From NCBI GenBank assembly GCA_030625775.1, contig DAOUQC010000029.1:1-51438 (forward strand): 51,438 nt of DNA. Direction: 5' to 3'. Positions 1 through 51,438 of the stretch are shown in pieces. Positions within the stretch are counted from its first letter, which is position 1. The number at the start of each line of letters is the position of its first letter. The translations under genes and the position numbers were made by a program. The notes beneath the pieces were generated by a model. The model was not told the origin of the DNA. It ran no database searches and saw nothing but the letters and a program-made list of their open reading frames with translations. Origin of the DNA: Verrucomicrobiota bacterium (lineage in GTDB: Bacteria; Verrucomicrobiota; Verrucomicrobiia; Verrucomicrobiales; DEV007).

Positions 1-201
1 TTTGACACTTGCAGGATCGGTCGCAGAGCCGAATTCTGCAGCCATGCGTTTTTCAGTCTGCTCGTATTTAGCTGCGGATGCTCCACAAATCTTTCCCCCA
101 TGCAGCTGCACCTGCATGAAGAAAGGTTTATCTTGTGCCACTAGCGAAGGCAGTGGCAGAGCGAGCAAGGTCAAAATAAGGGTCAAAGAGTGGTATTTCA
201 T
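1..201 (-). CDS. Secreted protein, N-terminal part only (runs off window)
   Basis: The complement of the first 201 bases reads as an open frame of 67 codons from an ATG at 199-201 to the window edge. The N-terminus starts MKYHSLTLILTLLALPLPSL and is followed by VAQD, a good Sec signal peptide with probable cleavage after VAQ or near it. The mature part seen (KPFFMQVQLHGGKICG...) carries a single Cys and shows no motif I recognise. The open plus-strand frame over the same bases has no signal or family resemblance and is taken as a shadow. The gene lies on the same strand as the sulfatase and could be part of the same secreted-enzyme run. Function unknown. Confidence 0.6.
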   Translation of the reverse strand, partial: MKYHSLTLILTLLALPLPSLVAQDKPFFMQVQLHGGKICGASAAKYEQTEKRMAAEFGSATDPASVK

Positions 202-315
202 AACAAATTAGCGGGCATCCACTAGAAAGCCAAAAAGAGAGTTTTTGGACAGAGAACTCTTGGCTTTCGTCTTAAAAACGAAGCTTGATGACTCTCCCGT
301 GGCATAAACGAGAGG

Positions 316-2028
316 TTACTTTTTTGTAAAGGTGACGAAGCGAGGAATTGATTGCTTGTCACCGATATCCACCGAAATGCTGGTGTCTCCAGAGGGAGCC
401 TCTACTACAGGGAATACCAACTTGGTGGCGCCTTCTCCAAGCTGCCCTTTAATCCTATCATCGCCGATTTCCAGAATGATCTCTCTGGCGCCGATGGCTT
501 TTTCCCAGCTAATGGTGACCTGGTAAGGGCCGCTATTGGCGAAGGTCACCATCCACTTACCTTTGCCTCCCCAACCCGGAGAGTCGGCGGAGACTCTCCA
601 ATCCTGAATCGAGAGATCGCTTTTCAATTCGGCCGGGGCACCAATAATGATGCGCGGCGGGGCGTAGTTGTTCTTGCGGGTCGAGGAAACATCTTTCAGC
701 CATTCGCTGTAGGCTGCTTTTAGCTCAGCTACTTTTTGCGGGTTTTCTGCGGCGAGGTTTTTGCTTTCACCGGGATCTTCGCTGATGCGGTAAAGCTCAA
801 AGGAATTGTCTCCTTTGGGGTTTTCGAGACCGAATCCGGTACTTCTAATGAGTTTCCAATCCTGTTCGCGGACGGCAAAGTGATGGAATTCTACCGGTTG
901 ATTGCCGCGATGAGATTGCAGAAACAAACGGCGATCAGGCCAACTGGGTTCATCCCCTTTCAAGAGAGGCAGCAGACTACGACCGTCTTGGTTTTCCGAC
1001 CGGACACCAGCGATGTCGAGCAGGGTGGGAGCGACGTCAATGTGAGCAGCGATGCGATTGTTTTTAAAACCGGCCTTTAGTTGTTCAGGCCAGCGGGCGT
1101 AAAACATGGTGCGGATGCCGCCTTCATGGACGCGCGTCTTCATGCCCTGAAAGGGGCCAACGTAGCGCATACTGTTGGGGCCATTATCGGTAAAGAACAG
1201 GACGAGAGTGTTGTCAAACTGATCACTTTCCTTGAGGTAGCGATTAAGCTTACCCATGTTTTGATCGATGTTTTCCACCATCGCAAACACTCGTGCCACG
1301 GTATCCCGATGCTTGGCGTTGTTGCCTTTTCCAAGTACAGCAGAGAGGTCAATGGATTGGTAATAGGCGAGTTCTTTTTCAGGAACGTCGTGATAGGGAC
1401 CGTGAGGAGCGTTGGGAGGGATGTAGGCAAAGAAGGGCTTGCCTTCCTTTTTAGCGGACTCCATGAATTCGATGGCGGCATCGAAATACACATCGGTGCA
1501 GTAGCCTTTGGTCTGCACTTGCTCGCCATTGTGGAAAAGTATCGGATCGGTGTAGCGCTTGGCGTTCTCGATTGGCTCGGAGGGTTGAGCCAGGCCACCA
1601 CCGCGGTGAATGAGCACTTCGTCAAAGCCCTGGTCCTGAGGTCGCAGTGGGTAGTTGTCTCCGAGATGCCATTTTCCAAAGATGCCGGTGGTGTAGCCAG
1701 CTTTTTTCAGAGATTCGGCGACTGTGACTTCTTCCGGGTCCATCATTGAGCGACCTTTGAAGGTGTCGATACAGCGCGTGCGGTAGTTGTAGCGGCCGGT
1801 CATCAGACAAGCGCGAGTTGGAGAGCATACTGGACTAACATAGAAGTTGGTCATCTCAGCGCTCTCTTTAGAAAACAGATCGAGGTTCGGGGTACGAATC
1901 ACCGGATTGCCGGTGGCGCCAATATCGCCATATCCCATGTCGTCGGGCATCACGATGATAATGTTGGGCTGAGCCTGAGCTTGGACACCCAAATTGAAAA
2001 GAAAAAGAAGAACTGTTAATAAACGCAT
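316..2028 (-). CDS. Secreted sulfatase (arylsulfatase family)
   Basis: A 570-aa sulfatase of the alkaline-phosphatase superfamily, which hydrolyses sulfate esters, probably of sulfated polysaccharides outside the cytoplasm. A signal peptide (about residues 1-19) precedes the N-terminal metal-binding Asp pair (IIVMPDDMGYGD, D29-D30). The sulfatase signature CSPTR (C68 to R72) follows; C68 would be converted to formylglycine. Further motifs are GIFGKWHLG, APHGPYH and the second metal site FFTDNGPN. The C-terminal 100 residues look like a beta-rich extension. The cysteine-type signature needs a formylglycine-generating enzyme, which is not in the window. Downstream on the same strand nothing intact follows except the partial gene at the edge; upstream are a hydrolase and a secreted hypothetical protein in the same direction. 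Substrate cannot be told from sequence. Confidence 0.93.
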   Translation of the reverse strand: MRLLTVLLFLFNLGVQAQAQPNIIIVMPDDMGYGDIGATGNPVIRTPNLDLFSKESAEMTNFYVSPVCSPTRACLMTGRYNYRTRCIDTFKGRSMMDPEEVTVAESLKKAGYTTGIFGKWHLGDNYPLRPQDQGFDEVLIHRGGGLAQPSEPIENAKRYTDPILFHNGEQVQTKGYCTDVYFDAAIEFMESAKKEGKPFFAYIPPNAPHGPYHDVPEKELAYYQSIDLSAVLGKGNNAKHRDTVARVFAMVENIDQNMGKLNRYLKESDQFDNTLVLFFTDNGPNSMRYVGPFQGMKTRVHEGGIRTMFYARWPEQLKAGFKNNRIAAHIDVAPTLLDIAGVRSENQDGRSLLPLLKGDEPSWPDRRLFLQSHRGNQPVEFHHFAVREQDWKLIRSTGFGLENPKGDNSFELYRISEDPGESKNLAAENPQKVAELKAAYSEWLKDVSSTRKNNYAPPRIIIGAPAELKSDLSIQDWRVSADSPGWGGKGKWMVTFANSGPYQVTISWEKAIGAREIILEIGDDRIKGQLGEGATKLVFPVVEAPSGDTSISVDIGDKQSIPRFVTFTKK

Positions 2029-2098
2029 CGGGAACTATGGTCTATTTTCCCGATAGATCTTCCGCTTTTCTTTGTTACTGATTTAAAGACATCTTCCG

Positions 2099-2989
2099 CT
2101 ACCAGCTTAAGGAATTGAGCCAGTCCATGCTGCCCTTTTGCCAGGCGTCCCACATGGGTCCCTGGTAGCGATTCAGACCATGCCCGCCGGAAGGCAGCTC
2201 AAGATAATAACTGGGAATATCTCGTGCCTGAAGAGCTTGATGAAATTGCCGGCAGTTGGCTGCCTTCACGACCTTGTCATCCACAGCGTGCGCCATATAA
2301 ACAGGAGGCGTTTGAGCGGCGACCTGTTTTTCATTGGAAAACAGCTCTATCAATTCTGGTTTCGGATTCTCTCCCATTAAAGTCGTGCGACAGCCAGCGT
2401 GGCCAATGGTGGTCCCCATACTGATCACCGGATAGACCAGAATTCCGAAATCGGGGCGCGAACTCTGGCGCTCGATCGGATCTGATGCTTTGGCATTGCC
2501 TGCATCGAAATGAGTGAGCGCTGTCGCAGCGAGATGACCTCCCGCTGAAAAACCCATAATTCCTATGCGATCCGGTTTGATCCCCCACTCTTTGGAATGA
2601 GCACGCACGGTGCGAAGTGCGCGATGGGCATCGCTCAAGGGAACGAAGGGGCGTTGTTTTGGCAACCGATATTCCAGCACCACTCCGGCAATACCTTGAC
2701 TCACCAACCACTTGGCAATGCCGTGGCCTTCAGCCTCCTTGACAAGACCTCTGTAACCGCCACCAGGACAGATAACCACAGCCAAGCCTGTGGCCTTTTC
2801 TTTTGAAGGTAGATGCACGGTAATGGGAACATCCACCTTCTCTATTTTCCCCTCACCCACCGGGGCTCCGTCAGGCCAAAGCATCAGGCGGGCGATTTCA
2901 GGCTCTGCCTGGACGATTGAAGTCAAAACCAGAAAAAAACTACCACTCATGAGTCGGCAGATAGTTTGACGAATAGAAAGAGGGTTCAT
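2099..2989 (-). CDS. Secreted alpha/beta hydrolase (esterase, BD-FAE/xylan-esterase-like)
   Basis: A 296-aa serine hydrolase with a signal peptide of about 28 residues. It shows the oxyanion-hole strand CPGGGY (74-79), the nucleophile elbow GFSAGGH (S148), an acid in AVDDKVV (D237 or D238) and the catalytic His in SGGHGLN (H270). This layout fits the carbohydrate-esterase/lipase group often annotated as 'xylanase-like' or acetyl-esterase in planctomycetes and Verrucomicrobia. Such enzymes de-acylate glycans. It lies 70 nt upstream of the sulfatase on the same strand, so the two may be co-transcribed and act on a common decorated polysaccharide. The exact substrate is inference. Confidence 0.88.
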   Translation of the reverse strand: MNPLSIRQTICRLMSGSFFLVLTSIVQAEPEIARLMLWPDGAPVGEGKIEKVDVPITVHLPSKEKATGLAVVICPGGGYRGLVKEAEGHGIAKWLVSQGIAGVVLEYRLPKQRPFVPLSDAHRALRTVRAHSKEWGIKPDRIGIMGFSAGGHLAATALTHFDAGNAKASDPIERQSSRPDFGILVYPVISMGTTIGHAGCRTTLMGENPKPELIELFSNEKQVAAQTPPVYMAHAVDDKVVKAANCRQFHQALQARDIPSYYLELPSGGHGLNRYQGPMWDAWQKGSMDWLNSLSW

Positions 2990-3011
2990 GGATGTTCTGA
3001 TGAATTATTGA

Positions 3012-3602
3012 TTATTTACTTTTCACTTTATCAAGTTTCTGAACCAGAGAAGGGTTATACGTATCCCCTTTGGATACTTGAACGATGGAGACGCGGATTT
3101 TGGTGGGGAAAAACTTCGTCAGATCTGGCTGCAGATGGGCATGGGCTTTGCCTCCAGCTTTCGCGCGCTTAATCACGAGAGACATAAGCTTGATCCCCTC
3201 CGCCCAAATGATCGAATCATTCTCCCAAAATTCTGTCATCTTCTGATCTTTTTCAAAGACACCTGTCTTGGTATAAGACGGAGAACTCAAACAACCGTAA
3301 TTGTTTTTTTGCCCCTTATTGGGAATGTAACAAAGACTCCACATGGTGGGCACGTCACCTTCAGGTTTTTCGAGAACTTCGATTCGAATGTGTGCGCTGC
3401 CGTTGCGATAGTCGATTGGTGACGTCCAGTCCTTCGGCGTATTTTTTCCGAATTGTTCTGCTTTGACGTGAAGGTGAGATTTGGTTGGGACCGCATCTTT
3501 TGCTTCGAAAGTAAACACTTCATCAAATAGCACAAATTGCTCTGCTCCCGCTGAATTGAGAAAATATAGTGAGAAAAACAGGGCCAGGGTCAAGGGTTTC
3601 AT
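3012..3602 (-). CDS. Secreted protein of unknown function
   Basis: A 196-aa protein with a clear signal peptide (MKPLTLALFFSLYFLNSAGA then EQF). The mature part is a soluble, mixed alpha/beta-looking domain with two Cys (in SLCYIPN and YGCLSSP) and a Lys-rich end. I do not recognise the family. It is the first gene of a three-gene minus-strand run (this, esterase, sulfatase), with 22 nt to the next gene. It is divergent from the SMP-30/hydrolase fusion across a short intergenic region that holds a good promoter for the other gene. Confidence 0.75.
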   Translation of the reverse strand: MKPLTLALFFSLYFLNSAGAEQFVLFDEVFTFEAKDAVPTKSHLHVKAEQFGKNTPKDWTSPIDYRNGSAHIRIEVLEKPEGDVPTMWSLCYIPNKGQKNNYGCLSSPSYTKTGVFEKDQKMTEFWENDSIIWAEGIKLMSLVIKRAKAGGKAHAHLQPDLTKFFPTKIRVSIVQVSKGDTYNPSLVQKLDKVKSK

Positions 3603-3661
3603 AAAGGTGATGACAACATGACACTATTTGCATAGGGCGCAATCATGCGATGCCGCCAAGT

Positions 3662-3689
3662 TTGACAGAATGACATCCACCTGGATAAT
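3662..3689 (+). promoter_or_regulatory. Sigma-70-type promoter, apparently leaderless
   Basis: TTGACA at 3662-3667 is a perfect -35, followed after 16 bases by GATAAT at 3684-3689 (5 of 6 matches to the -10). Transcription would start within a base or two of the ATG at 3697, so the mRNA of the downstream gene would be almost leaderless. No Shine-Dalgarno sequence precedes that ATG. Confidence 0.6.
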
Positions 3690-3696
3690 TGTCAGC

Positions 3697-5430
3697 ATGA
3701 ATCCCAAAACCTTCCTGAGCCTGTTTTTTTTCACTGCCTCTGCCACGCTTTTGACTGCCGCCGACTCCCCTGTCGTGGCAGACAGCCCGATGCAACTTAT
3801 CTCAGCCGACTTCGAACTCGCTGACGGCCCTGCCTGGGATGGTTGGTCGCTCACCGTTCCGGATCCCTTCACTGAAAAGACCAAGCGTTATATCCCAAGC
3901 AAAAACGAATGGCAGCCGCTGATGAGTGATCGCCGGCTCAGTGGCAGCTTTTACAATCAGGGCATCACCTACTTCGTCGACAATGGCAAAGCTTCCATCC
4001 TGCGCCGCAAAAAAAACGGCCAGGTCACCGTCATCCATCAGGAAGATCTCACCGCTGATAAAACCCGTAAACCCAACGACCTGGTGGTCGATCGATCAGG
4101 CGGCATTTATTTCACTCTAACTCGTGCAGGGCAGATCATCTATGTTCCAGCCGGCAAGCCCGCCATCACCGTGGCCGACGATGCCAAGACTGCCAATGGG
4201 CTGATCCTCAATCCTGACGAAAGCATTCTTTATGTTTCTGAAGCTTCTCTCAAGCAGGTCATCGCCTATAAAGTCGGCCCGGCAGGCAAGCTCAGTGAAC
4301 GCCGCGTTTTTGCCAAAATGGAAGGCGGCGACCCAAAAGCAAAAGGAGGCGCCGATGGCATGAGCATCGACCGCGCTGGAAATGTTTACTGCGCCGGCCC
4401 CACCGACATCTGGATCTGGACACCGGATGGCATGCTGCTCGATAAAATCCCCTGCCCGGAAAGACCGGTCAATTGTACCTTTGGAGGGTCAGCTCTGCGC
4501 GATCTATATATCACCGGATTCGGTGGGCTTTACGTCCAGAAAATGCGCATCTCCGGTGTCTCTGCCCAACCTCCGACCAGCTGGTCGGAAAAGGACGCAA
4601 AATCCAAACCCAGTGTCACGCTGCCGAAGGGAGTCACCCCTTTCTACGATCTCACTTACGCTCGATATGGAACGCGCAAGATGTTAAGTGATATTTTTGT
4701 CCCACCCGGTAACGGACCTCACCCTGCTGTTCTTATCCTTCACGGCGGAGGCTGGCACAGTGGAGACAAAATGAAATTCCGTGCCATGGGACTCGACCTG
4801 GCTCATCGCGGATACGTCACCATGGCGATTGCCTACCGGCTCAGCGGTGAAGCCAAATTTCCAGCCAACATTGAGGACTGCCATGCCGCGGCACGTTATC
4901 TGCGCGCCCATGCGAAAGACTATAAAGTCGACCCAGACAGCATCGGCGTGGTCGGTGGATCGGCCGGAGCCCACCTCGCCGGCCTGCTCGCCACCACCGC
5001 TGACGTCTCGGCCCTACAGGGAAACGGAGGCAATGCGAGCGTATCCTCTACGGTGCAAGCGGCGGTGGTCATGTCCGGCCCAATGCAAATTGCCACTGGC
5101 AGCGTCGCTGAACGTTCACTGATCAAAGACAATCCCAAACCCAACGCCGTGTGGCTCTTTGGAGGTAACGTCAAGGAAATGCCCGAAGCCTACGCGCTCG
5201 CCGATGCCCACGAGCACATCGATAAAAACACACCGCCCATTTTGTTCCAGTATGGAGGCACAGAAGATCCTAGTAAGATCGACCCCTCACTGAAAAAACT
5301 CCGTCAACTCGGCATCGCCAGCAAAGTTCTCTCCAACTACAAAGACGGCAAACACGGCTGTTGGAATCGCCATCCCTGGTTCACCCCAATGATGGATGAC
5401 ATTGACGCCTGGTTTCGTGAGCACTTGTAA
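3697..5430 (+). CDS. Secreted SMP-30/gluconolactonase fused to alpha/beta hydrolase
   Basis: A 577-aa two-domain secreted protein. The ATG at 3697 is chosen over one 69 bases upstream because it gives a clean signal peptide (MNPKTFLSLFFFTASATLL) and sits just after a good promoter. Residues ~25-300 form an SMP-30/gluconolactonase-like six-bladed propeller with the metal-site motifs ADGPAWDG, KPNDLVVD, TANGLILNPD and GGADGMSID. Residues ~315-577 form an alpha/beta hydrolase with oxyanion motif HGGGW, nucleophile elbow GGSAGAH and a late GKHGCW that should hold the catalytic His. Together it could open a sugar lactone and remove an ester from the same substrate. Both activities are predicted from motifs; the pairing of functions is inference. 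Convergent with the next gene, 18 nt apart. Confidence 0.85.
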   Translation: MNPKTFLSLFFFTASATLLTAADSPVVADSPMQLISADFELADGPAWDGWSLTVPDPFTEKTKRYIPSKNEWQPLMSDRRLSGSFYNQGITYFVDNGKASILRRKKNGQVTVIHQEDLTADKTRKPNDLVVDRSGGIYFTLTRAGQIIYVPAGKPAITVADDAKTANGLILNPDESILYVSEASLKQVIAYKVGPAGKLSERRVFAKMEGGDPKAKGGADGMSIDRAGNVYCAGPTDIWIWTPDGMLLDKIPCPERPVNCTFGGSALRDLYITGFGGLYVQKMRISGVSAQPPTSWSEKDAKSKPSVTLPKGVTPFYDLTYARYGTRKMLSDIFVPPGNGPHPAVLILHGGGWHSGDKMKFRAMGLDLAHRGYVTMAIAYRLSGEAKFPANIEDCHAAARYLRAHAKDYKVDPDSIGVVGGSAGAHLAGLLATTADVSALQGNGGNASVSSTVQAAVVMSGPMQIATGSVAERSLIKDNPKPNAVWLFGGNVKEMPEAYALADAHEHIDKNTPPILFQYGGTEDPSKIDPSLKKLRQLGIASKVLSNYKDGKHGCWNRHPWFTPMMDDIDAWFREHL

Positions 5431-5448
5431 AAGTCGCGGAAAAGATAA

Positions 5449-6540
5449 CTAACGGGTAATAATATCCGACAGATTTGTGCCCCATTTCAGGCTGGCTGCT
5501 TTATTAAGGTCGCCATCGTCACCAATCTTGAATGCCGTCAGCGTCGCCCCTCCGGTCGCCGACACCATCAAGTAATCACCCTGCGGTGAAAGATGCAAAG
5601 CCCAGGGGATTTTATCGGCTGGCGTTAGACCCAGTAGCTCAACTTTGCCATCAGCCAAAACTTTATAACGAGCGATTTTATCAAAATCCCGCTTAAGCCC
5701 ACGAATGCCAGCAAAAAGAAACCGCCCGTCAGTTGTGATCACAATATCGGAAGCGGTCACCCCCTGTTTATCAAACGAAGCTTCAACCGCTTCACACACC
5801 TGCAAAACTTTTAACTGCCCGGAGTCCGATCGCGAATACACCGACACCCCCAAACCCTGCTCATTGCTGAAATAAGCGATCGACAAGCTGGGGTGATAAA
5901 CCATGTGCCGGGGACCCGTCGCCGCTGGAGGCGTGGCACTTTTAGGATTAAGAGACTTCAGACTCCCGCTATTTCCATCAAAGGCGTATTGATACAGATC
6001 ATTGCTGTCTTTCACATACGGAATGTAGACAAAACGATTGTCCGGTGAAGGCAAAACACAGTGCGCATTTTTACGCCCCTCATCCAAACCTCCAACACGA
6101 GCTTCCAAAATTCCGTTTTGATCGAGGGAATACACATCAACAAAACCCTTCCCATAATTGGCCGTCAGCAGGAATTTATTTTCCCGGTCGAGACTGAGAA
6201 AAGCAGCACCATGCTTCAACTTGAAGGGGATCACTTTTTGTACAGCCCCTTGATCATTCAAAATAACAGTGGCGCCGGAAACTTTGCCTATCTCCCCATT
6301 CGACACCGATACGTAGAGAATCGGTTTTTCCGGATGTTGAGTCACCGATCCAGCAGGAAATCCCAGATCCACGGAGCCCGATTGTTTCAAACTTAGTTTG
6401 CCTTCCTTCACTTTTGCCTCGGCAATCAGCAAGGCCTGACTCACCCGGCTCGGCGCGTAGATTTTAAAGTCTGAGCCATCAGCTAGAGAAGTCATCAAGA
6501 TAAAAAAACAGCTGCAAAAAATGATGGGGAGAACCTTCAT
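5449..6540 (-). CDS. Secreted lactonase-family beta-propeller (6-phosphogluconolactonase-like)
   Basis: A 363-aa protein of the seven-bladed lactonase family (Pgl/YbhE-like). Typical blade segments are visible: SVTQHPEKPILYVSVSNG, NAHCVLPSPDNRFVYIPY, GPRHMVYHPSLSIAYFSNE, TTDGRFLFAGIRG and PWALHLSPQGDYLMVS. The ATG at 6538-6540 is preferred over one 15 bases upstream because it starts the signal peptide MKVLPIIFCSCFFILMTSLA. With a signal peptide it is unlikely to be the cytoplasmic pentose-phosphate enzyme; a periplasmic sugar lactonase or a non-catalytic propeller is more likely. Divergent from the following propeller gene. Confidence 0.8.
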   Translation of the reverse strand: MKVLPIIFCSCFFILMTSLADGSDFKIYAPSRVSQALLIAEAKVKEGKLSLKQSGSVDLGFPAGSVTQHPEKPILYVSVSNGEIGKVSGATVILNDQGAVQKVIPFKLKHGAAFLSLDRENKFLLTANYGKGFVDVYSLDQNGILEARVGGLDEGRKNAHCVLPSPDNRFVYIPYVKDSNDLYQYAFDGNSGSLKSLNPKSATPPAATGPRHMVYHPSLSIAYFSNEQGLGVSVYSRSDSGQLKVLQVCEAVEASFDKQGVTASDIVITTDGRFLFAGIRGLKRDFDKIARYKVLADGKVELLGLTPADKIPWALHLSPQGDYLMVSATGGATLTAFKIGDDGDLNKAASLKWGTNLSDIITR

Positions 6541-6653
6541 GATCCACCCACTCAACAGCCTGCTATCAGAGTGTCAAACCATTCGCTTGCGCCATTGACA
6601 CGACGAAAGACACATGGCTTTTTTATATCCCACCTATCCCACCTATATATTCC

Positions 6654-7604
6654 ATGAAACTCCCCATCTACCTGACCTTATTATTCATAGTGCCGCTCAG
6701 CCTGCTTTCAGCCCCCCATCCCGGACATCGACTGATGCTTGGCTACGGAGAAGGTTTGATGGAGTTGGATCAAAATAACAACACCGTCTGGCATTACCAG
6801 GATCCCGAAATCGAACTGGTCCACGATGTCTGGAAATTGAAGAACGGAAATATCCTCTTTTCCCACCGCTACGGTGTTCGTGAAGTCAATACAGCCAAAA
6901 AAACAGTCTGGGATTTCAATGTTCCCAGGAAAAAAGGGAAGCAGGAGATCAATGCCTGCCAACCTCTTGATGACGGCAAGGTGATGATTCTCGACTGCGG
7001 CAATCAAAAAATCCTTGAAGTCGACCGCAATCACAAAGTCACCTTGTCCATTGACCTGCCGGATGGCGGGAATAACTCCCACACTCGTTATATGCAGGCT
7101 CGCAAAACGCCTCAAGGCACTTATCTGATTTCCTACCGCGAAAAAGCCAAAATCCTCGAACTGAATTCAAGCGGTGATATCATTTGGCAATACCAACTGG
7201 AAAAAACAGATCGCCCCTTCACTGCGATACGTTTGAAAAACGGGCGCACTCTGATTCCCTGCATCACGTCGAACCGAATCATTGAAGTTTCACCTGAAGG
7301 CAAAATCACCTGGAAACTGAATAGCAATGACGAGCTGGGTTTCCAGATCCTCTACCCGGTCGGAGTCCAGATGCTAAAAAACGGAAACCTCGTCGTCGTC
7401 AATTCAGACTATCATCATCGAAAAGGATCGAACAATGAGGTGCAGGCCTTTGAAATCAACCGCCAAAAGGAAGTGCTTTGGACCTTGAAGAAGTCTGATC
7501 TCGAGAAGGACGGTAAAGTGCCCGTCGTTGAACGCGGGACAAAAATGCCTTCTCACCATCTGCTGGGCATTCAAGTCGTAGGTGAACCGTTCTCGCTGAA
7601 ATAG
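6654..7604 (+). CDS. Secreted PQQ-like/arylsulfotransferase-like beta-propeller
   Basis: A 316-aa secreted protein with signal peptide MKLPIYLTLLFIVPLSLLSA and repeated blades of the kind LKNGNILFSHRYGVREV, LEVDRNHKV, TPQGTYLISYREKAKIL, LKNGRTLIPCITSNRI and LKNGNLVVVNSDYH. This is the pattern of PQQ-repeat or ASST-like propellers common in PVC bacteria. No cofactor or sulfotransferase catalytic motif is evident, so enzymatic activity is doubtful; a sugar- or protein-binding propeller is equally likely. No Shine-Dalgarno sequence precedes the ATG. Confidence 0.75.
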   Translation: MKLPIYLTLLFIVPLSLLSAPHPGHRLMLGYGEGLMELDQNNNTVWHYQDPEIELVHDVWKLKNGNILFSHRYGVREVNTAKKTVWDFNVPRKKGKQEINACQPLDDGKVMILDCGNQKILEVDRNHKVTLSIDLPDGGNNSHTRYMQARKTPQGTYLISYREKAKILELNSSGDIIWQYQLEKTDRPFTAIRLKNGRTLIPCITSNRIIEVSPEGKITWKLNSNDELGFQILYPVGVQMLKNGNLVVVNSDYHHRKGSNNEVQAFEINRQKEVLWTLKKSDLEKDGKVPVVERGTKMPSHHLLGIQVVGEPFSLK

Positions 7605-7660
7605 CCATTTTTATGACACAATTGAAAATATAAATTCATCATTTTGAATACCTGACGAAC

Positions 7661-7754
7661 GCTAACTCCATGACTTGCCGCGGAGTTAGCGAGTTCATCT
7701 TGCTTCCCCGAAGGCAAACTTGTATAGAGAGATTCCCCGCAGCTTGCCGCGGGG
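7661..7754. repeat. Pair of palindromic units sharing a CTTGCCGCGG core
   Basis: In the 196-base gap before pepA lie two hairpins. The first has 9-bp arms GCTAACTCC (7661-7669) and GGAGTTAGC (7682-7690). The second has 6-bp arms CCCCGC (7735-7740) and GCGGGG (7749-7754). Both carry CTTGCCGCGG across loop and right arm, and a weaker TTGC/GCAA hairpin lies between them (7701-7717). They look like decayed copies of one dispersed palindromic repeat rather than a terminator, since no T-run follows. Confidence 0.55.
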
Positions 7755-7800
7755 AGCTTTCAATTACAATTACTTCAGCCTTTCACCTCCATATCATCCG

Positions 7801-9255
7801 ATGAAACTTTCTATTAAAAACACCTCCCAGATTCTCTCCAAAACTGACCTTCTAGTCCTTTTTGCGCGAAAAGGATCCACACCCAAACTTCCCAAAGGAG
7901 TCAAGGTTCCACCACTCGCTCTCAAATCGTTTAAAGGGAATGAACGCGAAATGCGGCTGACCGACGCAACAGCGGGCCCGGCTGGACGCATCCTCATGAT
8001 TGGCGTGGGAGACAAAAAACAACTCGACCCCGAAACCCTGCGACGCTGTGGAGCGCTCGCGGCAAAAAAAGCTGAGAAAACCAGTTCCGCATCCGCCGCC
8101 GTATGGTTCGACCTCCCCTCAGGCAGGCAAACCGAGGCACTCGGCCAGGCTCTCGCGGAAGGAGCCGTGATGGGCGCCTACCGTCTAAGTGATTTCCAAA
8201 GCACAGCCAAACCGGCCACCCTGAAACGGCTGACCTTCTACGGTAACAATGAGTTCAAAGTCGGAGCAAAATACGGACAAGTCATCGGCCATGCCAATTG
8301 CCTGGCCCGCCGCTTAAAGGACACTCCCGGCAACCTGATGCGCCCTCGCGATCTGGTGAGCGAAGCAAAAAAAATCGCTAAAGCCGGGCGGCATCTTTCA
8401 ATCAAAGTCATCGATGAGAAAGCGATGCATTACCTCGGCATGGGATCACTCCTATCGGTCTCAAAAGGCTCCTCTGAGCCAGCCTACCTGATTCATCTCG
8501 TCTACAAACCTAAAAAGAAATCCACTCGTAAAATCTGCCTCGTCGGCAAAGGTCTCACCTTTGACTCCGGAGGCATTAGCCTGAAGCCAGGCGGTAAAAT
8601 GGATGAAATGAAATATGACATGTCTGGCGGAGCTGCTGTGTTGGGTGCCTTCAAAGCACTGACGGAACTGGACGTGGACGCAGAGGTGCATGGTCTCATA
8701 CCGACTTCAGAAAACCTCCCCGATGGCTTGGCAGTAAAGCCTGGCGATCTTGTCACCGCCATGAACGGACTCAGCATTGAAGTCCTTAATACGGACGCCG
8801 AGGGCCGGCTCATTCTCGCTGACGCCCTCTCTTATGCGCAAGAAAAAATCAAACCCGATGCCATGATCGATCTCGCAACCCTGACCGGAGCCGTTGTCAT
8901 GGCACTCGGTCACGAATTGAGTGGCGTAATGGGGAATAATCAGACAGTCATCGATGATCTCGTCGCTTCAGGAAAACGAACTGGCGAACTAGTCTGGCCC
9001 CTACCGATGCACGATGTTCATCAAAAAGAAATGAAGGGCAAAGTGGGTGACCTCCGGAACATCAGCAGCCCCGGAGCTGGCGCAGGTTCCTCCACCGGCG
9101 GAGCTTTCCTGTCAAACTTCGTCGGCGAGATCCCCTGGGCCCATCTCGACATCGCAGGTAGCGCATGGGGCGCAGCTGACAGAGACTATCAGGGAGGCGC
9201 AAAAGGCACAGGCGTTGGAGTGCGGCTGCTGATTGATTATTTGCAGCAAGGCTGA
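7801..9255 (+). CDS. pepA: Leucyl aminopeptidase (M17 family)
   Basis: A 484-aa cytosol aminopeptidase that removes N-terminal residues from peptides in the cytoplasm. The C-terminal catalytic domain is complete. GKGLTFDSGG (from residue 249, catalytic Lys and metal Asp), MKYDMSGGAA and the family signature NTDAEGRL (330-337) are all present, so the two-metal site should be intact. The N-terminal ~160 residues are the variable macro-like domain. The ATG at 7801 is chosen over an in-frame ATG at 7720 because the upstream segment overlaps the palindromic repeats and would add 27 atypical residues. No Shine-Dalgarno is seen. Stand-alone housekeeping gene. Confidence 0.95.
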   Translation: MKLSIKNTSQILSKTDLLVLFARKGSTPKLPKGVKVPPLALKSFKGNEREMRLTDATAGPAGRILMIGVGDKKQLDPETLRRCGALAAKKAEKTSSASAAVWFDLPSGRQTEALGQALAEGAVMGAYRLSDFQSTAKPATLKRLTFYGNNEFKVGAKYGQVIGHANCLARRLKDTPGNLMRPRDLVSEAKKIAKAGRHLSIKVIDEKAMHYLGMGSLLSVSKGSSEPAYLIHLVYKPKKKSTRKICLVGKGLTFDSGGISLKPGGKMDEMKYDMSGGAAVLGAFKALTELDVDAEVHGLIPTSENLPDGLAVKPGDLVTAMNGLSIEVLNTDAEGRLILADALSYAQEKIKPDAMIDLATLTGAVVMALGHELSGVMGNNQTVIDDLVASGKRTGELVWPLPMHDVHQKEMKGKVGDLRNISSPGAGAGSSTGGAFLSNFVGEIPWAHLDIAGSAWGAADRDYQGGAKGTGVGVRLLIDYLQQG

Positions 9256-9263
9256 CAGGTCGA

Positions 9264-9365
9264 TTAACTTTCCTCGGCTTTGAATAGCTCGACATAAGTG
9301 CGTATGTCGTCCCTGTGGCCAAGACCACTGGCCTCTTTGTCAGCCTGAAGTCCGGGTATATTCAT
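9264..9365 (-). CDS. Possible small protein, 33 aa
   Basis: A short frame MNIPGLQADKEASGL... of 33 codons lies between the ends of pepA and the diheme cytochrome. It is open upstream for another 11 codons without a start. It has protein-like composition and could be a tiny gene or the C-terminal scrap of a lost gene. No homologue recognised and no ribosome binding site seen. Confidence 0.2.
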   Translation of the reverse strand: MNIPGLQADKEASGLGHRDDIRTYVELFKAEES

Positions 9366-9382
9366 GATGTCAATGAGGCACT

Positions 9383-10429
9383 CTATTTCTTCGAATGTTC
9401 AGCCGGTGGTGCCGGTAACGATGAGGTGTAAGCCACTATATTGAGAATATCTTCGGAGGTCAGGTTCACCACCACCGGCTGCATCAGTGCTGCCATCGTT
9501 CCTTTTCTCGTTCCTTGTTTCATATCGTTAAGCTGACGAGCCATGTAACTGGGAGAACGCGAGGCGATTGCCGGAATATTGCCGATACCATTCAGACCAG
9601 GACCATGACAGAGGGCACACTGGAAAGTTTTGCCTGCACCTCCGGTATTGACGAGTTCTTCACCTTTCTTGACCGAACCTTTAGGCACGTAGGCGATAAA
9701 GCCCGAACGTGGATCTCTCAAAAATTCCGTTCGGTTGGGATCCGCCGGGGTTTCAATGATGCGTTTGCCAATCGGCTCAGTGCCAGCTTCTTTGCCTTCC
9801 AGGGGAATGTGCAAACCTCCCCGGAGATAAGTTTTTGGAACAGTGTCCGTTTCGATTACTTTGATCCACTGACTCCACTTCATGGATTGCATATAATCCG
9901 CGACCTCGGCAAACTCCTCCTCGCTCATGCCTTTCGCGGTATCGATCATCAAGCGATAATTCGTCTTCCTCGGGTCGGCACCCTCTCTAACACCGCTCTT
10001 AAAGTCTCTCAGTTGTTGAACGAGGTAGTCTCTATTTTGACCTGCCGGAGGAGCGTTCTCCGCTTTGCCTTTTCCATTGGGATAATGACACAAGGCACAA
10101 GCAATCACCTGGCGGGACGGATCTCCTTTGGCGTAAATTTCAGGCATTTCTGGATGATCTCCTGGATACCAATCCGCCGGTGCAGTTTGAAAAGCTACCC
10201 CATCTTTACGCCCCACAATCTCATCTCTTGTGAATTTCAGCGGCGTATCTGGCAGGCTGAGTTTTTTATCACTCTTCGGAAGTGGGGGCGGCTTTTCGAT
10301 CGTGATGGCATAGGCCCAGGCCAGTTCCTTGAGATGGTCTGGCAGAGGTTTATCGGCAGAATTGATATGGCCTACGCTTAAAAAAACCCCTCCGGTTACT
10401 AAAACGGCTATAATTGACTGGTATTTCAT
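9383..10429 (-). CDS. Secreted diheme cytochrome c
   Basis: A 348-aa periplasmic c-type cytochrome. The ATG at 10427-10429 is preferred over an in-frame ATG 120 bases upstream because it begins the signal peptide MKYQSIIAVLVTGGVFLSVG. Two class I heme domains each have a CALCH heme-binding site (ACALCHYPNGKG and FQCALCHGPGLNG) and Met-containing distal segments (DYMQSMKW; GTMAALMQPVVVNL). The arrangement resembles tandem cytochrome c4-like electron carriers. It starts 25 nt after the stop of the esterase gene, so the two are probably co-transcribed. The electron donor/acceptor partner is unknown. Confidence 0.88.
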   Translation of the reverse strand: MKYQSIIAVLVTGGVFLSVGHINSADKPLPDHLKELAWAYAITIEKPPPLPKSDKKLSLPDTPLKFTRDEIVGRKDGVAFQTAPADWYPGDHPEMPEIYAKGDPSRQVIACALCHYPNGKGKAENAPPAGQNRDYLVQQLRDFKSGVREGADPRKTNYRLMIDTAKGMSEEEFAEVADYMQSMKWSQWIKVIETDTVPKTYLRGGLHIPLEGKEAGTEPIGKRIIETPADPNRTEFLRDPRSGFIAYVPKGSVKKGEELVNTGGAGKTFQCALCHGPGLNGIGNIPAIASRSPSYMARQLNDMKQGTRKGTMAALMQPVVVNLTSEDILNIVAYTSSLPAPPAEHSKK

Positions 10430-10454
10430 TTGTATAAATAACTTTACTGAAGCT

Positions 10455-12293
10455 CTACTTAGCAGAGCTGGCGGGATAATCTTTCCACAACCATTCCAGC
10501 GCATGAGGTAAAATCTGCGCCTTTGCGTTGCCAATGCCGTGACGGGCATTCAGGCAATAAAGATACTGGTAGTGATACCCCTTGGCCTTGAGCACTTTGG
10601 CCATGCGGTTATTTGCTTCAACCCAGTCGTGCATGTCGTCACGCATGACATTGGGATCAAGCAAATCGTGATCGCCAACGGCCAGAAAAATCCGCAGTGG
10701 CTTTACTTCGCTGTTTGGAATGAGTGTTTTATGAAACCCCCACGCGCCATCCGGATATTTCGGGTCGAAGGGCCATGCCTGGTTCACAAAGGTTCCTGAA
10801 GTCGTCAGCACACGATGATACAGATCCGGGCGAAACCACCCCATGATGAGCGCAGCAGAGCCCCCGGAACTGCTACCCATGGCCGCACGTCCATCCGGGT
10901 CTTTGGTCAGCTTGACCTTGTATTTTTTCTCCACCTGCGGCAGCACGTGGGTTTCAATGTACTCGGCAAACAGGCCCGACATATTGTCATACTCGCGGCC
11001 GCGTTCGTGCCCCTGGGCATCACCGCCACCGTTGGCTATCATGATGGCGATCATCGCCGGAACCCGGCTTTGGGCGATCAGATTGTCGAGGATATGTGGC
11101 AGTCTCATGCTCGGCTTGCCGACCACTTTGGGGCCATCGTGTGTGACGATAAAAGGCGCCGCGCTGCCCGGTTGGTACTGTGCCGGAATGTAAACGGTGA
11201 TAGTGCGCTTGTAGTCGATCGCATGCGTTTCAACGATCAGCGTCTTCGGATTGTCGGGGTCCACCTTGCCAAAAACATCTCTGGCGATGCCCGGATTATA
11301 GATTGTGCCGTCCTTCGAATCGATACTGAACTGATGTACCGTGCCCTGAGGAACGCCTTCGACAACCTTTAGCTCGGGAGCGGGAATATAATCAGGTCCG
11401 ATCAGAAAATCGCCATCCACGTCAGCAGACGGATTCACGCCGGGCTTCCCATCCAGTCGTGTGAATGTCGGTGTGCCCGGCGCATCAAAGGGACGCGTTG
11501 GAGGTATCGGGCGGGCCTTCTTCTTTGGCGCGGGTGCTTTCTTTGAACGTGGTGCCTTCACCTGAATAGGATCAAAATCTGGAAAGGATGCCTTGCGTTT
11601 TTCCCAAGCTGATTGTGTTTCCTGTTTCACCGTCCAGATCGTCATATTATCCAGTTCAACCCTCCCCTTTTTTGGACCGGCGACTCCAAATCTGTTTCCG
11701 CCACTGGTAATTGCACTCTTAAACGAATCTCGCTGCGCGTATAAAGTTGGTCCGTCAGCGATTTGAAAAATAAACTCTCCATCTTTCATCTCAGCCAGCG
11801 CATGATACCACTTCCCCGATTGCCAGATGAAATTTTTGGCCTCGGCAAGCTTCATGACTTCATGATCGCTCAACAGGCTCGTCCCTTCTTTACTAAAACG
11901 AATCCGACACACGTGATGCCCGAATTCAATGAAGGGAACAATGGAAGTTTCCTGTCCTTCCAGAAAACGAAATGAAAAGGACGCGACGAACTCCCGGGGC
12001 GTCACCGGGATACTGATCCTCGCCTCATACCCGAAATGATCCTTTTTTTTAGCCTGATATTCGGGGGAAGACTGCTGCCCTTTCAACACACCGTCCTCAA
12101 TAGCCCAACGAGTGCCCTGGCGAACCTGCCACACCCCTTTTTCCAGCAGCTTTGATTTTGAAAAATCATCCTGCAGCACCACTTTATCAGGAACCGCCAT
12201 CAGAGGTCCCAGTTTCGATAGGGGCTCAGCTCGCACTACATGAGTGGTCATGGCCGCGAGAACCGTGCAAGATAGAACAAAGCGTTTCTTCAT
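10455..12293 (-). CDS. Secreted two-domain esterase (jelly-roll-like N-domain plus Esterase-D-like C-domain)
   Basis: A 612-aa secreted protein with signal peptide MKKRFVLSCTVLAAMTTHVVRA. Residues ~30-220 resemble the concanavalin/LamG-like '3-keto-disaccharide hydrolase' type domain of PVC bacteria (DDFSKSKL, GVWQVRQGTRWAIEDGVL, WYHALAEMKDGEF, RVELDNMTIW). A Lys/Pro linker (~240-275) follows. Residues ~320-610 are an Esterase-D/enterochelin-esterase-like alpha/beta hydrolase with nucleophile motif GSSSGG, acid candidate in VGDHDLLD and His in NARHGIGNA. Likely an acyl- or feruloyl-type esterase working on glycans outside the cell. First gene of a pair with the diheme cytochrome; divergent from the sialidase. 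Confidence 0.82.
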   Translation of the reverse strand: MKKRFVLSCTVLAAMTTHVVRAEPLSKLGPLMAVPDKVVLQDDFSKSKLLEKGVWQVRQGTRWAIEDGVLKGQQSSPEYQAKKKDHFGYEARISIPVTPREFVASFSFRFLEGQETSIVPFIEFGHHVCRIRFSKEGTSLLSDHEVMKLAEAKNFIWQSGKWYHALAEMKDGEFIFQIADGPTLYAQRDSFKSAITSGGNRFGVAGPKKGRVELDNMTIWTVKQETQSAWEKRKASFPDFDPIQVKAPRSKKAPAPKKKARPIPPTRPFDAPGTPTFTRLDGKPGVNPSADVDGDFLIGPDYIPAPELKVVEGVPQGTVHQFSIDSKDGTIYNPGIARDVFGKVDPDNPKTLIVETHAIDYKRTITVYIPAQYQPGSAAPFIVTHDGPKVVGKPSMRLPHILDNLIAQSRVPAMIAIMIANGGGDAQGHERGREYDNMSGLFAEYIETHVLPQVEKKYKVKLTKDPDGRAAMGSSSGGSAALIMGWFRPDLYHRVLTTSGTFVNQAWPFDPKYPDGAWGFHKTLIPNSEVKPLRIFLAVGDHDLLDPNVMRDDMHDWVEANNRMAKVLKAKGYHYQYLYCLNARHGIGNAKAQILPHALEWLWKDYPASSAK

Positions 12294-12338
12294 AATAAAG
12301 GAGATTCACAACCTATGGATTCGTCGAGTAAATTCAAT

Positions 12339-12352
12339 GGCGTGATCACGCC
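12339..12352. promoter_or_regulatory. Perfect 14-bp palindrome between divergent esterase and sialidase genes
   Basis: GGCGTGATCACGCC is a perfect dyad in the 138-base divergent intergenic region, 46 bases from the esterase start and 80 from the sialidase start. It is placed where a shared operator would be expected. No regulator gene lies next to it, so the binding protein is unknown. Confidence 0.35.
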
Positions 12353-12431
12353 CTGATTCCCCCAAACCCGCTTTTCCTGTTCGTCATGTAGAAAAAACCA
12401 AGTATATAGTGTCAACAACCCTTTCCTCCCC

Positions 12432-13979
12432 ATGAAACATCTTCCCCTCATTTTTTTTCTGTTGGCTTTTACTCCCTTGGCAAACACAGCTGAAAAATTT
12501 GAAGCCCACGACCGGGCAATTCCGGTTTTGAATGATGGCAGTGAAGTGACCCTCCTGGAATTCACTCTGAGCACGGATGGAGAAAAAACACTCACTGGCA
12601 TCAGTCTCGATACCGCAGGAACAACAAAACTGGAAGACGTAACAGAGATCGGTGTGGAACACCTGCGCAAAGCGGGAAACCAGTGGTTTGGAAAAACATC
12701 GAATGTGAATGGATCCATCATGTTGAAGGGGGAAATGGACTTCCCCAAAGGAAATCATAAATGCCGCGTCGTTATTCGAACTAAAAAAAAGGCTAACCTG
12801 TTGCATCGGGTGGGAGTTCAAATCACAGGCTTCCAGTTTGCCGACGGCAGCACCCTGAAGGTGACTGCTGACAAAAATTATCAGGCCCAGCGCCTGGCTT
12901 ACCCCATTCACCGTCAGGGAGAATTCGACTGCCACACCTTTCGCATTCCGGCAATCAACAAAGCCAACAACGGTGACCTGCTCGCTGTATATGACCTGCG
13001 TTACAATAGCAGGAAGGACCTGCAGGAACATATCGACATCGGCTTGTCTGTTTCCAAAGACGGAGGTCAGACCTGGTCTGATCCGCGCCCGATTATGGAC
13101 ATGGGTGAATACGGTGGAAAATCCCAAAAAGAAAACGGCTGCTCTGATCCTGGTATTCTGGTGGACACCGCGACGGGTGAAATTTTTGTCTCTGCCGTCT
13201 GGACCCACGGAAAACCCAACACTCATCAGTGGGTAGGGAAAGGTTCCGAGCCGGGTTATGACATTCACCAGTCATCTCAATTCATGGTTGTGCGGTCAAA
13301 AGATCACGGCCTCACATGGAGCAAACCGGAGAACTGGACCAAGCCGCTCAAGGATGAGTCATGGCATCTGTTTGCTCCGGCGCCGGGTAATGGAATTGTG
13401 ATGAAAAACGGAATCCTGGTTATGCCCTCCCAGGGTAGGGATGCAAAAGGTTTCCCTTTTTCCAATATCACCTGGAGCAAAGACCACGGCAAAACCTGGC
13501 ATGTGTCCGCGCCCGCCCGTGATGACACTTCGGAATGCTCGGTTGCCGAGTTATCCGACGGCTCTCTGATGCTCAATATTCGTGACAACCGCAATCGCAA
13601 AGACAAAAGCGAAAGCAATGGTCGCGCTGTCGGCGTAAGCAATGACCTTGGCAAAACCTGGAAAAAACACAGCAGTGACCACGGCGCTCTACCCGAGCCC
13701 ACCTGTATGGCAAGCTTGATCAGTCACGACAGCGACAAACATCTGCTATTTTTCTCCAACCCACACAACAAAAAAAGCCGGGGTGATATGACTATCCAGA
13801 TGAGCACGGATGACGGGACAACCTGGCCCGGGAAAAATCACATCCTATTGGACAGCGGAAGAGGCAACGGCTACTCCAGCCTGGTCATCATCGACCAGCA
13901 AACCCTTGGGATTCTCTACGAGTCTTCAGTGGCCGATCTCGTATTCCAGAAAATCCCCTTGTCGGATTTTGCGGACTAG
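12432..13979 (+). CDS. Secreted exo-alpha-sialidase (GH33-type)
   Basis: A 515-aa sialidase with signal peptide MKHLPLIFFLLAFTPLANTA. An N-terminal beta-sandwich (~20-150) precedes the six-bladed propeller. The FRIP motif is at 170-173 and five Asp boxes are visible: SKDGGQTW (208), SKDHGLTW (289), SKDHGKTW (349), SNDLGKTW (403) and STDDGTTW (458). R171, R384 (NIRDNR) and an Arg near 450 could form the arginine triad; Glu in LYES and Tyr in GYSSL suit the nucleophile pair. It would release terminal sialic acids from host or algal glycoconjugates. No sialic-acid catabolic genes are in the window. No Shine-Dalgarno sequence. Confidence 0.92.
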   Translation: MKHLPLIFFLLAFTPLANTAEKFEAHDRAIPVLNDGSEVTLLEFTLSTDGEKTLTGISLDTAGTTKLEDVTEIGVEHLRKAGNQWFGKTSNVNGSIMLKGEMDFPKGNHKCRVVIRTKKKANLLHRVGVQITGFQFADGSTLKVTADKNYQAQRLAYPIHRQGEFDCHTFRIPAINKANNGDLLAVYDLRYNSRKDLQEHIDIGLSVSKDGGQTWSDPRPIMDMGEYGGKSQKENGCSDPGILVDTATGEIFVSAVWTHGKPNTHQWVGKGSEPGYDIHQSSQFMVVRSKDHGLTWSKPENWTKPLKDESWHLFAPAPGNGIVMKNGILVMPSQGRDAKGFPFSNITWSKDHGKTWHVSAPARDDTSECSVAELSDGSLMLNIRDNRNRKDKSESNGRAVGVSNDLGKTWKKHSSDHGALPEPTCMASLISHDSDKHLLFFSNPHNKKSRGDMTIQMSTDDGTTWPGKNHILLDSGRGNGYSSLVIIDQQTLGILYESSVADLVFQKIPLSDFAD

Positions 13980-13990
13980 TCTATTCGAGG

Positions 13991-14875
13991 TCACTCTTCA
14001 AAAGCCACTCTGAACTTCAACACTGTCGGCAAGTGGTCAGAGCTTTTTGGGCCCTCGACAGAATAACATGCCCTCACTTCCACCCCCCTGCTGAAAATCC
14101 GATCCAGGTGCAAGCCCGGATCAAATCCAGCCACCCCTTTTAAACCTCTGATCCATCCAGGTGCCGGAGCTTTGCCAGGATTCTGATTCACTGCTTCGAC
14201 TAAGCCCACCTGCTGCGCCTTTTCCCTCAACAAAGCCAAACGCCCCTCGCTCCAGACATTAAAATCCCCACACACAATCACCGGCTCACGAGAATTCTGA
14301 AGCGACGCAAAAATCTGGTCCAGCTGTTTTGCAAACGCCCGCTTCGACACAAAATTGAGCCCGTGACAGTTGATGATCTGCAATTTTTCACCTCGGGGCA
14401 AAGGCAACGAAGACCGCAAGGACACCTTGGGAGACACAAATACAAACTCTCGCCCCGGGGAAAGCAGTTGTTGTGCAGATGAATCCACCAAACCCGAGTT
14501 CGCTATCGTCATCACCCCCGTAGAGCGCTTGGAAAAAGGAAAACGCCAACTCGGAGTGTAATGGCCATAGACTTGATCACCATACGAATCCTTGATCAGC
14601 TCACAGGTGCTGGAGCGCACTTCCTGCAAACAAAGGATCACGCCTTGTTCGCGGGGAAAGCCCGCCAGTAAATCCTTCACCTCCTCAACAAAACGCTCAT
14701 CCCCCGCTTTATGCACATTCCACGAGATCACATGCAAGGGCGCTTTTTCTACCAAAGCTCCTTGAGTTTTTGAAACAGCATCTCCTATTGGCAAAACCGA
14801 GCGACTCGACAAGCAGCCCTCTGCAGACAAGGCCAGCAACAAACAAAAACCATACCTGAAAACAAAAGTCACCAT
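13991..14875 (-). CDS. Endonuclease/exonuclease/phosphatase family protein, probable lipoprotein
   Basis: A 294-aa member of the EEP superfamily, metal-dependent phosphodiesterases. Motifs in order: ISWNVHKAG (~50), LCLQEVRSS with metal Glu (~90), INCHGLNF (~168), VCGDFNVWSE (~197) and C-terminal LDRIFSRG...SSDHLPTV with the catalytic Asp-His. The N-terminus has a hydrophobic stretch ending in SAEGC, a possible but imperfect lipobox, so the protein is likely exported. It lies 22 nt after hflX on the same strand. Substrate may be nucleic acid, phospholipid or inositol phosphate; not decidable from sequence. Confidence 0.82.
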   Translation of the reverse strand: MVTFVFRYGFCLLLALSAEGCLSSRSVLPIGDAVSKTQGALVEKAPLHVISWNVHKAGDERFVEEVKDLLAGFPREQGVILCLQEVRSSTCELIKDSYGDQVYGHYTPSWRFPFSKRSTGVMTIANSGLVDSSAQQLLSPGREFVFVSPKVSLRSSLPLPRGEKLQIINCHGLNFVSKRAFAKQLDQIFASLQNSREPVIVCGDFNVWSEGRLALLREKAQQVGLVEAVNQNPGKAPAPGWIRGLKGVAGFDPGLHLDRIFSRGVEVRACYSVEGPKSSDHLPTVLKFRVAFEE

Positions 14876-14897
14876 AAATCACGCTTAGCAGTGGTCG

Positions 14898-16217
14898 CTA
14901 AACTTCAAGCTCCTCATCAAAACTCTCAAAATGATGCAGCTGAGCCCTCGGAACGATGGCCGTCAGCAAAATATCATTGCCCTCGTAATCCTGTTCTAGA
15001 ATTTTCCCCTCGCGATGCAGCAAAGCAATCAAGTCCTGCCGGGACTGGGGAATACGTAATTTCAAGCGTGATACCCGGTCGTGATTCAGCGCATTGATGC
15101 GTAAAATAAATTCCTCAATGCCTTCCCCGCTATGCACTGAAATAAAACAAGCGTCCGGATAGAGCCCCTTCAACTCATGCAATCTGAGCAGGCCTTCTTC
15201 GGAGGACTGCAACAAATCAATCTTATTAAAAGCCAATACCATCTGCTTGTTATCAGCCCCCAATTCGTGCAGCACATCGAGCGTGGTCTGATAAAAATCG
15301 GCGACATTTTCTGCCGAGGCGTCCAACACATGAACCAGAAAATCCGCCAGCACGGCTTCTTCCAAGGTCGCCTTGAACGCCTCGATCAATCGATGCGGAA
15401 GATTACGCACAAAACCAACGGTATCAGTCAATAGCAGAGGCTGCCCATCGGGAAGCTCGATCCTACGAGTCGTCGGGTCCAAAGTCGCAAAAAGCTTGTC
15501 CTCAGCAAGAATGTCAGAATCCGCCAAACGATTAAGCAAAGAAGATTTACCCGCATTGGTGTATCCCACAATCGCCGCATGAGGCAAGCCCTCGCGCGTG
15601 CGCTCTTTGCGCTGAGTCGCTCGTTGAGTTCTCACTGTATCCAATTCCCGTTCAACCATCGTGATCCGCTTTCTGGCCAGACGACGATCCACCTCGATCT
15701 GTTTCTCCCCCTCACCACGAGCTGCCGCAGCTCCTCCCTTGCCACCACCGGAACCTCCCCCCTGACGGTCAAGGTGAGTCCACATCCGCGCCAGACGTGG
15801 CAATGAATAGCGCATGCGCGCGAGCTGTACCTGCAAAGCCGCCTCCCGGGTCCGGGCCCGCATGGCAAAAATATCTAGAATCACCTCCTCACGATCGAGT
15901 ACGCACAAATCCGCTTCCGTCTCCCAGGTGCGTTGCTGGGAAGGTCCCAACTCATTGTCAAAAACAATCGCATCACAGTCGAGCTCCTTCGCCCGATCCA
16001 TCAGCTCTTGTGCTTTGCCCGAGCCGGTCAGGTAGCGTTTGCTCTGATCCCGGACAAAAACAAGATTTGATTCAACCACACCAATACCGAGAGTACTTAC
16101 AAGCTCCCCCAATTCTTCAAGCAGACTGGCCGCTTCACTTTCTTCATGGCGGTCAAAATAGACCCCGATCAAAAAAGCGCGCTCCACCATTTCCGGTTTT
16201 TCACGTATATCAAACAT
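14898..16217 (-). CDS. hflX: GTPase HflX
   Basis: A 439-aa ribosome-associated GTPase that rescues or splits stalled ribosomes under stress. The N-terminal HflX domain (~10-175) contains the typical ELGPSQQRTWE and RTREAALQVQLARMRY segments and a Gly-rich linker (~152-170). The G domain has P-loop GYTNAGKS (218-225), switch/Walker B DTVGFVRNLPH and G4 motif FNKIDL. Length and architecture are normal. Probably co-transcribed with the EEP phosphodiesterase. No Shine-Dalgarno sequence precedes the ATG. Confidence 0.96.
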   Translation of the reverse strand: MFDIREKPEMVERAFLIGVYFDRHEESEAASLLEELGELVSTLGIGVVESNLVFVRDQSKRYLTGSGKAQELMDRAKELDCDAIVFDNELGPSQQRTWETEADLCVLDREEVILDIFAMRARTREAALQVQLARMRYSLPRLARMWTHLDRQGGGSGGGKGGAAAARGEGEKQIEVDRRLARKRITMVERELDTVRTQRATQRKERTREGLPHAAIVGYTNAGKSSLLNRLADSDILAEDKLFATLDPTTRRIELPDGQPLLLTDTVGFVRNLPHRLIEAFKATLEEAVLADFLVHVLDASAENVADFYQTTLDVLHELGADNKQMVLAFNKIDLLQSSEEGLLRLHELKGLYPDACFISVHSGEGIEEFILRINALNHDRVSRLKLRIPQSRQDLIALLHREGKILEQDYEGNDILLTAIVPRAQLHHFESFDEELEV

Positions 16218-16319
16218 ACAATGGCAGACTAGCCCGAACCCAGCCCTTTGAAAAGCAACAGCTCAGAAGAATTTCTCCCCCCTTTACCTATCAGCAGTTC
16301 GGGCTATAATGCCCACATC

Positions 16320-16820
16320 ATGGATTCTTTAAAACCAATTTTCAGCAGCCCTTTTTTCTGGGGTTTCGCTCTCGGCATGGTATTTCTCGTGCTCTCACTC
16401 TGGGCCAATTTTAAAACCAAGATGGAACTCAAGCGCCTCCGGCGCAATTTGAGCGACAAAGTCGAAATTGAAGCCCAGCATCTCGGCGAATTAAAAAAAG
16501 AAAAAGACCAACTCAAAGAAGAAAACGAAAACCTGCGTATCAAAGTCAAAGGCAGTGGGGAAAATTCCGCACAAACCCTTGAACGGGAATTGGAAATTTT
16601 TGCCCGTGCGGAAAAAAGCATGTATGTCACCGCCCCCGGTTTTTCCGCCGCATGGGAAAATGCCAAAACCGCAGCGCTGGAAGAGGTCGAGCAGGAAGAA
16701 CAGGGCAAAAGCATTCCCCGCAAATTGTTTCGAAAATTTTTCTCTGCATCCAATAAGGGAGGCTCCGAGCATTTGCTCTCAACTTCTGAAGGCAACAATT
16801 CTGACAACAAAGCTTCCTGA
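16320..16820 (+). CDS. Single-pass membrane protein with coiled coil
   Basis: A 166-aa protein of unknown function. The ATG at 16320 puts a transmembrane segment (FFWGFALGMVFLVLSLW, ~12-28) at the N-terminus. A charged coiled coil follows (~35-85, KLMELKRLRRN-type heptads rich in Glu/Lys/Leu), then a short domain (RAEKSMYVTAPGFSAAWENA) and a polar tail. An in-frame ATG 72 bases upstream would bury the membrane segment and overlap the hflX promoter region. It lies 11 nt upstream of the HAD phosphatase, so the two are probably co-transcribed. Might act as a membrane-anchored scaffold; this is inference. Confidence 0.75.
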   Translation: MDSLKPIFSSPFFWGFALGMVFLVLSLWANFKTKMELKRLRRNLSDKVEIEAQHLGELKKEKDQLKEENENLRIKVKGSGENSAQTLERELEIFARAEKSMYVTAPGFSAAWENAKTAALEEVEQEEQGKSIPRKLFRKFFSASNKGGSEHLLSTSEGNNSDNKAS

Positions 16821-16831
16821 CCTTCTCCTCC

Positions 16832-17428
16832 ATGACTCTGACATTTCCAGAAGGCGATTTCGAAGGCTATATTTTCGACTGCGACGGCACCCTGGTTGAC
16901 TCGATGCCCTTGCACTTCCGTGCCTGGTCAGCATCTTTTGTGCACCACAATGCCCCCTTTGAATTTTCAGAAAAACGCTTTTACGCCTCCGCCGGGGTTC
17001 CTGACCGCGAGACTGTCGCCGAGCTGAACGCCGAGCACGGCTGCTCCCTCGACGCCGACTCCATCCATGATCACAAACTGGAGTTTTTCAGCCAGCACAT
17101 GCACGAACTCGAAGCCGTGCAGGCCGTGGCAGACGTGGTTCGTTCGGTACACGGGAAACTACCGGTATCGGTAGCCTCGGGCAGTGACATCTCACTCGTT
17201 GCCCCCTCCCTGCGCATCACCGACTTGCATCATTATTTTGAAATCATTGTCACCCCGGCAGATGTCGAACGCGGCAAACCCGCCCCCGACATGTTTCTGC
17301 TGGCCGCACAAAAAATGGGCATTGCCCCGGAAAAATGCCTGGTCTTCGAAGACGGCCAGGCTGGCATCGACGCTGCCAACGCCGCCGGCATGCAAAGCGT
17401 TTTTGTGCCCAGCGGCCCTGAACACTAA
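16832..17428 (+). CDS. HAD-superfamily phosphatase (beta-phosphoglucomutase-like subgroup)
   Basis: A 198-aa HAD hydrolase. Motif I FDCDGTLVDS (catalytic Asp pair, residues ~12-21), motif II in SVASGS, motif III Lys in ERGKPAPDMF and motif IV VFEDGQAGIDAA are intact. The helical cap after motif I (HFRAWSASF...) fits the beta-phosphoglucomutase/fructose-1-phosphatase YqaB-like subgroup, acting on small sugar phosphates in the cytoplasm. It is slightly shorter than many members (usual about 200-220). Follows the coiled-coil membrane protein by 11 nt. Confidence 0.9.
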   Translation: MTLTFPEGDFEGYIFDCDGTLVDSMPLHFRAWSASFVHHNAPFEFSEKRFYASAGVPDRETVAELNAEHGCSLDADSIHDHKLEFFSQHMHELEAVQAVADVVRSVHGKLPVSVASGSDISLVAPSLRITDLHHYFEIIVTPADVERGKPAPDMFLLAAQKMGIAPEKCLVFEDGQAGIDAANAAGMQSVFVPSGPEH

Positions 17429-17492
17429 TTCAAAGTCATCGTCATCGCGTACATACCGAATTACGAAGGTATCGATGATTAAGAAGATAGAT

Positions 17493-17573
17493 CTCACAGA
17501 GCCGCAGAGGCACAGAGAAAAATGAGGTTTTTGTATTAAAGGATATCTCCCTGCGTCTCTGCAACTCTGTGAG
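17493..17573. repeat. Imperfect inverted repeat of the 'CACAGAG' type
   Basis: Left arm 17493-17517 and right arm 17549-17573 are 25 bases each and match as an inverted repeat at 20 of 25 positions; both begin CTCACAGAG read inward. The 31-base loop is AT-rich. The unit sits between the convergent ends of the HAD phosphatase and moeA. It resembles the short dispersed hairpin repeats of this base pattern found in many environmental genomes; it could also serve as a bidirectional transcription stop. Confidence 0.6.
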
Positions 17574-17592
17574 AAAAATTCAAACGAATACC

Positions 17593-18822
17593 TCAAGGCA
17601 GGCGCAAAGCCACCACCTCTGCCCCAAGCTCCAAGACCATCCCCGGCTCCACCCGCAGGATGGCATCTGCCCGGCTCAGGCCAAAAATTGCATGGGAAGC
17701 CTGCAAACCCACCGGCATGAAAACCCCGTCCTCATCCCTCAAATTTCCGCGCATATAATGCGGTCGATTGCCCTGACTGTAATCCACCCTTTCTCCTAAA
17801 TTACACCTCACTTGAGGCAGGGGCATGGTTTCACCTCTCTCATCCGCAGCTCCCGCCCACTTGCGCAGCGCACTCGCCACAAACAACAAAAAAGTCGTAT
17901 ACGCCGCCACCGGATTTCCTGGCAAACCAAACACCTGCGTCTGCCCACGTCGACCAAACAAAAACGGTTTCCCAGGTTTGATATTTACCCGCCAAAAATC
18001 CATTTTGACCCCAAGATCAGTGAGCGTCTGCTTGACCAAATCATGCTCTCCTACAGAAACACCTCCAGCAATCAAAACCACATCGTTCTCGTCGAGCGCC
18101 TGCTGCAAAGTCGCTCTCAGAACTGCTTCGTCATCACGGGCATGAAAAAGCCCGGCCTGCGTGCCGACAATACTCTTCACCAAAGCGGCCAGCATCGGAG
18201 CATTACTATTAAAAATGTGCCCCGGACTCAACTCAGCCCCAGCATCAACCAGTTCGTCACCCGTTGATACTACGGCCACTCTCGGCAAACGATGCACCTC
18301 TGCCTCCCCCAAGCCCTGGGACGCCAGCAACCCAATTCGCCCTGGCGTTATTTTTTCACCTGCAGAGATGATTTTCTGCCCAACGCACACATCCGCTCCC
18401 CGCCGCCGAATGAATTCCCCGACCTCATCCACCGCCTCGACAATCTCGATGCGGCGCATCCCTCCCTCCTCTTCGACAACCTTCACATCCTCCTGCATGA
18501 TGACCGCATCCGCCCCGTGTGGAATCGGTGCTCCAGTGAAAATACGCAAGACTTCCCCTTCCCCCACGCTCAATCCCAGATCAGCACCCGCCGCTTGTTC
18601 TCCCGTAACTACCAGACGCACCCCGACCTCCCCTGCATCTGCTGCACGAACGGCATAACCATCCATCTCAGAATTATCAAACCCTGGTAAATCCACCTGC
18701 GCCAAAACATCAATGGCGGCATAGCGGTCCAGTGCCTCCGACAAACAACAAGACTCCGTCTCCCCTGTTGGGGTCACCTCCAGAATCCTCTTACGCGCTT
18801 CGCTTTCTTCAATCATGCTCAT
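17593..18822 (-). CDS. moeA: Molybdopterin molybdenumtransferase MoeA
   Basis: A 409-aa MoeA, which inserts molybdate into adenylylated molybdopterin in Moco synthesis. Domain order is normal: N-terminal part with FDNSEMDGYAVR, the MPT-binding domain with VVSTGDELVDAG, SPGHIFNSN and GGVSVGEHDLVK, then FGLPGNPVAAYTTF and the C-terminal beta barrel. Start ATG at 18822; a second ATG two codons later is possible. It lies 3 nt downstream of the lipoprotein gene on the same strand. No other Moco genes are in the window. Note that the nos system uses copper, so moeA is not functionally tied to it. Confidence 0.95.
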   Translation of the reverse strand: MSMIEESEARKRILEVTPTGETESCCLSEALDRYAAIDVLAQVDLPGFDNSEMDGYAVRAADAGEVGVRLVVTGEQAAGADLGLSVGEGEVLRIFTGAPIPHGADAVIMQEDVKVVEEEGGMRRIEIVEAVDEVGEFIRRRGADVCVGQKIISAGEKITPGRIGLLASQGLGEAEVHRLPRVAVVSTGDELVDAGAELSPGHIFNSNAPMLAALVKSIVGTQAGLFHARDDEAVLRATLQQALDENDVVLIAGGVSVGEHDLVKQTLTDLGVKMDFWRVNIKPGKPFLFGRRGQTQVFGLPGNPVAAYTTFLLFVASALRKWAGAADERGETMPLPQVRCNLGERVDYSQGNRPHYMRGNLRDEDGVFMPVGLQASHAIFGLSRADAILRVEPGMVLELGAEVVALRLP

Positions 18823-18825
18823 TAT

Positions 18826-19329
18826 CTATTCCAACACCTGCCTTTTTTTACCATCCGGATCTGTCACCGTCGTGACTGCCCCCTTTTTGTCCATCACACC
18901 GTGAAGCACCACCGAGTCGCCCCGGCCAGGGGTACCTCTAACAATGTCTGCCACCACAAAAGCCCCTTTTCGTTCGGCACTGACCTTGAGTTTCGCCGAA
19001 GGCTTGCCATTCGAATCATAAGCCATCCAGATAGTGCCCGCTGTCACATTGGACCGTCCTCCGGACAACGATTTCACCAATACAAAACGCCCGCGGTCAT
19101 TCACCAGATGCACCACCCCGGCCGCACGATTGGCGGGAACATTTGATTTGTGATCCGGACCTCCTTCCCCATCCACCTCGACCTTGTCTTTTCCTCCAAA
19201 TAGTTTGGGGATTTTTGGCATTTTGAGTGAGGGCATCTTCAGTATTGATTTACTGCAGCCGGGAAGTAAACACGCTGCCAGCATGACCCAAACAAGCCCG
19301 CTGAAACAAAAGTGCCTATAGATCTTCAT
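18826..19329 (-). CDS. Lipoprotein of unknown function
   Basis: A 167-aa protein with a lipoprotein signal (hydrophobic stretch ending in ACLLPGC, Cys ~25) followed by a Lys/Pro-rich segment with near-repeats SLKMPK/IPKLF. The rest is a small beta-rich domain (GVVHLVNDRGRFVLV, GTIWMAYDSNGKPSAKLKV, GAFVVADIVRGTPGRGD) that resembles a barrel-like domain seen in Verrucomicrobia lipoproteins. Function unknown. Upstream neighbour of moeA, 3 nt apart. Confidence 0.72.
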   Translation of the reverse strand: MKIYRHFCFSGLVWVMLAACLLPGCSKSILKMPSLKMPKIPKLFGGKDKVEVDGEGGPDHKSNVPANRAAGVVHLVNDRGRFVLVKSLSGGRSNVTAGTIWMAYDSNGKPSAKLKVSAERKGAFVVADIVRGTPGRGDSVVLHGVMDKKGAVTTVTDPDGKKRQVLE

Positions 19330-19385
19330 CGGGCAAAATAGACCTGCTCAGTCAAAGCGCAACACGCATCGATTTTGATGCCACC

Positions 19386-19698
19386 GATGGCGGTGAGGGT
19401 GGGATTGTTCGGGGTGCTATTGGATCAACCCAAGTAGTGAATATGCCTCTAGTTTCCTTTTTTGGGAGGGATTGACTCCGGCTTCGCCTTACGTCTGTCT
19501 CATCTCGCTGCGCTTGTTTCGGTTTTTGAATAGATGGCGGTGAGGGTGGGATTATCTGCGTCGCTTCGCTTTGGCAGCTCTCTCCACTCGCAAGCTCGCT
19601 TCGAGTCGAACTGCGTTCTCATCCCACTCTCGATATCTATTAAAAAACCGCGCTGCGCTTGTTTCGGTTTTTGAATAGATGGCGGTGAGGGTGGGATT
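19386..19698. repeat. Direct and inverted copies of the tRNA-Ser 3' end
   Basis: The 350 bases downstream of tRNA-Ser hold no gene. A 48-base block at 19506-19553 is repeated exactly at 19651-19698, where its last 19 bases are the 3' end of the tRNA. A 21-base piece of the same block occurs at 19386-19406 (GATGGCGGTGAGGGTGGGAT plus T). A diverged inverted copy lies at about 19618-19650. Between the copies are short GC-rich segments with many small palindromes (for example GCTTCGC and TCGCTTCGCT). This pattern suits past integrations or duplications at the tRNA 3' end; no integrase is visible in the window. Confidence 0.8.
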
Positions 19699-19770
19699 CG
19701 AACCCACGGTACCCTTTTGGGGTACGCATCTTTAGCAAAGATGTACTTTCGGCCACTCAGTCACCTCACC
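19680..19770 (-). tRNA. tRNA-Ser(GCT)
   Basis: A 91-base class II tRNA on the minus strand. Acceptor stem GGTGAGG pairs with CCTCACC, the discriminator is G, and the CCA end is encoded (19680-19682). The anticodon loop reads CTTTGCTAAAG with anticodon GCT (19734-19736), decoding AGC/AGU. A long variable arm (TACCCCAAAAGGGTA) and the T loop GTTCGAATC are present. A -10-like TATAAG lies upstream on the same strand at 19814-19819. Confidence 0.97.
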
Positions 19771-19878
19771 AAATTCATCAAACCTTCGCAACTCCGGCCT
19801 TAGAGCTGCGGTGCTTATACGAACCATGCCTTGCTGCTTTCGTCAAGCGTTTCGGAGGATTCCTTCGGTATTTTCCCA

Positions 19879-22800
19879 TCACTGCTTCGGCGGGGTCACT
19901 TCACGCACCAGAGCCCCTTCTTTCTCACTCATCACCAGCAAGCTCAGTTTGACCACCTTGCTCAATTCACTGGTATTCAGGCTGACATAATCAAATTTTC
20001 CCCGCAGATCCGTGTAACCATCCTTGAAAAATCTCACCTTGCCATCACTCGAACGGGCATACACCTTCACGTAAACCTTGCTCAATGGTTTGCCCGTCTC
20101 CGCATGATGCACATTGAGACGTCCGTAATTCTCCACTACCTGCAGCTTCAAACTGTTGGCATAAACGGCCAGTGCTTTTTTTTGCCCTGCAGCCAACACT
20201 TCCACCAAAACATTCTTGCCGGCAAAAGCTTTGGGAACAGAAAAGTCCAAACGGCCTTTCCCTTTCGGCAGGGCTTTCACTTCGCTCAGATTAGGACGGA
20301 TGGTGCTGAAGCGCCCGCTGTCCTGCGTGACAAAAGGATTACTCGAAAACAGAAACTCAAGATCCATCTCGTAATAATTCACCCTGACTTGATTCAGGTT
20401 CTGCCAGGTCAAGGCAACCGATTGACCCGCTGATTCCAAATCGAAACTCGGCTCACCAGCGGCGAGGGCATCCTGCTGTTGCTCCCGGTCTTTTTTATCC
20501 GTCACCTCCACCGCCGCTCCTTCAATCTCCTTCACCTGTGCCGCCACTTGTTGAAAACGTTCACGCCAGCGATCCACCGGATGTTTCACGTATTTTGCTG
20601 CGATCTCCCCCGCCAGTTCTACTTTCTCCTGATACAAGGCCGCGTAAGCATTCAGGTAATCCAACTGCAAACGCGTCTCGATATTCTTGGAATTCACCCG
20701 CCGCAACCACTGCAAGCCCTCCCCAACCCGGTCCTGCAACAAGAGGTAATAGGCCACGGCAAGACGCTCATCATCATCAAATTCCGGCCGATAGGACAGC
20801 AGCTTCATCTCTCTCAGATACTGTGCCCTGAATCCGTCATTGAGGATTTTGTGATTGCTGCCCAAACGATGACTGCGCGCATTCACCAAGGGGCTGTATT
20901 CCAGATGCTGGTACCAATGGCGCAGCACCGGCTCGATCGATACCAACTGGCTCTCCAGAGGTCCTCCGCATTTTCTTAGAAAGTCCTCTCGATGAAACAA
21001 AAACTGCCGTGCCACTGGCAGGACGTTGTGAAAAATGCCATAAGACCAGAGGGTCTGATCATAAACATGCCGCCTCTCCAGCAAGGCCACCACCTTCTTG
21101 AGAAACTTGGCATTTTCACGCACCCGCCAAGCAATCCGCCCCAGTTCGACGCGATTGATATTATTTCCGTTCAAAAAATCAATCACCTGAGCCTCCGTGC
21201 CATACTGGGACAAATATTCCCAAGACGCCTTATCGATCGTGCTCAGCTGATCCCTTACCTTGAAGGAGAATGCTTTGGCCCAGGCAATCACTTTTTCCTC
21301 CTTGGCAATTTGCACCGGGTAATGAGGGAAATTTTCCTCACCCGATGAAGCCGGGAAGTAAAAATAAAACTCCTGCTTGGCCGCGCTGAACGGAGCCAAC
21401 TGCACGTGTTGCGTTCTGGTGTAGTCGCTGCCATTTGCAGGCAGGGCTCCACGAGGAATTTGCAGCAGCAAATCCAGGCGCTGGGTGGACGAGGTTGGAT
21501 TGGTCACCACCACCTGCCCGCCATACAAAACCCCGGTCAAAAATTCATCCGCAACAAATTTATCCGAGGGTTCATTGCCCAGATACTCAATGCGATCATC
21601 ATTACGAAAGAAGTTCTGACTCACCAGGATCGGGGTTTTCCGGTCATTCACCGGCGTCTCTTCAACTTCCTCGTGGAAAACAATCACCGGGCTCGCTGCT
21701 GTCAGGGTCAGGGTATTATCTTTAACTTCGATCTTGTGCTCCCCTGCCTTGAAGGGAACATCGAACACACTCAGCGCCAGCATCATCTCGGCAAAATTGC
21801 GGGTCGCCGCCGGAAAGTCCCGCGAATAAAAACCACCCTCCCCGTCCCAAGCCGCATAGTCCCGCCAGAAAGCGTTCACCTCTATCAAGGAAGCCATCTG
21901 TTGTTCGATTGGCAGGTGGTAATAATTGTTTTCCGCCCATTCATAAGTCTCATCCATTTTGCGGAAATTGGCACGACTCTCCCGTCTCGCACGCTCCAGT
22001 TTCTGTTGCATGTCCTTGCGACCCGCGTAGCCAAGCTGAGACTGCTTGTCTCCCACCCGCTTGAGCCTCTTTTTTGCCGGAGCCACCACCAGGGCTTCTT
22101 CTGCCAGCACCGCAGCAGCAGGTTTTTTAGCATCGTTTTTGGCTGCTGACCGGTCAGCCAGAGACATCGCTCCTTTGGATCTGCCCAGCTTTGCCAGGCC
22201 CTTTCCAAGCGAACGGCGCACCACAGTGTCTCCGGTCTCACCATCAGAGAAGGGGTCTGCTGCACCCGCATCATCCATTTCCATTGCGGCAACAAGGGCA
22301 ATACTATCAACGGCTCCGCCACCCAAACGTCTTCCCCGCAGAGCGCTGCGGAACCAGAACATCTCCTGCTCCACATTTGGCGGCAGCAAATCATACAAGT
22401 CCCCCAGATGGCGAGCGGTCGCTGCTGGCTCTGCCCCACCCAAACGTCGCCCTAGCAGAATACGCTCAAGCGCATTCAAACGGCCATGCTGCCACGGCTG
22501 CATATAAGTTTTCAGGTCGGCCCCGATCAGGTAATCATCAAAAAACGTCTTATCCTTTTTGTTTTTCAAATAAGCCTGGATAGTGGTCTGGAAAAAATCC
22601 GGGTCGCGACGCGAGAGGAAAAAGTTCAACTCATGACTGGCGTATTTGGAATACAGCTCCTGTTTGCGGTCATTATTGAGACTGGGCCAGCTCTTCACGA
22701 AGGCAAACTCAGCAAAAGTCAGGTCAGGGTTCACTGCCGCCAAGGCAGAATAAACACCTGCCACGGTATCGTAGGTCTCCAGCTCGGATGAGCGCAAATC

Positions 22801-25800
22801 CTCCAAGCGAAACACCTTGCCTTTCTGCAATACCGTCACTCGCCGGCGCTGTGAATAATGTTTTTCTGCATCCAGATTATTGGTGAGCCGCAGATCCCTG
22901 ATTGCAGTGCCTTCACCTTCTTTCAATGCCAATCTTCGGTAAGCCGTGTTGGATGCATTGATCGCCAAAACATGAATTTCCTGGCGATCTCCCATATCGG
23001 ACCGTTTCAACTTCACCACTCCATTTTCATCCGGAAGCAGATTGTAAAATACCGGTGCCTCAAGATGCAAAAAATTGATGTCTGCGGTAATCGGTGGGGT
23101 CGGCGGAGTCGCTCTCTGCGAAGCCGGCTTGGGAGCATTGACACTGCGATTGGTTTTTTTAACCTCTTTACTCTTCACATAAGCCTGCCCCCTTGTGGCC
23201 ACGGCTATTTCCGTTGCGGTGCTGCGCAAGGACCAGGGATTAAGCAATAGCGAAGGACGGCCCAGCATATTACCTGGAAATTTCACTGCCTGCCGTCGCT
23301 CGAGAATATAACGGTATTCCTCACCGATGTCGCGACCTGACACATAAAGCGAATCTCCCGAACCCCGGCCGATTTGCAGAGGCTCCGACCAGGCAGGATC
23401 CCCCAAATGCAAAAACGGATCGTAGTCCGGCACAAAACGCGTCACCATCACATGCACACGAGTCAGCGGATCAACGTTTGCCAATTGAATTTCCAGATCT
23501 TTTTTATTCGAGCTCAGTGATACCACCTGTAGAGGTCGCTGGTTTTTCATTTCCAGATGGCGGTACTGTGACAACAAGTATCCCTCTTCGTCTTTCCCTC
23601 CGGTGATCCGTAAAGTGATTTTCTGTTCGGCTCCTCGAAGATAAAGTTCATAATTTCCGGCTTCCAATCCTGCAATGCGAATCAAACCATTGGAAACCTT
23701 CGCCTGCTTGAATGCATCGCCGACAAAAGTCCCTGCTCTAGTTTCAAACAGAGCCAGATCACTGGCAGCAAGCTGGTTTTTTTGATCCATCAAGGGCACC
23801 TCGATCACTCCCCCGGCTTTGCCATGAATTGACGCAGGGTAGGTATGACGATCTCCATTCAACTGCCAATGCCGGTTCGGAAGCCCGGGGCTGGTAAAAT
23901 TCAGCGACTCGATTTCTTCAAGCCTCCCCAGTAAAACCCGCCCCTGGGCGTCGGATTTCAGCGAATAAGCACGCAGAAATTTGAAATTCCTGTGCTTGAA
24001 CTCCAGTCTCACAGCACGATCCACCAAAGCTTCGCCCGTCTTGCCCAGCACCTCCAACACATACTGCCCGTCGATCCGGCTCAGGTGGGATTCAGCCACA
24101 AAAGCCGATTGATCGATGCCGTTGAGCGAAAAAGTTTTACCCGAAGCCAAATCAACTTTCTCTCCTCCCCCACTCAATCGCCCCACTCTGGCCCTGAGCT
24201 CTACTCGCAAACTCATCAATCGCCCCGGCACCCGAAAGCGGTGCAGTGACTCGCGGTCATCAAACAATTTGAAATCCGCTACTTCATCCACCGATTCAAT
24301 ACCTTCCATGTCCTGCGATCTCACTATCAATTTCACTTCCTGCAACACCGATACCGGAACAGGCTGACCATTCAGTTTCAGACGGGGCCGCACTACCAGT
24401 TCCACTTCCTTGCCCGGCAGGAGATTTTCCCGATCCACAAAAAATCCGGACTCAAGCACATAGTTTTCTCCCGGCTGGTCAAACCATTCCAAAGTCGAAA
24501 AATCCCCATCCGTCAGAATCATCGGTTGGCGGCCGGGTTGATTTGAAAACGGCAATACCAAGAGACCGTCCTCATCGGCTTGATGTTTTCGTCCACCAAA
24601 CCAGACCGCTGCATTTTTCACCTTCTGGTTCTGCTGATCAAACACATCGACCACCGTGCCCGCAGCCGTGGCGTGAGTGAGATACTGCAGGCGCCCCTTC
24701 CTCACCAAAGCCCGGCTCGAACGTCCGTTGCCAATAAACTCGATCACCCACACTCCGCGTTTTCCTTTCAGTGAATCGAAAGTGAAGCTCCGCTCAAGCC
24801 GCCTGATCGCCGCTTCTTTGTATTGATAAATTTTTTCCTCGTTGGCAATCAATCCATCCAGATTCAAATCAGTATTGATCTCACGCTTGTGGTCGAGAAA
24901 ATAATTCAGTGCATTGATTTCATAAACCTTCACCATCAGGGTCGATACATTTTTTACCCCCAGCTTCAATATCACCTCATCGTTCATTTCAAATTGCACC
25001 GCATTGGTCGGCGCAAATTCAACATCCACCCGCTCTTTCAAGGCCTTCACCTGGCCTGGCGTCAACAAGGAGAACCAGCGTTCGCTATCACCGACTCCCT
25101 TGAGAAGTTTTGTTTCGGCGAATAACGGCTTCAGCCAGCTCGAGCGAATATAGTCATCAAAAGGTTGCCACGATCTCGCCTCGACAAAATAATGTGACAG
25201 ATAATCCCTCACCAGCGACTCATCATTAACGATAGGGGGGCAAGCGGTCACTGCTTGGAAATTTGCATTCAAATCAACCGGATGCCGGGACAGTTCTGCC
25301 CCCTGCAAATATTTTGGCTCCATGTAAGCCACCCGCCGCGGCAGGCGAACGTAGTCCATGAACAAATCACGAGGGTACTCCCCCTTGCGCTGATAATGCT
25401 GCAACAACTGATACAGGGTGTGCGCCTTCAATGAGTTGGCATAAGGTTGCAGGGTTTTCACGAAGTCCCACACCTGATTCAAGTAGGCCTCTCTCACCTC
25501 CTGGTCACGCTGCCATTCGACATCTTCGCTGGGACGCATTTTCAGTATCCTGGCATTGACAAAATTCATATCGTTCAGCAAAGCCGGGCGTAATTTTGAC
25601 AGCTCATCCAACTGCCCGGGCAACAAAGCCCGATGAATCGCAAATTCTCCGAAACCGCGGCTCTCACGAGTTTGCAGATCCGCCGCGATGATCTTTACCA
25701 ATTGCGGATAGTCGGGGTAAGGCAAGCGGACGAGCAGAGCCCGACGGCGTTTTTCCGTCAACGGCACATCATCACGCAAGAAACGATCAATCCCGGAATC

Positions 25801-26283
25801 CTCGATGACAGCCAGAGTATCCGATCGCCTCAAGGCCTCATCGAGATAAGCCTGCCACGACATCAATTTTGCATCCAGCTGACTTGGGAAATTCGGCTTG
25901 GCATTCAGCTTCTGCTGACGATGTGAAAATGACAAAGACAGGTGCCGTCGCAGATAATCCAGCGAAGCCTTCGGGTTCTCTCCGTATGACAACAGCGCCT
26001 GCCGGTGGCGCAGTTCCCAAACCCGCTGCGTTTCCCCGTAACGTTTGATCCATGGTTGAAACCATTTTTCCACCTCGACAAAACGCCCTTCGTTCTGATC
26101 GTGAAGCGCATGGTAATAATAATAATCTTCCGTGCCCGGGATCAGTTCTTTCAGTGCTTCTTCGCGATTTTCTGCCAAGGTAAATTTTTCGATAAAACCA
26201 ATCTCATTCTCTGCCGAGAGAGCCGGGATGAAATTCAGCGCGACTAACAACGCAAGCCAGAGGGAGTAAGTGTGTTTTTTCAT
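19879..26283 (-). CDS. Giant secreted multidomain protein (2134 aa), macroglobulin/Ig-like
   Basis: The ATG at 26281-26283 begins the signal peptide MKKHTYSLWLALLVALNFIP; an upstream in-frame ATG would spoil it, and AGGA lies 8-11 nt before the chosen ATG. The N-terminal ~450 residues are helical, repeat-rich (TPR-like impression). The middle holds many beta-sandwich-like stretches (for example ELVVRPRLKLNGQPVPV, GEALVDRAVRLEFKHRN, AGNYELYLRGAEQKITLRI). An Ala/Lys-rich low-complexity linker lies near residue 1450, then another helical block and a C-terminal MG-like domain (QVVENYGRLNVHHAETGKPL). The plan recalls bacterial alpha-2-macroglobulin-like proteins, but no thioester CxEQ motif is seen. 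Probably periplasmic or surface-exposed. No family is claimed with confidence. Transcribed alone. Confidence 0.85.
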   Translation of the reverse strand: MKKHTYSLWLALLVALNFIPALSAENEIGFIEKFTLAENREEALKELIPGTEDYYYYHALHDQNEGRFVEVEKWFQPWIKRYGETQRVWELRHRQALLSYGENPKASLDYLRRHLSLSFSHRQQKLNAKPNFPSQLDAKLMSWQAYLDEALRRSDTLAVIEDSGIDRFLRDDVPLTEKRRRALLVRLPYPDYPQLVKIIAADLQTRESRGFGEFAIHRALLPGQLDELSKLRPALLNDMNFVNARILKMRPSEDVEWQRDQEVREAYLNQVWDFVKTLQPYANSLKAHTLYQLLQHYQRKGEYPRDLFMDYVRLPRRVAYMEPKYLQGAELSRHPVDLNANFQAVTACPPIVNDESLVRDYLSHYFVEARSWQPFDDYIRSSWLKPLFAETKLLKGVGDSERWFSLLTPGQVKALKERVDVEFAPTNAVQFEMNDEVILKLGVKNVSTLMVKVYEINALNYFLDHKREINTDLNLDGLIANEEKIYQYKEAAIRRLERSFTFDSLKGKRGVWVIEFIGNGRSSRALVRKGRLQYLTHATAAGTVVDVFDQQNQKVKNAAVWFGGRKHQADEDGLLVLPFSNQPGRQPMILTDGDFSTLEWFDQPGENYVLESGFFVDRENLLPGKEVELVVRPRLKLNGQPVPVSVLQEVKLIVRSQDMEGIESVDEVADFKLFDDRESLHRFRVPGRLMSLRVELRARVGRLSGGGEKVDLASGKTFSLNGIDQSAFVAESHLSRIDGQYVLEVLGKTGEALVDRAVRLEFKHRNFKFLRAYSLKSDAQGRVLLGRLEEIESLNFTSPGLPNRHWQLNGDRHTYPASIHGKAGGVIEVPLMDQKNQLAASDLALFETRAGTFVGDAFKQAKVSNGLIRIAGLEAGNYELYLRGAEQKITLRITGGKDEEGYLLSQYRHLEMKNQRPLQVVSLSSNKKDLEIQLANVDPLTRVHVMVTRFVPDYDPFLHLGDPAWSEPLQIGRGSGDSLYVSGRDIGEEYRYILERRQAVKFPGNMLGRPSLLLNPWSLRSTATEIAVATRGQAYVKSKEVKKTNRSVNAPKPASQRATPPTPPITADINFLHLEAPVFYNLLPDENGVVKLKRSDMGDRQEIHVLAINASNTAYRRLALKEGEGTAIRDLRLTNNLDAEKHYSQRRRVTVLQKGKVFRLEDLRSSELETYDTVAGVYSALAAVNPDLTFAEFAFVKSWPSLNNDRKQELYSKYASHELNFFLSRRDPDFFQTTIQAYLKNKKDKTFFDDYLIGADLKTYMQPWQHGRLNALERILLGRRLGGAEPAATARHLGDLYDLLPPNVEQEMFWFRSALRGRRLGGGAVDSIALVAAMEMDDAGAADPFSDGETGDTVVRRSLGKGLAKLGRSKGAMSLADRSAAKNDAKKPAAAVLAEEALVVAPAKKRLKRVGDKQSQLGYAGRKDMQQKLERARRESRANFRKMDETYEWAENNYYHLPIEQQMASLIEVNAFWRDYAAWDGEGGFYSRDFPAATRNFAEMMLALSVFDVPFKAGEHKIEVKDNTLTLTAASPVIVFHEEVEETPVNDRKTPILVSQNFFRNDDRIEYLGNEPSDKFVADEFLTGVLYGGQVVVTNPTSSTQRLDLLLQIPRGALPANGSDYTRTQHVQLAPFSAAKQEFYFYFPASSGEENFPHYPVQIAKEEKVIAWAKAFSFKVRDQLSTIDKASWEYLSQYGTEAQVIDFLNGNNINRVELGRIAWRVRENAKFLKKVVALLERRHVYDQTLWSYGIFHNVLPVARQFLFHREDFLRKCGGPLESQLVSIEPVLRHWYQHLEYSPLVNARSHRLGSNHKILNDGFRAQYLREMKLLSYRPEFDDDERLAVAYYLLLQDRVGEGLQWLRRVNSKNIETRLQLDYLNAYAALYQEKVELAGEIAAKYVKHPVDRWRERFQQVAAQVKEIEGAAVEVTDKKDREQQQDALAAGEPSFDLESAGQSVALTWQNLNQVRVNYYEMDLEFLFSSNPFVTQDSGRFSTIRPNLSEVKALPKGKGRLDFSVPKAFAGKNVLVEVLAAGQKKALAVYANSLKLQVVENYGRLNVHHAETGKPLSKVYVKVYARSSDGKVRFFKDGYTDLRGKFDYVSLNTSELSKVVKLSLLVMSEKEGALVREVTPPKQ

Positions 26284-26513
26284 AAGCAAGTCCTGTTCAA
26301 GGTTCAGGTTATAGGTATGACACACAAAACCAGCTATCCTTAGTCAAAAATTGTAAAGAATTTGTGAGGATCACAACTGCGCTGGGAAAGTTCTTACAAA
26401 TAGCCGCTCGCTTTGTAATGGCCTAATATCAGACCTCGTGAGAATGTACAGGGTCTATCTCAATAGGTGAAAACAGCACCCACCTGCCAACACTCTACCT
26501 GCGAACAAGCATT

Positions 26514-26732
26514 ATGTATTACATTATCACCGCCAGCTGGATCGTAACCCTCATCGTCAGTTGGAATGACGGAAACCGGGCAATGCCTATCGTTATTGGC
26601 CTTTTAGGCGCAATTATCCAAGCTGGAATCTGGTATCTTGGTTTTGGGTATTTTGGTGTTGGAGGATTAGGTCTGTTGACCGTCATCTGCATGTGGTCCG
26701 TACCCGACATTTTCATTCGTGGTGGAGTTTAG
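26514..26732 (+). CDS. Small two-helix membrane protein
   Basis: A 72-aa frame with two or three hydrophobic segments (YYIITASWIVTLIVSW; MPIVIGLLGAIIQAGIWYLG; LGLLTVICMW), consistent with a small inner-membrane protein. No Shine-Dalgarno sequence is seen. The gene is divergent from the giant secreted protein and convergent with the lipase. The opposite-strand frame over the same bases is Pro/Thr-rich and less protein-like. Function unknown. Confidence 0.45.
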   Translation: MYYIITASWIVTLIVSWNDGNRAMPIVIGLLGAIIQAGIWYLGFGYFGVGGLGLLTVICMWSVPDIFIRGGV

Positions 26733-26745
26733 CTAGATCTCCACC
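26721..26745. terminator. Hairpin at convergent gene ends
   Basis: GGTGGAG (26721-26727) pairs with CTCCACC (26739-26745) over an 11-base loop that contains the stop of the small membrane protein. It lies 31 bases from the end of the convergent lipase gene. The stem is 7 bp and the flanking A/T runs are short, so it may slow transcription from both sides rather than be a strong terminator. Confidence 0.4.
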
Positions 26746-26776
26746 GTCGAAAAATTCACTCTCCCCTTCATCCCTG

Positions 26777-28138
26777 CTACTTCCCGTCCAAAAAGTCCTG
26801 GGTCAGCTCGATCACCTCTGGGTTTGAGAGTATTCCAACATGATCGGAATAGAAGGATTTGAAGTAGACTGACACCCTCAAAACGGGTCCATGCTTTTGA
26901 CTAGCCACGCTGACTGTGCCGTCATTTTCAGGAGGCAAAATCATCGATTTTTTGCTCTTGTTCCCGTATATCAAAAGATGCTCCACTTTGCCCTCCAGAC
27001 TACGCGCATACAAATTCTTTTGGAAATTGCTGCCCGCCTCCATGTCATGCCAGGACGGAACCACTGCAGGCGCATGTTTGACTCCTGCGGCCGCAGCCTC
27101 ATGCCCACCCCAGGGGGTGGAAATTGTCACAAATTTAGTGATGTAGGAATTACCATCATCCAGTACATTCTTGGTAATGAATGACCTCGCCACCATTCCC
27201 CCCATGCTGTGCGCCACCACATGCAGGCGTTTAAATCCATAATAATCGTGTAAGGTCTCCACCCCTCGATTCAGTGCCCCTCCCATCTCATCCAATCTTC
27301 GCCCTGTTGGATAAAAATAGAACCACGGCTGGTATTTTTTACGATCGATTTTTGGGAAAAAAGTCTGCCAATCCTGGGGCGATCCCCCGGCTCCATAAAC
27401 AAACAGGACAGGGATACGGTTAGGGTCGTATTCTTCCAAAAAATATATCCCAATACCTGAACTGATCGGGAAATCAGCTGGCTGCCACAAACCCTGCTCT
27501 CCTCTCTCCGAAGAAAACCTTGGGTCTCCTAGATCAGCAATATCACCCAGGGCAATTGGAATATTCAGACGAGAAATAATTTCCTCTCTTGTTCGTCCTG
27601 CTGCGAAGCGCTTCACGTCGGCAAGCATTTTTGCCGGAATAACTGTCGATTTGCTGAGTTCTCCACTCAATCTTGCCTTACGCTTATTTTCATCAAAGAC
27701 AACCGGCGCTGGCTTACCGCTCGCATCTGAGTGAATCCAGGCAGGCTCCCCCTTGTCATACAACTTGTTCCCATTGGTGTCGCTGTATGCCATGGCATAT
27801 TGATTCTGGGATGTCTTTACAAAAAAACCGAATGTTCCCACGGCATTGCCAACGGTGGTATAATCACCAGACATAACTTCGCCAGACTGCTGATTCCATT
27901 CAACCACTGCCCCATTGATATTTTTCACCCCTTTGGCATTCGCAAGTTTTACCGCCATGATATAACTCTCATCCATGAAATCGAGGTTCCTGCCCAGCAT
28001 CTTGAAATTTGCACAACTTGAGATGAGCATGCAAAGCACCAACCCGGCCAGCAACACAAAACCTGACTGACAATCCGGCCTGGATCCACCAAGTGTCATT
28101 TTTATTTGCTGCCTATTCGCAAAATATCGAATGTTCAT
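26777..28138 (-). CDS. Lipase-like alpha/beta hydrolase lipoprotein
   Basis: A 453-aa protein with a lipoprotein-type signal (GFVLLAGLVLCMLISSC). The N-terminal ~190 residues are a calcium-like or Ig-like accessory region (YSDTNGNKLYDKGEPAW resembles a dockerin/EF-hand-like turn). The C-terminal part is a lipase/PGAP1-like hydrolase with VLFVYGAGGSPQDW, nucleophile motif VAHSMGGMVA and late His in FYSDHVGIL. It would cleave an ester or lipid at the outer membrane. The start could also be the Met at codon 14. It lies 56 nt downstream of the propeller gene on the same strand. Confidence 0.82.
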   Translation of the reverse strand: MNIRYFANRQQIKMTLGGSRPDCQSGFVLLAGLVLCMLISSCANFKMLGRNLDFMDESYIMAVKLANAKGVKNINGAVVEWNQQSGEVMSGDYTTVGNAVGTFGFFVKTSQNQYAMAYSDTNGNKLYDKGEPAWIHSDASGKPAPVVFDENKRKARLSGELSKSTVIPAKMLADVKRFAAGRTREEIISRLNIPIALGDIADLGDPRFSSERGEQGLWQPADFPISSGIGIYFLEEYDPNRIPVLFVYGAGGSPQDWQTFFPKIDRKKYQPWFYFYPTGRRLDEMGGALNRGVETLHDYYGFKRLHVVAHSMGGMVARSFITKNVLDDGNSYITKFVTISTPWGGHEAAAAGVKHAPAVVPSWHDMEAGSNFQKNLYARSLEGKVEHLLIYGNKSKKSMILPPENDGTVSVASQKHGPVLRVSVYFKSFYSDHVGILSNPEVIELTQDFLDGK

Positions 28139-28194
28139 GAAAGCTACCTATCCAATTATTTCCTCTTCTGCAAGAATTGAATAGGACGACAAGC

Positions 28195-29277
28195 TCACTC
28201 GGCCACCAAATCCGCCATATAGATCGCCGTGATCGTCTTGCCGCTCTCATCCTTCTCGTGGCTCGAATACCACGACAACAAACCCTTTTCCGGGCTCAGC
28301 TCAACAAAACCAGGATAGGAATTATCTCCACCACTCGGCAAGATCGCAATCTGCTGCAGACTGTCGTCTTTTCTCAACCAGTACAAAACCGTTTTTGGTT
28401 TACTTACCTTGGCCTCTTTATCAAAATCCATTTTCCGCCCACCAACCAGATAACGTCCGCCCCAGCGGGTGATCATCGGACCACCAATATACACTCCCAG
28501 GTTTTTCCTTTCCCACTCCTGATAGGGAGGCCGCGAGCGACTTAAAGTTGATTCCTTGTTGCGCACCACCGCCACTACCTGGCCATCCGGCTCGAATAGA
28601 AAATCCGTTTCATCTCCTTTTTTGTCCTGGAACATCCCGGCGAACCTCCATCGCAAACCGTCCTCACTCTCCAGCATCGCAGACTCGATATGCCCTGTTT
28701 CCCCCTTGCCTTCCTCGTATCCATGCCTGCGCCGCCCGCACAAATAGGCCTTGCCCTCATGCGCAGTCGCACGCCAGATGTAGTGACCATAAGTTCCCTC
28801 CAGTTGTTCGGGTTCCGACCATTTGGCACCATCCCCGGTCCAGACACCAAAACCAAGATGGGTATTGATTTTGTAATCCTCCCGCTTCGGAGCAGAGTTG
28901 CCACAGTACCAAGTGCCGGTATAAATAAACAGCTTGCCTTTGAAATCCAAAAAATGCGGATCACGCACATCGCGTTTTGGAACGCTGAACTCATGCACCT
29001 TTTCCCACGACTTCGCATCATCGCTGACCAGCACGATTATCTTTGAAGTCGGAAATACCATGTGCCCATCGGGACAGCTGCGGAAGGTCAGATAAAAACG
29101 CCCTTTCCAACGGATCAAATCAGTGAAGGCATTGTGTTCTCCGTTCCAGAAGACCCGGCGCGCATTCTCAACCCGGACTTCGGGCAATGGCCCATCATCC
29201 GCAACCGCGACAGGCACTTGTAATACGACCGCTAACAACAGAGCGGCTAGTGAAAGGGGATTCGAGGGAGTTTTCAT
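28195..29277 (-). CDS. Secreted sialidase-like beta-propeller protein
   Basis: A 360-aa secreted protein starting at the ATG 29275-29277 (AAGGAT just before it), with signal peptide ending in PVAVADD. It has propeller-like repeats reminiscent of sialidases and GH43/GH130-type fold proteins: WKGRFYLTFRSCPDGHM, VSDDAKSWEKVHEF, VRDPHFLDFKGKLFIYTG, SEDGLRWRFAGMF and TRWGGRYLVGGRK. Asp-box-like SDDAKSW and SEDGLRW are imperfect. An exo-glycosidase role is possible but no catalytic set is clear. Next gene downstream on the strand is the lipase-like lipoprotein. Confidence 0.72.
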   Translation of the reverse strand: MKTPSNPLSLAALLLAVVLQVPVAVADDGPLPEVRVENARRVFWNGEHNAFTDLIRWKGRFYLTFRSCPDGHMVFPTSKIIVLVSDDAKSWEKVHEFSVPKRDVRDPHFLDFKGKLFIYTGTWYCGNSAPKREDYKINTHLGFGVWTGDGAKWSEPEQLEGTYGHYIWRATAHEGKAYLCGRRRHGYEEGKGETGHIESAMLESEDGLRWRFAGMFQDKKGDETDFLFEPDGQVVAVVRNKESTLSRSRPPYQEWERKNLGVYIGGPMITRWGGRYLVGGRKMDFDKEAKVSKPKTVLYWLRKDDSLQQIAILPSGGDNSYPGFVELSPEKGLLSWYSSHEKDESGKTITAIYMADLVAE

Positions 29278-29378
29278 ATCCTTAACGTCACCATTCATTT
29301 AGCCAAGGCAAGTCAAAAGTAACACCGCTCCCTGAACCTCCTTGACCTCAGGGGGACGTACCCCTAACCTCCGCAATC

Positions 29379-29906
29379 ATGAAATACCTTGTCATCTCCT
29401 GCAGCTTGAATCCCGACAGCAAAAGCCGAATCATGGCCAATGCCGCCCTTAGCGCCCTTGAAAACAAAGAGGCCGATGTTGAACTGCTCGATCTCGCTGA
29501 ACTGAAACTCCCTCTCTGCGACGGCGGTGCGGTTTACGGTGATCCGACCGTTCAAGAACTTGCCACAAAAGTCGAGGCCGCCGATGGCATCCTGGTCGCT
29601 ACTCCCATCTACAATTTCGACATCAATGCGGCTGCCAAAAATCTCATCGAACTGACCGGCCGAGCCTGGACAGAAAAAGTCGCGGGTTTCCTCTGCGCAG
29701 CAGGCGGCCAGGGTTCTTACATGTCCGTGATGGCCGTCGCCAACTCCCTGATGCTCGACTTCCGCACCGTGGTGATCCCAAGATTTGTCTACGCCACCGG
29801 CGACCAGTTCCAAGGCAGCGAAATTGCTCACGAAGATCTCGGTGAACGCATCGAACAAATGGCCGACGAGCTACTGCGTTTCACCTCTGCTTTACGGGGA
29901 AGTTAG
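29379..29906 (+). CDS. NADPH-dependent FMN reductase family flavoprotein
   Basis: A 175-aa flavodoxin-like protein. The phosphate-binding loop ISCSLNPDSKSR (~6-17), the ATPIYNFDINAAAKN segment (~66-80) and the AAGGQGSYMSV loop (~107-117) are typical of the FMN reductase/ChrR/SsuE group, which reduce FMN, quinones or metal ions with NAD(P)H in the cytoplasm. Length is normal. Its last 4 bases overlap the end of the convergent eda gene. No Shine-Dalgarno sequence. Confidence 0.88.
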   Translation: MKYLVISCSLNPDSKSRIMANAALSALENKEADVELLDLAELKLPLCDGGAVYGDPTVQELATKVEAADGILVATPIYNFDINAAAKNLIELTGRAWTEKVAGFLCAAGGQGSYMSVMAVANSLMLDFRTVVIPRFVYATGDQFQGSEIAHEDLGERIEQMADELLRFTSALRGS

Positions 29907-30550
29907 CCCGCCAGCTCACACGCTTCCCGGGCATTCGCCTCAATTTGATCCCAGTTTTTTGCTGCGATCAAATCCCGCGGAGCAATCCAGCTTCCACCAA
30001 TCGCTGTGACCAGGGGAGAATCGATGTAATCCATCATGTTCGAGGCCTTGATGCCACCAAGCGGGATAAATTGCAGCCCTAGATGTTGGTATGGAGCCAC
30101 GATATTTTTTAAATGAGCCAGCCCACCCGACGATCCGGCCGGAAAAAACTTCAGCACCTCACAACCCAGGGCCACACTCTGATCAATGTCAGTCGGCGTC
30201 ATGATTCCCGGCCCGAAAGCCAGGCCTTTGTCCTGCGCATATTGAATCACCCCGGCATTCACCCCGGGTGCCACACCAAAAGCGGCACCTGCCGCCACCA
30301 CCTCGTCCACCTGTTGTTTGTTCAGGATCGTGCCAATGCCTGCCACCATTTCCGGCACCTCATCACACACCGCCCGCAGTCCTCCCAAGGCCGCTGGCGT
30401 GCGCAAAGTCAGTTCCATCATATCCACCCCGCCCCGCAATAAAGCCTGCGCTGTCGGCACAGCGTCCTCAACCTCATCAATCACCAATACGGCGATGATT
30501 TTTGAAGTGGCTATTTTTTTTCCCAATTCTGAATCCAGACGAATACTCAT
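29903..30550 (-). CDS. eda: 2-dehydro-3-deoxy-phosphogluconate (KDPG) aldolase
   Basis: A 215-aa class I aldolase that splits KDPG to pyruvate and glyceraldehyde-3-phosphate (Entner-Doudoroff or uronate/sugar-acid breakdown). Catalytic Glu in MMELTLR (E46, with R50), GIGTILN, and the Schiff-base Lys in VLKFFPAG (K134) are present, as is the phosphate-binding PLGGIKASN. Length is normal. No edd or kdgK neighbour is seen. AAGG lies close before the ATG. Confidence 0.93.
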   Translation of the reverse strand: MSIRLDSELGKKIATSKIIAVLVIDEVEDAVPTAQALLRGGVDMMELTLRTPAALGGLRAVCDEVPEMVAGIGTILNKQQVDEVVAAGAAFGVAPGVNAGVIQYAQDKGLAFGPGIMTPTDIDQSVALGCEVLKFFPAGSSGGLAHLKNIVAPYQHLGLQFIPLGGIKASNMMDYIDSPLVTAIGGSWIAPRDLIAAKNWDQIEANAREACELAG

Positions 30551-30635
30551 ACCTTGAGAGTTTCATCAACCAGACACTAAGTCAAATCCCAGAAAACAGT
30601 TGAGCCAAGCCTCACAAGAACGATGCTATTCGACC

Positions 30636-31355
30636 ATGATAAAAACATCCTCCATCATTACTCTTCTGGCAATGCTGCTGTTCGCAGGACTTTGCCCCTC
30701 CAATAGCGAAGCCCAGAAAAAGAAACGCAAGCCCAACCCTTCCCTGCAGCCCATCGAGGATGTCGCCGGACTCCCTCGTGTGCTTCTTATCGGCGACTCG
30801 ATCTCAATCGGATACACCCTCCCTGTCAGAGCTCTGTTGGAAGACAAAGCCAATGTGCATCGCCCCAATGCGAATTGCGGTCCGACCACTCGTGGCCTTA
30901 GCGGTATTGATAAATGGCTCGGCGATAAAAAATGGGATGTCATCCATTTCAACTGGGGCCTGCATGATCTCAAATACATGGGATCTAAAAATGAAAACCT
31001 TGCCAATCCAAAAAACTCAACCAGTCACCAACAGGTTCCACCTGCTGAATACGAAAAAAACCTTCGCGCCCTGGTAGCACGAATGAAAAAAACAGGTGCA
31101 AAATTAATCTGGTGTTCGACGACACCCGTTCCTGAAGGAGCCAAAGGTCGGGTGGTCGGTGATAGCGCCAAATACAATGTCATCGCGGCCAAGGTTATGG
31201 CTGACAATAAAATCCCCACTGACGACCTGTATGCCTTCGCCAAGCCGCGCCTCAAAAAAATTGGTAAACCCGCAGACGTTCATTATACCCCCGAAGGTTC
31301 CAAAACTCTTGCCCGGGAAGTTGCCGCCAGTATTTCCAAAGCTCTCGGTAAATAA
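30636..31355 (+). CDS. Secreted SGNH/GDSL-family hydrolase
   Basis: A 239-aa secreted esterase. The ATG at 30636 starts the signal peptide ([20 protein letters not shown]); an ATG-less frame extends upstream. Block I is IGDSISIGY (S55), the Gly block is in NCGPTTRG, the Asn block in [10 protein letters not shown], and the catalytic dyad is DVHYTPEG (D214, H216). Such proteins de-acetylate or de-acylate sugars. Directly downstream on the same strand lies the decayed PVC dehydrogenase gene, with which it may once have formed an operon. Confidence 0.9.
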
Positions 31356-31401
31356 GTCCGGCCAACTTCCCAACACTCCCCTTGTTTCCTGCTGCGTGCA
31401 T

Positions 31402-32136
31402 ATGGCAAGTTCTCACCGGCTTCTATTCGCTGCCTGCGAATCAGTCATTTATCGCGGTGATAATTTCCCCATAGAATACTACGGAAACCTTTTCCTGCCG
31501 GAACCGGCTGGCAACTTTGTGAAACGTACCCTCATTTCTAAACAGGACGGCTCCCCCTCAGTTCAGCAAGCATATAATAATCGCGAATTCTTCACTTCCA
31601 CCGATGAACGCTCGCACATCGTCAACGCCTACACCGCTCCGGACGGCACCCTTTACCTCGTTGATTTTTATCGCGGCATCCTGCAACACGGAGCATTCTT
31701 AACTACCTATCTAAGAAATTAACTACTCAGCCGCAAGCTCAACAAGCCGGTTGGATTGGGGCACATCTACCGCATTGTCAGCCATGACAACGCCTGGTGG
31801 CGCGACACCGCGCAGCGTCTCATCGTGCAAGGCCAGGACTCATCCGCCACACCAGCCCTGCGTGCGCTTTTGCAACCCGATGAAACCACCAAAGCGCTCG
31901 CCACCATTCACGCCCTGTGAACCCTGCATGGCTTGAACCTCCTTAGCCCTTCCGACATCAAACAAGCTCTGCAATCCAAACACAGCCAGGTGGTTGTCAA
32001 TGCCATCTGTGCTGCAGGAATTTTTGCAGAGGAAGGGCAAAGTGCTGACATTCTTAAAATGCTTGCCCCTCTGCTTGATCAAAAAAACAGTGTAATCAAA
32101 GCCCAGCTTTCAGCCAGCCTCGGCTTGTTCCGCAAT
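31402..32136 (+). pseudogene. Relic of PVC membrane-bound dehydrogenase/HEAT gene (middle part)
   Basis: One reading frame shows a continuous family match interrupted by TAA (31720-31722) and TGA (31918-31920). Diagnostic pieces are IYRGDNFPIEYYGNLFLPEP, EPAGNFVKR, FFTSTDERS, YRGILQHGAFLTTYLR, LNKPVGLGHIYRIVSHDN, WWRDTAQRLIVQG and HEAT-like stretches to KAQLSASLGLFRN. This is the pattern of the PVC 'membrane-bound dehydrogenase' propeller followed by HEAT repeats. The TGA falls where relatives have a Trp (LW-TL), so TGG to TGA is the simplest change. The N-terminal half and everything after the HEAT part are missing here; a matching C-terminal tail lies beyond the nos operon at 40378-40482. 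Confidence 0.85.
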
Positions 32137-32223
32137 ACTCCTTACGCGGGAGAATCCACAGGGAAAAAACCTGCCCCAACACCCTCAATCCGGCTACGCA
32201 CCCCAACCCCCGTTTCCCCGCCA

Positions 32224-32628
32224 CTATGGGGAGCCAAAAGTTTTTCGGATGTAGGAAAGGGCGTCCTTCATTTCCTGTTCGGAGAGGACGTCCTTCTGGG
32301 GCGGCATGATCTTGTTGTCAGCGACGATTCCGTTGCGAATCGAGTTTAGCAGGACTTCGTTGGGCTTCGCCAGGCGGGTCTTGTCGGAGACAAAGTTGGC
32401 AGCGAGCATACCGTTCAATCCGGATCCGTCCGGTTGGTGACAAGCAGAGCAAACCCTCAGGTAAACCTCTTTTCCGGCCTCGGGGTCGCCGGGCAAGGGG
32501 TGGGAGACGATCGGCTGGTTGATGACCACGGGTTCCACGGTGGCAGGAACGACCGGATCGGGTTTTGAATCACCGCACCCCGCCAGGAGGGTGCCGACTG
32601 TCACGGCTAGTATTGGATAGTATCTCAT
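32224..32628 (-). CDS. Lipoprotein cytochrome c of the nos operon
   Basis: A 134-aa single-heme class I cytochrome with lipobox LLAGC (Cys ~18), heme site CSACHQPDGSG (~60-70) and distal Met in KIMPPQ. It is anchored in the periplasm or outer membrane by lipid and could deliver electrons to NosZ. Its ATG abuts the stop of nosL (TAAATG), so it is the last gene of the operon and probably translated by coupling. No gene name is given because several unrelated cytochromes occupy this slot in nos clusters. Confidence 0.88.
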   Translation of the reverse strand: MRYYPILAVTVGTLLAGCGDSKPDPVVPATVEPVVINQPIVSHPLPGDPEAGKEVYLRVCSACHQPDGSGLNGMLAANFVSDKTRLAKPNEVLLNSIRNGIVADNKIMPPQKDVLSEQEMKDALSYIRKTFGSP

Positions 32629-33126
32629 TTATTGTTTATTACTTTCTGCTTTCAATTCGTCGAAAATCACCACTTTTCCAGTAAATTTTTTAGCTGCCTT
32701 TCCGGCGGCCTCCTGCGTATTAAATGTCAGGGCGGGTTTCCCCATCACACCTTCCCGTTCGATGTCGATGACAAAAAAGAGTTCACCCGCCTCACCCCAA
32801 GGTTGCCACGCAGTGTCTCGCGTGCCCGCCTCGTGATCATCAGGCATCACTTCGGCATAAATCGCCATCGGTTTACCACTGGGCGAAGGCACCTCAAGAA
32901 AATGCACCAAATCGCCGGTGGAGCAGAGGAACTGGCGGCTTCCGTTGCGGTAAATCACCTGCCCGCGTGGAGCCGGCTGCTCGCGCACCACCATTCCGCA
33001 GGCTGCGCAGGTTTCGGTATCAGCATTTTTGGCTACGAACACCGCTTGGTTTTGGGATGCAGACTCTTCCCGTCGGCAAGCCACCAACACAAGAGCGCAA
33101 CACAAAATTAGGATTAGTTTCTTCAT
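32629..33126 (-). CDS. nosL: NosL copper chaperone lipoprotein
   Basis: A 165-aa lipoprotein (signal ILCCALVLVAC) with the NosL copper-binding signature CAACGMVV, followed by RQFLCSTGDLVHFL and DDHEAGTRDTAWQPW. NosL binds Cu(I) and supplies copper for NosZ CuZ assembly. The ATG at 33124-33126 overlaps the nosY stop (ATGA); an in-frame start 69 bases upstream would give a poor leader. The stop abuts the start of the cytochrome gene. Confidence 0.93.
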   Translation of the reverse strand: MKKLILILCCALVLVACRREESASQNQAVFVAKNADTETCAACGMVVREQPAPRGQVIYRNGSRQFLCSTGDLVHFLEVPSPSGKPMAIYAEVMPDDHEAGTRDTAWQPWGEAGELFFVIDIEREGVMGKPALTFNTQEAAGKAAKKFTGKVVIFDELKAESNKQ

Positions 33127-33923
33127 GTCCGTTCTCGCTTGAGATGGAGAAAAAACACACTCATTAGAAGCGCCCCTACGATCCACCCCAGCCAAATAAT
33201 AGCTTCGACACCCGGCCCTGGAATATAAGCATCCATTCCGAATCCAGAGAAAAAATCATCCCCGCCGAAGCGCTGAATCATAACGATGCGATACAAGCCG
33301 ACAGGGTTAGCCACCACCAAACCAGCACACAGTGAATCGGGAAGAGCACCGTCCGTCACCACCAATGCACCGAGGATCCCCAAATCGTAGAAAAATACCA
33401 ATAAAAACCATATCGTGATGAGGAGGCTGGAAGCAGTAGCCTGCCGTAGCACCACGCTGGAAACCAAAATTCCCAGGGCAAGAAAACTGGCCCCAAGCAG
33501 CAACGAGGGAATGATCAATCGATTCAGCCCAGTTCCATAGTCATCCTCCATCATAAAACTTGCCGCAAAAATGCCCGCCAGGATGGCAAAGGCCAGAGGA
33601 ATGAAGCGCCCCATGAATTTCGCTAGAATAAGTTCCCATCGATGGATCGGCATCGACAGAAGGAGGTTGAGAGTGCGCCGTTCTCGCTCACCGACAACGG
33701 CGTCGAAACCAAGTAAAAGACCAACCAAGGGTATGAGCAGAGACGAGAGCGTTACCAGACTGGGGCCGACCACCTCGCCCTGTGACATGTCTCCGGCTTT
33801 TCCGTAGAGGGTGATGCCCGAACTCAAAAGGACGAACAACAGCGTCAGAACCAGAATCCACCGATCGCGACTCCGTTCGAGAAACTCGTGCCAAACAAGG
33901 GCTCTAGCTACTTTACCCATCAT
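33123..33923 (-). CDS. nosY: NosY ABC-type permease
   Basis: A 266-aa membrane protein with about six transmembrane segments (WILVLTLLFVLLSSGITLY; SLVTLSSLLIPLVGLLLGF; FIPLAFAILAGIFAASFM; LLLGASFLALGILVSSVVL; TIWFLLVFFYDLGILGAL; IIWLGWIVGALLMSVFFL) and the NosY signature region VVGERERRTLNLLLSMP. It pairs with NosF and NosD to form the NosDFY transporter needed for copper-sulfur site maturation. It starts inside the nosF stop (ATGA) and ends inside the nosL start. Confidence 0.94.
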   Translation of the reverse strand: MMGKVARALVWHEFLERSRDRWILVLTLLFVLLSSGITLYGKAGDMSQGEVVGPSLVTLSSLLIPLVGLLLGFDAVVGERERRTLNLLLSMPIHRWELILAKFMGRFIPLAFAILAGIFAASFMMEDDYGTGLNRLIIPSLLLGASFLALGILVSSVVLRQATASSLLITIWFLLVFFYDLGILGALVVTDGALPDSLCAGLVVANPVGLYRIVMIQRFGGDDFFSGFGMDAYIPGPGVEAIIWLGWIVGALLMSVFFLHLKRERT

Positions 33924-34837
33924 GCTGACATGAGCAGGTGCTCGTAGATGTCCTCCATTTCAGGTTCCGTGACTCGCATGGATTCAATAAGGGGATGCCC
34001 ATTGGAAAATGCGCTTGCCATCAAATCCACAATCCGTTCTGGCTCTAGCTCAATCCGAATCGAGTTACCGTTCTGCTCAATCTGCAGGGACTGAAAACGA
34101 TCACGAAGCCCCTCGATAAAATTCGCCTGTCCACTGGAATCTTCCTTCAACGTGAAGCGAACCTTGACTGGAAGGCAGGCTTGTCGACGAAGGGCCGGGG
34201 GATCGTCACAAGCCACCACCGAGCCTGCGCGTAGGATACAAAATTCATCCACTCGTTTTTCCAAGATGCCGAGATCATGCGAAGAGATCAGTGTCAGGCG
34301 ACCCTTTTCGCGCCATTCATCGATCACCGACCAAAGGACGCTGAGCCCCTCCTGATCCAGCCCACTAGTAGGCTCGTCCAAAATCAAAACCTCGGGTTCA
34401 TGGAGAACTGAGATCCCGAGGGCGAGACGCTGCCGCATCCCTTTAGAATAGCCGGAAATGGATCGCCGAGCGGCCTGGCTCAATCCTATGCGATCCATAA
34501 CCACGTGCATCCTCTGGCGTCCAATGCCACGGGCTCGGGCAAAAAACGACATCATCGCCCAGCCTGAAAGATTTTCGCTGAAAGCCACACTTTCCGGCAG
34601 ATAGCCCATGCGAGCCTTGAGCTTGTTGTCGATTGGCATCCGCAAACCATCTACATGAATCCCTCCGCCGTCCGGTAGATATAGACCTAGGAGTATATTA
34701 ATAAGAGTCGATTTTCCAGCTCCGTTCGGCCCGGCCAGAAGCACGGCTCGCGCCGAATTCAGAGTGAGGCTGACTTCGTCCAGTGCCCGCAGTCGTCCAA
34801 AATTTTTCGTAATTTGGTGAAAGGCGATGTTATTCAT
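33920..34837 (-). CDS. nosF: NosF ABC-type ATPase
   Basis: A 305-aa ATP-binding subunit. Walker A AGPNGAGKST, ABC signature GYSKGMRQR, Walker B VLILDEPTSGLD and switch His in ISSHDLG are all present; the C-terminal ~80 residues are the usual extension. The ATG at 34835-34837 lies 8 bases inside the end of nosD (ATGAATAA), better than the TTG three codons earlier. The four-base overlap with nosY suggests coupled translation. Confidence 0.95.
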   Translation of the reverse strand: MNNIAFHQITKNFGRLRALDEVSLTLNSARAVLLAGPNGAGKSTLINILLGLYLPDGGGIHVDGLRMPIDNKLKARMGYLPESVAFSENLSGWAMMSFFARARGIGRQRMHVVMDRIGLSQAARRSISGYSKGMRQRLALGISVLHEPEVLILDEPTSGLDQEGLSVLWSVIDEWREKGRLTLISSHDLGILEKRVDEFCILRAGSVVACDDPPALRRQACLPVKVRFTLKEDSSGQANFIEGLRDRFQSLQIEQNGNSIRIELEPERIVDLMASAFSNGHPLIESMRVTEPEMEDIYEHLLMSA

Positions 34838-36074
34838 CGGAAGCAATGTCGTTCATTAGCGGTTTCCGATCAGTGATGGTGGGTGTGCGCAATACGGGAA
34901 GGCGGCGCTCTAGCAGAGAAAGGGTTTCCAGACTGGGGCTATTCATCAACAACGCGGCAGCAGGAAAACGGTAGAGCAAGCGCGCGTGGAATGAATTGAC
35001 CCGGTAAGGACGGTCTCCGACGCCGTCACCATCCTGGTCCCAGCCGAGATAATCGCTCCAGTAGTTGCCGCGTTTTTCACTGCCCCATTCGATCTCAGTA
35101 GTTCCGACATAAAAAACTTGCTGGCTATTGCCTATAAAACGGTTGCCCTCGACCTGGTTGCGGAGGCTACCTGCCCATATTTTAACGCCCACCTTGTTGT
35201 TCTTTACCAAGTTGTCGAGGATCTTGTTGTTGGTGCTGGAATAAAAAAAAAGTCCCTCGGCATTGCCGATGAGGCGGTTGTTCTGGATCGTGCAGTACTG
35301 AGCATCACGGAACTGGAGTCCTTGCCCCTTGTTGTTCTCGGACAGATTGTTTTCGACGAGAAGGTGCTTGCTCTCCATCAGTGCGTAGCCGTTGCCATTG
35401 TTACGACAGACATTTCCACGAACGGTGTTGCGATAGGAATACATGTAGTGGATGCCGTAGCGAGCCCCCTCGATGTTGTTGCCCTCGATGAGGGAATCTT
35501 CGGTGGCCGAAATGTAGATCCCGTCCCTGCCGTCGCGCACCGTGTTACCTCGTGTCGTCACTTCAGTGCTGTCAAAAAGCTGGATGCCGTTGCCCCGGTT
35601 CGAGGTGTGACCGGTCTTGATCCCCATGACCCGGTTGTCTTCAATGATGACGCCCTGGCATTCGTGTACCCAGATACCGAAGGAGCAGCGCTCAATCAGG
35701 TTCAAAGAGACGCGGCTGCCCGCAGCGGCGGGGCTAAGATAGATTCCACAATCGGGCCCGCTGAGATCAGAGCCCCCGTTCCGCACCCGGATTCCCTCCA
35801 CTACAATGTCAGGAGCGTCTAGAGTGAGCACCGTTCCCTGGCCGCTGCCATCGAGAACACCACCTTTACCGGTGATTGTAATGCTTTTGGCGATGCGGAA
35901 ATTACCAGTGAAAACCCCTTCACCCAACACGATCTCGTCACCATTTTCGCAAACGGATAAAACAGCAGTTAGCGCTTCGGCGTTTGCCGGGCGGTGCTGG
36001 GCGGCCTCAACACTGGACACCACCAGAAGCGCCTTAATCAAAACAGTGAGAATGTATGGAATATAGTTGTTCAA
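34830..36074 (-). CDS. nosD: NosD periplasmic copper-site maturation protein
   Basis: A 414-aa periplasmic right-handed beta-helix protein (CASH/NosD family). The signal peptide is IPYILTVLIKALLVVSSVEA. Regular repeats of ~23 residues follow: IEGIRVRNGG-like, IIEDNRVMGIK, TTRGNTVRDGRDGIYI, LIEGNNIEGARYGIHYMYS, TVRGNVCRNNGNGYALM, LVENNLSENNKGQGLQF and TIQNNRLIGNAEGLFFYSS. The NosD hallmark GNYWSDYLGWDQDGDGVGD is near residue 340. The start codon is TTG (36072-36074), 8 nt after the nosR stop; no ATG is near. Confidence 0.95.
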   Translation of the reverse strand: MNNYIPYILTVLIKALLVVSSVEAAQHRPANAEALTAVLSVCENGDEIVLGEGVFTGNFRIAKSITITGKGGVLDGSGQGTVLTLDAPDIVVEGIRVRNGGSDLSGPDCGIYLSPAAAGSRVSLNLIERCSFGIWVHECQGVIIEDNRVMGIKTGHTSNRGNGIQLFDSTEVTTRGNTVRDGRDGIYISATEDSLIEGNNIEGARYGIHYMYSYRNTVRGNVCRNNGNGYALMESKHLLVENNLSENNKGQGLQFRDAQYCTIQNNRLIGNAEGLFFYSSTNNKILDNLVKNNKVGVKIWAGSLRNQVEGNRFIGNSQQVFYVGTTEIEWGSEKRGNYWSDYLGWDQDGDGVGDRPYRVNSFHARLLYRFPAAALLMNSPSLETLSLLERRLPVLRTPTITDRKPLMNDIASDE

Positions 36075-36082
36075 AGCAGTTT

Positions 36083-38218
36083 TTAAATACGCTTCTTGTA
36101 ATGCTCGAGACGTTTGCGGCGCTCCGGATCATCAGCTCCAGTTTCGAGTTTTTTTAATCCGATCAATGGTGGGCAGATTTCATCTGCGTAATAGTTAGCC
36201 TCACAATGCATACAGTTCAAACACTCCATAGCGTCTATCTTGCCATCGGGTCGGATGGCTTTGGGTTCGCAAATGTCAGCGCAAATGGTGCAGCTGGAGC
36301 AGAATTTGCGCCGGCGGGGGCTGGCGATGCGCAGGAACGAAGGTAGCGCGAGAGCGGCTCCCAAAGGGCAGAGGTAGCGGCAGAATGGACGAAACCAAAA
36401 GAGTGAGCTAACCATCAGGATTAGCCAATACCCAAAGAAACCCCAGGACCGTTGCCAGGGAATTAGAAAAAAGGTCGTTTTGAAAGGTTCAATCTCGGCC
36501 AGCTTTTCACCCAGCTCGGGTGAATAGATGAACGCCGGAACTAATCCAGCAAAGATAAGGTAACGTAAGTAGCGGAGCCCTTGGTGCCACTTCTCAGGCA
36601 ATTCGAATTGTGGAATTTTTAGCCATTTGCCCAGATGATTGAGAAGTTCGCTTAGGGAGCCGAAGGGGCAGATCCAACCACAAAAGACTCCCCGGCCCCA
36701 GAGGAATACTACGATGACTATGAATATCCAACTCACAAACAGTACGGGCTCGGAGAGGAAGAGTTTTCCATCCCATTCACCAACGATAGAGCCAATCAGG
36801 GTGAATATCTGGGTAATGGAGGGTTGGGCAGAAAGCCATAAACCCAGTACCACGAAGGAGACCAGCAACACTACGATCTGGATGAGCTTCAACCGCTTCA
36901 CTGATCCAGTGAGCCATTTGCGCTGGACGAAAAGCCACAGCACACAGCTAAGCACGACGAAAAGAACCACCAGCTTGAACTTCTGGCCTGCCCAGGCGCT
37001 CCTCCAGATCAGAGAGTCAGGATCAGGTCCCTCGAGCCGGTACATTGACTTCGGTAGCCGGTGCGTGCTGCTGAAACTGTGGAACTCTCGGGAGAAGGCG
37101 CTTTTCTTGTCATAGAAACTACCCAGAAAAACCAAATCAAAAGGTCGGCCCGGGTCGATTTCAGCTCCGCGGCTAATAAAAACAGCCCCCTCCTTAAACT
37201 GGGGAGCATCCGGAACTGCAAGAGCAGTCAGGTTGGTATAGTCGGTATCAGCGAATATGCAGGTCAGCAACTTCTGTCGCAGATGCACCCGGTCGAAAAC
37301 ACCACCACGCACAAACCCCGACCCCTTGAAGGAACCCGAACCGTTTCCGAGAATCACAATAAGGTGCTCACCTGGTTCCAATTGCCCCTTGAGATGCTTA
37401 TAGGTGCCCTCACCCAACAAAGGGCGACCGATTTGGAGGGCATCGGCTATAGTAAAGAGCAAATCGACAAAGGCATCCTCACTATCGCTGACCCCCATCT
37501 GCTTTTCGCTAACTCGCAAATGGCCGAAGACCCCTTTGCGTTTCATAGTCGCAAACGACCAATCTTGTTCTGACTCGACAAAAGCCCCCGGCAGGGTGTC
37601 CTGGAGCTCTAGAACTCCCACTGCGGTGCCGAGCGCACGCGCTGTATCGAGGATGGTTGAGTTCTCGGCCAGTACCGTGACGGTTGCTCCGGAAACGGCG
37701 GCCACACCCAGGGGATCTGCGTCGGCTGTGCCTACTGTGATCTGGGCGTCGGCTCGTTTATCGATATAGAAGTTAACAAAATCAATAAGCTTCTCTTCTG
37801 GAATTCCCAGTAGGATGATGGGTTCGCTATGGTGGATTATCTTGGCGCCGCGAATGATCCCATCCAGATCGAGGCCAACAAGAGTCACTAGCGGCTTTCC
37901 TGAGTATCCCTTTATCGAGACGACATCAGTGGATAGCACCACCCAACCAACGGCCTTTCCATCAGCGTCTACTCCCTCTCGGAAAGGCTGGTTAGGAACC
38001 TCCCGGAAGGACTTAGCTCCCGGCAGCACCTCCTTCAACTGCCCCTCAGACAGATCCGTAATTCGAATAGCCTGAGCGTGTAACTGCCCCCCAGTCACGA
38101 GGAACAGCAGGCACGCCATGAGGACACCAACCTGGATCATTCTGGGTCTGATTAGACGCAAGGTGGAACGAGGATGTTGATGGGAATTGTTCTTTCTCCC
38201 TACAAAGGCAGCAGGCAT
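36083..38218 (-). CDS. nosR: NosR electron-donating flavin/iron-sulfur membrane protein
   Basis: A 711-aa NosR. Order: hydrophobic leader (MIQVGVLMACLLFLVTGG), periplasmic FMN-binding domain with the flavinylation motif SGATVT (~176-181), about five transmembrane segments, two CxxxCP motifs (CGWICP ~512; CRYLCP ~612) and a cytoplasmic ferredoxin part with CSSCTICADIC (~639) and CLNCMHC...CP (~666). NosR passes electrons to NosZ and is a hallmark of typical clade I nos clusters. The start ATG overlaps the nosZ stop by one base (TGATG); the Met at codon 27 would be an alternative that trims an Arg/His-rich extension. ApbE, which would attach FMN, is not in the window. Confidence 0.95.
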   Translation of the reverse strand: MPAAFVGRKNNSHQHPRSTLRLIRPRMIQVGVLMACLLFLVTGGQLHAQAIRITDLSEGQLKEVLPGAKSFREVPNQPFREGVDADGKAVGWVVLSTDVVSIKGYSGKPLVTLVGLDLDGIIRGAKIIHHSEPIILLGIPEEKLIDFVNFYIDKRADAQITVGTADADPLGVAAVSGATVTVLAENSTILDTARALGTAVGVLELQDTLPGAFVESEQDWSFATMKRKGVFGHLRVSEKQMGVSDSEDAFVDLLFTIADALQIGRPLLGEGTYKHLKGQLEPGEHLIVILGNGSGSFKGSGFVRGGVFDRVHLRQKLLTCIFADTDYTNLTALAVPDAPQFKEGAVFISRGAEIDPGRPFDLVFLGSFYDKKSAFSREFHSFSSTHRLPKSMYRLEGPDPDSLIWRSAWAGQKFKLVVLFVVLSCVLWLFVQRKWLTGSVKRLKLIQIVVLLVSFVVLGLWLSAQPSITQIFTLIGSIVGEWDGKLFLSEPVLFVSWIFIVIVVFLWGRGVFCGWICPFGSLSELLNHLGKWLKIPQFELPEKWHQGLRYLRYLIFAGLVPAFIYSPELGEKLAEIEPFKTTFFLIPWQRSWGFFGYWLILMVSSLFWFRPFCRYLCPLGAALALPSFLRIASPRRRKFCSSCTICADICEPKAIRPDGKIDAMECLNCMHCEANYYADEICPPLIGLKKLETGADDPERRKRLEHYKKRI

Positions 38219-40119
38219 CAACTGACCATCATGCGTCCGCGCATTTCAAGGTGCAGTGCATGACAAAACCAAGGGCAATAATACCAATAAAGACCTGGTT
38301 TGCCGGCAACAAAGGTATAGCTCTGTGTGTCCTGGGCATTAACCAGGAAGTTCACATCATGCTGAGGAACACAAAACCCGTGGCTCAAGTCCTCTACATT
38401 GTCCTGGTTGGTGATGATCACCTGCACCTGATCCCCCGACTTCACCTGAAACTCATTCATACCGAATTTTGGTGCCATCGAAGTCATGTAAACCCTCACT
38501 TTTCCGGCGCCTTTAGAGACCACCTTGTTGTCCTTCATCAAATCCACGCCATCCTCCTTGGCCCACTTTGCATACATCTTGAAACGATCATCAGTGCGGG
38601 GCTGGATGCTGGTGGGATGGATCAGGTCACTCTTAACGATAACCGCATCATGCGGCTCCGGGAAAGTTGGCCCATCGTGAACGAGCTTCATCTCCTTGCC
38701 GGAGATATCGAACAATTGGTCGTTCTCGGGATGCAGGCATCCAACATTTAGAAAACGATCTTTCGAGAATTTGCATAGAGCCACCAGCCATTTACCGTCA
38801 GCATCCTTGGTCTCGCTCATCGAGGCGTTGGTATGCCCCACCTGGTAGTGGACATCAATCTTCTGAAGGATGGGGTTCACGTCCTCCCCCTTGAACTGCT
38901 TGAGTGCGTCTGCGATGTTCCACTTTGTCATCACCGAATCGAGGAAGATCGAGGTGTAGGCATTACCCTTACCGTCGAAGGCTGTGTGGAGCGGCCCAAG
39001 GCCTACTTCCGGCTCAGCCACCACAGAATCGCGGGGTTTGATCTCGCCGGAGAACACATCTGCAAGCTTGTCGATAGCTATGACACTACAAGTCGGGGAG
39101 AGTTTGCCAGAGCAGATCGCGTATTTCCCAGTGGGATCAATGTTCACTCCATGAGGACTTTTTGGCACCGGAACACGCATCACAAACTCACTGTCCTTAC
39201 CTCGGGCATCAATCACTGGCACCGGCGAATCACCCAGAGTTATACCCTTACCCCCCTTCACTGCCTTTTCGATATTGGCAAGATTGAAAACATAACAATA
39301 GTCCTGATCGCTGGCCATCATGCCTTCAAGAGTGACCGCCCCTTCGGAGTTGTAACAGGTGGCAAATGAATAGAGGCCCTTGTAATCAGTGGCGCAGAGA
39401 TCCAGGTTGCCTTCGATCATGACCTGCCATTTGACCTCCATGGTTTCGCCGTCGATGGCGGTATGCAAGGCAGCATATTTTTTCGGGTCATCGAGGTCAC
39501 GACCGTCGTTAGGAAGAGGCGTCCGGAATTCAGAATTGCAGAAAACCAGTCCAGTCTTGTGCCGCTGGGGGAAAATTCCGTGAGTTCCTTGAGCATTCGG
39601 GATATCAACGATCTTGTCCGTCTCCATCGTTTTGATATTCACCCGAGCCAGACGGGCCTGAGATTTGTCATTAACAAAAACATAACGCCCATCATAGGTG
39701 CCTTTGTCGTAGGACAGGTGAACATGGTGCGTATCACCTGACTGCGTCCCCTTGAGAAGCTTCTTGGAAAAATCGGTCGCGCCCCATCCGGTGGCGGCAT
39801 CGCGGTTAAAGACCGGAATGCGTTTCAGTTCCCGCATCGAAGGGATGCCTAAGATGCGAATCTCTCCCGATTGTCCACCGCTCCAAAAGCCATAATAATC
39901 GTCCAATTTGCCCGGACCAACCTCAGCATTGCTTGCGTGAGACTTGGGAGAATCATCGCCTTCACTTTTATCTTCGCTTACTACGCTGTTACCCCCATTG
40001 CAGCCGGTCATGGCTCCCAGAGCCGCCCCACTTCCGGCCATAGAGACCCCAGTGAGAAATTTCCGGCGATCCAGCGCCTGCGCCGGATTGTGTTGCTTAC
40101 CCTTGGATGATGATTTCAT
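38218..40119 (-). CDS. nosZ: Nitrous-oxide reductase, typical clade I form
   Basis: A 633-aa reductase of N2O to N2 in the periplasm. A Tat-type leader (RRKFL at 18-22, then a weak hydrophobic stretch ending in GAMTGC, Cys40) precedes the seven-bladed propeller. CuZ histidines: H131, H132, H180, H323, H378, H429 and H490. CuA ligands: H580, C615, W617, C619, H623 and M626. The spacing and long segments (GKLSPTCSVIAIDKL, KWLVALCKFSKDRFL, NKVVSKGAGKVRVYMTSMAP) follow the proteobacterial clade I enzyme. The GHT-N-AS segment keeps the CuZ His (H429) but lacks the second His seen in typical clade I enzymes. First gene of the operon; only a weak AGAAG precedes the ATG. Confidence 0.97.
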   Translation of the reverse strand: MKSSSKGKQHNPAQALDRRKFLTGVSMAGSGAALGAMTGCNGGNSVVSEDKSEGDDSPKSHASNAEVGPGKLDDYYGFWSGGQSGEIRILGIPSMRELKRIPVFNRDAATGWGATDFSKKLLKGTQSGDTHHVHLSYDKGTYDGRYVFVNDKSQARLARVNIKTMETDKIVDIPNAQGTHGIFPQRHKTGLVFCNSEFRTPLPNDGRDLDDPKKYAALHTAIDGETMEVKWQVMIEGNLDLCATDYKGLYSFATCYNSEGAVTLEGMMASDQDYCYVFNLANIEKAVKGGKGITLGDSPVPVIDARGKDSEFVMRVPVPKSPHGVNIDPTGKYAICSGKLSPTCSVIAIDKLADVFSGEIKPRDSVVAEPEVGLGPLHTAFDGKGNAYTSIFLDSVMTKWNIADALKQFKGEDVNPILQKIDVHYQVGHTNASMSETKDADGKWLVALCKFSKDRFLNVGCLHPENDQLFDISGKEMKLVHDGPTFPEPHDAVIVKSDLIHPTSIQPRTDDRFKMYAKWAKEDGVDLMKDNKVVSKGAGKVRVYMTSMAPKFGMNEFQVKSGDQVQVIITNQDNVEDLSHGFCVPQHDVNFLVNAQDTQSYTFVAGKPGLYWYYCPWFCHALHLEMRGRMMVS

Positions 40120-40377
40120 TGTCTTCTAATTGGTTGATTGTAGTCGATACTGATAATCGTGATTCCGCCATAGGGCGGGCCTTCTGTAGTGGCTACGCCC
40201 GGGGGGGCGGTAAGGATGCACTAAAACAGTAAAGTGCCACGGAGCAAGCTCTCTCGCTTAGGCGAGATTTCGCTTTTCCCCAGCTTTGGGCTGCCACAAT
40301 TCCCATTGAAACAACGCCCCTCCATGACGGCTCTTGGGCATGCCAGGTATTTTCCCGCTGAGAGCGCCGCCCGTTGC

Positions 40378-40482
40378 CGAATCCACGCCGCCCCCGTTTC
40401 ACAAAAAGCACTCGCCAATTACCGCGAGCAACACCAAGCCCGCCTGCCATTCACCGAAGCCGAGGTGAAAAAAATCAAATAG
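40378..40482 (+). pseudogene. Relic of PVC dehydrogenase/HEAT/cytochrome gene (C-terminal tail)
   Basis: Thirty-four codons and a stop in plus-strand frame read RIHAAPVSQKALANYREQ, then HQARLPFTEAEVKKIK. This matches the end of PVC dehydrogenase/HEAT/cytochrome c proteins, where a segment of the type 'W-G-N-x-A-x-P-V-(S/T)' is followed ~20 residues later by 'P-(W/F)-T-x-x-E' and the stop. There is no start codon or upstream domain. Its orientation is the same as that of the relic at 31402-32136, on the other side of the nos operon. The 258 bases between nosZ and this tail (40120-40377) hold short palindromes and a G7 run but no gene. Confidence 0.6.
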
Positions 40483-40484
40483 GT

Positions 40485-41450
40485 CTACTTAAACTCCCCT
40501 GCATCGTACTTCGGCCAGAATTGAGCAGGCGGCAGCAAGGTATTCAAATCCTGTTCGAATTTGCTACCTATCTGGGTCATCGTCGTGATCCCTCGGATCC
40601 CGTCGATGCCCTTGGTGATCTTAGCCGGATCAAAAACCAAGCGGGTCAAAGGCAACCCTGCCAGCGAGCTCAAATCTGTCACTGCGGTTTCGCCAATATG
40701 AATCCTTTGAATCTGGGTTTGTGCCAGGGGACTCACATCTTCCACTTTGGTTCGATGCAGAGTCACGCTAACCAAAGGACTTCCCGCCAATGCAGAAATA
40801 TCCTTCACTGGCAAACCCGTCAGCCACAACATCTTCAACGGCATCCCCCTTAAAGCACTGATATCTGAAATTCGGGTGCCTACCATATTAAGCTCGGATA
40901 TCGACAAGCCCTTCAGTGGGGAAATATCCTTCACATTGCTTTTATCCAGATAGAGCTTCTGCAGATTTTTCATACCCACCAGAGGTGAAAGGTCTTCCAC
41001 TCCTGTCCCATCCAAAAAGAGCTCAACCATTGGCATGCCCTTCAGAGCGCTGATGTCAGTGACCGGGCAAGCTTGAAGATCCAGCATCATCAAAGGCATG
41101 CCGCGCAATGGCTCGACACTGGTGATTCCGCACTGCGCCAAACGGATAGCGATCACCCGCCCGCCTTCGATCCGAAATTCCCCATTTCCACTGTAGCCCA
41201 CATTGGCTGCGCGCAAAGCCTTGTGCAAGGTCAGCTCTGTCCAGACGGTAGGGGCTTTGGTTTTTTCGACTGTCGGCTTAGGCGCTTCTTTTACCTTCTC
41301 GGTGACTTTAGCTTTGTCACTCGGCTCCGGCTTCTTGCTTTCAGCCTTTTCCACCTTGGTCTCCAATGAGGCTTCCGGCTCAGATTTCTGCTCTCCGCAG
41401 GAAAACATCAAAACCACCGGCAAAACTCCACATGCAAATATTCTCTTCAT
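40485..41450 (-). CDS. Leucine-rich-repeat lipoprotein
   Basis: A 321-aa protein starting at the ATG 41448-41450, chosen because it begins a lipoprotein signal (IFACGVLPVVLMFSC, Cys ~18). A long Lys/Glu/Pro linker (~22-70) is followed by ~9 short LRRs of the internalin/'DISALKGMP' type: SVEPLRGMPLMMLDL, DISALKGMPMVELFL, DLSPLVGMKNLQKLYL, DISPLKGLSISELNM, DISALRGMPLKMLWL, DISALAGSPLVSVTL, DVSPLAQTQIQRIHI and DLSSLAGLPLTRLVF. Surface-anchored recognition or binding role likely; ligand unknown. Its end nearly touches the convergent dehydrogenase relic. Confidence 0.85.
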   Translation of the reverse strand: MKRIFACGVLPVVLMFSCGEQKSEPEASLETKVEKAESKKPEPSDKAKVTEKVKEAPKPTVEKTKAPTVWTELTLHKALRAANVGYSGNGEFRIEGGRVIAIRLAQCGITSVEPLRGMPLMMLDLQACPVTDISALKGMPMVELFLDGTGVEDLSPLVGMKNLQKLYLDKSNVKDISPLKGLSISELNMVGTRISDISALRGMPLKMLWLTGLPVKDISALAGSPLVSVTLHRTKVEDVSPLAQTQIQRIHIGETAVTDLSSLAGLPLTRLVFDPAKITKGIDGIRGITTMTQIGSKFEQDLNTLLPPAQFWPKYDAGEFK

Positions 41451-41653
41451 GCGGTGACTTTCCCGCCTCGCCACACAAATTGCAAGCCGCTCGCTCACTT
41501 TCCACAAAGCATTCATCATGCTCTCATGCGGAAAAGGTTGGGTATCCACCGATTTTTTAACCTCATTTGATACAATAGTCCTGAAAAATGAGCAAGAAGA
41601 CCTAGTAATATCTATTGGCAAAACTAAAGTTTCCCATCGATTTTACCCTGGCC

Positions 41654-41672
41654 TGCTGCCATCTTGGCAGCA
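41654..41672. promoter_or_regulatory. Perfect hairpin/operator before the aldolase gene
   Basis: TGCTGCCATCTTGGCAGCA is an 8-bp perfect dyad around TCT, ending 25 bases before the aldolase ATG. It may be an operator of a sugar-responsive repressor (LacI/GntR type) or an mRNA hairpin. A -10-like TACAAT lies upstream at about 41569-41574, without a clear -35. Confidence 0.45.
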
Positions 41673-41697
41673 CCATTCAATCCACCCACAAAAAACC

Positions 41698-42534
41698 ATG
41701 AAAGACTTCCGCCTCAAACGCCTCTTCAACGCCAAGTCCAACCGCTGTTTCGACGTTGCTGTCGATCATGGTTTTTTTAACGAACCCGGTTTTCTCAAAG
41801 GCATCGAACACATGCCAACGGTGATCAAAACTCTCGCCGATGCCGGCCCTGACGCGATCCAGCTCACCATCGGCCAAGCCCGCCACCTGCAATCATTGCC
41901 CGGGCGTCAAAAGCCATCGCTGGTTCTACGTCTGGACACCGCCAACATTTACGGCAAGGAACTGCCCGAAGCTCGTTTTTCATCCGTCATCGAAGAAGCC
42001 GCCTTGCAAGCGGTGCAATTGGATGCCGCCTGTGTCTGCGTGAACCTGTTCCAAATCCCAGGGGCTCCCGACATGACCGATCAATGTGTGGAAAACATTC
42101 TGCGACTCAAACCCGAATGTGATCACTACGGCATGCCGATGATGATCGAGCCGCTGGTCTTCCGCCCGAACTCAGAAGCCGGCGGTTACATGGTCGATGG
42201 TGACGAAGTCAAAATTATCCACCTCGTCCGTCAAGCCGTCGAGCTGGGTGCCGATATCATCAAAGCCGACCCCACCGACGATGTCAGCCTTTACCATCAA
42301 GTGGTGCAAATCGCCGGTGATGTACCGGTGCTGGTTCGCGGGGGAGGCAAGGTCGATGACCGCACCATCCTCGAACGCACCGCAGGTTTGCTCGAACAAG
42401 GTGTCGCTGGAATCGTTTACGGCCGCAACGTCATCCAGCATGACAACCCAAAAGGCATCACCCAGGCATTGATGGCGATGTTACACGACAATGCCAGTGT
42501 GGATGATGCGCTCGCTATCGTGACTGCCAGCTAA
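41698..42534 (+). CDS. Class I (DeoC/FbaB-type) aldolase of a sugar-catabolic operon
   Basis: A 278-aa TIM-barrel aldolase. The ATG at 41698 follows an AT-rich stretch and begins MKDFRLKRLFN; an in-frame ATG 180 bases upstream would add atypical sequence and span the palindrome. DVAVDHGFF, QLTIGQARHL, MIEPLVFRP, the Lys in DIIKADPTDD (Schiff-base candidate) and the phosphate site VRGGGKVDD plus GIVYGRNVIQH are visible. It resembles class I fructose-bisphosphate or LacD/DhnA-type aldolases, splitting a phosphorylated sugar. The operon continues with a dehydrogenase and a kinase. Confidence 0.85.
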   Translation: MKDFRLKRLFNAKSNRCFDVAVDHGFFNEPGFLKGIEHMPTVIKTLADAGPDAIQLTIGQARHLQSLPGRQKPSLVLRLDTANIYGKELPEARFSSVIEEAALQAVQLDAACVCVNLFQIPGAPDMTDQCVENILRLKPECDHYGMPMMIEPLVFRPNSEAGGYMVDGDEVKIIHLVRQAVELGADIIKADPTDDVSLYHQVVQIAGDVPVLVRGGGKVDDRTILERTAGLLEQGVAGIVYGRNVIQHDNPKGITQALMAMLHDNASVDDALAIVTAS

Positions 42535-42566
42535 TGCCTTAAATCAACAAACTTATCTTTACCGTT

Positions 42567-43715
42567 ATGTCAGATTCATCCAACAAACCCACCGTCCGTG
42601 TCGGCATCATCGGCGGAGGCCTGATGGGCAAGGAAGCCGCCTCCGCTTTTGGGCGCTGGTTTGTGCTCAACGACTTTCCCGTCAATGCAGAGCTCGTCGG
42701 TGTCGCCGACCTCTCAGAGCCAGCCCTCGAATGGTTTAAGCAGGTCCCCACCGTGCGTCTCTTGACCACCGACTACCATGAACTGCTGGCCGACCCCGAA
42801 GTGGATGTGATCTATTGTGCCATCCCGCATCACCTGCACGAAAAAGTCTACCTGGACATAATTGAAGCCGGTAAGGATCTACTCGCTGAAAAGCCTTTTG
42901 GCATTGATCTGGCCGCCGCTGAAAAAATCGCAGCCGCGGTGAATTCCAGCGACTGTTTTGTGCGTTGTAGCTCTGAGTTCCCCTTCCTGCCCGGCACTCA
43001 GCGGGTGATCGATTTTGTCAAAGAGGATCGGCTCGGAGTTCCGCTTCAAGTGGTCTGTGCTTTTCATCACTCCAGCGACCTCGACCCCAACAAGGCGATC
43101 AATTGGAAACGCCAGAACCAGTTCTGTGGAGAGATTGGCGTAATGGGCGACCTCGGCATGCACGTCGCCCACGTTCCACTGCGCCTCGGATGGAAACCCA
43201 CGCAAGTTTACGCCCAACTGCAACAAATCTACACCGAGCGCCCCGACGGCAAAGGCGGTATGGCTGCCTGCGACACCTGGGACAACGCCCTCTTGCATCT
43301 CGATGTTGATATCAATGGCAAAAGCACACCGATGCGCTGGGAAACCAAACGCCTGGCGCCCGGTGAAACCGATAGCTGGTCGATTGAAATCCTCGGCACC
43401 GACGCCGGCATTCGATTCTCAACCAAAACACCCAAAACCCTGTGGACCTTCCAACGTTGCAGCGAAAACGGTGCCCAGGAATGGGTGCAGGAGGACCTCG
43501 GTTTTGAAGTGCCTTTCAAAACCATCACCGGCGGTATTTTTGAAGTCGGTTTCCCAGACGTGCTGCAACAAATGTGGGCAGGTTTTCTGGCCGAACGAGC
43601 CGGGGAACTCAATGGCCGTTTCGGCTGCGCCACTCCGGAAGAGGCAGTTGCCAGCCACCAGGTTTTTGCTGCCGCACTGGAATCACAAAAAAGTGCACGT
43701 GCCGTTTCGATCTGA
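42567..43715 (+). CDS. Gfo/Idh/MocA-family sugar dehydrogenase
   Basis: A 382-aa NAD(P)-dependent oxidoreductase. Rossmann motif VGIIGGGLMGKEAASAFG (~9-26), the EKPFGID motif (~110) with the conserved Lys, and the downstream IGVMGDLGMHVAHVPL segment that holds the catalytic Asp/His pair are present. It would oxidise a sugar, inositol or sugar-acid. It lies 32 nt after the aldolase and 9 nt before the kinase, so the three probably form one pathway: oxidation, phosphorylation and aldol cleavage. Substrate unknown. Confidence 0.9.
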   Translation: MSDSSNKPTVRVGIIGGGLMGKEAASAFGRWFVLNDFPVNAELVGVADLSEPALEWFKQVPTVRLLTTDYHELLADPEVDVIYCAIPHHLHEKVYLDIIEAGKDLLAEKPFGIDLAAAEKIAAAVNSSDCFVRCSSEFPFLPGTQRVIDFVKEDRLGVPLQVVCAFHHSSDLDPNKAINWKRQNQFCGEIGVMGDLGMHVAHVPLRLGWKPTQVYAQLQQIYTERPDGKGGMAACDTWDNALLHLDVDINGKSTPMRWETKRLAPGETDSWSIEILGTDAGIRFSTKTPKTLWTFQRCSENGAQEWVQEDLGFEVPFKTITGGIFEVGFPDVLQQMWAGFLAERAGELNGRFGCATPEEAVASHQVFAAALESQKSARAVSI

Positions 43716-43724
43716 TACGCTCCC

Positions 43725-44741
43725 ATGATGGAACGCTTAGGAATACTCGCCGCAGGCAGCTACATCGTCGATCATGTGAAAATGATCGATGCCTGGCCAC
43801 CCCAGGATGCCCTGGCAACTATTCTAAGCAAAGAGAGCAGCAATGGCGGAGGCCCCTACAATCTCTGCAAAGACATCTCCCGGTTGTTTCCCGAAAAACC
43901 ACCCTTCCCAATGGCGGCCGCCGGCCTGGTCGGAGACGATGCTGACGGACATTGGATTCTAGCCGACTGCAAAAAGCACCAAATCGACACGACTCACCTG
44001 AAGATCACCGCCGAGGCCCCTACTTCCTACACCGATGTGATGACGGTGGAATCTGACGGCCGCCGCACTTTTTTTCATCAACGCGGAGCCAACGCCCTGT
44101 TCAGCGAAAAAGATCTGGATCTCTCCCAGAGCCAATCCCGCATCTTTTATCTCGGTTATCTTTTGCTGCTCGACCGTCTCGATGAACTCACCGACAACGG
44201 GACCCGTGCTTCTGCCCTGCTCGAAGAGGCACGTTCGCGGGATTTCCTCACCGTCGTCGATCTGGTCAGCGCCGAGGGCGGAAACTTTAAAAAAATCGTC
44301 AGCCCCTCCCTGCCACATATCGACCTGCTACTCACCAACGAATTCGAAGCCTCACGTTTGTCCGGCATCGACCTGCATCAGGAATTTTCTGCAGAAAGCG
44401 CAGAAAAAGCCGCCCAAACCATCCTCGATATGGGAGTCCGGCAGCGCGTTGTTATTCATGCCCCCTTTGGAGCTGTCGCCGTCGACCGGGATCAAGGCAC
44501 TTTCACCATTGGCTCCGTCGCCATGCCCGATGACGCCATTCGTGGAGCCGTCGGCGCCGGGGACGCCTTTGCCGCTGGCATCGTCTATGGCCTGCACGAA
44601 GACCTGGGCATAGCAGAATCCCTCAAAACAGCTGCCTGCATCGCAGCCAGTTGCCTGCTCCACCCGACTCCCTCCGGCGGCATCCGCCCACTTGACGATT
44701 GCCTGGCTTTAGGTGACCAATGGGGATTCCGCGATTTTTAA
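43725..44741 (+). CDS. PfkB/ribokinase-family sugar kinase
   Basis: A 338-aa kinase. Substrate-side motif SSNGGGPYNLCKDI (~37-50) and the signature ATP/anion-hole motif GAVGAGDAFAAGIV (~271-284) are intact. It should phosphorylate a sugar or keto-acid, making the substrate for the adjacent aldolase. It starts ATGATG; either Met is possible. Part of the aldolase-dehydrogenase-kinase operon, with a methyltransferase 15 nt further on. Confidence 0.9.
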   Translation: MMERLGILAAGSYIVDHVKMIDAWPPQDALATILSKESSNGGGPYNLCKDISRLFPEKPPFPMAAAGLVGDDADGHWILADCKKHQIDTTHLKITAEAPTSYTDVMTVESDGRRTFFHQRGANALFSEKDLDLSQSQSRIFYLGYLLLLDRLDELTDNGTRASALLEEARSRDFLTVVDLVSAEGGNFKKIVSPSLPHIDLLLTNEFEASRLSGIDLHQEFSAESAEKAAQTILDMGVRQRVVIHAPFGAVAVDRDQGTFTIGSVAMPDDAIRGAVGAGDAFAAGIVYGLHEDLGIAESLKTAACIAASCLLHPTPSGGIRPLDDCLALGDQWGFRDF

Positions 44742-44756
44742 AAATGCGGCTACAGA

Positions 44757-45407
44757 ATGGCTTCCTATCAAGAACAACTCAAAACCGACATGCAGCGTTT
44801 GGAAAAAATGTTGCAACGTGTGGTTGCGCCGCAAATTTCAACCAAACAATGTGCCACCACGATCGACGACAGCACTCGCATTCTCAATCTGGCCTGCGGC
44901 TCCTGTAATGAAGCCGGCACCTTGACTGATTTTTTTGCTAACTTGAAAGCTCTGGATCAACCTGAGGCCGAACAGAAAATCGAATTGCTCGGCATTGATG
45001 TCCGCGCTCGCGAAATTGCGGACGCCCAAAGACGCTTCCCGTCTGGGAAAGACTCGGCACAAAACATCCAAAAAGATTACCAATTTCTAACCGGCGACGC
45101 CTCCAAGCTCGACAGCCATCGAGCCCTCGACGAACACTTTGATGTCGTTTTCATGCGTCACCAGAATTTTTATAATGGTGGGCGTGTGTGGGAAGAAATT
45201 TTCGAACAGGCTCTATCGAAGCTCAAACAAGACGGCCAACTGGTGATCACTTCCTATTTTGATGAAGAGCACCAACTCGCACTGAATGCAATCCAGAAGC
45301 TCGGTGGACAGCTAGTCGACAGCCAACAAAACCTCGAATCCCGAAAACTCCCGACCGCTGGCAAATCCATTGACCGACATGTCGCCGTCTTTCGTCGTAA
45401 AGACTGA
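44757..45407 (+). CDS. Class I SAM-dependent methyltransferase
   Basis: A 216-aa methyltransferase with SAM motif I ILNLACGSCNEAG (~42-54), motif II LLGIDVRA (acidic Asp), motif III-like FLTGDASKLDS and VVFMRHQNFY. The target cannot be told. It follows the kinase closely and may be co-transcribed, but need not share the pathway. Three bases separate its end from the convergent end of infA. Confidence 0.8.
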   Translation: MASYQEQLKTDMQRLEKMLQRVVAPQISTKQCATTIDDSTRILNLACGSCNEAGTLTDFFANLKALDQPEAEQKIELLGIDVRAREIADAQRRFPSGKDSAQNIQKDYQFLTGDASKLDSHRALDEHFDVVFMRHQNFYNGGRVWEEIFEQALSKLKQDGQLVITSYFDEEHQLALNAIQKLGGQLVDSQQNLESRKLPTAGKSIDRHVAVFRRKD

Positions 45408-45410
45408 AAA

Positions 45411-45695
45411 CTAGCGGCGGCGTGGTTGACCACGACCCGCACCGGGACGACTGCCGCCCATACGTGGTGGGCGGTTGCCCATACGGTAAACAATACGCGC
45501 TTTCTCCGTATCGTAAGGAGACATTTCCAGCTTCACCCGGTCACCAGCAACCAGACGGATAAAACGCTTTCTCATCTTACCCGAAATATGACCCAACACC
45601 AAATGACCGTTCTCCAATTCCACCCGGAACATTGTTCCCGGCAAAACCGTGTGAATGGTTCCCTCCAGCTCTACTGTTTTGTCATTTTTCGCCAT
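45411..45695 (-). CDS. infA: Translation initiation factor IF-1 with basic C-terminal tail
   Basis: A 94-aa IF-1, an OB-fold protein that occupies the ribosomal A site during initiation. The core ([20 protein letters not shown]...[19 protein letters not shown]...ARIVYR) is standard. It is extended by about 22 residues rich in Arg, Gly and Pro ([20 protein letters not shown]), whereas most IF-1 proteins end near 72 residues. AAGGA is well placed 6-10 nt before the ATG, a rare clear Shine-Dalgarno in this window. Confidence 0.95.
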
Positions 45696-45934
45696 GATGA
45701 TCCTTGATCTCTTCTTACACCTTTAGCGTGTCGCCAGAGGATCGCCACCACTGTCGTTCATAAAAATAAAGATTCAACCGTGCAAACAACAAAAGAAAAA
45801 GGCTGCGGTGGAGTATTTGAGATCTGATATTTGAAATGGATAGCCGTTCCACTTCCCACTTGCAAAATCCTTCGAATATCCCAATAACTACACCACCACC
45901 TCTTACAGCCTGTAACACCTACTGCCTTCCCCAC

Positions 45935-46540
45935 ATGTCCCGCCGACCATCCCGCAATCGCTCACGTCCTTCATCAGGGGGCTCTCACACTGCACGCCAA
46001 AATCAACACTCGGCAAGCGGCTCGAGGCTCGCCGAGCTTTCTGAAAGCGGACTTTACGAATTAGCTGCCAACCAAGCTGACGCCCTTTTCCTCATCCTCG
46101 ACGGTGTCCAGGATCCTCACAACCTCGGTGCCTGCCTGCGCTCGGCTGATGGAGCCGGCGTAGATGCCATCATCACACCAAAAAACAAAGCTGCAAAAAT
46201 CACCGATACCGTTCGCCGAATTGCCTGTGGGGCAGCCAGCCATGTGCCTGTCGTGGCGGTGGGCAATCTAGCCCGCTGCATGAGCAAGCTGCGCGACGAC
46301 CACCAAATACGTATCGTTGGCACCTCCGACCAAGCCACCATCGATCTCTACGACACTAAACTCACCGGCCCGCTCGCCATCACTCTCGGGGCCGAAGAAA
46401 ACGGCATGCGTCGCCTCACCAGCGAACAATGCGACGAACTGATCCGCATCCCCATGTCGGGCAAGGTCGAATGCCTGAACGTTTCCGCCGCCACAGCGGT
46501 ATGCCTGTTTGAAGCGGTTCGCCAAAGACGTGCCAATTAG
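45935..46540 (+). CDS. SpoU/TrmH-family RNA 2'-O-methyltransferase (RlmB-like)
   Basis: A 201-aa SPOUT methyltransferase. The SpoU motifs are present: [21 protein letters not shown] (motif 1, split here), [10 protein letters not shown] (motif 2) and [15 protein letters not shown] (motif 3), which form the knotted SAM site. It best fits RlmB, which methylates G2251 of 23S rRNA, but the usual N-terminal L30e-like domain is replaced by ~40 Ser/Arg-rich residues. The ATG at 45935 is chosen because the upstream frame is low-complexity. No Shine-Dalgarno sequence. Confidence 0.88.
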
Positions 46541-46751
46541 CACAATCACATTAAATTAAATAGTCGGCATCAATCAAAACCTAGCAAAATGGCTCGGAAA
46601 ATAAACCCCTCAGTTTCCAAACCACCCTTTCTCTATAGTTTTCACGCTTGAATCCTCAACCCTTGCCTGTTAGCTTTGCTTTCCTGCTACTTTGACCGCA
46701 AAAAGGCGGATCATTCCGAGCTGACAGCCAAACTCTTACTCTTTAAACACC

Positions 46752-47432
46752 ATGGAATATGCCAACCCTTACGTCGTCGCCAACGCGGAAGCGTCCGAAC
46801 GCACCAAATTCATCCGCCGCACCTACCTTCATCTGGCTCTTGCTATTGCTGCATTTGCCGGACTGGAAGCTTTTTGTCTCAGCCAGTCCTGGGCTGTCCC
46901 GCTAGCTCAAAAAATGCTAAGCAACTGGTTGTTCGTTTTGATTCCCTTCATGGGCGCCGCATGGCTCGCCGACAAATGGGCCCGATCCAACACTTCCCGG
47001 GGAATGCAATACGCAGGCCTCGGTTTATACGTCGTCATCGAAGCGATCATCTTCATCCCCCTGATGCTGTTGGCACAAAACCATGACCCGTCAGCCATTG
47101 CCAAAGCAGGCATCATGACAGGCTTCCTCTTCGGCGGCCTCACTCTTGTCGCTTTCACCACCAAGGCTGATTTTTCATTCCTCAGAGGATTCCTGGCCAT
47201 CGGTTTTTTTGCCTCGATTGGATTTATTCTTGTCAGCATGATGTTCGGTTTCAATCTCGGCACCTTTTTTTCCGCCGCGATGATCCTGCTCGCCGGTGCT
47301 TCAATTCTCTATTCGACCTCGAACATTCTCCGCTACTATCGCACTGACCAGGATGTCTCTGCAGCACTATCATTGTTTGCCAGCGTCGCCTTGATGTTTT
47401 ATTACATCCTGAGTATTTTCAGCCGGAGATAA
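46752..47432 (+). CDS. Bax inhibitor-1 family membrane protein
   Basis: A 226-aa protein with about seven transmembrane helices and the BI-1 pattern: N-terminal cytoplasmic FIRRTYLHLALAIAAF, then QYAGLGLYVVIEAIIFIPLM, AGIMTGFLFGGLTLVAFTTK and C-terminal SLFASVALMFYYILSIFSR. Relatives (YccA, YetJ) act as membrane calcium leak channels or protease modulators. Length normal. It lies 22 nt upstream of the next membrane protein. Confidence 0.9.
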   Translation: MEYANPYVVANAEASERTKFIRRTYLHLALAIAAFAGLEAFCLSQSWAVPLAQKMLSNWLFVLIPFMGAAWLADKWARSNTSRGMQYAGLGLYVVIEAIIFIPLMLLAQNHDPSAIAKAGIMTGFLFGGLTLVAFTTKADFSFLRGFLAIGFFASIGFILVSMMFGFNLGTFFSAAMILLAGASILYSTSNILRYYRTDQDVSAALSLFASVALMFYYILSIFSRR

Positions 47433-47454
47433 TCGGGCTATCAACGGGGTCCAC

Positions 47455-47832
47455 ATGGAAGCCGTCAAACTCATCGCCAAACTCGTCATCTCGGCGGGCA
47501 TGGTGTATGCCGTCAGCGAAATCGTCATCCGCCACAGCCGCCCCTGGCTGGGCGCACTCGTCGCTTCACTCCCCCTGCTCTCCATTCTGACCTTTTTCTG
47601 GATCTACTACGGCATTGCTGATCCTGCTGATCGCACTGAAAAACTTGCCCAGCATTCGACCGGCGTTTTCTGGTGGGTGCTGCCCTCGCTGCCGATGTTT
47701 CTCATCTTCCCCTGGTTGCTGCGGCGCGGCCTCACCTTCTGGCCGACGATAGTTATCTGCTGCCTCATCACCATGGGTCTCTACGCGGCACTCGCCGCCA
47801 TTTTGAAGCATTTTTTCGGTATTGAGTTTTGA
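47455..47832 (+). CDS. DUF3147-like small membrane protein
   Basis: A 125-aa protein with four predicted transmembrane segments (LIAKLVISAGMVYAVSEIV; WLGALVASLPLLSILTFFWI; FWWVLPSLPMFLIFPWLLRRG; TIVICCLITMGLYAALAAIL). The pattern fits the DUF3147 family, of unknown function. Probably co-transcribed with the Bax-inhibitor-1 gene. Confidence 0.8.
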   Translation: MEAVKLIAKLVISAGMVYAVSEIVIRHSRPWLGALVASLPLLSILTFFWIYYGIADPADRTEKLAQHSTGVFWWVLPSLPMFLIFPWLLRRGLTFWPTIVICCLITMGLYAALAAILKHFFGIEF

Positions 47833-47851
47833 AACTAATGTTTAGACAATC

Positions 47852-48391
47852 ATGCTCGAATCCATTCGCCAGATCATCCGCCGAGCCAACGACAATGAGT
47901 TACCATTTCTACTGATCGGCGGACACGCCGTTATTCTCTATGGAATACCCCGCTTTACCCGGGACCTAGATTTACTCATACCTGAAAAAAATGAATCTGA
48001 TTGGACTTTATTTTTAAAAAAACTTGGTTACCTCCCCTATCACCGAACTCCTGCTTTTGTTCAGTTTGACACGAAAAAAATAGACGAAACACCGCCGCTT
48101 GACCTGGTTCTGGTTGACGAATCCACCTGGGCTAAACTGCACGCAAAATCTAAAACCGAATCGCTCGGTGGCGAAATATCAGTATCATTACCAGATCCCG
48201 TTCATCTGATCGCAATGAAACTTCAAGCAGCTGCCTCAGCGACTCGCCGAGAAGATGCAACTGATTGGTCTGACGTGATCCAGCTCATCCAAACCCAAAA
48301 TCTAAACTTGGAAGATACGTCATTTGCTGCGATAATAGAGAAGTATGGCGGCCCCAATGCATTGTCCCGCCTAAAACGTGGCCTGCCATGA
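47852..48391 (+). CDS. AbiEii/DUF6036-like nucleotidyltransferase, putative toxin
   Basis: A 179-aa nucleotidyltransferase-fold protein with GGHAVILYGIPRFTRDLDLL (~22-41; Gly pair and DxD metal site) and a third acid in PPLDLVLVD (~84-92). The rest is helical. Such proteins occur as toxins of type IV-like systems or as antibiotic nucleotidyltransferase relatives. Its stop overlaps the ATG of a 73-aa gene (ATGA), so the two are translationally coupled. Whether the small partner is the antitoxin is inference. Confidence 0.78.
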   Translation: MLESIRQIIRRANDNELPFLLIGGHAVILYGIPRFTRDLDLLIPEKNESDWTLFLKKLGYLPYHRTPAFVQFDTKKIDETPPLDLVLVDESTWAKLHAKSKTESLGGEISVSLPDPVHLIAMKLQAAASATRREDATDWSDVIQLIQTQNLNLEDTSFAAIIEKYGGPNALSRLKRGLP

Positions 48392-48609
48392 GCACCATTC
48401 ATAACACCCAACCAGAGATCACCAAAGACGATCTGGAGTTACACTTTCCGGATCCCGGGGAGCCGTTATTCGCAAGTCACCGGCGAAGCGAAATTTCATG
48501 GGAAGCCTGGATGCAGGAAATAACACCCATCTGGAAATGGTATATGGAAAAATACGATTCCCGCGAACAACGCAGGCGTGACCCCGCCGAAAAACGCTTC
48601 GTGCTTTAG
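48388..48609 (+). CDS. Small protein coupled to the nucleotidyltransferase
   Basis: A 73-aa protein, acidic at the N-terminus and basic at the C-terminus (WKWYMEKYDSREQRRRDP), with no family recognised. The start lies in the stop of the nucleotidyltransferase gene, which argues that it is real and made together with it. No hydrophobic segment, no Cys. Could be an antitoxin-like partner. Confidence 0.6.
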   Translation: MSTIHNTQPEITKDDLELHFPDPGEPLFASHRRSEISWEAWMQEITPIWKWYMEKYDSREQRRRDPAEKRFVL

Positions 48610-48637
48610 CCCCGGAGGTCAGGAAACAGGAGATTGA

Positions 48638-49540
48638 ATGAAAAATATCTCAAAGCCTGATGAAAGAATCCCTCACCCGGCACCGTATAGTCTGGCTAAG
48701 ATGAAACTTTTTTCCCGACGCGCTGCACTGAGAATGGGACTACTCGGCGGAGTAGGTACAACTTCCCTGGCCTACGGCAACCTGATCGAACGCCACCAAG
48801 TGGCCATCGAAAAAGTCAATTGCCCGCTAAAGGAGGAACACTCCGACTTAGCCGGCCTGCGCATCGCCATGGTCGCCGATTTCCATTTCGACGAACTCCA
48901 GGAAGACAGTTTTGTCAGCCAGTGTGTTGAGACCATCAATGCCCAGCAAGCTGACCTGATTGTCTTGTGCGGTGATTATGTCAGCCATGACAGCAAACCT
49001 GTCGAGCCGCTTGCCGAACACCTCAGAAAACTCGAGGCTCCTTTGGGAGTCTATGCCGTGCTGGGAAACCACGACCACTGGGCCGGTGCCGACACCGTTA
49101 CCCGCCTCCTCTCTGATGCCGGCATCCAGGTCTTGCGCAATGAAACCGAGACGCTGAGTTATCACCACAACCCCTTCCAACTCGCCGGCCTCGGCAGTGT
49201 GTGGGTCGGCGAAGCCCAATACAAAACCGCTTTACCCCTCTCCTCTACATCCAGCCCGCCCGTCATCCTCGCGGTACACGAACCCGACTTCTTTGATCGG
49301 GTCTGCAACGACCCACGGCTGATCCTCCAACTCTCCGGCCACACCCACGGAGGACAAGTCTGCGCCCCCTTTTTCGGAGCGATGCGCTTGCCGTCCTGGG
49401 GTAAAAATTACATTTCCGGCCTCTACCGACGGCAGGACAGTCACGTCTACGTCACTCGTGGAATCGGCACGCTATTCCCCCACGTGCGTTTTTGCTGCCC
49501 TCCGGAAATTTCTCTGATTACGCTGACCGCAGCTGGGTGA
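48638..49540 (+). CDS. Tat-exported metallophosphoesterase
   Basis: A 300-aa calcineurin-like phosphoesterase. The frame starts at an ATG preceded by CAGGAG; a Tat-type motif SRRAAL (~26-31) followed by RMGLLGGVGTTSLAYG suggests export, with the Met at codon 22 as another possible start. Metal-site motifs are DFHFD, LCGDYVSH, LGNHDHW and SGHTHGGQV. It resembles YkuE/YaeI-type phosphodiesterases acting on phospholipid-linked or glycan-linked phosphates outside the cytoplasm. Confidence 0.9.
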   Translation: MKNISKPDERIPHPAPYSLAKMKLFSRRAALRMGLLGGVGTTSLAYGNLIERHQVAIEKVNCPLKEEHSDLAGLRIAMVADFHFDELQEDSFVSQCVETINAQQADLIVLCGDYVSHDSKPVEPLAEHLRKLEAPLGVYAVLGNHDHWAGADTVTRLLSDAGIQVLRNETETLSYHHNPFQLAGLGSVWVGEAQYKTALPLSSTSSPPVILAVHEPDFFDRVCNDPRLILQLSGHTHGGQVCAPFFGAMRLPSWGKNYISGLYRRQDSHVYVTRGIGTLFPHVRFCCPPEISLITLTAAG

Positions 49541-49562
49541 TTAGCCGTCCGACACTTGCTCC

Positions 49563-49582
49563 ATGTGTAACAATGTGTAACA
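49563..49582 (+). repeat. Tandem 10-bp repeat before the antitoxin gene
   Basis: ATGTGTAACA occurs twice back to back, 8 bases before the antitoxin ATG, overlapping a -10-like TAACAT (49578-49583). The position suits an autoregulatory operator of the toxin-antitoxin pair. Confidence 0.45.
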
Positions 49583-49590
49583 TTAGCCTC

Positions 49591-49824
49591 ATGAACAGTA
49601 TTTCAATTCGAGAACTCCACCAGTCCACCGGAAAAATTGTTCGAAGCAGTGCCACGGAATCAACGGTAATCACTGATCGTGGGCGTCCTGTGGCTATTAT
49701 CAAGGCGATCACAGCGGCTGATTTGCCTGGCCAAAGCCTACCGCCTGGCCACTGGCAATCGCAGTCGAGGCCCGTGCTCGCTACCAATTCAACTGCCGCC
49801 GTTTCTACAGACCGGGATCGTTAG
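49591..49824 (+). CDS. Phd/YefM-family antitoxin
   Basis: A 77-aa protein with N-terminal Phd/YefM-type DNA-binding pattern (ISIRELHQSTGKIVRS then VITDRGRPVAIIKAI) and a disordered C-terminal tail that would bind the toxin. The ATG at 49591 is chosen because the family starts just before the ISIREL strand; upstream in-frame Met codons are inside the tandem repeat. The toxin gene follows 13 nt downstream. Confidence 0.85.
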   Translation: MNSISIRELHQSTGKIVRSSATESTVITDRGRPVAIIKAITAADLPGQSLPPGHWQSQSRPVLATNSTAAVSTDRDR

Positions 49825-49837
49825 CAGGTAGGGAAAA

Positions 49838-50272
49838 ATGATTTATCTCGATACCTGTTACATTCTAAAATGCTACCTCACTGAGCATGGCTCGGAAGAA
49901 GTGCGCCAGCTCACCCAGTCGGCTGAAGGTTTAGCTTCCAGCATCCTTGCACGAGTGGAGTTTTCCGCCGCCGTTCATCGCCACCAACGGGAAGGCAAGC
50001 TCTCCGAACAGGATGCCAGGAAAGTATTCGACTGCTTTAAAGCCGACGAAAAAGCCGGCCTCTGGCAATGGTATGCCGTCACCCGGACTTTGTTGGACGA
50101 TGTATTCAACCGCTATCAAAGCCTCGATTCTTCTGTATTTGTCCGGACCAATGACGCCATCCACCTGGCCTGCGCCCGCCAACAAGGATTCAGGGACATC
50201 CACAGCAACGACCGACACCTGCTGCGAGCCGCTCCCGCGTTTGCACTGCAGGGAACTGATGTTGTACCTTGA
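49838..50272 (+). CDS. PIN-domain toxin (VapC family)
   Basis: A 144-aa PIN-domain ribonuclease. First acid YLDTCYILKCY (D5), Glu in RVEFSAAV (~42), Asp in VRTNDAIHLACA (~105-109) and a late SNDRHLL match the four-acid active site. GTAGGGAAA precedes the ATG, a Shine-Dalgarno-like sequence uncommon among neighbours. Together with the Phd-type antitoxin it forms a type II toxin-antitoxin unit. Confidence 0.9.
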   Translation: MIYLDTCYILKCYLTEHGSEEVRQLTQSAEGLASSILARVEFSAAVHRHQREGKLSEQDARKVFDCFKADEKAGLWQWYAVTRTLLDDVFNRYQSLDSSVFVRTNDAIHLACARQQGFRDIHSNDRHLLRAAPAFALQGTDVVP

Positions 50273-50379
50273 AACTCGAGATTTTCATTCTCTTTCCTAA
50301 GCCGTATTTCACCTTCATAATTGCCTTCGTGGAGAAAAACTCCGGCTGTCTCACCCCCGCGGCTGCGCGGACTCGGCTC

Positions 50380-50407
50380 ATCATTTATAATTCATCATTC
50401 ATAATTC
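50380..50407 (+). repeat. 14-bp AT-rich tandem repeat
   Basis: ATCATTTATAATTC at 50380-50393 is followed at once by ATCATTCATAATTC (one mismatch). It lies where the upstream sequence changes to the truncated PIN gene and may mark a recombination junction. Confidence 0.5.
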
Positions 50408-50422
50408 CCACACCTCCCCCAG

Positions 50423-50713
50423 CTTCTCGTCCCCAGCATCATCCTCACCGAAGTCCGCAAAGTCGTTTTGGCACAACGAAGCCCGGATCAGGCAGATAGT
50501 GTCATCCGCAGCATGATGTCTGCCCAGGTCATATCCATTGACTCCCGAATCGCCACATCCGCCGCCGATCTCTTTATCAAACACCGGCTCCCCCTCGCTG
50601 ACTCTCTCATCTACGCCGTCACCCTTGCCCATAAAGCTACCCTCTGGACGCAGGATGCCGACTTCGAAGGACTGCCCCACGTTAAATTTCTCCCAAAAGT
50701 GAAAACCGACTGA
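50423..50713 (+). pseudogene. Truncated second PIN-domain toxin (VapC)
   Basis: A frame from 50423 to the TGA at 50711-50713 reads LLVPSIILTEVRKVVLAQ then ...RIATSAADLFIKHRLPLADSLIYAVTLAHKATLWTQDADFEGLP. It has the middle Glu, the central Asp (LADSLIYA) and the last Asp site (TQDADF) of a VapC protein. The first strand with the N-terminal Asp and any start codon are missing, replaced by AT-rich repeats. No antitoxin precedes it. A TTG inside could start an 81-residue fragment, but it would lack a catalytic acid. Confidence 0.75.
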
Positions 50714-50792
50714 GTAGCGATCAAGTAAGCGACTAAGTAAATCACCGATTGAAGGATTGAGCCAGCACCCGTTAACAAGCGGATTAAATGCT

Positions 50793-50891
50793 CGCAAGAC
50801 CTATTGGCCATCACCTACAACCCGCTGTCACCTCAAAGTCGCTATGCCTTTTGTCTTGCCCGCACCTCACTGCTCGTCTATAGGTCTTGCG
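50793..50891. repeat. 12-bp perfect inverted repeat spaced by 75 bases
   Basis: CGCAAGACCTAT (50793-50804) recurs as ATAGGTCTTGCG (50880-50891). The 99-base unit lies in the 260-base gene-free gap between the truncated VapC and the nucleotidyltransferase; no convincing frame is seen there. It may be a small non-autonomous element or structured RNA. Confidence 0.45.
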
Positions 50892-51039
50892 GAGATGTGG
50901 CTTCCCAACGGTTTTGTCGAGCCTGCATTTTCCTGGATCCGCCGATTTAGGCGCTTCTTGAGCGGTTGCCGTGATGATCATGGCTGTTTTTCCACGTGTC
51001 CGGCGGGTGAAAAATTCTCAACTGCCGGATCAAGCAAGC

Positions 51040-51438
51040 ATGAAAAAACACGCGCACCTGCGGCCCACACGCAGCGAATATTCCATTGCCCAGCTATCTT
51101 CCCAGTTCCGGCACGGCAGCTTTGGCACTCCCCCCCCCCCTTCTTTACGGAAAGCTCCATCCGATTCCGAATTCCCGTCTAAAGAAACCAAAATAACCTG
51201 TGCCCTGCTGTTGGCTGCCGGCACGGGAACCCGCCTTCAGCCATTAACCACTGCCGCCCCCAAATGCCTCACTGAAATCAATGGCATATCAATCCTAGAG
51301 CGGCTGGTCAGCAATTTGCGTAAGCAGGGATTCAAACGTTTGATCGTGGTGATCGGACACTTGGGCGACCAGATTCAGCAAGCCCTTCAGCTCTACGCCG
51401 GAGACATGCAGATTGATTACGTTGTCAATCCCGTCTAT
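51040..51438 (+). CDS. Sugar/choline-phosphate nucleotidyltransferase, N-terminal part (runs off window)
   Basis: An open frame continues to the end of the window. After an N-terminal region of ~48 residues comes the nucleotidyltransferase signature ALLLAAGTGTRLQPLTTAAP then KCLTEINGISILERL, and VIGHLGDQIQ, as in LicC-like phosphocholine cytidylyltransferases and sugar-1-phosphate nucleotidyltransferases. The ATG at 51040 (MKKHAHLRP) is preferred; in-frame ATGs at 50974 and 50980 are alternatives. All lie upstream of a run of 11 C, and no ATG lies between that run and the catalytic motif. The frame is open with 11 C; loss or gain of one C would stop translation. Confidence 0.8.
   Translation, partial: MKKHAHLRPTRSEYSIAQLSSQFRHGSFGTPPPPSLRKAPSDSEFPSKETKITCALLLAAGTGTRLQPLTTAAPKCLTEINGISILERLVSNLRKQGFKRLIVVIGHLGDQIQQALQLYAGDMQIDYVVNPVY
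51130..51140 (+). repeat. C11 homopolymer inside the nucleotidyltransferase frame
   Basis: Eleven C in a row encode PPPP in the N-terminal linker. With 11 the downstream catalytic domain is in frame with the upstream ATGs. Such tracts change length by slipped-strand mispairing; a sequencing error in the run length is also possible. Confidence 0.85.

Follow-up and report, generated by a model that had tools for sequence, protein, structure and literature searches.

A clade I nitrous-oxide reductase operon, probably gained laterally, splits a host heme-protein gene in a Verrucomicrobiota genome

Nitrous-oxide reductase (NosZ) is described, in the accessible part of PMC13122619, as the only known enzyme for the conversion of N2O to N2. 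The clade I locus considered here lies in a window of 51,438 nucleotides (the whole stretch of DNA that was analysed) from a Verrucomicrobiota bacterium, and it shares copper ligands, Tat export and a NosR partner with the clade I nosRZDFYLX clusters of the Pseudomonas/Paracoccus type, in which, unlike the window, NosR is upstream of NosZ. Verrucomicrobiota NosZ is placed in clade II in the portions of the literature available to us. The clade II nos cluster of Methylacidiphilum caldifontis IT6 (nosCZBLDFYC) encodes an N2O reductase from the same phylum as the window but, according to the accessible part of PMC11102522, it has a Sec leader and no NosR. A nosZRDFYL cluster with variable context is presented as apparently horizontally transferred in a section heading of PMC9973335.

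The initial annotation had proposed a complete clade I-type nos operon at 32224-40119, and the open reading frames and their profile matches bear this out: the minus-strand frames match NosZ, a NosR-type protein, NosD, an ABC ATPase, an ABC-2 permease, NosL and a monohaem cytochrome c, in the order nosZ-R-D-F-Y-L plus the cytochrome c gene.

38218..40119, minus strand: nosZ, clade I nitrous-oxide reductase, 633 aa (TIGR04244, alignment to solved NosZ, leader)
36083..38221, minus strand: nosR, FMN-binding/4Fe-4S membrane flavoprotein (NF046105, Fer4_5, motifs; start codon provisional)
34830..36074, minus strand: nosD, periplasmic maturation protein (TIGR04247, 410.7 bits, above the cut-off of 300)
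33920..34846, minus strand: nosF, ABC ATPase (PF00005, position, identity to NosF of other nos clusters)
33123..33923, minus strand: nosY, ABC-2 permease (PF12679, position, identity to relatives)
32629..33195, minus strand: nosL, copper chaperone (PF05573, 76.6 bits; lipobox-like Cys in the leader, by eye)
32224..32628, minus strand: monohaem cytochrome c gene (PF13442/PF00034; lipobox-like LLAGC, by eye)

NosF and NosY matched no nos-specific model and are named from position and matches to other nos clusters. The NosR assignment stands on 532 bits over most of NF046105, though under the NCBIfam cut-off of 1000, and on a SGAT flavinylation-type motif, two CxxxCP motifs and a CxxCxxCxxxC motif; RnfG (E 3e-5) was the only solved-structure relative found. 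The cytochrome c, likely a membrane-tethered electron carrier judging from its leader, has a homologue at the same operon position in loci L017, L018, L020, L027, L031, L034 and L047. The gene order had been regarded as a departure from the usual one; it is as stated, but it is not peculiar to this locus, being common to its nearest relatives and Betaproteobacteria, and was dropped as a sign of oddity. Among the best 80 of 279 relatives, which were those kept, nosR is downstream of nosZ in 26 loci, including 25 of the best 27 (the remaining two are without a visible nosR), and upstream in 48, all of them Pseudomonadota as labelled in the records.

The clade I status of NosZ is confirmed by 913.7 bits against TIGR04244 (cut-off 625), compared with 471.3 bits against the clade II model TIGR04246, which is under that model's cut-off, and by a tree in which 80 clade I rows are split from 16 clade II rows of Verrucomicrobiota with support 100 and the window NosZ falls on the clade I side. 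The CuA ligand set, which we take to be His580, Cys615, Trp617, Cys619, His623 and Met626, is complete by alignment to solved NosZ chains and by motif positions. By the same means the CuZ ligands, His131, 132, 180, 323, 378, 429 and 490, whose identities were taken from the accessible part of PMC8301774, are all present, as had been claimed, and the reported spacings of 35 residues from the CuA His to the first Cys and of 49, 51 and 61 in CuZ are correct. The Tat-type leader was also recovered by motif match, without a signal-peptide predictor, as the twin-arginine stretch DRRKFL at residues 17-22 (R18 R19). A lipobox pattern, MTGC, occupies residues 37-40, its Cys40 closing the hydrophobic stretch of the Tat leader, and NosZ is therefore predicted to be a membrane-tethered Tat lipoprotein. 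The lipobox is common in NosZ leaders of the window's branch, while 49 of 50 comparison leaders (L045-L096 without L047) have no strict match; this set takes in L087, with nosR on the opposite strand, and L051 and L091, in which no nosR was seen, L091 being included without its leader, and the short frame L076 was left out of trees and leader counts alike. An FNR-type box upstream of nosZ was considered and found unconvincing, as the window holds 8 one-mismatch sites (one at 40134-40147) against 7.1 expected from shuffling.

Presumably, the accessory genes have the roles of their counterparts in known nos systems. Apo-NosZ would then leave the cytoplasm folded, through Tat, and receive a lipid at Cys40; NosD-F-Y and NosL would supply sulphur and copper for CuZ, and NosR with the tethered cytochrome c would carry quinone-pool electrons to CuA. 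Reduction of N2O to N2 would take place at CuZ, on the membrane surface. The N2O-reducing activity, the lipid anchor and this electron route are read from sequence and may be considered a working model. The host had been characterized as otherwise built for glycan breakdown, a description that is incomplete, since the same genome also holds NapA-like and NirS-like genes; haem-copper proteins adjoin nirS in G000 and were considered as a candidate NO reductase. Among solved structures, one of these proteins matches terminal oxidases, chiefly ba3-type cytochrome c oxidases.

NosZ trees were built from hand-chosen rows (96 of 97, 35 of 97, and 28 of 97 plus 4 plasmid rows), and NosR-D-F-Y trees from 27 rows and, with L042 left out, 26. 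In the 35-row tree, the window NosZ forms one clade with those of L017 and L018 (100/98), which is nested in a clade of 23 rows (100/99), 15 of them Myxococcota, and the 27-row NosR-D-F-Y tree places the three in the same branch. The nearest sister of the Verrucomicrobiota is unstable among trees: Polyangiaceae-type rows in NosZ trees (support 92 with 96 rows, 97 with 28 rows plus 4 plasmid rows) and Sulfidibacter in the 27-row NosR-D-F-Y tree (support 98), the backbone being open in the 35-row NosZ tree. With groups named after the trees were seen, a position of the Verrucomicrobiota outside the other 20 rows was rejected for NosZ at p 0.029, while a position outside the other 16 rows was not rejected at 0.05 for NosR-D-F-Y (p 0.062). 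The search for a near relative on a plasmid was abandoned, as all 144 matching plasmid records were under 60% identity, and no contig in a viral contig search matched any of six peptide patterns.

A clade I NosZ over the cut-off was found in 3 of 288 genomes of the order and 2 of 74 of the family, the window genome included in both, and in 1 of 387 sampled across the phylum, namely the window genome itself; many sampled genomes are incomplete, and the absence counts are upper bounds. The three carriers, all fragmented assemblies, are the window genome (G000), a sister species (G061) and an Akkermansiaceae genome (G183), which is the sole carrier among 14 genomes of its genus, and the operon lies at a different site in each. 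The sister-genome check proposed in the initial annotation uncovered reciprocal empty sites. At the window site, G061 has an intact gene for an 874-aa PVC-type heme protein (family TIGR02604 plus DUF7133) between the same neighbours, and in the window this gene is split around the operon. In G061, the nos site is a 9.2-kb stretch with nos and VapBC between the M24 peptidase (map) and ribosomal protein S13 (rpsM) genes, a gap of 51 bp in G000 and G211. The features that delimit the insertion are as follows.

32223..40220, no strand assigned: stretch homologous in DNA to the nos operon that G061 carries at another site (blastn 83.7% over 8019 columns)
31429..32151, plus strand: gene remnant for the PVC-type heme-binding CxxCH protein, containing two stop codons and matching residues 304-566 of the sister's 874-aa copy (tblastn 48% identity)
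40387..40479, plus strand: C-terminal remnant of the same broken gene at the other operon flank, residues 844-874 (tblastn 77% identity)

The stretch 32223..40220 would be the unit that moved. Neither of the marks of a mobile genetic element, an own recombinase or bracketing repeats, was seen: a scan of 14 neighbouring proteins, three of which matched nothing, detected no recombinase, and no pair of repeat copies flanks the operon within 31300-40600. Eight flanking genes are 78-94% identical to their G061 counterparts, and the contig therefore belongs to the host. The base composition, proposed as a check for a foreign signal, gave none and was dropped as a mark of foreign DNA, the operon (GC 0.528, GC3 0.593) being like the other window genes (0.521, 0.568); 18 Myxococcota-type loci that were measured have GC 0.60-0.71. 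Four-fold silent divergence between G000 and G061 is 40.4% for nos (473/1171 sites) and 47.8% (461/964) and 49.5% (480/969) for the flanks, and the seven single nos genes (38-48%) fall inside the range of 17 single comparison genes (34-61%). Host-like composition and near-background divergence thus indicate that the gain was not recent, and the operon is an old or ameliorated acquisition.

Based on the trees, the patchy distribution, the reciprocal empty sites and the clade I model scores, lateral gain, as first suggested, is supported, and we hold it highly probable that Verrucomicrobiota acquired the complete clade I operon by lateral transfer from the Z-R-D-F-Y-L branch centred on Myxococcota and that it later inserted at differing chromosomal sites, in the window genome into the PVC-type heme-protein gene, which it would have broken. 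The donor phylum and the direction of transfer are inferred. The host-like composition, the unstable nearest sister, the tree-test results and the lack of a recombinase or bracketing repeats in the regions scanned weigh against this reading, as does the fragmentation of all three carrier assemblies. The window NosZ groups with two other Verrucomicrobiota whose operons have the same order at different locations, and not in a vertical branch with both order and location in common, the outcome named beforehand as contrary to lateral gain. That the order's ancestor already held the operon, which was then lost nearly everywhere and shifted within genomes by rearrangement, appears improbable: the single clade of the three Verrucomicrobiota NosZ and a nos silent divergence near that of the flanks are in its favour, but it requires that about 285 of the 288 genomes sampled from the order, some of them incomplete, lost the operon, as did 13 of the 14 of G183's genus, and the clade lies within a branch in which Myxococcota predominate. 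It is quite possible that, inside the genus, the operon was inherited and then relocated.

That the Akkermansiaceae genome and both sister species acquired the operon separately, drawing on a shared pool and perhaps on one another, is conceivable though somewhat doubtful; all three sites differ, pooled nos divergence is lower than that of both flank sets, and the nos proteins of G000 and G183 are 73.7% identical against 63% for SecY (measured between G061 and G183), but the individual nos genes lie inside the comparison range. The joining of a foreign nos stretch to a Verrucomicrobiota contig by binning or assembly is very improbable, even though the assemblies are fragmented and the junctions are known from assembly alone, since the operon is 32 kb away from one window end and 11 kb from the other, between host genes matching G061 and G211, its composition is host-like and related operons occur in two further assemblies.

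Returning to lateral gain with later insertion, the locus represents a known kind of enzyme in an unusual host, and the evidence that the operon is mobile is good. A clade I, NosR-bearing system in Verrucomicrobiota, an interrupted gene and reciprocal empty sites combine into direct evidence that N2O respiration spreads and moves, and its mobility becomes testable; the lipobox common to most of the branch predicts membrane-bound clade I N2O reductases. More tentatively, we propose that clade I nos of the Z-R-D-F-Y-L lineage might act as a self-contained chromosomal cassette of 8 kb, able to pass between phyla and, with no recombinase in sight, to re-insert even in a ribosomal-protein region and in host genes. 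In this lineage the N2O reductase would be lipid-tethered and the cytochrome c tethered as well, in place of soluble periplasmic forms.

Among known systems, the Betaproteobacteria nosZRDFYL clusters (Cupriavidus and Eleftheria, with Ralstonia and Acidovorax from papers) have the order of the window, and both inspected NosZ records, of Cupriavidus and Eleftheria, are annotated as Tat-dependent with a Cys after the twin arginine, as in the window. However, Betaproteobacteria NosZ is about 50-51% identical to that of the window and forms a separate tree branch, NosR has 873 aa in Cupriavidus and Eleftheria instead of 712, and the insertion sequences reported around the Ralstonia cluster, in the accessible part of the source, have no counterpart found around the window operon. 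A Tat and lipobox leader is likewise predicted for Haloferax mediterranei NosZ in the accessible part of PMC8301774, although this host is archaeal, and the haloarchaeal Natronococcus NosZ is 43% identical to the window's. The Myxococcota-type clade I clusters (L019-L034, L043) and Sulfidibacter corallicola (L023) share the gene order where readable, a Tat leader, a lipobox in the large majority and, in some, the terminal cytochrome c gene; their NosZ is 63-80% identical to the window's over the best segment, whereas they belong to other phyla, their GC is in the higher range given above and their other operon proteins are about 35-57% identical to those of the window.

The seven open reading frames at 32224-40119 form a real and complete clade I nos operon, as the initial annotation had held, and sequence comparison indicates that this operon was gained laterally by the lineage and has moved within or between genomes. 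Its genes are arranged as follows.

Genes of the nos operon in the window, in order of transcription
38218-40119, minus strand, nosZ (first)
36083-38221, minus strand, nosR (second)
34830-36074, minus strand, nosD (third)
33920-34846, minus strand, nosF (fourth)
33123-33923, minus strand, nosY (fifth)
32629-33195, minus strand, nosL (sixth)
32224-32628, minus strand, monohaem cytochrome c (last)

The encoded NosZ scores 913.7 bits against the Tat-dependent model TIGR04244 (cut-off 625), compared with 471.3 bits against the Sec-dependent model, and retains the full set of copper ligands, the spacings of which were correctly given in the initial annotation. It is the one NosZ copy found in the window's genome (G000), which is listed at 96% completeness and 0.3% contamination. 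NosR scores 532 bits, below the NCBIfam cut-off of 1000, and displays the motifs SGAT, CxxxCP (twice) and CxxCxxCxxxC. The last of these is present in 13/13 NosR inspected from loci in which nosR follows nosZ (Z-R; e.g., window 36083-38221) and absent from 4/4 gammaproteobacterial NosR inspected from loci in which it precedes nosZ (R-Z).

The operon occupies three different places in its three carriers, G000, its congener G061 and the Akkermansiaceae genome G183 of another family, where an ArgC/ArgJ pair lies on one side of it and a TerC-family gene on the other. A search for the empty site in sister genomes located the window site without the operon on contig C32 of G061, where a gene of the PVC-type heme-binding CxxCH family (874 aa) is intact and bracketed by the same neighbours as in the window (KDPG aldolase and a GDSL protein at one end, an LRR protein and DeoC aldolase at the other end). 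In the window, the operon stands on the opposite strand between two remnants of this gene, of which ~277 codons are gone at the operon position and ~303 codons of the 5' part are gone too.

Features of the two reciprocal sites
Window 31429-32151, remnant of the heme-protein gene, residues 304-566, two stop codons, 48% identity to the G061 copy
Window 40387-40479, remnant of the heme-protein gene, residues 844-874, 77% identity to the G061 copy
G061 contig C289 (L126+L127), joined coordinates 20685-29911, nos operon and VapBC toxin-antitoxin pair, between map and rpsM in a ribosomal-protein gene region

In G061, the operon and the VapBC pair make up 9.2 kb between map (M24 peptidase)-secY and the rpsM (S13)-S11-S4 genes; the map-rpsM interval measures 51 bp in G000 and 51 bp in the third congener, G211. 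The sites are thus reciprocal, with G000 and G061 each lacking the operon where the other carries it, and DNA homology between the two operons spans window 32223-40220 and no further (83.7%). Most simply, the intact gene would represent the older state of the window site. Of the heme-protein gene in G211, the two ends but not the middle are seen, at two contig ends. Such site evidence for operon mobility is unusually direct. The LRR protein adjoining the operon (40485-41621, minus strand) has internalin-like repeat matches and is conserved in G061 and G211. Elsewhere in the window, a 2148-aa ORF (19879-26325, minus strand) matches nothing in Pfam at 1e-5 or in NCBIfam at 1e-8.

Clade I NosZ is rare in these samples. 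The TIGR04244 cut-off is passed by 3/288 genomes of the order (the three carriers), 2/74 of the family (G000 and G061), 1/387 of the phylum sample (G000) and 1/14 of the genus of G183 (G183 itself); G211, just 73% complete, gave no match to the model. A further 16 long NosZ of these Verrucomicrobiota samples, those included in a tree, fall into clade II, where the accessible parts of two papers also place Verrucomicrobiota NosZ (PMC13122619, PMC11102522). The literature searched yielded no description of a clade I nos system from Verrucomicrobiota; genome surveys, e.g., PMC12569097 (accessible in part), may contain cases in their data.

In the careful NosZ tree of 35 rows, the window sequence groups with the probable G061 sequence (100/100), the probable G183 sequence joins them (100/98), and all three fall inside a 23-row clade I branch (100/99) whose internal backbone is not resolved and of which 15/23 rows are Myxococcota by title. 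For that phylum, the accessible part of PMC11409646 describes one clade I MAG, from wastewater. The three adjoin two Polyangiaceae-type rows in a quick 96-row NosZ tree (support 92) and again in a 32-row tree with two Betaproteobacteria and one haloarchaeon (97), and adjoin Sulfidibacter in the combined NosR-D-F-Y tree (98). A topology that forces them outside the other clade members was rejected for NosZ (p 0.029); for R-D-F-Y it was not rejected at 0.05 (p 0.062). A grouping of the three with five gammaproteobacterial R-Z rows was rejected (5e-5). The groups in these tests were named after the trees had been seen. On these alignments, the three carriers are firmly assigned to this 23-row Z-R branch, and candidate donors differ by tree. 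The rarity of clade I in the order, the placement in a mainly Myxococcota branch and the reciprocal empty sites support the lateral gain proposed initially.

A foreign composition signal is absent, since the operon (GC 0.528, GC3 0.593) matches the 26 other window genes (0.521, 0.568). Between G000 and G061, 473/1171 four-fold sites differ in the nos genes (40.4%). The corresponding values are 461/964 (47.8%) for eight genes flanking the window site and 480/969 (49.5%) for nine flanking the G061 site; individual comparison genes span 34-61%. This divergence is near that of the flanking genes, so within the genus the operon dates back almost to the separation of the species; it was either inherited and relocated or exchanged soon after that split. 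The nos proteins of G000 and G183 are 73.7% identical, and SecY of G061 and G183 63%.

The NosZ leader (DRRKFLTG...GAMTGC) contains a twin arginine and, after it, a lipobox. Within the 23-row branch, the twin arginine is present at the called start in 21/23 sequences and upstream of it in the other two, and the strict lipobox pattern occurs in 19/23 (two have Pro-Gly-Cys and two no Cys), compared with 0/7 in the neighbouring branch and 1/50 in a comparison set of mostly R-Z loci. Among clade II rows, 11/16 have the strict lipobox, none of these with the twin-arginine pattern. By eye, a Cys also follows the twin arginine in NosZ of two Betaproteobacteria (L197, Cupriavidus; L198, Eleftheria) and one haloarchaeon. 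Given the Betaproteobacterial leaders, a lipid anchor may be common among clade I NosZ.

The organism may be a fuller denitrifier, judging from its gene content. G000 encodes a NapA-like protein (best NapA models below their cut-offs, neighbours nap-like by eye). It also encodes a NirS-like protein, which lies in a cytochrome d1 cluster and scores 499 bits against PF02239 without an NCBIfam match at 1e-10; a search of this genome for a copper nitrite reductase found none. G061 has a NapA-like gene and a NirK that passes the cut-off, and a fragment of NorB type lies at the end of one of its contigs. The nitrite reductases used by the two congeners seem to differ: G000 (L190 and L191, contig C19) has a NirS-like protein accompanied by d1 accessory genes, and G061 (L193, contig C372) has NirK. 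Near the G000 nirS, L190:7271-14378 encodes a weak COX1 protein, a CuA-type subunit, a second COX1 protein, an SCO protein and a cytochrome b/ferredoxin fusion; these haem-copper genes may specify an oxidase or an NO reductase.

Among the relatives of the window NosZ in genome contigs (best 80 of 279 kept; identities of the best segment), the top matches are probably those of G061 (94%, titled Verrucomicrobia MAG) and G183 (80%, titled Akkermansiaceae MAG), followed at 62-80% by Myxococcota and 'Deltaproteobacteria' MAGs, an Oligoflexia MAG, two 'uncultured proteobacterium' MAGs and Sulfidibacter corallicola (Acidobacteriota). Some gammaproteobacterial and Gemmatimonadota MAGs reach 58-65%; Pseudomonadota of Pseudomonas and alphaproteobacterial type lie mostly at 52-59%. 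In these 80 loci, nosR lies downstream of nosZ in 26, upstream in 48 and on the other strand in one, with none seen in five; in the best 27, it is downstream in 25, with none seen in two. The gene order, initially regarded as a departure, is therefore not peculiar to this locus, since Betaproteobacteria have it as well: the order Z-R-D-F-Y-L recurs on Cupriavidus and Eleftheria plasmids and, in the accessible parts of PMC9973335 and PMC6696639, in Ralstonia and Acidovorax. A Tat/lipobox NosZ leader is described for haloarchaea in the accessible part of PMC8301774, and such leaders may already be on record for bacteria too. The kind of enzyme is already known; newer are its host, its mobility and the predicted lipid anchor.
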